From assembly GCA_022708505.1 (NCBI GenBank), contig JAKIYP010000014.1, positions 1 to 41,452 on the forward strand: 41,452 bases of DNA, read 5' to 3'. The notes beneath the pieces were generated by a model that was not told the DNA's origin, did not search any database, and saw nothing but the letters and a program-made list of their open reading frames with translations. Shown here piece by piece: positions 1 through 41,452 of this stretch. This DNA comes from Bacteroidota bacterium. GTDB taxonomy: Bacteria > Bacteroidota > Bacteroidia > Bacteroidales > Paludibacteraceae. How positions within the stretch are numbered: the first letter of the stretch is position 1; each line of letters starts with the position of its first letter. The position numbers were made by a program, and so were the translations under genes.

Positions 1-640
1 CTTTGGTCAGCACCACAATATCAAGCTTATAATCCTGCATGAGGCGTGTCGCTGTTTCCGTTTCACTCATACCGTTCCACCCAAAAAGATTCGACACAAG
101 CACCACTTCATCATCATTAATTTTCAACACATTACATCTTTTGAGCGACTCTTCAATTAATGCCTTGGAATAGAAATGCTGACGGAGGTTGATGTCGAAT
201 ATTTTCATGGCATCAGCTGGTACTGAGTCTAAAAACTTATTGATTGTTGCATGTGAAACTGCACTGCGTTGAGCCAACGATCCAAAACAAACCGTTTTCG
301 TACGTTTTGCCATCGTCTCCAGTTCATCAGAGAAAGGAATGTTATCCCAGGCCACGCCTTCGCATATTTCATACTGAGGAATTCCTTTCCCGGAAAGAGT
401 TACCTGTACTGTTCCTGTGGGATAATTTACTTTCTCAATATGTGTACTAAGTCTTTTCTCATCAAGCACATGCAGAATTTCTTTGCCTAATTCATCATCT
501 CCAATGGCACTGACAGCACATCCATTTAACCCGAGCTGTGACACATGAAATGCGAAATTAGCCGGTGCGCCACCCAACACTTTGCCCTGTGGAAAAACAT
601 CCCACAAAATCTCTCCTATACCTATTATCATTTCTTTCAT
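1..640 (-). CDS. Fructokinase, PfkB/ribokinase family (C-terminus beyond window)
   Basis: The first 213 residues of a sugar kinase are visible; the 3' end of the gene runs off the left edge. The N-terminal PfkB signature is present as a GGAPANFAFH stretch near residue 24, followed by the ribokinase-fold sequence GCAVSAIGDDELG. The catalytic GxGD region and the ATP site lie outside the window, so they cannot be checked. The family phosphorylates fructose (or a related furanose) in the cytosol with ATP. The start ATG at 640 gives MKEMIIGIGEI, the normal beginning for this fold with no leader. It lies 44 bp after the MFS permease stop, so the two are probably co-transcribed. That neighbour and the GH32 genes make fructose the likely substrate; this is inference from context. 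Confidence 0.85.
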   Translation of the reverse strand, partial: MKEMIIGIGEILWDVFPQGKVLGGAPANFAFHVSQLGLNGCAVSAIGDDELGKEILHVLDEKRLSTHIEKVNYPTGTVQVTLSGKGIPQYEICEGVAWDNIPFSDELETMAKRTKTVCFGSLAQRSAVSHATINKFLDSVPADAMKIFDINLRQHFYSKALIEESLKRCNVLKINDDEVVLVSNLFGWNGMSETETATRLMQDYKLDIVVLTK

Positions 641-684
641 ACTTTATTTTCAAGACTATAGCCCGTCTCTACATTTTTTTAATT

Positions 685-2022
685 TTAAATCTTTAATTCA
701 GCTTCTATCTGTTCCAGCGATTTCCCTTTTGTTTCAGGAATCCATATTTTCACAAAAACAAAAGCAATAATACTGAATAATCCGAATATTCCAAACAGAT
801 AATTCAATCCCAAAGTACCCTGAATTACGGGGGCAAAGTACACAGTCAGAAAAGTACACATCCAGCTTACTGCCGTTGAGAACGACATGGCGAGTCCTTT
901 GATTCTGTTTGGATAAATTTCGGAAATAATAACCCACATGACCGGAGCAAAAGAGGCTGCAAAGAACGAAATATAAACCAGCAATGCAACTAAAACGCCT
1001 GCACCAAACTGAACTGGTTTTGAAAATTCCCAGGTGAGGTAGGCAAGTGAAAATATCATCCCTACAGCTCCCCATAACAAGAGGGTTTTGCGACCTTTTC
1101 TGTCCACAAGCCAAATGGCAACAATGGTCATTAAGAAATTTACCAGTCCGACAATCATGGCCTGCATCATGGAATCTCCTTTAGCTGAACCGGCTACCTG
1201 AAAAATATCAGGAGAAAACATGATAACGGCATTGATACCCGTGATTTGTTGCAGGGCTGCGATTAGCGTTCCAATCAACACAATTTTACCGGTTTTGCCT
1301 CTAAAGAGTTCACTTATTTTTACTTTTTGCTTACCCTGTTCTGCAAGTATCGCTTGTTCCATTTCCGGTAATTCAGTTTCAATTATCGCTTTACCACCAA
1401 TTTTTTCCAACACCTTAATTGCATCATTTCTTCGGTATTTCGACAACAACCAGCGCGGACTTTGCGGGAAAGAGCTCAGTAAGAAAATGAGGTATATAAC
1501 ACCAAAAACAGCCGGAACAGCCAGCATATACCTCCAACTATTTTCTCCCCAGTCCATTACCAGGAAATCAATCACATAAGCAACCACGATACCGATGGTA
1601 ATGGCAAACTGATTCATTGAAACCAGTGTTCCCCGTTTGGCTGCTGGTGATATTTCAGAAATATACATCGGCCCCACAACCGAGGTTGCTCCTACTGCCA
1701 AACCTGAAAGAACCCGGAAAATTGTCAGCATCAAAGAGGATTCTGACAAGGCGGATCCTAATGCAGAAATTATATAGACAACTGCCGTGAAAATCATGAC
1801 ATTCTTCCTGCCATATCTTTCCGTAAAATTACCTGTAAATAGCGCTCCGATTAAACACCCGATTGTAAGTAATGCTGCCACCGTACCCAACCCACTGTCG
1901 GTCAGGGAAAACTCCGCTTTTATCATATCCGTGGCGCCTGCGATTCCGGCCATGTTTAATCCGAACAGCAATCCTCCGTTTATCGCGACAAATGTTATCC
2001 AATATAAATATCTGTTGTTCAT
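685..2022 (-). CDS. MFS sugar porter, probable fructose importer of the inner membrane
   Basis: A 445-residue protein of the MFS sugar porter family, about the usual length, with twelve hydrophobic segments expected. Family motifs are visible: ERYGRKN after the second segment, RVLSGLAVGA followed by PMYISEISPAAKRG (sugar transporter signature), QQITGINAVIMFSPDIF in segment 7, DRKGRK between segments 8 and 9, and the PETKGKSLEQIE tail. It would carry a monosaccharide from periplasm to cytosol. The next gene is a fructokinase and the previous one a GH32 enzyme, the same order as BT1757-BT1758-BT1759 of the B. thetaiotaomicron fructan locus, so fructose is the likely cargo. The start at 2022 is ATG. 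The 197 bp upstream hold three short direct repeats and a heptad repeat tract. Confidence 0.9.
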   Translation of the reverse strand: MNNRYLYWITFVAINGGLLFGLNMAGIAGATDMIKAEFSLTDSGLGTVAALLTIGCLIGALFTGNFTERYGRKNVMIFTAVVYIISALGSALSESSLMLTIFRVLSGLAVGATSVVGPMYISEISPAAKRGTLVSMNQFAITIGIVVAYVIDFLVMDWGENSWRYMLAVPAVFGVIYLIFLLSSFPQSPRWLLSKYRRNDAIKVLEKIGGKAIIETELPEMEQAILAEQGKQKVKISELFRGKTGKIVLIGTLIAALQQITGINAVIMFSPDIFQVAGSAKGDSMMQAMIVGLVNFLMTIVAIWLVDRKGRKTLLLWGAVGMIFSLAYLTWEFSKPVQFGAGVLVALLVYISFFAASFAPVMWVIISEIYPNRIKGLAMSFSTAVSWMCTFLTVYFAPVIQGTLGLNYLFGIFGLFSIIAFVFVKIWIPETKGKSLEQIEAELKI

Positions 2023-2089
2023 ATAATTGTTAATTGTTTTATTATACTAAGTAATGTTATTTTAAAACCTCAAAAGAAAAATTTTAAAC

Positions 2090-2117
2090 CATATAAGGCA
2101 TATAAGTGACATATAAG
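2090..2117. repeat. Three CATATAAG direct repeats upstream of the MFS gene
   Basis: The octamer CATATAAG occurs at 2090-2097, 2099-2106 and 2110-2117 (spacing 9 and 11 bp), about 70-95 bp before the MFS start. Spacing of about one helical turn suggests a protein-binding array such as an operator. No matching -7 box was found nearby, so the role is inference. Confidence 0.45.
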
Positions 2118-2151
2118 CTAAAATAATTAGTTGGTTTAAGAGTTCAGATTA

Positions 2152-2219
2152 GCTGTCCCGCTTTCCGTTCTCCGCTTTTCGCTATTAGTTATTAGCTATT
2201 CACTATTACTAATTGATTA
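2152..2219. repeat. Low-complexity intergenic repeat tract with 7-bp period
   Basis: Between the GH32 stop and the MFS start lies a C/T-rich part (2158-2181, repeated CCGCTTT and CCGTTC pieces) followed by imperfect heptamers: CTATTAG, TTATTAG, CTATTCA, CTATTAC, TAATTGA from 2182 to 2216. It is non-coding. It may be a dispersed repeat of the genome or slipped-strand DNA; one copy in one window cannot decide. Confidence 0.5.
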
Positions 2220-3983
2220 CTATTTCAATTCATATATACTGATATTCTCTGCTTTCCATGCATTATCTTCGGTAAAAAATGTCAGCACATTATACCAGGA
2301 CGAAGGAAAATGAATATTAGTTAATACTGCCTCACCTCCATTGATAAATATCTCGGAAGAGGCTCTGTCGACCAGTAATTTCACCTGATATGTTTTGTTC
2401 ATTGATAGCGGGGCAAAAGGAACCGAAGCAAAATTGTGATGAAAGTCAGTCAAGCCCGATTGTTTTCTGTCAACCATCAGACTTTTCTGTTTTAAATCGA
2501 AGATATACCTGACTTTTTCGCCCTGCGTATTCGATATACAGAAACCGAACACTTTCGCGTCTTCAGGCCTGATGGTCATATTAAGCTCAAAAATGCCTTT
2601 TTTATCCTCCAGAATTTTATCAACAACCAGTTCACCCTGAATCAATCTGTCCGGAACAACTGTTTGTTTCCCACGCAGTTTTTCCACTTCCTTTACCGGA
2701 AAGTTTGTGATAATCAAATGTTTGCCATTGTGTTTCAATTCAAGTTCACGGGGGACAGTCATGGCACTTCTGAAGTACTGCGATGGCACGTCGTTGGCAT
2801 AGTCCCAATTGCTCATCCAACCCATGAAAATGCTTCGACCATCAGACTCAGGGATATTACTCCAGCTTACACCCGCATAATTATCCCGACCGTAATCCAG
2901 CCAGAGCGGATAAGGCAATTCATCAGCCACAAAGCTCTTTCCATCAAAGTCACCAATAAAATATTGCGTTGCCGAACCATGATTCGGCCCGCCCGGATTG
3001 ATACTCACCAGAAGTACCCATTTTGTGGCACCCTTATAGGTCAGTGGGAACAAATCCGGACATTCCCAAACCCCTGCATGAGAGCCAATACCGTTACCAA
3101 ATTCGCTCAGCAAAGTCCAGCTTTTCAAATCAGGTGAGCCATAAAAAGTAACTGTTTGTTTGGTAGCCAGCGACATAATCCACTTTCCGCTTTCAGCATG
3201 CCACATTACTTTCGGATCACGAAAATCAGGAATTCCGGGATTTGGGATTACGGGATTCCCCTCGTATTTGGTGAAAGTCCGCCCCTTGTCGATAGAATAA
3301 GCGATAGATTGCGTTTGCTCCTTCCCGGCACTTGTATAGATAGCAATCATGGCATTCTCACCAAAACCGGCAGTATTATGTACATCAATCACAGCACTTC
3401 CGGAGAAAATGGCACCCAGCGAATCAGGAGCCAGCGGTGTGGGTAAATAAGTCCACGAAACCAAATCCGTACTCACGGCATGTCCCCAATGCATATTCTG
3501 CCAGCGCGTACCATAAGGATTATACTGGAAAAACAAGTGATATTCCCCATCCAGATACACCATACCATTCGGGTCGTTCATCCATCCGTATTCAGGGCTG
3601 AAATGATATGCCGGCCGGAAAGTCTCGTTGTATTCGAACTCGAATTTATCAGATTGTTTGATGTTTTTGATGCCAAGGGAATGTTTGTCAACATGTTCAA
3701 AATCAAGAATAACTTCTTTCCCTTTATAGGCTTTAACATCGATCTTTACCCAATAATCAATTTGATGCTGAGCCAATCGCAGTACAATCATTTCCTGCTC
3801 ATCTTTATCCGGATAAGCTACTTTCATCCGGAATTCACGCCCTCTTTCTTCTACTGGCAATAGAACAAAATCACGATCTATTTTAACCTTTAACTGAAAG
3901 TGGCCTTCTTTTGTTGTATTTTTATTACATCCCGCTACAGTAATTATCAGGGATACTAATAAAATATTAATTATTTTTTTCAT
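2220..3983 (-). CDS. GH32 fructanase lipoprotein (exo-levanase/inulinase type)
   Basis: A 587-residue GH32 enzyme. A lipobox (TVAGC, Cys19) predicts SPII processing and outer- or inner-membrane anchoring. Residues about 25-115 form an extra N-terminal beta domain, then the five-blade propeller begins at YHFSPEYGWMNDPNG. The catalytic triad is complete: nucleophile Asp137 in WMNDPNG, transition-state stabiliser Asp256 in FRDPK, and acid/base Glu307 in WECPDLF. A C-terminal beta-sandwich with SSEIFINGGE follows, as in the family. The enzyme hydrolyses beta-fructosidic bonds, releasing fructose from fructan oligosaccharides. I use the ATG at 3983, one codon after a GTG. It follows the broken susD and precedes the MFS gene, as BT1759 does in B. 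thetaiotaomicron. Linkage preference (beta-2,1 or beta-2,6) cannot be read from sequence. Confidence 0.93.
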   Translation of the reverse strand: MKKIINILLVSLIITVAGCNKNTTKEGHFQLKVKIDRDFVLLPVEERGREFRMKVAYPDKDEQEMIVLRLAQHQIDYWVKIDVKAYKGKEVILDFEHVDKHSLGIKNIKQSDKFEFEYNETFRPAYHFSPEYGWMNDPNGMVYLDGEYHLFFQYNPYGTRWQNMHWGHAVSTDLVSWTYLPTPLAPDSLGAIFSGSAVIDVHNTAGFGENAMIAIYTSAGKEQTQSIAYSIDKGRTFTKYEGNPVIPNPGIPDFRDPKVMWHAESGKWIMSLATKQTVTFYGSPDLKSWTLLSEFGNGIGSHAGVWECPDLFPLTYKGATKWVLLVSINPGGPNHGSATQYFIGDFDGKSFVADELPYPLWLDYGRDNYAGVSWSNIPESDGRSIFMGWMSNWDYANDVPSQYFRSAMTVPRELELKHNGKHLIITNFPVKEVEKLRGKQTVVPDRLIQGELVVDKILEDKKGIFELNMTIRPEDAKVFGFCISNTQGEKVRYIFDLKQKSLMVDRKQSGLTDFHHNFASVPFAPLSMNKTYQVKLLVDRASSEIFINGGEAVLTNIHFPSSWYNVLTFFTEDNAWKAENISIYELK

Positions 3984-3998
3984 CACGTGGTGTTTTTG

Positions 3999-4025
3999 GT
4001 TTGCAGGTTCAAAGAACCTGCAAAC
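3999..4025 (-). terminator. Intercistronic hairpin between susD and GH32
   Basis: A perfect 12-bp inverted repeat, GTTTGCAGGTTC (3999-4010) and its complement (4014-4025), with a 3-nt loop, fills most of the gap between the susD stop and the GH32 start. No long U tract follows on the minus strand, so it may act as an mRNA 3'-end stabiliser or attenuator rather than a strong Rho-independent terminator. Confidence 0.6.
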
Positions 4026-4036
4026 ACGTCCAACAA

Positions 4037-5782
4037 TTATTCAGCATTTTCATACCCGGGATTTTGCTGATACAAACCACCGGAAAAATTAATCTGGGCC
4101 TGTGGAATAGGAAAATACTCATCTTTTCCGGCAGTAAACCGTGTTTCATCATTGAAATATGTTCTGAGCGCTTTTTCTGTGCTGATATAATCATTAATGG
4201 TTTCAGCAGCAACTCCCCAACGTACTAAATCAAAAAATCGTTCTCCTTCCATTGCCAGCTCCAGTTTCCTCTCAAAACGAAGCGCCTTACGGGCATACTC
4301 CTGTGTCCAGGTGCAATTTACGCCATCATTATACTCATCAATTACATAATTAGCGGCATTTACAGCTGAGTTGAGTTTTTTAACATAATTACTGTTTTTT
4401 GCTCTTTTTCTGACTTGATTTATCAAAGGTAACGCTTCGTTTTGGCGTCCGAGTTCAATCAAAGCCTCTGCTTTCCACAACAGTACGTCAGCATAGCGGA
4501 TTATCTGGAAGTTTAACGCACTGGCTCCCCACGGCCAGCCTTTTACCATATAGGGAGATCCCGGTCCCACCACAAACTTTTTACAACTATATTGTCCGTA
4601 TGTAGCAGGTTCCCTCGACCATCTTTCATCATAATTTCTGGTGTAATTTTTCCAGGGAATACCTAAACGACCCACTGTGAAGTCAAGTCTGGGATCAATA
4701 TTATACAAGAAACCATCTGTAGCCTTCAGTATATTGCCGTTTTTATAATTATCGAAGTCGGGAACGCCGCCCGCAGTTGTTTTATAAGAGTTGACAAGAT
4801 TCTGACTGGGTTGAAAAAATCCATCACCACCATATACCGGACCACGGGGGGTACATACCAGATTACTCCAATTGATTCTACCCAAATCGGTTCCATCTTC
4901 GATCGAATATTCAACACCAAAAACTGATTCAGCTCCGTGTTCATATTCTACCTCGGCCAATTGTTGAAAATCAGACAACAGCGAATAACCTCCGGCAGCT
5001 ACCTGGTCACATAAAGTAATGACCTCTCCCAGCAAGGTCTGATCGATTGCTGTAACCTGATTGTTTGCCGGATTCTGTTTGTAAGCTCTGTACAAGGTAA
5101 CCTTAGCCTGATAAGCCAGCGCGGCATATTTTGTTACACGACCCACTTCCGGTTGTGTCGGTGGAAGCAATTCAGCAGCATCTTTAAATTCGTTAGCGAT
5201 TTTTGCCAAAATCTCGTCTCTGGTAAATTCAACATTGGAAATATTGATATAATCTTTGGTTTCAACATTCTCATCAAAATAAGGAATCTTGTTAAATAGC
5301 CTGCTCAGTTCGAAGAAATAATGAGCTCGCAGGAAGCGCATTTCTCCCAAACGGACATTCTTCAATGGTACGTCTTCAACACTTACTTCGTTCAGTCTTC
5401 TGATTGCACTATTCGCCCTTTGCACACTGATATACATATGAAACCATTTACGATCCAGCAATCCATTCGTTGCATATACCCCGGTAAAAGTTTCAAAGGC
5501 ATGAAATTCCCAGATGTCTGAAATACCACCACCACCTTTATATGCTGTTTCTGCGCGGACATCGCCATAGATCCAATTGTTTGTCGGAGAAAGAAAGGCT
5601 AAATCATTCCCTTCGGGTCCGGCTAAAGCTGCATATGCCGACGTACATAAGGCATCGATTGCAGCCGGAGTACTTAAAATTTCATCGCTGAGTTTCCCTT
5701 GCGGCTTTTAATCCAGAAAATCATCACTACAAGCGAAGACTCCGAGGATTAATATCATTAATGTTACTAATTTAAATTTCAT
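4037..5782 (-). pseudogene. SusD/RagB-family fructan-binding lipoprotein, interrupted by an in-frame stop
   Basis: Reading from the ATG at 5782 gives a lipoprotein start MKFKLVTLMILILGVFACSD (lipobox Cys18), then DFLD, a TAA stop at 5710-5708 (codon 25), and then KPQGKLSDEIL and the rest of a normal SusD with no further stop or frame change until 4037. The full frame would encode 581 residues. The open part from 5461 (TTG) carries SusD features: helix-rich repeats, the RFERKLELAMEGERFFDLVRWG block and the C-terminal INFSGGLYQQNPGY. SusD is the surface lid of the SusC transporter and binds glycan. The stop sits where SusD proteins read FLDxKPQG, so a single substitution explains it. It lies 12 bp after susC. 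A reinitiated product would lack the signal peptide. It could be a real nonsense mutation or a sequence error. Confidence 0.85.
5708..5710 (-). other. Premature TAA stop at codon 25 of susD
   Basis: The codon after GAT (Asp24) is TAA, followed by AAG CCG CAA GGG (KPQG). Frame is kept on both sides, so this is a point change (for example from CAA, AAA, GAA or TTA), not an indel. Confidence 0.85.
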
Positions 5783-5794
5783 GACTGTCTGCTT

Positions 5795-8700
5795 TTAAAA
5801 GTTAAAATTAAATCCGAAAGTAAATGTACGGGGTAATGGATAAGGATATCCTAATCCTTCAGGATCGGCTCCGGTATATTTCGTAATTGTCAGCAAATCC
5901 TGACCCTGCAAATAGAATCGGATACTGGATGCTCCGAGTTTCTCTGAGACTTTTTTCGGCACACTATATCCAATTTGAATATTTTTCAATTTTACATAGG
6001 AACCATCTTCAATAAAATATTCAGAGGTACGGTTTTCTTCATTGGTATTCACTGCTGTCAAAGCCGGAATGTTCGAATCCGGATTTGTAACCGGATCAAA
6101 TGCATTTAACAAAGCTGTTCCGTGATTCCCTGTCCATAACTGGAAGAAATCAGTGTAGAACTTCGAATTATTCCAGGCTTTTCTTACTATACCATTCCAG
6201 AACATGGAAAAATCAAAAGATTTATAATTGACCGCAACATTCAATCCACCTACAAATTTCGGTAAATCTGTACCCAACCAGGTTCTGTCCTTGTCATTTA
6301 TTATGCTATCATTATTCAAATCAACGTATCTGATTCGACCGATTCCTTTACCTGGTTGACTGATTCCATCGTTTAACTCATCATCTGTTTTATAAATTCC
6401 GTTTGTTTTATATCCCATCCAGGAACCAAGCGGTTGTCCAACAATACTTTTATCAATTCCATTACCACCTCCCCAGGTATAATAAATATCTTCGGGAAGA
6501 TCAGTGATCACGTTCTTGTAAGCAGTTCCTGTGAAGGACACTTCATAAGAAAAATCCTTATTCACAACATCGCGCCAGGTAACAGTACCTTCTATACCAT
6601 TGTTTTTCAGAGAAGCTCCGTTATACGACATATAACCACCCTCCCCAATCACGGCAATATACGGACGATCAATCAACATATCATCGGTTTTCTTGATGTA
6701 ATAATCCAGGGTTAATGTCAGTCTGTTTTTAAGCATAGCAAGGTCAACTCCAACATTCGTTTGCGTCGTCACCTCCCACTTTATATCAGGATTACCTGAA
6801 CGTTGTTTAATGATACCGTTGTAGATTGTCCCCTGATTAATGCCGGCAAGATCGTAACCTGCTGTTGTGAGATTAAACAAATACTTTGTATAGGTTGCCT
6901 CATTATCCATTTGATCATTACCATTTTGTCCCCAACTTGCTCTAATCTTCAGGTCTGACAAAACATCAATTCCTTTCATAAAATCCTCCTCGGTAACCCT
7001 CCAACCTGCTGATACGGCAGGGAAATAGGCCGAGTTATTATTGGCGCCGAATCTGGATGAAGCATCATTCCTGATAGTAGCCGAAAACAAATAGCGATCA
7101 TTGTAAGCATAATTTAATTTACCAAAATACGAAACCAGAGTTGTCCGGTCTTTCAGTCCACCATTTGTCTGTGTACCCTCGCCTGCACTCAAATAGCGAT
7201 AATCCAACGATTCGACCAAATAGTCATCTCTCTGTGCATCCATAAATTCATAGATTGTTTCTTTTGCTTCCATACCGGCAAATAAACTCACATTACTTTT
7301 ATCGATACTAAAAGAATATGCGGCAGTATTCGACCAAATCCATTCCCTGTCGTAAGAAGATTTTACATATAATTTATTTTTGTCAACCACACGGCTGGAA
7401 CCTTCAGACCATCTGGGTTCAAAATTTGACAGAAATTCATTGCGGTAGTTCAAACCAAAATTACTTTTCAGGACAAAATTTTTAACCGGTTCTATTTCCA
7501 GAAACACATTTCCGAAGATGCGCCATTGACTGAGACGATTATCCTTTTGCTGATCAAGTAAACGTACCGGATTGGGTTTGTCGCCCAGCCCCTGAGTCGG
7601 CCCGGCATATCCTCCATTGATATCATAAACCGGAATCAGCGGATGTTGAGCAATAGTCAGTTCCTCTATACCTCCTGGTTTAAGCACTTCCGACCAGTTA
7701 CTTACATTCAGATTTTCCCCCAAACGAACCCTGTTTTTCAGAATACTATAGGTATTATTTAAACGAATATTAAATCGTTGGAAATTCGTATATTTAATTA
7801 ATCCATCCTGATCAAAAAAGTTAAATGAGAACAAGGAGGATGAATTATCTGCAGCTGTTGCAACCGAGATATTATAATTTTGCAATAATGCTCTCTGATA
7901 AACCTGATCCGCCCAGTTTGTATCTCCTGCAGGCATCGTTTTATCAATATCAATAAATTCCGGAATTACCGGAGTATCTCCATTTCCATATTGGTCATGA
8001 CTTGGTTGCACCCCATCATTCTGATAAGCTTTCCAGTAAACATCACCCCATTGTTGTGCATTAAGCAGCGGAATGTTGGTGTGATATTGCTGTGTAGTAA
8101 TCTGCCCATCAACATTTACCCTGGTTCCTTTTACTTTTCCTGATTTTTTAGTCGTGATAATGATTACCCCGTTGGCTGCCTGTGTTCCATATATTGATGC
8201 TGATGCCGCATCCTTCAGAACCTGTATGGATTCTACATCATTCGCATTCAAAAGCGTCGCGATATTAGCGCGTGTTTGCACACCGTCAATTACATACAAC
8301 GGGGCACTATTGTTAATCGTTGTTACACCCCTGATGGTTGCGGCAGTAGAGGTTCCACCGGGCTGACCATCTGTCGTGATATTTACTCCCGGCAATCGTC
8401 CCTGTAAAGTTGACATGATATTACCTGTCGGGATACTACTCACATCACTCAGTTTAACAACTGAAACGGCACCGGTAATTTCTGCTTTTTTCTCTGTCGT
8501 GTATCCGGTAACAACGATCTGATCCAGAAGAACTGCATCTGTATTCAAAACAACTTTGAGTTGTTTTTGTGTCCCAACTTTTATTTCCTGCATCTGCATC
8601 CCTACCATAGAGAACTGTAAAACAGCATCCTGAGATTTTACGGTAATCGAGAAATTCCCGTCGAGATTGGTAATAACTCCATTTCGGGTACCTTTTTCAA

Positions 8701-8851
8701 TCACGCTTACGCCAATAAGCGGTTGATTATCTTCCGATGATGTTACAACACCACGCACTTCAACCTGCTGCGCCATCACGACGATCGAAAAGATCATTGA
8801 GAATAACAGTAGTAACTGTCGAAGTCTGATTTTTTTGTTTTGTCTTTTCAT
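5795..8851 (-). CDS. SusC-family TonB-dependent fructan-oligosaccharide transporter
   Basis: A 1018-residue outer-membrane importer of normal SusC length. A signal peptide (about 1-27, ending VVMA) is followed by the carboxypeptidase-regulatory-like domain (about 30-110: VRGVVTSSEDNQPLIGVSV), the plug with VESIQVLKDAASASIYG and NGVIIITTKKS, and the 22-strand barrel ending in aromatic FGFNFNF. It imports oligosaccharides with TonB energy and normally forms a 2:2 complex with SusD. Here the partner gene directly downstream carries a nonsense codon. It lies 36 bp after a GH32 gene, in the same order as BT1763/BT1765. No promoter-like box was seen in that gap, so it is probably transcribed from further upstream. 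The fructan substrate is inferred from the neighbours. Confidence 0.93.
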   Translation of the reverse strand: MKRQNKKIRLRQLLLLFSMIFSIVVMAQQVEVRGVVTSSEDNQPLIGVSVIEKGTRNGVITNLDGNFSITVKSQDAVLQFSMVGMQMQEIKVGTQKQLKVVLNTDAVLLDQIVVTGYTTEKKAEITGAVSVVKLSDVSSIPTGNIMSTLQGRLPGVNITTDGQPGGTSTAATIRGVTTINNSAPLYVIDGVQTRANIATLLNANDVESIQVLKDAASASIYGTQAANGVIIITTKKSGKVKGTRVNVDGQITTQQYHTNIPLLNAQQWGDVYWKAYQNDGVQPSHDQYGNGDTPVIPEFIDIDKTMPAGDTNWADQVYQRALLQNYNISVATAADNSSSLFSFNFFDQDGLIKYTNFQRFNIRLNNTYSILKNRVRLGENLNVSNWSEVLKPGGIEELTIAQHPLIPVYDINGGYAGPTQGLGDKPNPVRLLDQQKDNRLSQWRIFGNVFLEIEPVKNFVLKSNFGLNYRNEFLSNFEPRWSEGSSRVVDKNKLYVKSSYDREWIWSNTAAYSFSIDKSNVSLFAGMEAKETIYEFMDAQRDDYLVESLDYRYLSAGEGTQTNGGLKDRTTLVSYFGKLNYAYNDRYLFSATIRNDASSRFGANNNSAYFPAVSAGWRVTEEDFMKGIDVLSDLKIRASWGQNGNDQMDNEATYTKYLFNLTTAGYDLAGINQGTIYNGIIKQRSGNPDIKWEVTTQTNVGVDLAMLKNRLTLTLDYYIKKTDDMLIDRPYIAVIGEGGYMSYNGASLKNNGIEGTVTWRDVVNKDFSYEVSFTGTAYKNVITDLPEDIYYTWGGGNGIDKSIVGQPLGSWMGYKTNGIYKTDDELNDGISQPGKGIGRIRYVDLNNDSIINDKDRTWLGTDLPKFVGGLNVAVNYKSFDFSMFWNGIVRKAWNNSKFYTDFFQLWTGNHGTALLNAFDPVTNPDSNIPALTAVNTNEENRTSEYFIEDGSYVKLKNIQIGYSVPKKVSEKLGASSIRFYLQGQDLLTITKYTGADPEGLGYPYPLPRTFTFGFNFNF

Positions 8852-8887
8852 GAGATTCTGACTTAATTGTTTTTAATCAATCACTAA

Positions 8888-11128
8888 TTATTTTATAAGT
8901 ATTTTTTTTACAACTACATGTTCATTTGCAATAATTCTGACAATGTAAACTCCTGGCTTAACTATCCTGTTTAGCATTATCTTATTGGGTGACAACTTTT
9001 TTTTTATAATTTCTTTTCCTTCCATATTCATCACACTGACATCCATGGCCCCTGCGATTCCGGTTACTGATATCAAGTTCTGCTCATCTACTGTTACATC
9101 TATCTTTTCCACTTCTTGCTGCATTTCACGAACATCTGTTGTATTGTTCCAGATAGAATTCAACTTCCAACCCTCGAATGCAGATAAATTTGTAGTGCCA
9201 CCATTTGAAAACAATTCAATATCGGTTGCATCCGCAGCGGGAAACATTAATGACGAAATTACATTTTCCCCATCGTTAATAAAGATTTCTATTGTCGACT
9301 CATCAACAAAAACATGAAATTTTAATTGCGATGATTTATTCTTTACCGGAATATACAAACGCTTTGGAAATCTGTCGCTAAAAGATACATTTCCTGATTG
9401 TGTACGGTCAAAATAAACATTTGAGGTGGCAGCGTTATACCCCAATACAACTTTGTACATCCTTTTCGCACAGAAACTGATTCCAAAATCCTGATTCATT
9501 TCTCCTGTTAAATCAAATGTGAATTTAGCTTCGTATACATTTCTTGCCGGTTTAAAGTCATCAAACAATTGAGTACCTGTTACCGGTTTATTTTCAACAG
9601 ATACCCGCTCCTTTCTAAGCGATTCAAATCCTTTGAAAGGGCGCTGAATCATGACAAATCCTTTTTCCGACGCTTTCAGTTCAATTTCGCGCGGCAACGA
9701 CTGGACACCTCTCCAGGGAGCAGTAGGAGTTACAGTGGCGTATTCCCAGTTACTCATCCATGCTTGCCACAAAGGCTGGGAATTTGAATCATCATAATCA
9801 CGATACGGACGGACAGCATAAAAATCGGGGCCCCAATCACCCCACAAAGCATGCTCAAGTCCTGTGTTAATAAGCACATCTGAAAACATGATCTGATCAA
9901 TTAGAATATGTCCCCAGCTTCCTGTGCTTTCATCCACAATTTCAATTACAGCGTCTTTTCCAAGAAACTCACTTACATTCCACCCTTTCCATCTCAACGA
10001 CTCATAATTATCGCCTGCAGCCCTTCTGACTATTTCCCCGTCCACAATTAAACGGGCACAAGTTAAATCAAGGTTATTTCCACCACCAATCAGGAAATTT
10101 ATGTTATTTTTTTCAATTTTGAACGGCGAAGAAATCATTTTACCGGTATTCCCATCACCCCCGTGATACGAATTCACTAATTTACCTCCTATATAACCAG
10201 AAACTGACATTTGATTCTCCAGTGTTCCATTTGCCGGAGCACTTCCAAATGCATTTCCCTCTACACGCCATCCATCAAAGTTATCTTTCTCAAACGATTC
10301 AAAGACAACGCCATCTATCCCTGTTCCATGGTGTAAATGTGAATCACACAAAGGATCTAAGGTAAAATTTGTCCCATTAAAATTTCCGACAAAGTATTCA
10401 GCTTTATTGGGTCCCATCCCTACAATCAACACCCACTTCTTAGCATCATTATTTCCATTTACGGGTAATTGTACCATGCTTGATACCTCCCAGATTTCCT
10501 GACGGGCAGCCACAGGACCGAATGAACTCAGATAATCCCATTTTTTGAGGTCTTGTGAAGCATAAAAAAGCACCTTTCTTTCATCCGCAAGGACAATATT
10601 CATAATCCATCTTTTTGTTGATTCATGCCAAATGACATCCGGATCACGAAATGAATTGCTGTTTATGTCCAGAACAGGATTCCCCTGATAATACTGAAAA
10701 CGGTTATAATTTACATCATCTGAATTACAGTAAGATATAGACTGATTCTGTAATCCAGTAGGTTGGGCAGATGTATAGATTGCAACCATGGGAACTTTAC
10801 CTCTCGTGTTGAAACCTGCCGTGTTGTTTGTATCCACCACTATTGAACCTGTAAAATAACTGAAACCTGTTCCCCCGAGCATTGGCCAGTCCAGTTGTTT
10901 CCAATGGACTAAATCGGCAGAAATTGCGTGCCCCCACCAAAAAAAGTGATATTTACCATCGTACTTTGTTAATCCACAGGGATCTCCAATCCAGCCATCC
11001 TTTGCAGTAAAATGATACTGAGGGCGGTACAATTCATTGTAAAATTCCTGTGCATGGATTACTGTAAGCATAAACGACATTATGCCGGCAATACTACACA
11101 AAATAACCCTATGTAATGATTTTATCAT
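8888..11128 (-). CDS. GH32 with inserted jelly-roll-like domain and T9SS tail (probable secreted levanase)
   Basis: A 746-residue secreted GH32. The signal peptide ends about residue 26 (VIHA). The propeller starts at YRPQYHFTAKDGWIGDPCG, where the usual WMNDPNG is WIGDPCG; the nucleophile Asp49 remains. FRDPD supplies Asp162 and EIWEVSS supplies Glu214 in place of WECPD. The loop after blade 1 is short (YHFFWWGHA). Residues about 274-420 form an inserted beta-rich domain (ESFEKDNFDGWRVEGNAF to WGHILIDQIMFSD), seen in some GH32 levanase-like proteins. The normal propeller and the C-terminal sandwich (STIEIFINDGENVISS) follow, then a T9SS sorting domain (about 675-746, ending VVVKKILIK). T9SS export suggests action outside the cell, perhaps as the initial endo-acting enzyme; that is inference. 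It lies between a DUF4960 gene and susC. Confidence 0.88.
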   Translation of the reverse strand: MIKSLHRVILCSIAGIMSFMLTVIHAQEFYNELYRPQYHFTAKDGWIGDPCGLTKYDGKYHFFWWGHAISADLVHWKQLDWPMLGGTGFSYFTGSIVVDTNNTAGFNTRGKVPMVAIYTSAQPTGLQNQSISYCNSDDVNYNRFQYYQGNPVLDINSNSFRDPDVIWHESTKRWIMNIVLADERKVLFYASQDLKKWDYLSSFGPVAARQEIWEVSSMVQLPVNGNNDAKKWVLIVGMGPNKAEYFVGNFNGTNFTLDPLCDSHLHHGTGIDGVVFESFEKDNFDGWRVEGNAFGSAPANGTLENQMSVSGYIGGKLVNSYHGGDGNTGKMISSPFKIEKNNINFLIGGGNNLDLTCARLIVDGEIVRRAAGDNYESLRWKGWNVSEFLGKDAVIEIVDESTGSWGHILIDQIMFSDVLINTGLEHALWGDWGPDFYAVRPYRDYDDSNSQPLWQAWMSNWEYATVTPTAPWRGVQSLPREIELKASEKGFVMIQRPFKGFESLRKERVSVENKPVTGTQLFDDFKPARNVYEAKFTFDLTGEMNQDFGISFCAKRMYKVVLGYNAATSNVYFDRTQSGNVSFSDRFPKRLYIPVKNKSSQLKFHVFVDESTIEIFINDGENVISSLMFPAADATDIELFSNGGTTNLSAFEGWKLNSIWNNTTDVREMQQEVEKIDVTVDEQNLISVTGIAGAMDVSVMNMEGKEIIKKKLSPNKIMLNRIVKPGVYIVRIIANEHVVVKKILIK

Positions 11129-11158
11129 CCTGCATTAATTAATAATATTGAAATTAGT

Positions 11159-11211
11159 GTAACTCCCATCTCTTTTAGAAAAATTATCATAACAAAAAAG
11201 ATGAGAGTTAC
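11159..11211 (-). terminator. Intercistronic hairpin after DUF4960 gene
   Basis: Arms 11159-11176 and 11194-11211 form an 18-bp inverted repeat with two G-U type mismatches (GTAACTCCCATCT against its near complement) around a 17-nt loop. It lies between the stop of the DUF4960 gene and the GH32 start. No U tract follows on the minus strand. It may be a transcript end or processing/stability element. Confidence 0.55.
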
Positions 11212-11227
11212 AAAAGACTAAACAGGT

Positions 11228-12367
11228 TTACATTACAAACTTATGAGCTGCAAGGGGATTACCTCCTTTATCGAATATTTTAAGGATATACATTCCACCA
11301 CTCAACGTAGAGACATCAACTCCTTCACGTATATTTTCACCATTGTATACATGCAAAAGAGATCCATTCACATTATATAAACTTACTTTACCAATCTGGT
11401 CATTATGATCGATGGACAATACATTCTGATTTAATTTCAGCCTCATACCTAATTCAATAACCGAATTGAGTCCCGAAACACTCCCTTTTAATTCGTCCAA
11501 TGCATTTTTGGTTAGTCTGACTACATTAGCCTGATAGGGATTCGTACCATTTTTAATTGCCCATTCATAACCTCCGACTCCAATCGTGATACAGGTTCCT
11601 TTATACACTTCTGTGGGTTTCCAGCGTGAAATAGCTGAACCAAAATAGTCCTGTACATGTCCCCAGGTTCCCAATGTGGTAACATTGTGAGTTGTCTCCC
11701 ATGTCGTCAGTTTGGTTTCACTATCATTAGGTAATGCACCATCTGCAATATCCATGGTCCAGAAACAGTTGTGATCCTCTTTCCAACCAGCACCAATTAA
11801 AGGGATATTCTTATATTGATTCCCATTCTCTCTTGTAACATTTTCAGTTGTTAACCCTGCAAAAAGTGGATCTGTCGATCTATCAAAAACAGTTTTTGTC
11901 ACATCCCAGGTTCCGTAAGCTGTTGCTAAAGACCAAACATCTGGATTATCTGCACCAGGGCCAGCTCCACCAGTAATATTCGGCCACATATCAACACGTC
12001 CAAATTCATACAATAAATTGTTGGCATAAATCGACAACAATAAATTTCCACCAGCTTTGTAATAATCATTCAACACTTCCGCAACCGCATATATTGCATC
12101 AGGTGCATCGGCATAACCACTTTCATTGTCGGCATAAATCCAGATTACACCATACTGTGATAAATCAATGGTTCCAACTTGAGAAACAGGAATATAATCA
12201 CCACCATAGGTAGCTGTGAACCATTGTGCAGCCGCTTTCTCATCGTCATCAGTAATTGCTGTTACTGATGCAGCAACATTTAAGAACCCTGCTTTTTTTG
12301 TACTGGCAGATACAATTACGTTGAAAAATAAAACGCAAAGGATTAAAAGTAAATAATTTTTTTTCAT
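11228..12367 (-). CDS. DUF4960-like secreted protein with T9SS tail
   Basis: A 379-residue protein with a signal peptide (about 1-21) and one large domain (about 25-300) that matches the DUF4960-type proteins of Bacteroidota fructan loci, as I recall them. Conserved blocks are DDDEKAAAQWF, VIWIYADNE, YYKAGGNLLLSIYANN, PLIGAGWKEDHNCFW and LGTWGHVQDYFGSAI. Residues about 310-379 are a T9SS C-terminal sorting domain (LYNVNGSLLHVYNGEN to GGMYILKIFDKGG). It is a tandem paralogue of the next gene upstream and of the N-terminus of the fusion at 13619. The domain's biochemical role is not established to my knowledge; fusion to GH32 and LamG suggests fructan binding or processing at the cell surface. 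A hairpin follows the stop codon. Confidence 0.8.
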   Translation of the reverse strand: MKKNYLLLILCVLFFNVIVSASTKKAGFLNVAASVTAITDDDEKAAAQWFTATYGGDYIPVSQVGTIDLSQYGVIWIYADNESGYADAPDAIYAVAEVLNDYYKAGGNLLLSIYANNLLYEFGRVDMWPNITGGAGPGADNPDVWSLATAYGTWDVTKTVFDRSTDPLFAGLTTENVTRENGNQYKNIPLIGAGWKEDHNCFWTMDIADGALPNDSETKLTTWETTHNVTTLGTWGHVQDYFGSAISRWKPTEVYKGTCITIGVGGYEWAIKNGTNPYQANVVRLTKNALDELKGSVSGLNSVIELGMRLKLNQNVLSIDHNDQIGKVSLYNVNGSLLHVYNGENIREGVDVSTLSGGMYILKIFDKGGNPLAAHKFVM

Positions 12368-12414
12368 GATTGTAATAAATTAATGTAAGTGTTAGTAAAA
12401 AGTAATTATAAAAT

Positions 12415-13572
12415 CTATCTAATAAATTTAAATGTTGTTTTAACAGTGCCATCATTCGTTTCTATTAAATACAAGCCTTTTGAAAGTGTATTCACATTTA
12501 TTCGTCTGTTTGATTCATTTAAACTAATTGAATGTATTAAATTCCCACTAATTGAATATATATTAGCTGTAGTGTTTTTAGCAATATTATCAAATCTTAT
12601 TATATCTCTTTCAATAATTACTGTTAAACCACAATCAACCGAATTAAAAGTTGCAGTAGTTCCACCCAAGGGTGATAATTCATCCAATGCATTTTGGGTC
12701 AATTGCTCAATATTTGACTGATATATATTTGTTCCTGAATTTTGATTCCATTCATAGGCCGCCAATCCAAATGTAATTGCTTTTCCAGCAAATTCATCTT
12801 TTGCATTCCAACGGGTTATTCCTGATCCAAAGTAATCCTGCACATGTCCCCAGGTACCCAGTGAGTTTGTCAACCATACACTCTCGAAATCAATGACTTT
12901 ATATTTATCATTATTGGCTTTATCTGGCTGAGGATTCCAAAAATAATTGTGATCTTCCTTCCATCCGGAACCAATCAGTGGAACACTTGGATAAATATTT
13001 CCATTATCTTTTGTTACATAACTAACATTAGTCATATCATCATAGATTGGATCTGTAAATCTGTTGAATACCTCAGGTGCACCCGCAAAAGTACCCCAGG
13101 TGGGAGAAACATACCAAACATCAGAATTATTCCCTCCATTTCCAAAGCCCTTTAGGTCAACTGCAAGATTATACCGACCTAAATCGACCACATAACGTGT
13201 CGCATAAATTGAAAGCAACAAATTTCCGCCAGCTTTATAAAAATTATTGATGGCAGTTTTTACATCAGCATCAAGGAATGCAGCGGCAAATTCATTATTG
13301 ATGGTTGTTTCATCCGACTGACGATCGAAATGAATCCACAGCGCTTTGTAATCTGACAGATCTACTGTGTTATCCTTAATTTGAGATACAGGTACAAATA
13401 TACCACCATAGGTATTAACCAGCCAGTTGGCAGCAGCGTATTCATCATCATCACCGCTGTTTTGAAGATCATTTAATGTTGCAAAAGTGCTTACAAAAGC
13501 TACTTTTGAGGGCTGAGCCTGAAGTCCCACAAACATAAAAATGTAAAACATAAATACTAATTTTTTTTTCAT
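12415..13572 (-). CDS. DUF4960-like secreted protein with T9SS tail (paralogue 2)
   Basis: A 385-residue protein, signal peptide about 1-19 (VGLQA), DUF4960-like domain about 22-305 and T9SS tail about 320-385 (IYSISGNLIHSISLNES to KGLYLIETNDGTVKTTFKFIR). It shares the blocks NSGDDDEYAAANW, DLSDYKALWIHFDRQ, FYKAGGNLLLSIYATRYVVDLGR, PLIGSGWKEDHNYFW and LGTWGHVQDYFGSGITRW with its neighbours. The three copies in a row point to duplication within the locus followed by divergence. It lies 46-47 bp from the genes on either side, with no promoter seen, so it is likely part of one transcript. The function is unknown; a surface fructan-binding role is inferred from context only. Confidence 0.8.
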   Translation of the reverse strand: MKKKLVFMFYIFMFVGLQAQPSKVAFVSTFATLNDLQNSGDDDEYAAANWLVNTYGGIFVPVSQIKDNTVDLSDYKALWIHFDRQSDETTINNEFAAAFLDADVKTAINNFYKAGGNLLLSIYATRYVVDLGRYNLAVDLKGFGNGGNNSDVWYVSPTWGTFAGAPEVFNRFTDPIYDDMTNVSYVTKDNGNIYPSVPLIGSGWKEDHNYFWNPQPDKANNDKYKVIDFESVWLTNSLGTWGHVQDYFGSGITRWNAKDEFAGKAITFGLAAYEWNQNSGTNIYQSNIEQLTQNALDELSPLGGTTATFNSVDCGLTVIIERDIIRFDNIAKNTTANIYSISGNLIHSISLNESNRRINVNTLSKGLYLIETNDGTVKTTFKFIR

Positions 13573-13618
13573 AAAGATTTGAATTTAGTTGTTAATAATC
13601 ATAAATTAATTAATCACA

Positions 13619-16600
13619 TTATTTACTTATTATTTTTGTAATTTTCTTAATGCTATAGGAATTATTTGAATTTATTCTAAACAGATATATTTTATTATCA
13701 TCCAAATTTGCTCCAGAATATGACGATGGATGTATGTTATTAGCCAATAGTCTACCCATTGAATCATAAATATTTATTGTTGCATTTTCAGGCAAATTCT
13801 CATAAATCAATTCATTGTTTGAAAAATATATCTTAAAATTATCTTGATTTGTATTTTTAAGCAAACTTGTTGTTAACCCTTCAGAAAGTTTCCATGCTTT
13901 AACTGAATTAACATAAGTTGTTGTACCTTCAGCGAATACTTCAACACCGTTTGAATCCAAATCGGTTGGGAATATCCTAATAGAAAAAGCTAATTGATTA
14001 TTAATAAATACATCCATAATGGAATGATCAATAAACAAATGAATTTTACAGGTTTGCCCTACTGCTATTGACTCAGGCAGAGAGCTGACATACAGACCAT
14101 TATACGACCCATTGTCATTTGACAGCCGGTTAATTGAGCGGGCATCAACCGTAAAGAGGTTTCTTGCCGGTTCATAAAAGATTTTAACTGCATTAAGACC
14201 ATTCTTACGTACATTAAATCCAAATTTTTGATCCTGATGAGAAGACACAGTGAAAATGCCTTCAATCTCAATAGCTTTTCCGTTAACAGGTTCCATTGAT
14301 TGTACCCCCGACAGATTCTGATTAATAATACTAAATGAAGATGCATCTGTTCGCATATTTCTTAAACCGTCAAATGGTTTTTGCACCAGATTATTATTTG
14401 CATCCAACGACCATTCTCGAGGTAAACTAAAAGTATGCGCCCAACCCAGTTTCCTGTTATCTTCACCACTCAATTTATCAGGAACAATGCCAACAACTAC
14501 TGTCTTACCATCATGTTGCATAACAGAAGGTGAAAGCAATCCAAATCCATCTTTGGACATATTGCCTAAATCTACTTCCTTTGGAGTATGTGAATAAGGA
14601 TTAAATGTACCATCCTGATTAATCGAACCTACCCAATACAAAGTTTCCACTCCATTCTTAGCGCCAAGCGGTGTAACTGCAAACAACCACTTTCCATCAT
14701 TCATCGGGACTATGACTGGCATTTCCCAGAAGGTGCCGTAATCTGCACTTGAAGCTTGATAAAAAACTCTACCATCATTACTCCATGTTTTATTGTTTTT
14801 ATTATATTGATGTAGGGTAACAGTACCTTTACCTCCTTTTTTTGATCCGACAACCATGTAAATTGTATTGTTAGATTTAAAAATATATGGATCTCTGAAA
14901 TCATCATCTAATCCTGATGGACGGTTTGGTATAACAGGATTAGCAGTGTTTTTAGCCCAGTTGATTAAATTATTATCAAGAGGTCGGGCTTCAGCAATTG
15001 ATGCCTTCCCTAAATCCACTGAGGTGTAATATATGTATGGTAGTCCGTTTGTTAGTTCAGGATCAGAAAACACACAGCCCGACCATGCACCTTTGAAATC
15101 ATACCATGCTTCAGGAAAAATTGCGACCTTTTCTTCTTTCCATGTGATTAAATCTTCACTTGTAACATGTCCCCAATGTATCCGTCCCCAATAAGGTCCG
15201 TTTGCATTTTTTTGAAAGAAAAGATGATATTTGCCATTATGATAAATCATACCATGAGGTTCATTTGCCCAGTTGGCTGCCGGCATAGCATGAAATACTG
15301 GTCGTTGAATTTCATTTTCAAATCTGATTTTCGGAATTGACAAATCAGCCGGGTTTTCAGGTGTCTGTTTATTTTGCAAGAAATTTTGTTCTCCTGAATA
15401 TATTCTGAAATCATCGATTAAACCATTAATTGTATTCAACCGAAAAGGTCCGCTCCACAAATCTTCATATGATTTACCTATATAAATAGATGACGAACCA
15501 GTGTTAAGCAGAGTTGTTGTGATGTTTGTTTTTGCAATCAGTTCATTATTTTTGAATAATTGGATATTTCCTTTCCCTACACTTACAACTGCGGCCAGAT
15601 TCACCCATTCGTATCTTGGGAGCTTATCTGGGGCATCACACCTAACCTTTGTTCCATTGATAAACATTTCGAACCCATACCTACCATGAGCATTTATAAC
15701 GAATGCAAATCCAGATTCATTTGAAATATTTCCTGCAATTACTGTATAAGCATCACTTGCTCCGTCAATATTCATCATTGGATAACTTTCCAATGCACAC
15801 CAAACAGAAGTGGAAATTGCCTGATCACTCAACCCTGCAACATTAAATCTTCCTTTTATAAAGGTTGAAAAACCATCAAATCGTAAGGCATTACCTTCTG
15901 CACCAAGAATATTTTCTCTGATATCCTTTGCATTTTCAACTACAAATGAACGATTCGAAATAATCTCTGTAACAGAAGTTTTAGATTCATTTAACACCAT
16001 AGGAAAGTGAGCAACTAAGCCAGACTCAATTTCAGTTGTATCTGGAGCAGGTTTGTCAGATGCTAAATAAGTTAATGAATTTGTAGTCAACAGATGTATA
16101 TTAGACAAATACTCATTTACTCTGTCATTTTGACTCCACTCATAAGCGGCAACGCCAATAGCTAAACAACTTCCTTTGTATTCAGAAGTTGGAAGAAACT
16201 CTATAATACCTCCGCAACAAAAATCTGTAACCTGTCCCCACGTTCCAATTACCCTGGCATTATTTTCAACTTCAAAATCATTGACAACATTTCCGCTATA
16301 TCCATACGAGTTCAAATCCCACATGCTGTTATGATCCTCTTTCATGCCAGATCCTATTAACGGAATGGTTGTATGCCCAAAAATTGTATTATTGGTAGAA
16401 AGTCCGGCATATATTGGATGAGACAGATAATTATTCACCAACCCGATGTTCGGATTAACCGTCCAGACATCAGCATTGAAATTTGCTACACCCGCACCAA
16501 TAATAGTTGGGTATCTCAAAGTTCGGCCTAAATCTGCTATATATTGCGTTGCGTGTGTGGTTAACAAAAGATTACCACCTTGTTTGTAATAATCAGTCAG

Positions 16601-16918
16601 TTTGGTTTTAACATTGGGATCTTTCAAAATTGAAGGAATTGCACCGGTACCGTTTTCTTTATCAATATGTAGCCAGATGACTTTATACTGAGATAAATCA
16701 ACTTCATTATTTTTTATGCCTGAAGTAGTTATAATGTCTCCGTTGGAATTAAACAAACTAAACCAGGTAGCTGCAGCTTTTTCATCATCATCTTCAATAG
16801 ATTCTATATTATCATATGTTGTAATAAAAGCATATTCTACATCAGTAGACAAAACTGAATTTGATAAAAATAAGGAGAAAAGTAAAAATAGAATTGTTGA
16901 TTTAAATAGTACTTTCAT
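13619..16918 (-). CDS. DUF4960-like + LamG + GH32 + T9SS multidomain protein
   Basis: A 1099-residue secreted protein. I place the start at the ATG at 16918, which begins the signal peptide MKVLFKSTILFLLFSLFLSN; an upstream in-frame ATG would put about 25 charged residues before it and overlap the promoter. Domains in order: DUF4960-like (about 26-285, DDDEKAAATWF, YYKQGGNLLLTTHATQY, GSGMKEDHNSMW), LamG/concanavalin-like (about 300-510, ending LIDDFRIYSG), GH32 propeller and sandwich (about 535-1010), T9SS tail (about 1025-1099). In the GH32 the nucleophile motif reads NWANEPHG, so Glu553 replaces the usual Asp; Asp676 (FRDPY) and Glu732 (FWEMPV) are kept. It may be a diverged fructanase, a transfructosylase or a binding protein. 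The fusion links DUF4960 to fructan chemistry. Confidence 0.88.
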   Translation of the reverse strand: MKVLFKSTILFLLFSLFLSNSVLSTDVEYAFITTYDNIESIEDDDEKAAATWFSLFNSNGDIITTSGIKNNEVDLSQYKVIWLHIDKENGTGAIPSILKDPNVKTKLTDYYKQGGNLLLTTHATQYIADLGRTLRYPTIIGAGVANFNADVWTVNPNIGLVNNYLSHPIYAGLSTNNTIFGHTTIPLIGSGMKEDHNSMWDLNSYGYSGNVVNDFEVENNARVIGTWGQVTDFCCGGIIEFLPTSEYKGSCLAIGVAAYEWSQNDRVNEYLSNIHLLTTNSLTYLASDKPAPDTTEIESGLVAHFPMVLNESKTSVTEIISNRSFVVENAKDIRENILGAEGNALRFDGFSTFIKGRFNVAGLSDQAISTSVWCALESYPMMNIDGASDAYTVIAGNISNESGFAFVINAHGRYGFEMFINGTKVRCDAPDKLPRYEWVNLAAVVSVGKGNIQLFKNNELIAKTNITTTLLNTGSSSIYIGKSYEDLWSGPFRLNTINGLIDDFRIYSGEQNFLQNKQTPENPADLSIPKIRFENEIQRPVFHAMPAANWANEPHGMIYHNGKYHLFFQKNANGPYWGRIHWGHVTSEDLITWKEEKVAIFPEAWYDFKGAWSGCVFSDPELTNGLPYIYYTSVDLGKASIAEARPLDNNLINWAKNTANPVIPNRPSGLDDDFRDPYIFKSNNTIYMVVGSKKGGKGTVTLHQYNKNNKTWSNDGRVFYQASSADYGTFWEMPVIVPMNDGKWLFAVTPLGAKNGVETLYWVGSINQDGTFNPYSHTPKEVDLGNMSKDGFGLLSPSVMQHDGKTVVVGIVPDKLSGEDNRKLGWAHTFSLPREWSLDANNNLVQKPFDGLRNMRTDASSFSIINQNLSGVQSMEPVNGKAIEIEGIFTVSSHQDQKFGFNVRKNGLNAVKIFYEPARNLFTVDARSINRLSNDNGSYNGLYVSSLPESIAVGQTCKIHLFIDHSIMDVFINNQLAFSIRIFPTDLDSNGVEVFAEGTTTYVNSVKAWKLSEGLTTSLLKNTNQDNFKIYFSNNELIYENLPENATINIYDSMGRLLANNIHPSSYSGANLDDNKIYLFRINSNNSYSIKKITKIISK

Positions 16919-16955
16919 GTGATTTTTTAGATTTTGATTAATATTTAATTTTTTA

Positions 16956-16984
16956 GAAATCACGGTCATTCTTGACCTGATTTC
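16956..16984 (-). promoter_or_regulatory. Inverted repeat in the leader of the DUF4960-GH32 fusion gene
   Basis: Arms 16956-16968 (GAAATCACGGTCA) and 16973-16984 (TGACCTGATTTC) pair with one bulged C around a TTCT loop. It lies between the -7 box at 16991 and the start codon, so it would be at the 5' end of the mRNA or over the start point. It may stabilise the leader or bind a regulator. Confidence 0.45.
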
Positions 16985-16990
16985 ACAATG

Positions 16991-16998
16991 CAAAAATA
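16991..16998 (-). promoter_or_regulatory. -7 box, TATTTTTG
   Basis: On the minus strand the sequence reads TATTTTTG, matching the Bacteroidota TAnnTTTG box, 73 bp before the start of the fusion gene. A good -33 TTG at the usual spacing is not obvious. Confidence 0.45.
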
Positions 16999-17031
16999 GA
17001 TTGACAAAACACCCTTTGATGTAAAAAATGT

Positions 17032-17058
17032 TACATCTTCGTGTAATTTTGATACATT
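17032..17058 (-). promoter_or_regulatory. 27-bp conserved element, copy 1 (candidate operator)
   Basis: This 27-bp stretch matches 18668-18694 at 24 of 27 positions. It holds TACAT at 17032 and again at 17053, 21 bp apart (two helical turns), and an inner TGTA-N7-TACA symmetry. Direct repeats two turns apart suit an AraC-type DNA-binding domain such as that of the HTCS. It lies just after the stop of the GH32 gene and upstream of the fusion gene promoter. Confidence 0.55.
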
Positions 17059-17060
17059 AA

Positions 17061-18602
17061 TTACCAGATACTGTTAAATCGGCGGTATTTTAGGGAGGAA
17101 AAACCGGAACCTGTATTCAATGACAGATTTAGTTTATTATATATACTTTGCGGGAAAACCTGATTGGTGATTGAGCGGACTCCATCATTTACAATGATCT
17201 CAATCGAAGATTGATCTACATAAACATCTAAAGTGATTGAATCAGTTTCAAAGTCAAAAGGACATGAAAAAACACCGGGAAAGTAATTGGAAAATGAAAC
17301 TTTACCTGATTCACGGCGATCAAATACAATTTGGTTCTCAGGAACGTTGATTTTTATCTGACTCTGATCATTATTATCGTTAACCCATGACAAGGTCAGA
17401 ATCTGATTGTCAGACAAAGATGTAGTTAGTTGTAAATGATATGCTCCCGGGCTATCCGGAATGCTGAAAGATTTTTCATCTGAACTGAGGACACCATTAT
17501 AAAGTGTAGTCCATGCTGAACCAAAAGCATTGATTTCTGAAACGACTTCGTTATTTATGCTGAAGTTACCCTGTTCATTTTTCACAAGTGATAATGCTCT
17601 GGGTAAAGTCATGCCGCCTCTGGAAGCATTGCCTCCCGATGAGTATGTTGGTATGGCACCTGCATATTCCCAGTTGTTCATCCAAGCAATTTGAATTCTT
17701 CTACCGTCCTCTTCCGGGATATTATCCCAGGTGATACCGGCATAATTATCCTTACCATAGTCGAGCCATAAGGGATATGAATATGGGTCCGCAATAAAGG
17801 TTACACCATTAAATTCCCCGATAAAATATTGTGTACCTGATCCACCATTCGGAGCTCCGGGATTAATGCTCACTAACAATATCCATTTTGTTTCATCTTC
17901 GAATTTTAACGGAAATAAATCCGGACATTCCCATACCCCACCATGAGCACCAATGCCTGAACCAAATTCGCTCAATTTAGTCCACACCTTTAAATCGGGT
18001 GATTGATAAAAACTGATGGTTTGTCCGGTTGCCAGTGACATAATCCATTGTTTCACAGGCTCGTACCAAAAGACTTTGGGATCTCTGAAGTCAGGTCTTC
18101 CCGGGTTACTCAAAACCGGATTGTTTCTGTACTTAATAAATGACCGGCCTTTATCAGTACTGAATGCAATTGATTGATGCTGGGAACTTCCTGCTGATGT
18201 ATAAATGGCTATCATCGCATCTTTACCGAATCCTGCCGTATTGTTTTTATCTATCACAACACAACCTGAAAAAATATCCCCCAAAGCATCCGGTTTGAGC
18301 GCAACATTCAGTTGCTTCCAGTGGATCAAATCCGTGCTGACAGCATGTCCCCAACTCATGTAACCCCATCCGGAACCAAAAGGATTATGCTGAAAAAAGA
18401 GATGATATTCACCTTCGTAGTAAACTAAACCATTAGGGTCATTTATCCAGTTATACTTGGAGGAAAAATGAACTTGCGGACGGAATAAACCACTATAACC
18501 TTTATCAACAATAATATCTTTATCTTCTTCTTTTATACAAGAATAAAGAAAAACAGCCAATAACAATATTGTGTAAGCGTAAAATCGATGTAGCAATTGC
18601 AT
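17061..18602 (-). CDS. GH32 fructanase lipoprotein
   Basis: A 513-residue GH32 with a lipobox (LYSC, Cys22), so membrane-anchored. The propeller starts almost at once (RPQVHFSSKYNWINDPNG). The triad is complete: Asp55 in WINDPNG, Asp174 in FRDPK, Glu225 in WECPDLF. The C-terminal sandwich includes SSIEIIVNDGVRS. It is closely similar to the GH32 at 2220 through the propeller (QYFIGEFNG, YPLWLDYGKDNYAG) but lacks that enzyme's extra N-terminal domain, which suggests duplication. It should release fructose from fructan oligosaccharides. It starts the left-hand gene series: a -7 box and a candidate operator lie directly upstream. The start ATG at 18602 gives a plausible SPII signal. Confidence 0.93.
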   Translation of the reverse strand: MQLLHRFYAYTILLLAVFLYSCIKEEDKDIIVDKGYSGLFRPQVHFSSKYNWINDPNGLVYYEGEYHLFFQHNPFGSGWGYMSWGHAVSTDLIHWKQLNVALKPDALGDIFSGCVVIDKNNTAGFGKDAMIAIYTSAGSSQHQSIAFSTDKGRSFIKYRNNPVLSNPGRPDFRDPKVFWYEPVKQWIMSLATGQTISFYQSPDLKVWTKLSEFGSGIGAHGGVWECPDLFPLKFEDETKWILLVSINPGAPNGGSGTQYFIGEFNGVTFIADPYSYPLWLDYGKDNYAGITWDNIPEEDGRRIQIAWMNNWEYAGAIPTYSSGGNASRGGMTLPRALSLVKNEQGNFSINNEVVSEINAFGSAWTTLYNGVLSSDEKSFSIPDSPGAYHLQLTTSLSDNQILTLSWVNDNNDQSQIKINVPENQIVFDRRESGKVSFSNYFPGVFSCPFDFETDSITLDVYVDQSSIEIIVNDGVRSITNQVFPQSIYNKLNLSLNTGSGFSSLKYRRFNSIW

Positions 18603-18651
18603 AAACCTCTTTTATTTATTTGGAGACGAAGATATGCAAAACATCATCACA

Positions 18652-18659
18652 CAAATATA
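18652..18659 (-). promoter_or_regulatory. -7 box, TATATTTG, upstream of GH32 lipoprotein
   Basis: The minus strand reads TATATTTG, a match to the Bacteroidota TAnnTTTG box, 50 bp before the GH32 start at 18602. The conserved 27-bp element begins 9 bp further upstream, in the position of an activator site overlapping the -33 region. Confidence 0.55.
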
Positions 18660-18667
18660 ACTCAGGA

Positions 18668-18694
18668 TACATCTGCTTGTAATTTTGATACATT
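18668..18694 (-). promoter_or_regulatory. 27-bp conserved element, copy 2 (candidate operator)
   Basis: Second copy of the element at 17032-17058, differing only at three adjacent positions (GCT against TCG). TACAT half-sites start at 18668 and 18689, again 21 bp apart. It sits just upstream of the -7 box of the GH32 gene and downstream of the CBM9 gene. Confidence 0.6.
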
Positions 18695-18732
18695 TATATC
18701 TCTGAAAATAAAAAAGATTACTTTACGTCAAG

Positions 18733-19383
18733 TTACATCACCAACTCCCCAAAAAACTCCGGCCGGTGAAAATCGGGATTTTCAACCTCAATCGGATTCC
18801 AGCTTACATAGTGTGGTACAGAAGTGCCATCACCGCATTTATAAAAGTTGGCTCTGATGCTTTCCGGCAGATTGTCGGGATCAATGCCAAGCAGACTAAA
18901 TGGAATTTCAACAGTTAACGTCCAGTCGAAATTGCCTTTCTTCTCTTCGAACGGCTCGTTACCCAAAGATGCATAGCGTTTGATTTGCGACATCTTCTCT
19001 ACAGATAAAGGATTTACATCCTCCGTTCTGCTTTTTCTCTCTGTTGCCAGGCAAGTGCCGATACAGTTAAACTCAAAATTGAAGTAGGTTTTGCTGCCGG
19101 GAATCTGACAAAAAAACTCAACACAGCTGTCCTGCCAAACCGGATCCTGATCCTTGGAGTAAATGGCTTTTATTTGTTTCTCGTTAACAACAAAATGAAT
19201 AAAGAAAGCCTTCGAGGAACGGGCAATATTGAACCGGGCATCTGGTCTGACAGAATAGGAGCCAGGCCAGTTAACGGCATCAATTGTTTCAAAACCAACT
19301 GATTCAGAAATAACAGACATTATTTGTCTCATAGAAACAGCGCTATCCAGCTCACTAAGATATTCAACTTTTGTTGTTTTCAT
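18733..19383 (-). CDS. CBM9-like carbohydrate-binding protein, no signal peptide
   Basis: A 216-residue protein resembling the CBM9-like/DOMON beta-sandwich family of Bacteroidota. Typical blocks are ARFNIARSSKAFFIHFVVNE, DPVWQDSCVEFFCQIPGS, YFNFEFNCIGTCLA, FDWTLTVEIPFSLLG and ANFYKCGDGTSVPHYVSWNPI, ending FHRPEFFGELV. There is no signal peptide, and an in-frame TAA three codons before the ATG rules out an upstream extension, so it should be cytosolic unless exported in an unusual way. Ligand and role are unknown; an intracellular sugar-binding or sensing role is possible. It lies between the HTCS and the first GH32 gene and has its own candidate -7 box. Confidence 0.82.
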   Translation of the reverse strand: MKTTKVEYLSELDSAVSMRQIMSVISESVGFETIDAVNWPGSYSVRPDARFNIARSSKAFFIHFVVNEKQIKAIYSKDQDPVWQDSCVEFFCQIPGSKTYFNFEFNCIGTCLATERKSRTEDVNPLSVEKMSQIKRYASLGNEPFEEKKGNFDWTLTVEIPFSLLGIDPDNLPESIRANFYKCGDGTSVPHYVSWNPIEVENPDFHRPEFFGELVM

Positions 19384-19445
19384 GAAAATTTAATTTTGAT
19401 TTATAGTTATGTCGACTAACAACATGTAATGTATTAAAGAAAAGA

Positions 19446-19453
19446 CAAAGTTA
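19446..19453 (-). promoter_or_regulatory. -7 box, TAACTTTG, upstream of the CBM9-like gene
   Basis: The minus strand reads TAACTTTG 63 bp before the start at 19383. A TTG lies 15 bp upstream of it, somewhat closer than the usual spacing. The box falls after the HTCS stop codon. Confidence 0.45.
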
Positions 19454-19481
19454 TTAAAAATTCCGACACAATTTTTCTCTT

Positions 19482-22400
19482 CTACCCGACTTTCACATTC
19501 TTTTTAATATATTCCGTCGGTGTCATTTTGTAAACAGACTTGAAACAACTGGAGAAGTAAGAGGTTGTTCTAAACCCAAGATTAACCGCAATATCTGAAA
19601 CAGGGGTTTTACCCTCGGCCAGTATTTTCACAGCAAGATCCATGCGTATTTTCCGTATTAACTCACTTGGCGCCGACCCTGTAAATTCTTTAACTTTATT
19701 GTACAACCCTGTTTTGCTCATCCCAATCTTTTTACCCAATGTTTCCGTTGAAAAATCCGGATTTGAAATATTCGATTCGATTATAAAATACAATTTATTA
19801 ACAAAATCCTTATCTATATTAGTTGTGGCACTTTTCACTATTTCCTCACCAAATGTTTTACTATAATATATCCTGAGGTGGTCTCTTGATGTCAATATAT
19901 TTTCGATCTTACTGATGAGAATCACCGGATTAAAGGGTTTGATAAAATAATCGTCAGCACCTATATTTAATCCTTCCTGAATATGTGTTATTGACGCCCT
20001 TGCTGTCAGCAACACTACCGGAACATGACTGGTTTTTTCGCTCTGTTTTAATCGCTTGCACAACTCTATTCCATCCATTTTAGGCATCATGATATCGCTC
20101 AGCACCAAATCCGGGATGTTATTCATAGCGAGGGCCAGGCCGTCAACTCCATTCGATGCGGTAAGTACATGATAATATTTTTGCAGAATTTGTTGCAGGT
20201 AGTTTCGCAAATCCCGGTTATCTTCAATAACCAGAATCGTTTTCTGATTGCTTTTATCAGGTGTGATAATATTGGCGATAGATCCCTCATCTTCAATAAA
20301 TGTGTACTGCGATATTTCCTCACTGCTTTTGTAATCCTCAATAATCTGATTATCGGAAAAGTGAGTTCTACCTAGTGGTAAACAGACAGTGAAACAAGCA
20401 CCCTCCTGAGGATTGTTTTCAGCCCTTACTATACCTCTGTGTAATTCAATAATCCCTTTTACCAGGCTCAAACCTATCCCGGTTCCATTTGAATAATTTT
20501 CGCGATTACGAACCTGATGAAAAGGCTCAAAAATTGCTTCTATTTGATCCTCAGGAATCCCCGAACCTGAATCTCTAACCGACAAAATATAATTGGAATT
20601 TTTTATCTGCGAAATTATTTTAATCTTACCATGATCAGGTGTGTTTTTAAAAGCATTGGACAACAGATTAAACAACACTTTCTCCATCCAGAAACGATCG
20701 TACCAGAGATGAATGCCATCATCCTTCCCATCATAAACCAGATTAATATTGCGCTGTTCAGCCAACTGGGAGAAAGAGAGCACTATTTCATAGACAAACA
20801 AGGAAAAATTTCCCGCAGCAACTTTCAATTCCAATGCACTCGACTCTTTTTTTCTGAAATCAAGCAGTTCGTTGGCAATAAACAAAAGTCTTCTCGCATT
20901 TTTTAAAACAAGTTCGAGCGAGGATTGTGCACGCCCTGTCAACATCGAGTCTTTTAGAAGATTCTCCAAAGGAGCAATAATCAACGATAAAGGAGTACGC
21001 AATTCATGCGACAAATTAGTGAACAGCATCATCCGGTCTTCATGCAGTTTCTCCAGGTTCATTTGTTTTTCCTGCTGGAGAATAATATCATTTTTAAGTT
21101 TGAGTTCAACTTTCAGATAATGAATAAAGAGCGATATCAGGGCAACCAAAATAACCAGATACAATAAATAAGCCCACCAGGTTTTCCAGGGAGGAGGAAT
21201 GACAGAAAACCGCATCATTTCTTTACCTTCCGACCAAATTTCGTCACTGAAAGATGCCTTGAGTAAAAAACGGTATTCACCAGGGGGCAAGTTGGTATAA
21301 TATGCCCGTAAATTATTTTCCACGTGATTCCAGTTTTTATCGAATCCCTCAAGCATGTAGGCATAATTTATTTCTTTTGGGGAGAAATACTCAAGTGCCG
21401 TATAGTCGATGATGATGTTCGACTGATCATAAGAAAGCTTAAACTCCTTATTGCGGAAATCAATTTCAGATGGCTGAACTGCAACGTTATTTACCGTAAG
21501 TTTATTTATTACCAATGGAGGTACAGCGCTTCGTTTGTTTAAATTGGACGGGTTAAACGACACCAGCCCCTTATCTCCTCCAAAGAACATCAGTCCATGG
21601 GCATATAAAGCCGAACGCAGACTAAACTCATTGATATCAAAAGAAGTATAGTTTTTAATCTTAAACTTTCTTATATCGATCTGAGTAAGATTATTTTGCT
21701 GCGAGAACCAGATATTCCCAACTTCATCTCCGGTAATGGCATTGATGGTATTACTATTCAATTGATCTGGATATATAAAATGATTCAATAAATTGCCCTG
21801 CAAATCAATTCTGTATAATCCGTTTTCATTCGTACCGAACCACAATTGAGAATTTCTGTCTTTGTACAAGCAGTTTATCGCATCATTCGGTGAATTGGAA
21901 TAGGATGCCAGATCAATAAACTGTATTTCATTGCTTTCCAGATTAAATCTGTAATAACCATATTTCCGTTCCAGTATAACAAACTCATTATCAACAATCT
22001 TCTCGATGCTTCTGACAAATTCGAAATCGAAACGTTTGCCTGACCTGTCATAAAACTCATCCATCATCTTACCATCCCTGTCAAATTTTATCAGACTCTT
22101 TTCTCCCGTCGTACCTACAAGGACAGAACCATCTCCAACAGCGCATAGACTCATCACCGACCTTTCTCCGGGTACACGAAAAATTTGCTTTATTTTTTCC
22201 GCCTTTCTGTCGAACACCGCAATTATACCGTTGTTTGTCCCTATGTATAAACTGTTTAAGTCTTTACTGAAAGCAGTCACGATGTTAGTTCGGAAATTAC
22301 CTCCGTTTGCATCGGGAAGTTTAAAATGTTTGTAAGTTTTCTTCTGAAGATTATAAAATACAAAGCCACTACCTTCTATACCAATCCATATTCCATCTTT

Positions 22401-23501
22401 CTCGGTAATTAAAGGACCAATAATTCCCAGATGACGTTTTTGCGGATATGGATTAAGGACTTTAAAAGAATTACCTTCCCAATCAGGATTTCCATAGCTT
22501 ACTCCCCCTGCCCAGGTTCCTCCCCAGAGCGTTCCGTACCGATCAATATAAACGGAATGAAAAGAGAAGTGCGAAAATCTGTCATCTTCTCCCGACTGAC
22601 TTTTCACTCTCACAAAATAATCTGCGGCGGGAGAATAAAATGAGATTCCGTCAAATGTTGCCACAATGATATTGCCGTCATGATCCTCAGTAATACTCCT
22701 GATCGTATTATTCGACAAAGACAAAGGATTACCGGGTTCATTAACAAAATGTCTGTTTAACAACAGGTTTTTACTCAACTTATATAAACCCTGACCGTCG
22801 CTTCCCAAATAAACATCTTTATTTTTGGAGCAGTAGATCGTCCTGAATACTGTTTTTTCATTTGCTCCACTGATATTGAGTTGCTTTTTCTCTTTTGTTT
22901 TGGTGTCAAAAAGATAAAGTCCTCCAAACTCACAAGAAACCAGCAATTTCTTTTCATACTCACAGACATTCAGAACGGGAGCTTTTATTGAGCTGCATTT
23001 CATCAGTTTCTTTGTCCCGGTATCAAAATACAAGAGCCCCCCTTTTGTAGCAACCCATATTTTATTTTCCGAATCAATAATTATTTTTCTGATTCTATTG
23101 TAGTCACTGGATTTTTCCGGATCATTGTAAAAATAGCTTTCGAATGTTTCCTGTTCGTAATCATAAACATTCAATCCATAATGTGTTCCTATCCAGAGTT
23201 TATTTTCCTTGTCAATTGCAAAGCTAGTCGTATAATTACTACTTAACGATTTTTTTTCACCGATCAGATTCTTGTAACTGATAATTTGATTTCCGTCAAA
23301 CCGGTTTATCCCATCACGTGTTGCAAACCAAAGATATCCCTTGTTATCCTGTATGATATCAAGCACTGTCATCTGAGTCAACCCGTTTTTGGAGGTCAAC
23401 GTACGGTACTGAATGTCTTTGTACTGTTCGATATTAATACCGGCATAAACGGAGTTTATACCAATTAACATCACAAATATCAGATGCCCAAAACGTTTCA
23501 T
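19482..23501 (-). CDS. Hybrid two-component system sensor/regulator (HTCS), propeller type
   Basis: A 1339-residue one-protein two-component system. Order: signal peptide (about 1-20); periplasmic reg-prop repeats forming two seven-bladed propellers (about 25-655, e.g. IIQDNKGYLWFATRDGINRFDG); Y_Y_Y domain (about 660-770); one transmembrane helix (about 776-795); HisKA with phospho-acceptor His832 in NLSHELRTP; HATPase with N-box NLLSNAFKNT and G-boxes DSGSGIP and GTGIGLS; receiver with Asp1136 in LSDIMMPKMDG; AraC-type HTH (about 1240-1339, KTGLYNKVKEFTG and DIAVNLGFRTTSYFSSCFK). It would sense an oligosaccharide in the periplasm and activate PUL promoters. The known fructan HTCS BT1754 has a periplasmic-binding-protein sensor for fructose instead, so this one may sense fructo-oligosaccharides or serve the right-hand locus. 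Confidence 0.95.
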   Translation of the reverse strand: MKRFGHLIFVMLIGINSVYAGINIEQYKDIQYRTLTSKNGLTQMTVLDIIQDNKGYLWFATRDGINRFDGNQIISYKNLIGEKKSLSSNYTTSFAIDKENKLWIGTHYGLNVYDYEQETFESYFYNDPEKSSDYNRIRKIIIDSENKIWVATKGGLLYFDTGTKKLMKCSSIKAPVLNVCEYEKKLLVSCEFGGLYLFDTKTKEKKQLNISGANEKTVFRTIYCSKNKDVYLGSDGQGLYKLSKNLLLNRHFVNEPGNPLSLSNNTIRSITEDHDGNIIVATFDGISFYSPAADYFVRVKSQSGEDDRFSHFSFHSVYIDRYGTLWGGTWAGGVSYGNPDWEGNSFKVLNPYPQKRHLGIIGPLITEKDGIWIGIEGSGFVFYNLQKKTYKHFKLPDANGGNFRTNIVTAFSKDLNSLYIGTNNGIIAVFDRKAEKIKQIFRVPGERSVMSLCAVGDGSVLVGTTGEKSLIKFDRDGKMMDEFYDRSGKRFDFEFVRSIEKIVDNEFVILERKYGYYRFNLESNEIQFIDLASYSNSPNDAINCLYKDRNSQLWFGTNENGLYRIDLQGNLLNHFIYPDQLNSNTINAITGDEVGNIWFSQQNNLTQIDIRKFKIKNYTSFDINEFSLRSALYAHGLMFFGGDKGLVSFNPSNLNKRSAVPPLVINKLTVNNVAVQPSEIDFRNKEFKLSYDQSNIIIDYTALEYFSPKEINYAYMLEGFDKNWNHVENNLRAYYTNLPPGEYRFLLKASFSDEIWSEGKEMMRFSVIPPPWKTWWAYLLYLVILVALISLFIHYLKVELKLKNDIILQQEKQMNLEKLHEDRMMLFTNLSHELRTPLSLIIAPLENLLKDSMLTGRAQSSLELVLKNARRLLFIANELLDFRKKESSALELKVAAGNFSLFVYEIVLSFSQLAEQRNINLVYDGKDDGIHLWYDRFWMEKVLFNLLSNAFKNTPDHGKIKIISQIKNSNYILSVRDSGSGIPEDQIEAIFEPFHQVRNRENYSNGTGIGLSLVKGIIELHRGIVRAENNPQEGACFTVCLPLGRTHFSDNQIIEDYKSSEEISQYTFIEDEGSIANIITPDKSNQKTILVIEDNRDLRNYLQQILQKYYHVLTASNGVDGLALAMNNIPDLVLSDIMMPKMDGIELCKRLKQSEKTSHVPVVLLTARASITHIQEGLNIGADDYFIKPFNPVILISKIENILTSRDHLRIYYSKTFGEEIVKSATTNIDKDFVNKLYFIIESNISNPDFSTETLGKKIGMSKTGLYNKVKEFTGSAPSELIRKIRMDLAVKILAEGKTPVSDIAVNLGFRTTSYFSSCFKSVYKMTPTEYIKKNVKVG

Positions 23502-23593
23502 AAATCTGCTGGTTATAAAACTTACAATAGTACAAAAATCCGGATAATGATCAAAGAAAAAACCATATATTCTGTAACCTTTTATTTAACAAT

Positions 23594-24706
23594 TCAGGAT
23601 TCAACAAAGTCACGCCACATAATTTCAAGGCCTTCATATTCAAAAAAGTCAATTCCCCTGAAAGCAGGCTTCGATGCACCCTCTGTATAGAAATAATTCA
23701 GTGCGTTAATCAAATACGTCCAACCTTTCAGATGAAGTGAAGTTGTTACATCACCGTCATCGCCATACGTATTCAAACTGGTTTTCACACAAATGCCTAC
23801 ACTCCCGGGCTTGCCTTTAGCATTCTCGACAGGAGTAAGACCCCGCGACCATACTTTTTCTCTGGTATCCGTATAACACATGACGGTTACAAATTCACAG
23901 CTTTCCAGAAATTGCAGGGTACTTCCGTAAGACAGGTTGCCTGAATTAAAGTTGTTCTGGTACATATAATGAATCGCTTCATTCAGAGGTAAACCATATA
24001 AATTGGCACGTGCCAGATTCAGCATTTCAAGTGTACGTTTCAACAACATATCATTTGAACCGCCAACTCCGTAGTTTTTACTACTATCCCAGAAATAACT
24101 CATCCCCGGTGGTGTATTTACTCCACCTTCTTTAAGCACATGCGGTTCCCAGTCGGCTGAAACACCATCAAAACGTTCATCGGGAGCAACAGCATTATTG
24201 TATGCAATCACTTGCTCACATTCATCAATGATAAGTTCGTCGTTGGCAAACTGGGCATACGAAGCCAAGCGTAACGCCCATACCTTCAGGCCAAATTCAT
24301 GGGCATATTTATTAAAAAGTCGCAGCCAGTTTGTCCGGACTATGTCTGAACCACTCATGGCATTTTTACCAATACTCAGGTATATATCTTTTATTCCCAG
24401 CAAAACAATACGTGCAGCAAGCTCTTTGGGTTTTTCAAGAAAACCTGTCACTGATTTTGAATCATAAACATACACCGCCGATCTGTATTGCTGATTGTTT
24501 CTCAATGCGGCCCTAAAAGGCAGCGCCGCTTCCATCATTTCATAAGAAATGCCTGCTGCGTCAGCCAATAAACTATCCCGGCGACCGGTTGATGTTTCTA
24601 TTTCAATCATAACCGGAACGGTAATATCCGGCTCCTCTTTATGGCAAGAAGAGCCGGATATAATTAACATAAACAACAATACCTTTTTTAATAATACTTC
24701 CTTCAT
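23594..24706 (-). CDS. GH18-like TIM-barrel lipoprotein of an unassigned family (copy A)
   Basis: A 370-residue lipoprotein (lipobox SGSSC, Cys21). I do not recognise a named family, but the layout looks like a remote GH18 (clan GH-K) barrel. FDGVSADWEPH (Asp180, Asp185, Glu187) aligns with the GH18 DGxDxDxE motif with Ser for the second Asp; VMCYTD (about 275-280) fits the GH18 beta-6 MxYD region; RGIDFFEYEGLEIMW at the C-terminus fits the last strand. Two paralogues lie at 24722 and 31577; the latter is the closer. Neighbours are two GH20-type enzymes and a NagB-like deaminase, so an endo- or exo-acting enzyme on N-acetylhexosamine-containing glycan is a reasonable guess. It is the last gene of its series; the HTCS follows after 92 bp with no terminator hairpin seen. 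Confidence 0.75.
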   Translation of the reverse strand: MKEVLLKKVLLFMLIISGSSCHKEEPDITVPVMIEIETSTGRRDSLLADAAGISYEMMEAALPFRAALRNNQQYRSAVYVYDSKSVTGFLEKPKELAARIVLLGIKDIYLSIGKNAMSGSDIVRTNWLRLFNKYAHEFGLKVWALRLASYAQFANDELIIDECEQVIAYNNAVAPDERFDGVSADWEPHVLKEGGVNTPPGMSYFWDSSKNYGVGGSNDMLLKRTLEMLNLARANLYGLPLNEAIHYMYQNNFNSGNLSYGSTLQFLESCEFVTVMCYTDTREKVWSRGLTPVENAKGKPGSVGICVKTSLNTYGDDGDVTTSLHLKGWTYLINALNYFYTEGASKPAFRGIDFFEYEGLEIMWRDFVES

Positions 24707-24721
24707 CTTTTATCCCGGTAA

Positions 24722-25792
24722 TCAATGGGTATCGGTTTTTTCGTAATTAGTTCTTTTATCAGCAGCAGCCGTACCATCCCACATTTTCTCGAGCCCCTGA
24801 AATTCGAAAACATCAATACCACGGAACGATGGATATACCGATGCCTTTTCTATCAGAAAATTTAAACCGTCAATCATATAATTCCATCCCTGCGGTTGAA
24901 ACGATGTAACAGGACCTTCGCTACCGTATGTATCTAAACTGGTTTTAACAGCCACACTTACACTTTTGGGGAAATTCTTTGCATTTTCGAGCGTCGGAAG
25001 AGCCATTTCGAGGACACGTTGCGGACGATAATTATAGGCCATCACGATAAGTTGATCGACATGTTTCAGCATCTGATGAGCGCTACCCCACGACAACTCA
25101 CCTTTATCATATCTGCCCTGAATGAAAAATCCCTGAGCCTGACTGAATTCCAGTTTTTTACCCATTTCCTTTCTGGCTCTTGCCATCACGTCTACCATGC
25201 GTTCACAAAGTTTATCATTATCTTTTCCGACACCATAGTTATCTGTCCCATGCCATTCCCACAGCAGTTCTTTCGGCCGCTCAACATGTCCTTTCTTCAT
25301 AATGTGTGGTTCCAGGTCTGCCGAAATACCATCGAAACGAACTTCTTTCTTATTCGTATAGTTAAAATCGATAACACTCTTGATGTCTTCATAGATGCGT
25401 TTATTGTCGACCCAAAGTTTAGAACTGCTCAAAGTCAGGATATGCACTTTCATTCCAAAATTGTGCGCAGTGGTATTAAATGCTGTAAGCCACTTTTCTT
25501 CATCCCGGTTTCCGGAATTAAGCCAGCGATTCAGTCCCAGATAAATATCGGTAAAACCTAGCAGGGCAAGCCTGGCTGCCAGTTTTTCCGGATTTTGCTG
25601 ATAATCACTTACAGATCGTTTTTGATAAATATATACCCCACTCCTGAAGCCTTTCGAAGTAGCAATCGCATCTTTAAACTGTTTTGCCTTTTCAAGCATT
25701 TGATTATCTACTGCTGCAAGTTGCTCAGGTGTAGTTGCAAACAAGGTCGACACAAAGAAAACGAACGTAAGAAAAAAAAATGATCTCTTCAT
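24722..25792 (-). CDS. GH18-like TIM-barrel secreted protein of an unassigned family (copy B)
   Basis: A 356-residue protein with an SPI signal (about 1-19, STLFA). It is the most divergent of the three paralogues: FDGISADLEPH carries Asp154, Asp159 and Glu161, and LIVMAYNYRP corresponds to VMCYTD of copy A, closer to the classic GH18 MxY[DN]. Shared blocks are RSGVYIYQKRSV, LAARLALLGFTDIYLGLN, NYGVGKDND, VAVKTSLDTYGSEGP and SFRGIDVFEFQGLEKMW. It lacks the lipobox of copy A, so it is probably periplasmic. The gap to copy A is 15 bp and to the GH20-like gene about 24 bp, consistent with one operon. The activity is unknown; differences in the loop after the motif suggest a different substrate or product from copy A. 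Confidence 0.75.
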   Translation of the reverse strand: MKRSFFFLTFVFFVSTLFATTPEQLAAVDNQMLEKAKQFKDAIATSKGFRSGVYIYQKRSVSDYQQNPEKLAARLALLGFTDIYLGLNRWLNSGNRDEEKWLTAFNTTAHNFGMKVHILTLSSSKLWVDNKRIYEDIKSVIDFNYTNKKEVRFDGISADLEPHIMKKGHVERPKELLWEWHGTDNYGVGKDNDKLCERMVDVMARARKEMGKKLEFSQAQGFFIQGRYDKGELSWGSAHQMLKHVDQLIVMAYNYRPQRVLEMALPTLENAKNFPKSVSVAVKTSLDTYGSEGPVTSFQPQGWNYMIDGLNFLIEKASVYPSFRGIDVFEFQGLEKMWDGTAAADKRTNYEKTDTH

Positions 25793-25816
25793 AATGCGTA
25801 TATTTTGTTTTCAAAT

Positions 25817-27346
25817 TTAATAAACTTGTTTTGATAAGAAGTCTTTTAATACAAACATTTTACGTTTTCTAATTTCATTCTGATGCGCAATTTCCCTGTC
25901 TGTTATAAAACCTTTTTGTAAAGAGGCAAACCGCTTATCTAATTTCTTTTCTGTTTGAAGAATTTCATCTATTTCCGAAAGAAGTCCTTTGGCCTTAGAA
26001 CGATCGTAGTTTTCCGACTGATATACAGACTCCAGCACTTTATATTTCAGATAATTTACCCGAATATCAAACATCAGTTTCAGGTGATCAAACTCGGTTT
26101 TGTTATTTTTCGGTTTCAGCGCATATAATTTATCGCGCATTCTGACTGCTTGTTTTAACAAATTCTCCACTGAGCCACCATTGGGTGTTTTTCCGGCACG
26201 AACAAGCTCTTGCCGGCTACTCAGTATTTCCCACAGTATTTTTCCCTCTTTTTCAGTCAGGTTAAAACGATTCTGAGCATATTCTGTTACAAATAGCTCC
26301 GGATTTAACGGTTCTGTCTGATTTACCGATTTTCCATAAGCGGCAAGTAAAATCCGGAATCCATTCAAAGGATATACATTTCTGACCTGCTCCATATCCT
26401 GTATCTCCCATCCCTGGTCGTACATAAAACTGTAAAGCCCCGATGTTGACCAGGATGTCATCACAACACCCTCGTATCCGGCTTTTCTTGAATAAGGAAT
26501 AAAATCACGTTGATTGTTGAAATGTGTCAACCATGTTGTCAGGTGCATATTATCCGGACTTGAACGGATAGATGGCGCTCCCCACATGGTGGCTCCCGCA
26601 TTATACAGCTTATGCATATCGCCAAAATGATTTATCTGCCATCCGTAATTCCAATCGACATAGATAACATTATCAGGCATTTCTGCAATGGCTTCTGGAT
26701 ATTTTAAAATGATATCCGCCCACAATACCGGAATTTTACCAAGTTCAGTAACAATTTCGCACATTGCCTTTACATAATCGACAAATAGTTTTGATTTACC
26801 TTCATTTTCAACCTTCCCCCTGCATTTCTCACAAGAACCCAACAAATAGGTTTCATCTCCGCCAATATGAAAATAGGGTGAAGGGTGGTAAGCTGCAACC
26901 TCTCTGAATAAACTTCTGAAAATGGGAACAGCTTCATCCACTTTCATCGGACAGACCTGAGAGACCTCCTTTCTGTCTTCGCTGATATGTCGATAACGTT
27001 CGTGACGAAGAATCCACTCCACATGTCCAAAACAATGATGAATAGGTATAACATCGATGCCCAGACCGGCACAGTAAGCAATGAACTCTTTGACTTCTTC
27101 CGGTTTATAAGAATATTTATTACTGATGGTTGCATTTTGATTATAGGGAAATGTAGCTTCCCACTCCATCACCAGTGTGTTAATTTTAAATCCGGCAAGT
27201 TCATTTGCAAATGCCTTCAAAGCAGGCAAAGTCATCACTTGTGAACGTAAATCCAGGTGAAATCCTTTGACTTTAAAATCGGATTGTGCTCCGGATACAA
27301 AAAACAACTGAGACAAGAAACAAAAAAATAAAAAAAATCGTTTCAT
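25817..27346 (-). CDS. GH20-type hexosaminidase, catalytic barrel without N-terminal domain
   Basis: A 509-residue secreted protein. The start ATG at 27346 begins a clean signal peptide MKRFFLFFCFLSQLFFVSGA; the longer frame from 27391 would overlap nagB and bury it. The barrel starts at once (KGFHLDLRSQVMTLPALKAF) and has the GH20 signature YFHIGGDE with Asp164 and Glu165 as the expected catalytic pair. CEKCRGK follows, as in many GH20 enzymes. There is no GH20b domain before the barrel, and the C-terminal 130 residues are a helical, charged region. This resembles the short GH20 group (HEXD-like) rather than classic exo-hexosaminidases. It would remove terminal GlcNAc or GalNAc from the locus substrate; which one is not clear. 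Confidence 0.85.
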   Translation of the reverse strand: MKRFFLFFCFLSQLFFVSGAQSDFKVKGFHLDLRSQVMTLPALKAFANELAGFKINTLVMEWEATFPYNQNATISNKYSYKPEEVKEFIAYCAGLGIDVIPIHHCFGHVEWILRHERYRHISEDRKEVSQVCPMKVDEAVPIFRSLFREVAAYHPSPYFHIGGDETYLLGSCEKCRGKVENEGKSKLFVDYVKAMCEIVTELGKIPVLWADIILKYPEAIAEMPDNVIYVDWNYGWQINHFGDMHKLYNAGATMWGAPSIRSSPDNMHLTTWLTHFNNQRDFIPYSRKAGYEGVVMTSWSTSGLYSFMYDQGWEIQDMEQVRNVYPLNGFRILLAAYGKSVNQTEPLNPELFVTEYAQNRFNLTEKEGKILWEILSSRQELVRAGKTPNGGSVENLLKQAVRMRDKLYALKPKNNKTEFDHLKLMFDIRVNYLKYKVLESVYQSENYDRSKAKGLLSEIDEILQTEKKLDKRFASLQKGFITDREIAHQNEIRKRKMFVLKDFLSKQVY

Positions 27347-27380
27347 CCAACTTATATTTATACAATTAATAACCAACTTT

Positions 27381-28154
27381 TTAATTATCACGATTCAATA
27401 ATCCCGCACTATCCTTATCCACATACAATGTTGCCGAAGCATGATTTCGTAATATTGAAGCAGGGCAACGCTCATTAATTTTCCCTTCAACAGTCAACTT
27501 CACCGCAATAGCTTTACGCCCTGTCGGTACCATGCAAAAAAGATGTTTCGCTCGCATCAAGGCCGGTATGGTAAGCGTCATCGCATGAACTGGGACATCA
27601 TCAAGAGAAGCAAAACAACCATCATTGACTTGCTGCTGACGACAGGCTAAATCCAGGTCAACAATCTTAACCAGTTTCGGATCGTCGAACATTGCTACAT
27701 GCGGATCGTTAAACGCGATATGCCCGTTTTCACCAATACCCATAAAAACAATATCCGTCGGATAATCTCCAAGTAAGGCTTCATAACGTGTGCAATTTTC
27801 TTCTGCTTTTAAATTTTCATTATACAGATAATGAACCTGCTTAAACGGAACTTTATCAAAAATCGCATGCTTCAGAAAATTACCGAATCCCTGTGGAGCT
27901 TCTCTTGATAAACCAATATACTCATCCATGTGAAAAGCGTTGATACGTTGCCATTCTATGTTATCTTCATGTATCAGCGATGATAAAAAGTCATTTTGTG
28001 ATGGCGCCGCTGCAAAAATTATATTGATACTTTCCTTCTGACGTAACAGATTTCTAATACATTGCGCAGCCTCCGTTGCAGCATGAGCACCCATTTCCAT
28101 GCGTGTTCTGAAGATTTTCACTTTTAAAGAATCTGTCTGAAATTGTCTGATCAT
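27381..28154 (-). CDS. nagB: Glucosamine-6-phosphate deaminase-like protein
   Basis: A 257-residue cytosolic protein of the NagB/6-phosphogluconolactonase fold. AFHMDEY carries the catalytic-base Asp region and GIGENGHIAFND the His loop of NagB; HAMTLTIPALMRAKHLFCMVPTGRKA matches the C-terminal sugar-phosphate site. The phosphate loop is unusual: the common PTGxTP is replaced by AAAPSQNDFL, as in NagB paralogues found in PULs. NagB converts glucosamine 6-phosphate to fructose 6-phosphate and ammonia. It supports an amino-sugar substrate for this locus. No GlcNAc kinase, NagA deacetylase or GlcNAc transporter is present in the window, so the earlier steps must be coded elsewhere. It lies 36 bp after the GH20 gene. 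Confidence 0.85.
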   Translation of the reverse strand: MIRQFQTDSLKVKIFRTRMEMGAHAATEAAQCIRNLLRQKESINIIFAAAPSQNDFLSSLIHEDNIEWQRINAFHMDEYIGLSREAPQGFGNFLKHAIFDKVPFKQVHYLYNENLKAEENCTRYEALLGDYPTDIVFMGIGENGHIAFNDPHVAMFDDPKLVKIVDLDLACRQQQVNDGCFASLDDVPVHAMTLTIPALMRAKHLFCMVPTGRKAIAVKLTVEGKINERCPASILRNHASATLYVDKDSAGLLNRDN

Positions 28155-28190
28155 AGCTTTTTCTATCTATTATTTCTTAGTTTTATATTT

Positions 28191-29807
28191 TTAATTTGTG
28201 AGTTTTCGATAATTTATTTCCAGGATATCATAATGTTTTATTATTGTACCGAGTCTGGAAATAAAATCCTCATAATTCTTGTTTGTCCGGACAGACCAGC
28301 TCACCTCCGCCAATGCAGCAATACGCGGAAAGACCATATATTCCACATGTTTCTCGTCCGGTATGTACTCTGTCCATACATTAGCTTGCGTACCTTTTAT
28401 TAATGCAGCTTGTTCTTTAGTAAGTTCTTCCGGAACAGGCGAATAAGCATAGACCTTCTCTAAAGGAAGAAATCCTCCGATAGTTAATGGTTCCGTTTTT
28501 CTATCTCCCTGATAGTAATCAAAATAAACAGACTTATGAGGTGTCATAATAACCTGATTACCTCGTTTTACACCTTGAATTCCACCATCTTCACTTCGCC
28601 ATGACATGATTGTAATGGTTTTTGAGACTTCAGCTTCAACGGCATCATCCCAACAAATCACTTTTTTTCCTCTTGTTTGTAAAAATTTCTCCATACGCCC
28701 TGTCACATAAGCCTGAAGTTGTGTTTCGTCCGCAATACCTTCTGTTTTCATTCTGTCCTGGCAAGCCTTGCAACGTTTCCATCTGGTTTTCGGCGCTTCG
28801 TCTCCGCCCAGGTGAATATACTCCCCCGGAAACAACGCCGCAACTTCGTCAAGTACATTTTCCAGAAACACCATGGTTTCTTCGCGTGTACAATAAATAT
28901 CATGAAACACACCCCACCGGCCGACAACTTCAAAAGGTCCACCCGAACAGGAAAGATCCGGATAAGCGCTTAATGCAGCCAGGGCATGACCGGGTAATTC
29001 AATTTCAGGAATTATATTTACAAATCGCTTTTTTGCATAGGCAATTACCTCCCGGATTTCGTCCTGTGTATAGTAACCTCCGTGATCCTTTACTTTCCAC
29101 TTCCAGTCGGGAGCATTCTTATGTCCATCAATTTCCATTCTCCTGAAAGCTCCTACTTCTGTAAGTTTGGGGTATTTTTTTATTTCAATCCTCCACCCCT
29201 GATCATCGGTCAGATGCCAGTGGAATGTGTTGAGTTTGTGGAATGCCAGCATATCAATAAAACGCATGACAAACTCTTTAGGCATAAAATGACGGCATAC
29301 ATCCAACATCATACCTCTGTAACCAAAAACAGGGGCATCACTGACTGTCATGCAGGGAACCGACCATTTCATATCTGTTGTTTTCTTAGTTCCATTAATT
29401 TCCGGAGGGAGTAACTGTCTTATACTTTGCAGGGCATAAAAAATGCCGATTGAAGTAGAGGCCCTGACTGTAATCTTGTCACGTGAGATGTCCAGTTTAT
29501 AAGCTTCATCACCTGCAATTTTGTTGTCAATCTGGCAAATGACGGCATTTCTGCTTACCTTACCGGTTTTAATCTCAAGTTCATAATCCGCTGCTGAAAG
29601 AAACAATTCTTTTAGTAATGAAACCGCATTACGCATGGCTTGATTATCCGGTTGTAATATGATTGTTGTTTTCGGGTTAAAAACAAACTCACCTCCTTTC
29701 AGCCTGTATGTTTGAGGTACAGGGATTATACCCGGTGATGCCATCATATTATTGAACGGAAAAATAAAAAAAAACAAAACGGTTAAAAAACAGGTTCCTT
29801 TACTCAT
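28191..29807 (-). CDS. Beta-N-acetylhexosaminidase, GH20
   Basis: A 538-residue classic GH20. Signal peptide about 1-23; GH20b alpha/beta domain about 25-155 (IIPVPQTYRLKGGEF); catalytic barrel from YRGMMLDVCRHFMPKEF, with NTFHWHLTDDQGWRIEIKKYP and the pair Asp336-Glu337 in YIHLGGDEAPK. The Asp orients the substrate acetamido group, and the Glu is the general acid. It removes terminal beta-linked GlcNAc or GalNAc in the periplasm. No sorting tail is present. It lies between the secreted jelly-roll proteins and the NagB-like gene, so glycan release, trimming and catabolism are in order on one strand. A perfect hairpin lies in the 134-bp gap upstream, which may set a lower or separate expression level for the genes downstream. 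Confidence 0.94.
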   Translation of the reverse strand: MSKGTCFLTVLFFFIFPFNNMMASPGIIPVPQTYRLKGGEFVFNPKTTIILQPDNQAMRNAVSLLKELFLSAADYELEIKTGKVSRNAVICQIDNKIAGDEAYKLDISRDKITVRASTSIGIFYALQSIRQLLPPEINGTKKTTDMKWSVPCMTVSDAPVFGYRGMMLDVCRHFMPKEFVMRFIDMLAFHKLNTFHWHLTDDQGWRIEIKKYPKLTEVGAFRRMEIDGHKNAPDWKWKVKDHGGYYTQDEIREVIAYAKKRFVNIIPEIELPGHALAALSAYPDLSCSGGPFEVVGRWGVFHDIYCTREETMVFLENVLDEVAALFPGEYIHLGGDEAPKTRWKRCKACQDRMKTEGIADETQLQAYVTGRMEKFLQTRGKKVICWDDAVEAEVSKTITIMSWRSEDGGIQGVKRGNQVIMTPHKSVYFDYYQGDRKTEPLTIGGFLPLEKVYAYSPVPEELTKEQAALIKGTQANVWTEYIPDEKHVEYMVFPRIAALAEVSWSVRTNKNYEDFISRLGTIIKHYDILEINYRKLTN

Positions 29808-29897
29808 TTAAAATTTAATTAGTTGCTGTATTTTTCAAATTCAACCAACAGTTCAACAATAACAATATCAAGCTAAATCCGGCCTTTGATACAGCCC

Positions 29898-29923
29898 CCG
29901 GACAGTAAAAAAGTACTGTCCGG
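29898..29923 (-). terminator. Intercistronic hairpin upstream of GH20
   Basis: A perfect 10-bp inverted repeat, CCGGACAGTA (29898-29907) and TACTGTCCGG (29914-29923), with a 6-nt loop, lies between the stop of the T9SS protein at 29942 and the GH20 start. It has no U tract on the minus strand, so it may be a processing or attenuation site. Confidence 0.6.
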
Positions 29924-29941
29924 AGATTGCTTGATTATAAT

Positions 29942-31540
29942 TTATGGAATAACAACCTTTTGTGTTTTCCCATTTATTTCAACCAGGTAAAAGCCCTGAG
30001 GCAATCTTAAACTAACATGGTTACCCTGACCCACCTTTACAGTCGCACCAGTCAAAGTTCTAACAGCATAATTTACATGCTCAGGTGATTCAAAAGACAG
30101 TAATCCTTTAGATGTTTTAAAGATGACTTTTGAAGCTGAAGTCTGAGTGTTTCCTGTTGTAGTGTCTTTTAAAGTAATACGAATATCATCCAATGCAAAT
30201 GGAATCTTCTCATCTTCTTTTTCAACATAGAATAAAATATCAGTAAGCTGATTGCTATTGATACTTACTGATTTTTCAGTAAAAGTGGCATCAAATGGTT
30301 CTGTAAGTGTTTCACACAAAATCCAGCCTGTCAAATCAGTAAACGTAGCTTCACTTGCAGGACGCTTATAAATAGAGAATATACTGGTTCCTGCAACTCT
30401 TGTTTTCATATAGAAGGTCAATAAGTCGGGTAAATCCAGATTAGGAATCATCAGCCATCCTGAAGTTATTGAAGGATTACCTGCCCCACCTCCTTTGATA
30501 CGAACTGAATAGGAACCCATATACAAACCATTGTTGTAGTTGGCATTCTGATCAATCATCCAGTCATTATTTCCGGATGTTTGACTGGATATCCATCCTG
30601 CAGGCAAAAGATCAGAGGTAAATCCTTGCAAAACAACATCATTAGTAACATTAAAAACGACTGTATAAACTTTTTTAGTTACACCATCGGCAGCAGTAAC
30701 TTCTATTTCGTATGCAATAGTATTATCTACCTGAACCGGTTCTCCAACCACAACAGTTGCAGTTGCATCTGTGGGGGTACCAACAATGGCAGGAATGGTG
30801 GCATTGTTAGTCAGAATATTGTATGTGGTTGTGTTGGGATTGAAGTTATTAATCGCTTTTCCACCAACTGTAATTTCGGTTAGCGTGGCAATTGTATTAT
30901 CAACAAACGGTTCAAAAGTAATATCATCAATCATAAAAATATCATTCAGATTACTGCCATCTAACGCTGGAGTTGGAGACGTAAAAAAAGCAAAATACAA
31001 TTTATAATCTGTATATGCTGATGCAACCGGGACTGTAAAAAAATACTCCATCTTTGTCCAGGTACTACCTAAATTAATTAGCGTATTTGCTGTTTTAGAA
31101 GGATCGTAAACACCACCTGCATTCGGACCCTGTACTTCTCCGATTTTAGGTTTTTTACCTGATTGGAATAAACTAACATTCACCAAAGTTGCAGTACCCC
31201 GTGCATAAAAAGTTAATTTATATTGCCCCCCTTTTGTCAGGGTTATCACAGAATTGTTGTAGAACCTGCAACCACCGGAAGGATGAGGATTAGCTAACAC
31301 AGCAGCGTTACTTCCGGTATGCCCCGGACCTTGATAGATTGTTAATCCACCATTACCGGCATCACCCGTCCAACCAGTTACACCTGTCAGAGTTGTAGAT
31401 TTTAAACCCGAACCATGATCTGTAAGAGCAGACCAACCTGTTTCAAAATCAGCGTTACCCAATGTCAACACATCGGCAGCTTGCATGGAAGATACACCTA
31501 TAAGTGTACTTAATGTCAAAAGGAATAAAAGTTTTTTCAT
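29942..31540 (-). CDS. Secreted multi-domain glycan-binding candidate with T9SS tail
   Basis: A 532-residue protein with four parts after a signal peptide (about 1-21): a jelly-roll-like domain (about 22-215, GFYNNSVITLTKGGQYKLTFYARG type sequence) shared with the next protein upstream; a short Ig-like/cadherin-like beta domain (about 218-298, ITVGGKAINNFNPNTTTYN); a choice-of-anchor-J/MAM-like domain (about 300-455, LPAGWISSQTSGNNDW to FALDDIRITL); and a T9SS sorting tail (about 465-532). No catalytic motif was seen. The shared first domain looks like a CBM4/9-type carbohydrate-binding fold, so the protein is probably a surface or secreted glycan binder. It lies 36 bp after the GH18-like gene with the same N-terminal domain. 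Confidence 0.75.
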   Translation of the reverse strand: MKKLLFLLTLSTLIGVSSMQAADVLTLGNADFETGWSALTDHGSGLKSTTLTGVTGWTGDAGNGGLTIYQGPGHTGSNAAVLANPHPSGGCRFYNNSVITLTKGGQYKLTFYARGTATLVNVSLFQSGKKPKIGEVQGPNAGGVYDPSKTANTLINLGSTWTKMEYFFTVPVASAYTDYKLYFAFFTSPTPALDGSNLNDIFMIDDITFEPFVDNTIATLTEITVGGKAINNFNPNTTTYNILTNNATIPAIVGTPTDATATVVVGEPVQVDNTIAYEIEVTAADGVTKKVYTVVFNVTNDVVLQGFTSDLLPAGWISSQTSGNNDWMIDQNANYNNGLYMGSYSVRIKGGGAGNPSITSGWLMIPNLDLPDLLTFYMKTRVAGTSIFSIYKRPASEATFTDLTGWILCETLTEPFDATFTEKSVSINSNQLTDILFYVEKEDEKIPFALDDIRITLKDTTTGNTQTSASKVIFKTSKGLLSFESPEHVNYAVRTLTGATVKVGQGNHVSLRLPQGFYLVEINGKTQKVVIP

Positions 31541-31576
31541 ATCAGTATTGTTTTTAAAAAAGTAAATAATTAAAAA

Positions 31577-33490
31577 TCATTTTATAAATTTATATTGAAC
31601 CGGTATACCGGCGTTGTGAATTAACTTGGCGATATAGCAACCATCAGGAAGATGTTTTAAAGAAACTTCCGCATTACCTTGAATCATTTTGCTTTGAAGT
31701 CTTTGACCCTGCAATGTGAAAATTTCAATTCGTGCCTCTGCATCGAACGGTTTGAAAACAAGTGCTGCTGAATGCTTATTATAAAACATCCATTTATCTG
31801 CCTGAAAATCTTTGGTGTTTTGGAGTGTTGTGATACTTATCGGTGCACCGCCGTCATCCCACATCAATTCTAATCCTTCAAACTCAAAAAAATCAATTCC
31901 TCTGAAAGCAGGTTTAACTGCACCTTGCGAATAAAAATAGTGCATGGCATCAACCAGATATCCCCAACCTTGAGGATAAAGCGATGTTGAAGCATCTCCA
32001 TTATCCCCATATGTATTCAAACTTGTTTTAACACAGATGCTTACACTTGAGGGATAATCATTTGCACTATCGATAACAGACAAGCCACGTTGCCACACTT
32101 TCTCTCTTGTATCGGTATATATCATCGTGGTTACAAAGTCACAATCCTGCAAAAATTGTGGCGTACTTCCGTACGAAAGAAGACCTGCGTTGTAATTATT
32201 CTGATACATATAGTGAATGGCTTCATTTATAGCCAATCCATTCAGGTTATTTTTTGCCAGAGAAAGCATATTGTGTGTACGCTGTAGCAGCAGATCGTTT
32301 GAGTTTCCAATTCCATAATTATTATTACTATCCCAGAAATAAGTTAATGATGAAGGTGTATTATCACCTCCTTCCTTAAGTACATGCGGCTCCCAGTCAG
32401 CCGAAACCCCATCAAATCTTTGAGATGCAGTAACTCCGTTATTGAACTGTAATACCTGAGCACAATCCTGCAGTATCAGGTTGTCGTCCACAAAATGATT
32501 GTAATTGGCCAATCGCAACGCCCAAACTTTCAATCCATATTCATGAGCTGAATGATTAAAATTTCGCACCCACTGGTAGCGTATAGCATCAACTCCTGTC
32601 AGGGAACTTGCCGTAGCTGATAAATAGACATCTTTAATCCCGAGTAAAGCAATCCGGGCTGCCAGTTTAGCAGGATTGTTGATATAAGTAGTCATTGAAC
32701 GACTGCTATATACATAAACGCCTGAACGATAAGATTCTTCAAACTTTATTGCATCTCGAAAATTCAATGCCCTATCCAGCATTCCTTCTGAGACCTGACC
32801 TGTAACAGCTAATGCAGTATCCTGCGAAACTGGTTCAACATTTTGCTCTAACACTACATCGTCAATCATAAACAGACTATTCATATTACTACCGTCAATA
32901 GTCGGTGCAGTACATCCATAGAATGCAAAATACAGCTTGTAATCAGTATATACAGCATCTTCGGGGACAGTAAAACTATAAACATGTTTGGTCCAGACCG
33001 ACCCATATGACAATGGTAAGTTGATGGTTTTGGAAGTATCATATATACCACCGGGATGCGGTCCGGCAACATGTGCTATAAACGGTCTCGTACTTGCTTC
33101 AAAAAGACAAACATTCACGAGGGTTGCGGAACCACGGGCGTAAAAAGTCAGTTTGTATTTCGCTCCCTTTGTCAGACTCAATATACTATTGTTATAAAAC
33201 CTGGCTCCTCCTGTTGCATGTGTATTGATTAATACAGCAGCATGATTACCGGTACGCCCCTCACCCTGATAAATGTTCAGGTTCCCGTTTCCAACATCTC
33301 CTTTCCATCCGGTTACATCTGTAGCAATGGCTGTTGCTTTCTTGAGGATAAGCTGTGGCGACCCAAAATCTGTCAATCCAGTCCAATCGGTCTCAAAACC
33401 TGAACTTTCAAGGGTTAACACATCCGAAGCATGCAAATTTTCAACCTGCATGAACAAAATACTCAATAATATAAAAATCGGTATTCTCAT
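31577..33490 (-). CDS. Jelly-roll domain + GH18-like barrel + T9SS tail (copy C)
   Basis: A 637-residue secreted protein. Signal peptide about 1-21; jelly-roll-like domain about 22-217, clearly homologous to that of the protein at 29942; GH18-like barrel about 230-565; T9SS tail about 575-637 (IEIFTLQGQRLQSKMIQGN to GCYIAKLIHNAG). The barrel keeps the family motif FDGVSADWEPH (Asp360, Asp365, Glu367) and is close to copy A over its whole length (NEAIHYMYQNN, YTDTREKVWQRGL, VKTSLNTYGDNGD). Having its own binding domain and T9SS export, it is the likely first-acting, extracellular member, with copies A and B acting at the membrane or in the periplasm. The activity itself is inference; the family is unassigned. 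Confidence 0.78.
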   Translation of the reverse strand: MRIPIFILLSILFMQVENLHASDVLTLESSGFETDWTGLTDFGSPQLILKKATAIATDVTGWKGDVGNGNLNIYQGEGRTGNHAAVLINTHATGGARFYNNSILSLTKGAKYKLTFYARGSATLVNVCLFEASTRPFIAHVAGPHPGGIYDTSKTINLPLSYGSVWTKHVYSFTVPEDAVYTDYKLYFAFYGCTAPTIDGSNMNSLFMIDDVVLEQNVEPVSQDTALAVTGQVSEGMLDRALNFRDAIKFEESYRSGVYVYSSRSMTTYINNPAKLAARIALLGIKDVYLSATASSLTGVDAIRYQWVRNFNHSAHEYGLKVWALRLANYNHFVDDNLILQDCAQVLQFNNGVTASQRFDGVSADWEPHVLKEGGDNTPSSLTYFWDSNNNYGIGNSNDLLLQRTHNMLSLAKNNLNGLAINEAIHYMYQNNYNAGLLSYGSTPQFLQDCDFVTTMIYTDTREKVWQRGLSVIDSANDYPSSVSICVKTSLNTYGDNGDASTSLYPQGWGYLVDAMHYFYSQGAVKPAFRGIDFFEFEGLELMWDDGGAPISITTLQNTKDFQADKWMFYNKHSAALVFKPFDAEARIEIFTLQGQRLQSKMIQGNAEVSLKHLPDGCYIAKLIHNAGIPVQYKFIK

Positions 33491-33529
33491 GAAATCATTT
33501 CTCCGGATAATCCTTACAACCCTATTTTA

Positions 33530-33565
33530 ATTCCTGTCAGGACCTGTTTATGTCCTGACAGGAAT
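33530..33565 (-). terminator. Intercistronic hairpin before GH18-like copy C
   Basis: A perfect 14-bp inverted repeat, ATTCCTGTCAGGAC (33530-33543) and GTCCTGACAGGAAT (33552-33565), with an 8-nt loop, just after the stop of the lipoprotein gene at 33570. No strong U tract follows. It separates the SusCD/binding-protein genes from the enzyme genes. Confidence 0.65.
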
Positions 33566-33569
33566 ATTG

Positions 33570-35459
33570 TTACTTCTGAATTTTTACTTTGATATAGAAA
33601 GTCGATGCTGATTTATCGGCCGGCATATTGTCAAACATATCATAAATAAACATCACATTCTTCGGTTGTCCATCAATTTGAGCCTGATAACCTATTACCA
33701 TATTGGCAGGTACAGGATTCGGGAAAGCTCCGGATGCAATTACCGGACTTTCGGAACTTCCGGTGATGGCCAATGCTTCGAGATTGTCAATCGTTGTTTC
33801 GTCAAAATCAGCACGATTAATAGCCGAAATAGACTTAATAGTGTAATTTGTAGACGTTCCCCAGGTATCCAAACCTGCATTGATTTTGGTATGTCCCGTA
33901 AATTTCGCGGAGCCTCTCGCGTAGGTCATATTGCCGGCACGTACAGCTCCATGACTCGATTGTGTGTGGAAAGCCACATCACATTCCATAGGAGCAGCTT
34001 TACCTTCGATATAACTCATTGCTTTCCGGTTTTTGGCGGAGAAGAATGGTCCGGGAAGTGGCCCTGTATCTGAAGTGGCCTTATTATCTTCACCGGCCAT
34101 CGACATGAGTACCCGTGCATAATAATATCCAACATGTACATCACGGTAAATATTTGTTACCTTACCATTGATATCCACAACCTCAACTCCTACTTTGCGG
34201 GTTGACTTAGTTGCACCGAAAGTTGAATTCAACGTGATATTATTCCCTGAATAACTTACCGGAGTTCTTTGTATAACAGCTCCAGTATTGTCGTATACAA
34301 CAAAATCGACCGATTGATAACCGCTGAGTGTTGAAATAGTACCTGTCAGGGGAATGTTTTGCCCATCATCAACTCCGTTGAATGCATCAATCGTCTGGTT
34401 TAACGTTACTGTAGGCGCTGGGGCTGTTTCAACAACCTGAACTGTACATGTAAAGGAAGTTGTCTTATTATTTCCATCTGTTGCCTGTACAATCAGTCCC
34501 TGATCTTCCATTGTAAGCCTTTCTAACTGAACAGAGAAAGGATAGGAAGCTTGTGTGGGCGACAAATTAACCTCGTTAAGCAACACATTCCCCGAAGTTT
34601 TCTTTCTGAAGAGTTTTACTTGTTTTATTTTAGCTTCGGCAGTAATACTACCTGCTATCGTTACATTTGAAAATTCATTTGCACTGATTGAGGCTCCACC
34701 TGTAAAGACAACTTCCGGACCCGGGATTTCGGTAAACTCAATTTTTAATGTTGCCACTTTAATTTTAGGTTTACTTTGTTCGCCTGCCGAAACATATACC
34801 TTCACTGCAGTTGTTTTTGGTTCAAACTGATAACCATCCACACTCAGATCGACCCGGTAAGATTTATCCTGACCCGAGAATTTAATTGTATCTTTACCTT
34901 CAATAAGGATGGGAGTCTCAATCCGGTTTACCACTTTCGAAACTGCAAAAGCCATGAGTTCATCTTCACTTGAGGCATTGATCACAATGACTGGCATCGG
35001 ATCTCCTTCACGATAACTTACTACTGTCGATTCAATGCCATTTACTCTGAAATTTACAGTAGGTGCATCTCTTAAGGGAATTACCCTGATCGGCAGTGTT
35101 GCCGACACGATACGGCCTGCTTTATCTTTGGCTTCTACCTTAAATCCAACTACATCTTCGGTATATGGAATTAATTTTGAAATAGAAAAGCTATTGACAT
35201 TTGAAAAAGAAGTAACCGGACTTTCGTACATTGTTTCTGAAAGTTCAGATTTAATTACATACTGAGTAACACTTGTAAGACCAGCTTCCGCCTGAATTAC
35301 AGATACTATTTCCGGAACACGGGCTGCATTCAGATCAACCACTATACTGTCGACCATAAAAATAATTCTGGGTTCAGCAAAAGCATCCAGATCGATAGGA
35401 TCCGGCTTGCAACCGGCAAATAGTATGACAAATAATAATAAAAATTCTTTTATCTTCAT
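33570..35459 (-). CDS. Multi-Ig lipoprotein, candidate surface glycan-binding protein
   Basis: A 629-residue lipoprotein (lipobox LFAGC, Cys17). Residues about 25-425 hold several Ig-like or cadherin-like beta repeats (for instance VSVIQAEAGLTSVTQYVIKS, GPEVVFTGGASISANEFSNV and APAPTVTLNQTIDAFNGVDD). The C-terminal 190 residues form a different domain (RVLMSMAGEDNKATSDTG to STFYIKVKIQK) that probably faces the ligand. No catalytic motif was seen. Its place directly after SusC, SusD and the FAS1-like lipoprotein is where Bacteroidota PULs code surface glycan-binding proteins (SGBPs): an extended spacer with a distal binding domain. I do not recognise the C-terminal domain. Confidence 0.72.
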   Translation of the reverse strand: MKIKEFLLLFVILFAGCKPDPIDLDAFAEPRIIFMVDSIVVDLNAARVPEIVSVIQAEAGLTSVTQYVIKSELSETMYESPVTSFSNVNSFSISKLIPYTEDVVGFKVEAKDKAGRIVSATLPIRVIPLRDAPTVNFRVNGIESTVVSYREGDPMPVIVINASSEDELMAFAVSKVVNRIETPILIEGKDTIKFSGQDKSYRVDLSVDGYQFEPKTTAVKVYVSAGEQSKPKIKVATLKIEFTEIPGPEVVFTGGASISANEFSNVTIAGSITAEAKIKQVKLFRKKTSGNVLLNEVNLSPTQASYPFSVQLERLTMEDQGLIVQATDGNNKTTSFTCTVQVVETAPAPTVTLNQTIDAFNGVDDGQNIPLTGTISTLSGYQSVDFVVYDNTGAVIQRTPVSYSGNNITLNSTFGATKSTRKVGVEVVDINGKVTNIYRDVHVGYYYARVLMSMAGEDNKATSDTGPLPGPFFSAKNRKAMSYIEGKAAPMECDVAFHTQSSHGAVRAGNMTYARGSAKFTGHTKINAGLDTWGTSTNYTIKSISAINRADFDETTIDNLEALAITGSSESPVIASGAFPNPVPANMVIGYQAQIDGQPKNVMFIYDMFDNMPADKSASTFYIKVKIQK

Positions 35460-35478
35460 GTTGATTAATTTCTATAGA

Positions 35479-36084
35479 TTAGTTAAATGTATTGTTATTA
35501 ACCGGTCGTGCATGTCTGTTTAAAACATGGCAAACTGCATTGGTACACATCAAATTAGAAGTTACAGCATATTTTAGTGAATTCGTCAGGCTCTGCCATG
35601 CCGGATCCAGGCCATTTACAATTAACCGGGAATAATTAAATGAATTTCTGTTTTCAAGTTGCAATGTCATGTAGGCATCAGGCGAACGCCATAAGGTCAC
35701 AACGGGCGTCGGGTCAAAATTAAGCTGTCCTAATCCATGGTAGTAACCATCGATGATATGATATTTCAGCAAATTCTCCCATTTGGCTTTATTTGTTGGA
35801 GTAACAGCCAGAATAGCCGTAAGACTGCCCATTGCACTGTTATTCAGCAACAAATAAGTATATTTGGTTGTTGATGAATAATACAGGGTCGTATCGATTC
35901 CACTTTCCCTTATTGCAGCAGTAAATTCAGAGAATACATCCGGCCGGGATTTAATAAAGTCCCAAACCGTCATATCTACTACATTGCTTTTATTCGCAGG
36001 TGTGTATTCATAATCCTCGGGTATACCCAGACATCCTGAGAACAGAAATACGACAATTGTTGATATTAAAAATATATGTTTCAT
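35479..36084 (-). CDS. FAS1 (fasciclin)-like lipoprotein
   Basis: A 201-residue lipoprotein (lipobox LFSGC, Cys18). The body resembles one fasciclin/FAS1 domain: TVWDFIKSRPDVFSEFTAAIRESGIDTTL at the start, YTYLLLNNSAM in the position of the TxFAPTNxA motif, and LLKYHIIDGYY in the position of the LxYHVVxG motif, ending CTNAVCHVLNRHARP. FAS1-like lipoproteins occur next to SusCD in Bacteroidota PULs and are thought to bind glycan or other surface proteins. It is 21 bp after SusD and 19 bp before the multi-Ig lipoprotein, within one operon. Ligand unknown. Confidence 0.7.
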   Translation of the reverse strand: MKHIFLISTIVVFLFSGCLGIPEDYEYTPANKSNVVDMTVWDFIKSRPDVFSEFTAAIRESGIDTTLYYSSTTKYTYLLLNNSAMGSLTAILAVTPTNKAKWENLLKYHIIDGYYHGLGQLNFDPTPVVTLWRSPDAYMTLQLENRNSFNYSRLIVNGLDPAWQSLTNSLKYAVTSNLMCTNAVCHVLNRHARPVNNNTFN

Positions 36085-36105
36085 ATATAGAAGATTTTGC
36101 AGTTA

Positions 36106-37521
36106 TTAATATGGATTCTGATCAATTAAAGGATTTTGATTGATGTGATCCCTGTGGATCGGAAAATAAATCTGATTAGGTTTGATTATCACATTATTTC
36201 TCTCTTCAAGCAAATTCAGTCTGTTGCAACGTACTAAATCAAACCAGCGTTTACCTTCACCCAGAAATTCTCTGTGTCTTTCCAGCAAAATAGCATCGAT
36301 TAACTCTTCCTGACTTACAAAATCAGCGGTAAAATAGGCTGTATTTCCTGCACGGGTATTGATTCTGTTTAACTGATAAACTGCTTCACTGAAATTATCG
36401 GTCATTGCTAAAGCTTCAGCATATAACAATACAATATCGGCATAACGATACATAACCAAATCGACATCTCTGCCTGTTGTGCCCGAGAAAACTGTTCCAT
36501 TATACCAGAATTTACGGTTTAACTTCGAATTCTGCGTGTCAATACTTTCCCACTGTGTCGAACCAAATCTCATATCAGTACCTGCATTGTACAAACTATT
36601 TTTCACATAGGTTGAAACCCACACTTTGGGTTGAGAACTTGCAAAATAGCTAACAGCCTGGTTAATACCATTACCAAAAACCTCATAAGCCATTTTGAAC
36701 AGTACCTCCCTCGACGCAGGAAGAACAGGGTCTTCTATAAAAATTCCTCTCCAGTCGTTTTTAAAATTAGCCGGAGTAGTTGCAATCAGATTCCAGTTAC
36801 TCGAATTCAATCCGTTTACCCTTTCATTCATGATTGTGACAACCCGTTCATACCTGTGCATCCAGGCATTTACATCCATCAACATGGCACAAATTGCAGC
36901 GATATTGATGCGGGTGCGTTTCACTGAAGTTCTGTCAATCATCAAATAGGCTTTTTCGAGGTCAACCAGAACAACATTTTCAAGAATATAATTTTTATCT
37001 TCTCTGGGGCGATACATAGCAGGTCCGATTTCTTCAAGAGGTTCTGTATAGAGAGGCACATCCCCCCAAACTCTTACCGCGTAAAAATAGGCCCACGCCC
37101 GTAACGTATATGCTTCTGCCAGCAGGTTGTTCTTCAATGAAGGAGTCATGGTAATACTCGGTATATATTTGATCGCCGAATTAGCCTGACCGATTACCTG
37201 ATAAAGTTGTGTCCACAAGGTCGCATTGTTGTCATTCAGGATATTATTGAATATCAGTTCTCCCTGGTCATAAGCTTCTTTCTCATGCGGCAGAAAACTT
37301 TCTCCCCTGAGTTCACCCCAGTCCCATAAACCACGGGCAAGAGCTGTCGACATAGAAGAATAAATAGCTGCAACTCCCACTTCGGCATCTGTCTGCGATT
37401 TCCAGAAACTATCAGCAGTCAAATCGCTGATTGGTTCTTGCATAAGCAATTCACAGGAGCTTAAACCCGCAATGAACAGTATTCCGATTATTTTTATTTT
37501 AATTTTCTTATATATTTTCAT
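36106..37521 (-). CDS. SusD/RagB-family glycan-binding lipoprotein
   Basis: A 471-residue SusD. I place the start at the ATG at 37521, giving MKIYKKIKIKIIGILFIAGL and lipobox LSSC (Cys23); a start at 37533 would only add four residues. The N-terminal region ELLMQEPISDLTADSFWKSQTDAE, the TPR-like helices, and the C-terminal blocks RHREFLGEGKRWFDLVRCNRL and IYFPIHRDHINQNPLIDQNPY are typical. It caps the SusC barrel coded just upstream (13 bp) and binds the glycan of this locus. It is intact, unlike the SusD of the fructan locus. Confidence 0.93.
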   Translation of the reverse strand: MKIYKKIKIKIIGILFIAGLSSCELLMQEPISDLTADSFWKSQTDAEVGVAAIYSSMSTALARGLWDWGELRGESFLPHEKEAYDQGELIFNNILNDNNATLWTQLYQVIGQANSAIKYIPSITMTPSLKNNLLAEAYTLRAWAYFYAVRVWGDVPLYTEPLEEIGPAMYRPREDKNYILENVVLVDLEKAYLMIDRTSVKRTRINIAAICAMLMDVNAWMHRYERVVTIMNERVNGLNSSNWNLIATTPANFKNDWRGIFIEDPVLPASREVLFKMAYEVFGNGINQAVSYFASSQPKVWVSTYVKNSLYNAGTDMRFGSTQWESIDTQNSKLNRKFWYNGTVFSGTTGRDVDLVMYRYADIVLLYAEALAMTDNFSEAVYQLNRINTRAGNTAYFTADFVSQEELIDAILLERHREFLGEGKRWFDLVRCNRLNLLEERNNVIIKPNQIYFPIHRDHINQNPLIDQNPY

Positions 37522-37534
37522 GATGGTCAACATT

Positions 37535-40500
37535 TTAGAAATTTACATTTAAACCGAAACCAAATTCACGTTTACGGGGATAACTGTTTTGGTCGATTCC
37601 TAAAGTTAAGGCATCGCCACCACCCCTGAATTCAGGGTCGTAACCTGAATAATTCGTGAAGGTCAGAAGATTATTTCCATACACATACACATTAACCCCT
37701 TTCAGGAAAACCTTCTCCAATTTCGAACCCGGGATTCGATAAGAAATACGGGCTGATTTTAGTTTAATATAAGAAGCATCTTCAAGGAAGAAATCTGAAG
37801 GAGCCAAGCGGTTGTGTTCACTCTTCTTGGGCACTGGGTAAATAGCATCATCACCCGGTTTAGTCCACATATTTTCAATTGCATAAGGAGTTGGCGTTAC
37901 ACCATCAAACTCAAATGAGTTCTGACGAGCCAGTGCATAGTTGTAAATTTGTCCTCCCAATGAGTAATAAAACATCATTGATAAAGTCAGATTCTTATAA
38001 GTAAGATTGGTGCTGAATCCTCCGTACAGGAATGGTTGAGCACAACCAATCACTTTTTTGTCATTCAGGTCAATAATCCAGTTTCCGTCAGTATCAGCCA
38101 AATCCACATCTCCACCTTTCAAAATGTCTCCGTTAGCTGCTTTTTTCTGTTCTACAACTCCTGAATAAGGCTGACTGCCGAGATAATAGGAGTTTTGAAA
38201 CACCCCGTTTGAGAACACAGGAGTCAGTCTTTGTCCATCCGGTGTAAACGCATTGGATTCATCGAAAGCGAAAATCCCCTGATACTGATATCCGTAGAAT
38301 TCCCCCAGGCGGGCATTAGGTTGTACATAAATTGCGTCATGCATACCACGATAGAAAGGAATATCATCAGCTACCCTGGTAATAATGGTTTTATTATTGG
38401 CAACATTCAGATTAACAGTCCATTTTAAATCCGTTTTATGAATAATATCAAAATCTATTGACCCTTCGATACCTTCATTGGTCATAGCACCCACATTTCT
38501 TCTGGTAGTTTGAAAACCCGATTCTTTAGGCAATTCAACTTTTGCCAGCAACTGATCGGTAAGCTTTTTATAATAGTCAATAGAAATTCTTACTCTATTT
38601 TTGAAGAGCACCAAGTCTACCCCTCCATTATACTGCGTTGTACTCTCCCATCCCAGGTTTCTGTCGGCCAGATTACTGGCAGCAATGCCGGAAATTCCTT
38701 CGTAAATGAAATTAGGACTGTAAAGTTGCCATGCATCATAGTCTCCGATACGTTGATTTCCGGTAACCCCAAGACTGGCTCTCAACTTACCATCGCTCAG
38801 CACTTGTCTGGAGAACCGCATGAATTTCTCATCAGAGAATCTCCATCCTACTGAACCGGAAGGAAAAGCGCCCCAGCGATTGTCCTTACCAAATCGAGAA
38901 GAACCATCGTAACGCATATTGAAATTTGCGAGGTATTTTCCTTTATAGCCATAAGTCAGTCGTCCAAAATATGACAACATGGCGCTCCTGGACATGTTGG
39001 TGGATGTATTCCGGGCATCAAAAGAAGAAGCGGCATTCAAAGTATAAATTATATCAGAAGTCATATTCATGCCGAGCATATTTAATCTTTCGACACCCCA
39101 AAAATTAATGCTGTTTCCCAACATGGCCGTTACATCATGATAATCCCCCCAGGTATCGGTATACGTAGCGTAGTTCTCATTTGTAATCTCATAATTGATG
39201 AGTGTCCGGTCGCGCGAACCACTATTCGGTGTGCCGGCTTCTTCTGTTGATAACTGTGTTGAAGATCTCCTCCTTTGGTATCTTTCCTGATAATAATTCA
39301 TCTGAATCGATGAATTGAGTTTTAATTTATCTGACAATTTCCAGTCGACATATTCATACATGGACGCCCTGTAGGTTTGAGCTTTATTTACATCAGTCAT
39401 GGCAACCGCGAGAGGATTACGACGGGCGCTGATATTAGGTATATAAGTACCGTCGGGATTTAAAATCGCCAAATAAGCAGGTTTAACTAATAATGAATTC
39501 AATACACCGTCTTCATCTATTCCATTTTTGGATGAATAAGCAAACTGTACCTTACTTCCAACAGTCAACGATTTGGAAGGCTTATATTCTGTATTAATCC
39601 TGGAGGTAATTCTATCAAAATCACTGTTTACTATAATACCCTTCTCGTTCAAATAGGCTGTACTCATGTAATAGTTAAAGGTTTCAGAAGCTCCAGAGAC
39701 ACTAAAATCAACCTGATCGCGGGTTGCGGGGCGAAACAGAAGGTTCACAATATCCAAATCCTGATTGGTAATATAAGCCAGCGAATCTACGATATTAATC
39801 AGATAATCACCACCAACCAGATATTGTTTGCGAATATCGTCATAATATCTTCTTTCATCTCCATTGGCTCTTGGCATACTGCGCGACAGGGTACTATAGC
39901 TGCGCAAATACCTCACATCAACTCTCGGGCGGGTTCTCTCTCCTTTTTTTGTTGTAACCAGAATAACTCCGTTTGCCGAACGAGATCCATAAATTGCAGC
40001 CGATGCTGCATCTTTTAACACTTCGATACTTTCGATATCGTTTGGATTGATATTGTCTACGTTATCAAGCGGAACCCCATCCACAACAAAAAGCGGACTG
40101 GCACCTTCATCAAATGTAGAAACTCCACGAATACGAATTTCAGAACCTTCGCCGGGGGCTCCACTACCTGTTACAATTTGCACACCCGATGATTGTCCCT
40201 GTAAAGCATCATAAATACTGATAGGCGTTTTCTCTTCTATGGTTTGCGCAGAAATAGAACTGATGGCTCCAGTGATATCACGCTTTTTCATTGCGCCATA
40301 CCCTATTACCATAACCTCTTCCAGTTGCTTAATAGATTCTTTCAAGGTTACATTGATGTAAGCCTGATTATTGACAGGCATCCTCAATGTTGTAAATCCG
40401 GTATAAGAAAATTCTAATGAATTTTTACCTGCGGGCACAGCGATTGTATACTTCCCGTTCAGGTCAGTTATGGTTCCCACATTGGTGTCGATAACTTTTA

Positions 40501-40624
40501 CCGTAACACCTATCAACGGATCATTGTTTTGATCAGACACAATTCCCGACACACGTATTTGTGCCTGAATAATTGCCGTGGCAAAAACAAAGATAAAAAG
40601 AAAAAAAAGTTTGTGTTTTCGCAT
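37535..40624 (-). CDS. SusC-family TonB-dependent transporter, first gene of the right-hand PUL
   Basis: A 1029-residue SusC. Signal peptide about 1-21 (AIIQA); carboxypeptidase-regulatory-like domain about 22-105 (VSGIVSDQNNDPLIGVTVKV); plug with ALQGQSSGVQIVTGSGAPGE, VFVVDGVPLDNV-type sequence and IESIEVLKDAASAAIYGSRS; barrel to the end (FGFGLNVNF). It imports oligosaccharides of the locus glycan. It leads a gene series that runs without a strand change to 23594. A -7 box 99 bp upstream and a short palindrome behind it make a plausible promoter and operator. The second transporter in the window differs enough to serve another substrate. Confidence 0.94.
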   Translation of the reverse strand: MRKHKLFFLFIFVFATAIIQAQIRVSGIVSDQNNDPLIGVTVKVIDTNVGTITDLNGKYTIAVPAGKNSLEFSYTGFTTLRMPVNNQAYINVTLKESIKQLEEVMVIGYGAMKKRDITGAISSISAQTIEEKTPISIYDALQGQSSGVQIVTGSGAPGEGSEIRIRGVSTFDEGASPLFVVDGVPLDNVDNINPNDIESIEVLKDAASAAIYGSRSANGVILVTTKKGERTRPRVDVRYLRSYSTLSRSMPRANGDERRYYDDIRKQYLVGGDYLINIVDSLAYITNQDLDIVNLLFRPATRDQVDFSVSGASETFNYYMSTAYLNEKGIIVNSDFDRITSRINTEYKPSKSLTVGSKVQFAYSSKNGIDEDGVLNSLLVKPAYLAILNPDGTYIPNISARRNPLAVAMTDVNKAQTYRASMYEYVDWKLSDKLKLNSSIQMNYYQERYQRRRSSTQLSTEEAGTPNSGSRDRTLINYEITNENYATYTDTWGDYHDVTAMLGNSINFWGVERLNMLGMNMTSDIIYTLNAASSFDARNTSTNMSRSAMLSYFGRLTYGYKGKYLANFNMRYDGSSRFGKDNRWGAFPSGSVGWRFSDEKFMRFSRQVLSDGKLRASLGVTGNQRIGDYDAWQLYSPNFIYEGISGIAASNLADRNLGWESTTQYNGGVDLVLFKNRVRISIDYYKKLTDQLLAKVELPKESGFQTTRRNVGAMTNEGIEGSIDFDIIHKTDLKWTVNLNVANNKTIITRVADDIPFYRGMHDAIYVQPNARLGEFYGYQYQGIFAFDESNAFTPDGQRLTPVFSNGVFQNSYYLGSQPYSGVVEQKKAANGDILKGGDVDLADTDGNWIIDLNDKKVIGCAQPFLYGGFSTNLTYKNLTLSMMFYYSLGGQIYNYALARQNSFEFDGVTPTPYAIENMWTKPGDDAIYPVPKKSEHNRLAPSDFFLEDASYIKLKSARISYRIPGSKLEKVFLKGVNVYVYGNNLLTFTNYSGYDPEFRGGGDALTLGIDQNSYPRKREFGFGLNVNF

Positions 40625-40722
40625 AAAATCAGTTTTTTCAGTTAATTTGAGTTGTTATTATTATGTATTTATTGTAACTCTTATTATATTGATAAAATTG
40701 TCATCACATTTATTCTTGTTTG

Positions 40723-40730
40723 CAAAGATA
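40723..40730 (-). promoter_or_regulatory. -7 box, TATCTTTG, upstream of SusC of the right-hand PUL
   Basis: The minus strand reads TATCTTTG, a good match to TAnnTTTG, 99 bp before the SusC start. No clear TTG at -33 was found, which is common for activator-dependent PUL promoters. Confidence 0.6.
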
Positions 40731-40762
40731 TACAGGAAAAAAAATAAGCTGTATCAGTTTGG

Positions 40763-40776
40763 GACATATAAATGTC
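40763..40776. promoter_or_regulatory. Palindrome GACAT-ATAA-ATGTC, candidate operator
   Basis: A perfect 5-bp inverted repeat with a 4-bp centre, 33 bp upstream of the -7 box of SusC. The position suits an activator. It does not resemble the 27-bp element of the fructan side. Confidence 0.4.
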
Positions 40777-40823
40777 AAAATGAGTCAAAAACCACCGGAA
40801 CATCGCTGGTTGAAATTAACACA

Positions 40824-40861
40824 CAAAAAACGACCGTCTGTTACTTTTTACAGGCGGTCGT
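40824..40861 (-). terminator. Rho-independent terminator of the truncated methyltransferase gene
   Basis: Arms 40830-40841 (ACGACCGTCTGT) and 40850-40861 (ACAGGCGGTCGT) form a 12-bp stem with one G-U pair and an 8-nt loop. On the minus strand the stem is followed at once by TTTTTT (40829-40824). It lies 37 bp after the stop of the gene at 40899 and isolates the PUL promoter from it. Confidence 0.85.
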
Positions 40862-40898
40862 TGCAAATAAGCTTTGAAACTCAAAAATAAATCACAGG

Positions 40899-41247
40899 CT
40901 ACCTGCCCGATTCATTCAGCAAGTTTGTATATTTCTTGATTAATTTCAACACAAAATAAATAACTGCTGATGCCAGCGTGCACCACAATATCCAGTCATT
41001 TTCAATTTTTATTTCTCCGCTGATAAACGAATTCCGGATGTTGTGAAAAATAAACAGCAGTATAAAAATGGCAAATACCCCGTTCTTCTCCTTTTTCAGT
41101 ATTTTTTTCATGCTGAAAGGGTATTTCGATTTCACTTTATATTTACCGGATGGGATAAAAGGCGGTGTTTTAGCTGCCCAGTCGATATAGGGCTGACCGA
41201 ATTTCCGGCGGAGAAATTGCTCTTCGGCATACATGATTCTTTCATAA
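40899..41247 (-). pseudogene. C-terminal fragment of a PEMT/ICMT-like methyltransferase, cut by IS30-family insertion
   Basis: The frame to the stop at 40899 encodes about 115 residues from YERIMYAEEQFLRRKFGQPYIDW, which matches the C-terminal SAM-binding part of isoprenylcysteine methyltransferase/PEMT-type membrane methyltransferases (YERIM-AEExFLxxxFGxxY...PPFIP). Two hydrophobic segments follow (VFAIFILLFIFHNI and ILWCTLASAVIYFVLKL). The N-terminal membrane segments and the rest of the active site are missing. A frame from a TTG at 41258 would begin inside the IS end and is preceded by TAA, so it is not a real start. The gene 5' part is expected on the other side of the element, beyond the window. 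Confidence 0.75.
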
Positions 41248-41452
41248 TGTAAATTCAATTAGTAAATGCAACTTTGACGGGAGGATAGTATAGATTATTT
41301 TTTCAGAGCAAGAGAGGAAGGACTCCCCCCCTTTGCTCCGATGGAAAAAAATGACTATAATTGTTCTCCGCCTAAAGTTCACATTTATGAGTCATTTAAC
41401 CAGGGAACAAAGATATACTATTGCATCGATGTTGCAAAACGGCTATAATCAA
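41248..41452 (+). mobile_element. IS30-family insertion sequence, left end (continues beyond window)
   Basis: The element begins at 41248 with TGTAAATTCAATTAGTAAAT, which resembles the terminal inverted repeat of IS30 as I remember it (TGTAGATTCAATTGGT...). A 139-bp leader follows, then the transposase start at 41387. The right end, the other inverted repeat and the target duplication are outside the window. The left boundary also coincides with the point where the methyltransferase homology stops. Confidence 0.75.
41387..41452 (+). CDS. IS30-family transposase, first 22 residues
   Basis: The ATG at 41387 opens MSHLTREQRYTIASMLQNGY, the typical start of IS30-family transposases, whose N-terminal helix-turn-helix begins with LTxEQRYxI. 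The frame is open to the window edge. It is the only gene on the plus strand. The DDE catalytic domain lies outside the window. Confidence 0.85.
   Translation, partial: MSHLTREQRYTIASMLQNGYNQ

Follow-up and report, generated by a model that had tools for sequence, protein, structure and literature searches.

Do three related barrel proteins, encoded beside amino-sugar genes in a Paludibacter-like bacterium of the Bacteroidota, cleave N-acetylhexosamine glycosides, and to which family of glycosidases would they belong? The window analysed here is an entire contig of 41,452 bases from an incomplete genome (75% complete). We examined the three proteins through their sequences, gene neighbourhood, predicted folds and relatives.

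Three paralogues in an amino-sugar utilization locus

The initial annotation had described three minus-strand genes sharing one barrel and its motifs, and we recovered all three: paralogue A (24722-25792; 356 amino acids, a predicted (beta/alpha)8 barrel), paralogue B (23594-24706; 370 amino acids) and paralogue C (31577-33490; 637 amino acids). C consists of an N-terminal beta-sandwich, of carbohydrate-binding type in a low-confidence model, followed by the barrel (about residues 225-550) and a T9SS type A sorting domain. A script located the motif FDGISADLEPH in A and FDGVSADWEPH in both B and C, placing the acidic pair at D159 and E161 of A (codons 25316-25318 and 25310-25312, minus strand), D185 and E187 of B (24152-24154 and 24146-24148, minus strand) and D365 and E367 of C. 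The later M-x-Y strand reads MAYN, MCYT and MIYT in A, B and C, respectively, with the tyrosine at position 253 of A, and RGIDxFExxGLExMW is common to all three. B and C are 60% identical over 335 amino acids and A is 38-40% identical to either one, a similarity far beyond chance (1.5e-72 for A versus B, 4.3e-79 for A versus C). A Paludibacter MAG (L004) holds a copy of A that is 97% identical; there, a 1367-amino acid open reading frame (ORF) comes after B.

The proteins had also been assigned three different exits. The assignment holds for C, whose tail exceeds the curated T9SS type A cut-off (TIGR04183, 32.1 versus 23 bits); the other two were judged by eye only, B carrying a lipobox-like cysteine near its start, as a lipoprotein would, and A a plain signal peptide, so that it is taken as periplasmic. 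The N-terminal module of C is 53% identical over 233 amino acids to that of its neighbour at 29942-31540, a probable surface glycan-binding protein, and both modules match Pfam CBM_4_9 under its cut-off.

All of these genes belong to one minus-strand run, in which intergenic distances range from -11 to 134 bases. It begins with a SusC homologue, a TonB-dependent transporter (37535-40624), and a SusD homologue (36106-37533), followed by a fasciclin-domain protein (35479-36084), an Ig-like protein in the usual SusE/F place (33570-35459; a look-alike in sister locus L007 was recognized by eye), C and the binding protein. It continues with a canonical GH20 enzyme with a GH20b domain (28191-29807; Pfam E 1.5e-119), a NagB-type glucosamine-6-phosphate deaminase (27381-28154), a second GH20 enzyme (25817-27391; Pfam 2.2e-16, GGDE kept), A and B. 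The deaminase scores over its Pfam cut-off and under the NCBIfam NagB cut-offs, and its closest solved structures are NagB. The annotated setting of two GH20-type enzymes and a NagB-like protein is therefore borne out by Pfam matches and nearest structures. The best PDB match of the GH20 enzyme at 25817-27391 is 8qk1, HEX-2 of Trichuris suis, a member of GH20 subfamily 1 that prefers an aryl GalNAc substrate (PMC11308363); consequently, GalNAc is a possible substrate sugar.

Sister locus L007 contains look-alikes of much of the run together with NagP-, NagA-, NagB- and NagX-type genes. Its NagA scores above its own cut-off and the other three under theirs; the NagX-type gene comes after the B-like gene. 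In locus L005, a ROK gene is weakly nearest to NagC. Another contig of the window's own genome encodes a NagA that is 74% identical to that of L007, adjoined by a transporter 69% identical to the L007 NagP-type one. The proposed amino-sugar context is supported, with both GH20 enzymes and NagB in the run and NagA and the NagP-type transporter elsewhere in the genome. A SusC/D pair is combined with enzymes of the kind that releases HexNAc and with genes for GlcNAc catabolism, as in an amino-sugar polysaccharide utilization locus (PUL); the neighbours point to a GlcNAc glycan, and GlcNAc is our best guess for the sugar.

A second, adjoining locus (2220-19383) looks like a fructan PUL, with four GH32 proteins, three DUF4960 proteins (one protein has both domains) and a SusC/D pair; it also contains a CBM9 at 18733-19383. 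A hybrid two-component regulator (19482-23501) lies between the two loci.

Relationship to GH18 and PgaB barrels

We searched curated families for the barrel, for which no characterised family with the same motif had been recognized. A and B match nothing in Pfam at E up to 1, the C barrel has nothing but an insignificant SdiA-regulated match there (0.2), and in NCBIfam C is matched in its tail only, with none to the barrel. In Pfam, GH18 (PF00704) and GH153/PgaB (PF14883) match neither A, B and C (for GH18, E up to 1) nor 29 family members (for GH18, 0.1), and GH20 (PF00728) does not match A, B or C; at 0.1, the same 29 relatives match no glycosidase family in Pfam or NCBIfam. A alone matches no PDB sequence at E up to 10 and nothing in a plasmid collection, and a PHROGs search returned insignificant matches only. 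A GHL13 search had matches in 2 of 61 genomes. A literature search on new GH families and GH18-motif variants found nothing on the family. The claim of novelty therefore stands as far as significant Pfam, NCBIfam and direct PDB matches to the barrel are concerned, and is narrowed by a distant link to GH18 and by one solved superfamily member.

The GH18 link comes from the HMM-HMM comparison that the initial annotation had suggested. Using hhalign against a GH18 profile of 12 rows (PF00704 matches drawn from related genomes), a 29-row family profile scored 92.0%, a 14-row profile with bridging sequences 94.5% and the superfamily profile alone 74.4%. The seven closest sequences alone scored only 46.9%, and the link consequently depends on wider alignments. 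The alignment pairs DGISADLEP with DGIDIDWEY, setting D159/E161 on the GH18 pair, and MAYN with MTYD, setting Y253 on the strand-6 tyrosine of GH18. In control comparisons with GH18, no score above 0.3% came from 40 column-shuffled or 2 reversed alignments, and GH13 scored 1.9%; the family scored 5.0% against a thin GH20 profile (3 rows). GH13 compared with four family or superfamily profiles scored 64.2, 40.3, 7.3 and 0.8% over 45-55 columns, and its two highest scores, with profiles A5 (55 columns) and A11 (48 columns), came from alignments away from the active-site residues; part of the profile signal is therefore that of a generic barrel. Two superfamily barrels reach PF00704 directly at 2.1e-5 and 3.9e-5 (24.8 and 23.9 bits, under the 29.6 cut-off). 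By profile comparison, the family appears homologous to GH18.

The predicted structures agree with the annotated GH18-like barrel. An AlphaFold2 model of A, built on an alignment of 29 sequences, is an eight-stranded (beta/alpha)8 barrel (pLDDT 91.8, pTM 0.89) in which D159/E161 lie immediately behind strand 155-158 (strand 4), as in GH18, and Tyr253 lies behind strand 247-251. The model of C has a lower overall quality (pLDDT 78.9, pTM 0.58), with residues 271-490 at 94-98, residues 501-540 at 89-94 and a poorer N-terminal sandwich. In both models, the predicted catalytic D-x-E lies where strand 4 ends. Among the 50 Foldseek matches listed for A, whose families are assigned from entry titles, 29 are GH18 or GH18-like, led by EndoSz in first place, and 5 are PgaB, its C-terminal domain ranking second (5.7e-7); these 34 have E values of 3e-7 to 9e-6. 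The other 16 listed are galactanase (4), isocitrate lyase (5, already at ranks 6 and 7), GH164 (3), GH20 (2) and xylanase (2). Across the listed matches, identity is 8-15%, TM is a modest 0.35-0.50 and rmsd is high. A whole-chain search with C was led by xylanase 10B, a CBM22-GH10 protein, in an alignment that spans domains with an rmsd of about 21 A, and is taken only as a guide to the sandwich-plus-barrel layout.

Could the three simply be divergent GH18 enzymes, already GH18 by CAZy standards? The profile scores of 92-94% and the prevalence of GH18 structures among the listed Foldseek matches would favour this, yet we think it unlikely, as the family fails two tested features of GH18. One is the Pfam match, lacking in A, B, C and the 29 members. 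The other is the middle Asp of the GH18 motif DxxDxDxE, where Asn also occurs (as seen in A6): none of 81 family ORFs has either residue at position 157. GH18 also carries a Trp on strand 8, which the family does not preserve.

On sequence evidence, the family falls within a wider superfamily, itself unnamed, with the motif 'FDGxxxDxEP'. When the seven closest sequences of the family were compared with a second set, the 'FDGxxxDVEP' proteins, the match scored 99.7% and extended over 272 columns. One solved member was found, PDB 10yv, entitled 'Putative GH97 from Cellulomonas fimi', which is matched by the 'FDGxxxDVEP' profile (A10) at E 4.1e-17 and by profile A5 at 3.9e-6; a literature search found no publication naming it. 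It shares the superfamily by sequence and has DVEP, but it is 275 amino acids long and the W180/YGxGxxND stretch of the family is not visible in the printed alignments. Only F153, D159, E161, P162 and Y253 are invariant across 14 sequences whose identity to A ranges from 18 to 66%. The superfamily profile matches 11 of 385 Bacteroidota genomes, counting the window's own, and in the plasmid collection two superfamily barrels match 7 and 4 records from Paenibacillus, Bacillus, Priestia and Pontibacillus, mostly annotated as hypothetical proteins. In locus L005, the family member is followed directly by another, distantly related superfamily barrel, which carries a CBM9 module (10969-13353); the NagC-like ROK gene comes after it.

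Superfamily barrels also occur in a different setting. In locus L145, an outer-membrane efflux (OEP) protein carries the barrel at its C-terminus (5041-7170), and locus L144 encodes a similar-looking protein of 731 amino acids (6831-9026; OEP part by eye only). Both genes adjoin HlyD-type genes (weak HlyD matches in L144) and TackOD1 response-regulator genes, and in L144 also GT2; the arrangement suggests an exporter of exopolysaccharide into which a hydrolase is built. These loci, together with the second rank of the PgaB C-terminal domain, lend some weight to the idea that A, B and C hydrolyse a different substrate or use a different mechanism, one example being PgaB-like action on partly deacetylated PNAG or on a bacterial exopolysaccharide. 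However, only two such fusion-type loci are annotated, and the GH20 enzymes with NagA, NagB and NagP suit N-acetylated units, which makes this an improbable account of the three paralogues.

Retention and loss of the putative catalytic residues

Among 59 close relatives the family has one confident match (G023), the window's own genome aside, and a search of 394 other Bacteroidota genomes found it in one. Of 197 genomes in the same class as Lentisphaeria genome G454, 68 have it, G454 included, as do 47 of 288 genomes of the corresponding phylum sample, which overlaps the class set. A match in G048 (9.3e-4) was taken as chance, with an internal stop and ORFs lacking the motif. Contig C1 of G879 bears seven equal matches at intervals of about 11.5 kb, in two groups at low and high coordinates, which are either a tandem repeat or an assembly artefact.

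We collected 81 family ORFs, leaving out matches in G608, G609, G671, G759, G795 and G797 and a second match in G724. Asp159 and Glu161 are both kept in 21 of them, and Tyr253 accompanies the pair in all 21, compared with 8 of the 60 others. These 21 are not independent: A and B each have a copy in L004 at 97-98% identity, and two L005/L006 pairs are 83 and 93% identical. The serine that had been proposed to replace the middle Asp is present in A, B and C but is not a family rule; in the 21, Q, S, H, I, G and T all occur at position 157 and Asp never does. The nine close copies (three in the window, two each in L004 and L007, and one each in L005 and L006) all have D159, E161 and Y253.

The remaining 60 ORFs come from genomes of the Lentisphaeria class (among loci L019, L020, L029-L031, L033-L051, L078 and L082-L117), and many are about 360 amino acids long. 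Both residues are lost in 34, only Asp in 24 (one of which retains Tyr253) and only Glu in 2, while Trp180 and Asn192 are kept in all 60 and a lipobox-like pattern appears near the start of 42. They are probably pseudoenzymes, as judged from their residues, with the weakest case for the 24 that retain Glu; the fold thus also serves without the full pair. A FastTree tree of 79 ORFs, omitting two fragments of less than 200 residues, unites the nine close active-type copies (support 0.98); a second clade beside the active one (support 0.72) comprises 59 of the 60 ORFs without the full pair. The existence of this neighbouring clade, with its conserved Trp180 and Asn192, is what one would expect if A, B and C bound amino-sugar glycans without cutting them, like chitinase-like lectins and probably most of the collected Lentisphaeria relatives, but the intact D159, E161 and Y253 of all nine close copies, likewise kept by superfamily members at 18-24% identity, make such a role quite unlikely for the PUL proteins.

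Proposed mechanism and comparison with known systems

We consider it likely, on sequence and modelled structure, that A, B and C are active enzymes from a distant GH18-like branch, as yet without a name, and cut beta-linked glycosides of N-acetylhexosamine, most likely GlcNAc. The best reading of their chemistry is that they are putative substrate-assisted beta-N-acetylhexosaminidases, GH18-like and outside GH18 by its Pfam definition. The direct support comes from the sequence family, the predicted fold, the positions of the residues along the barrel, the co-conservation of D, E and Y, and the gene context; from here we infer enzymatic activity, linkage and the order of the pathway steps. Glu161 (A numbering) would act as the general acid/base, while Asp159 and Tyr253 would position the 2-acetamido group to attack the anomeric carbon, giving an oxazoline route with retention of the anomer, for which the middle GH18 Asp would be dispensable. 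At the cell surface, C, with its T9SS tail and binding module, and the putatively lipid-anchored B would produce fragments, which SusC/D would take up. In the periplasm, A and the two GH20 enzymes would trim them, and NagP, NagA and NagB would use up the GlcNAc. By these computations, the locus is of a familiar catabolic kind and the enzyme family should work like GH18.

If so, an unnamed family would join the GH18-like enzymes, it could be tested whether the textbook GH18 motif needs its middle Asp, and active and apparently dead natural relatives would share one scaffold. Three cloneable proteins and two catalytic residues would then offer a handle on the use of GlcNAc glycans by such bacteria. 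A broader picture, to which we give slightly less than an even chance, is of an unclassified superfamily that is sister to GH18, is substrate-assisted without the middle Asp, and has branches in GlcNAc-polymer feeding, in outer-membrane exopolysaccharide exporters and in a common class of catalytically dead envelope proteins of Lentisphaeria.

Compared with GH18 (PF00704; chitinases and EndoS/EndoF-type ENGases), the family shares the (beta/alpha)8 barrel, a DG followed by D-x-E where strand 4 ends, and M-x-Y on strand 6, whose tyrosine is kept in all 21 ORFs with the full pair. In contrast to GH18, it lacks the middle Asp and the Pfam match, has a W180...YGxGxxND stretch after strand 4, and ends in RGIDxFE where GH18 has its Trp. 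GH153 (the PgaB C-terminal domain) resembles the family in its Foldseek rank and in the related barrels of apparent exopolysaccharide export loci; the family differs from it in lacking the Pfam match and in its catabolic gene context. At the level of the locus, the closest parallel is the Bacteroidota chitin PUL, of which Flavobacterium johnsoniae provides an example and which combines SusC/D, GH20, a secreted enzyme and GlcNAc catabolism. The window's locus has the same components but, unlike chitin PULs, its scanned genes include no Pfam GH18, and three copies of the unnamed family stand instead.
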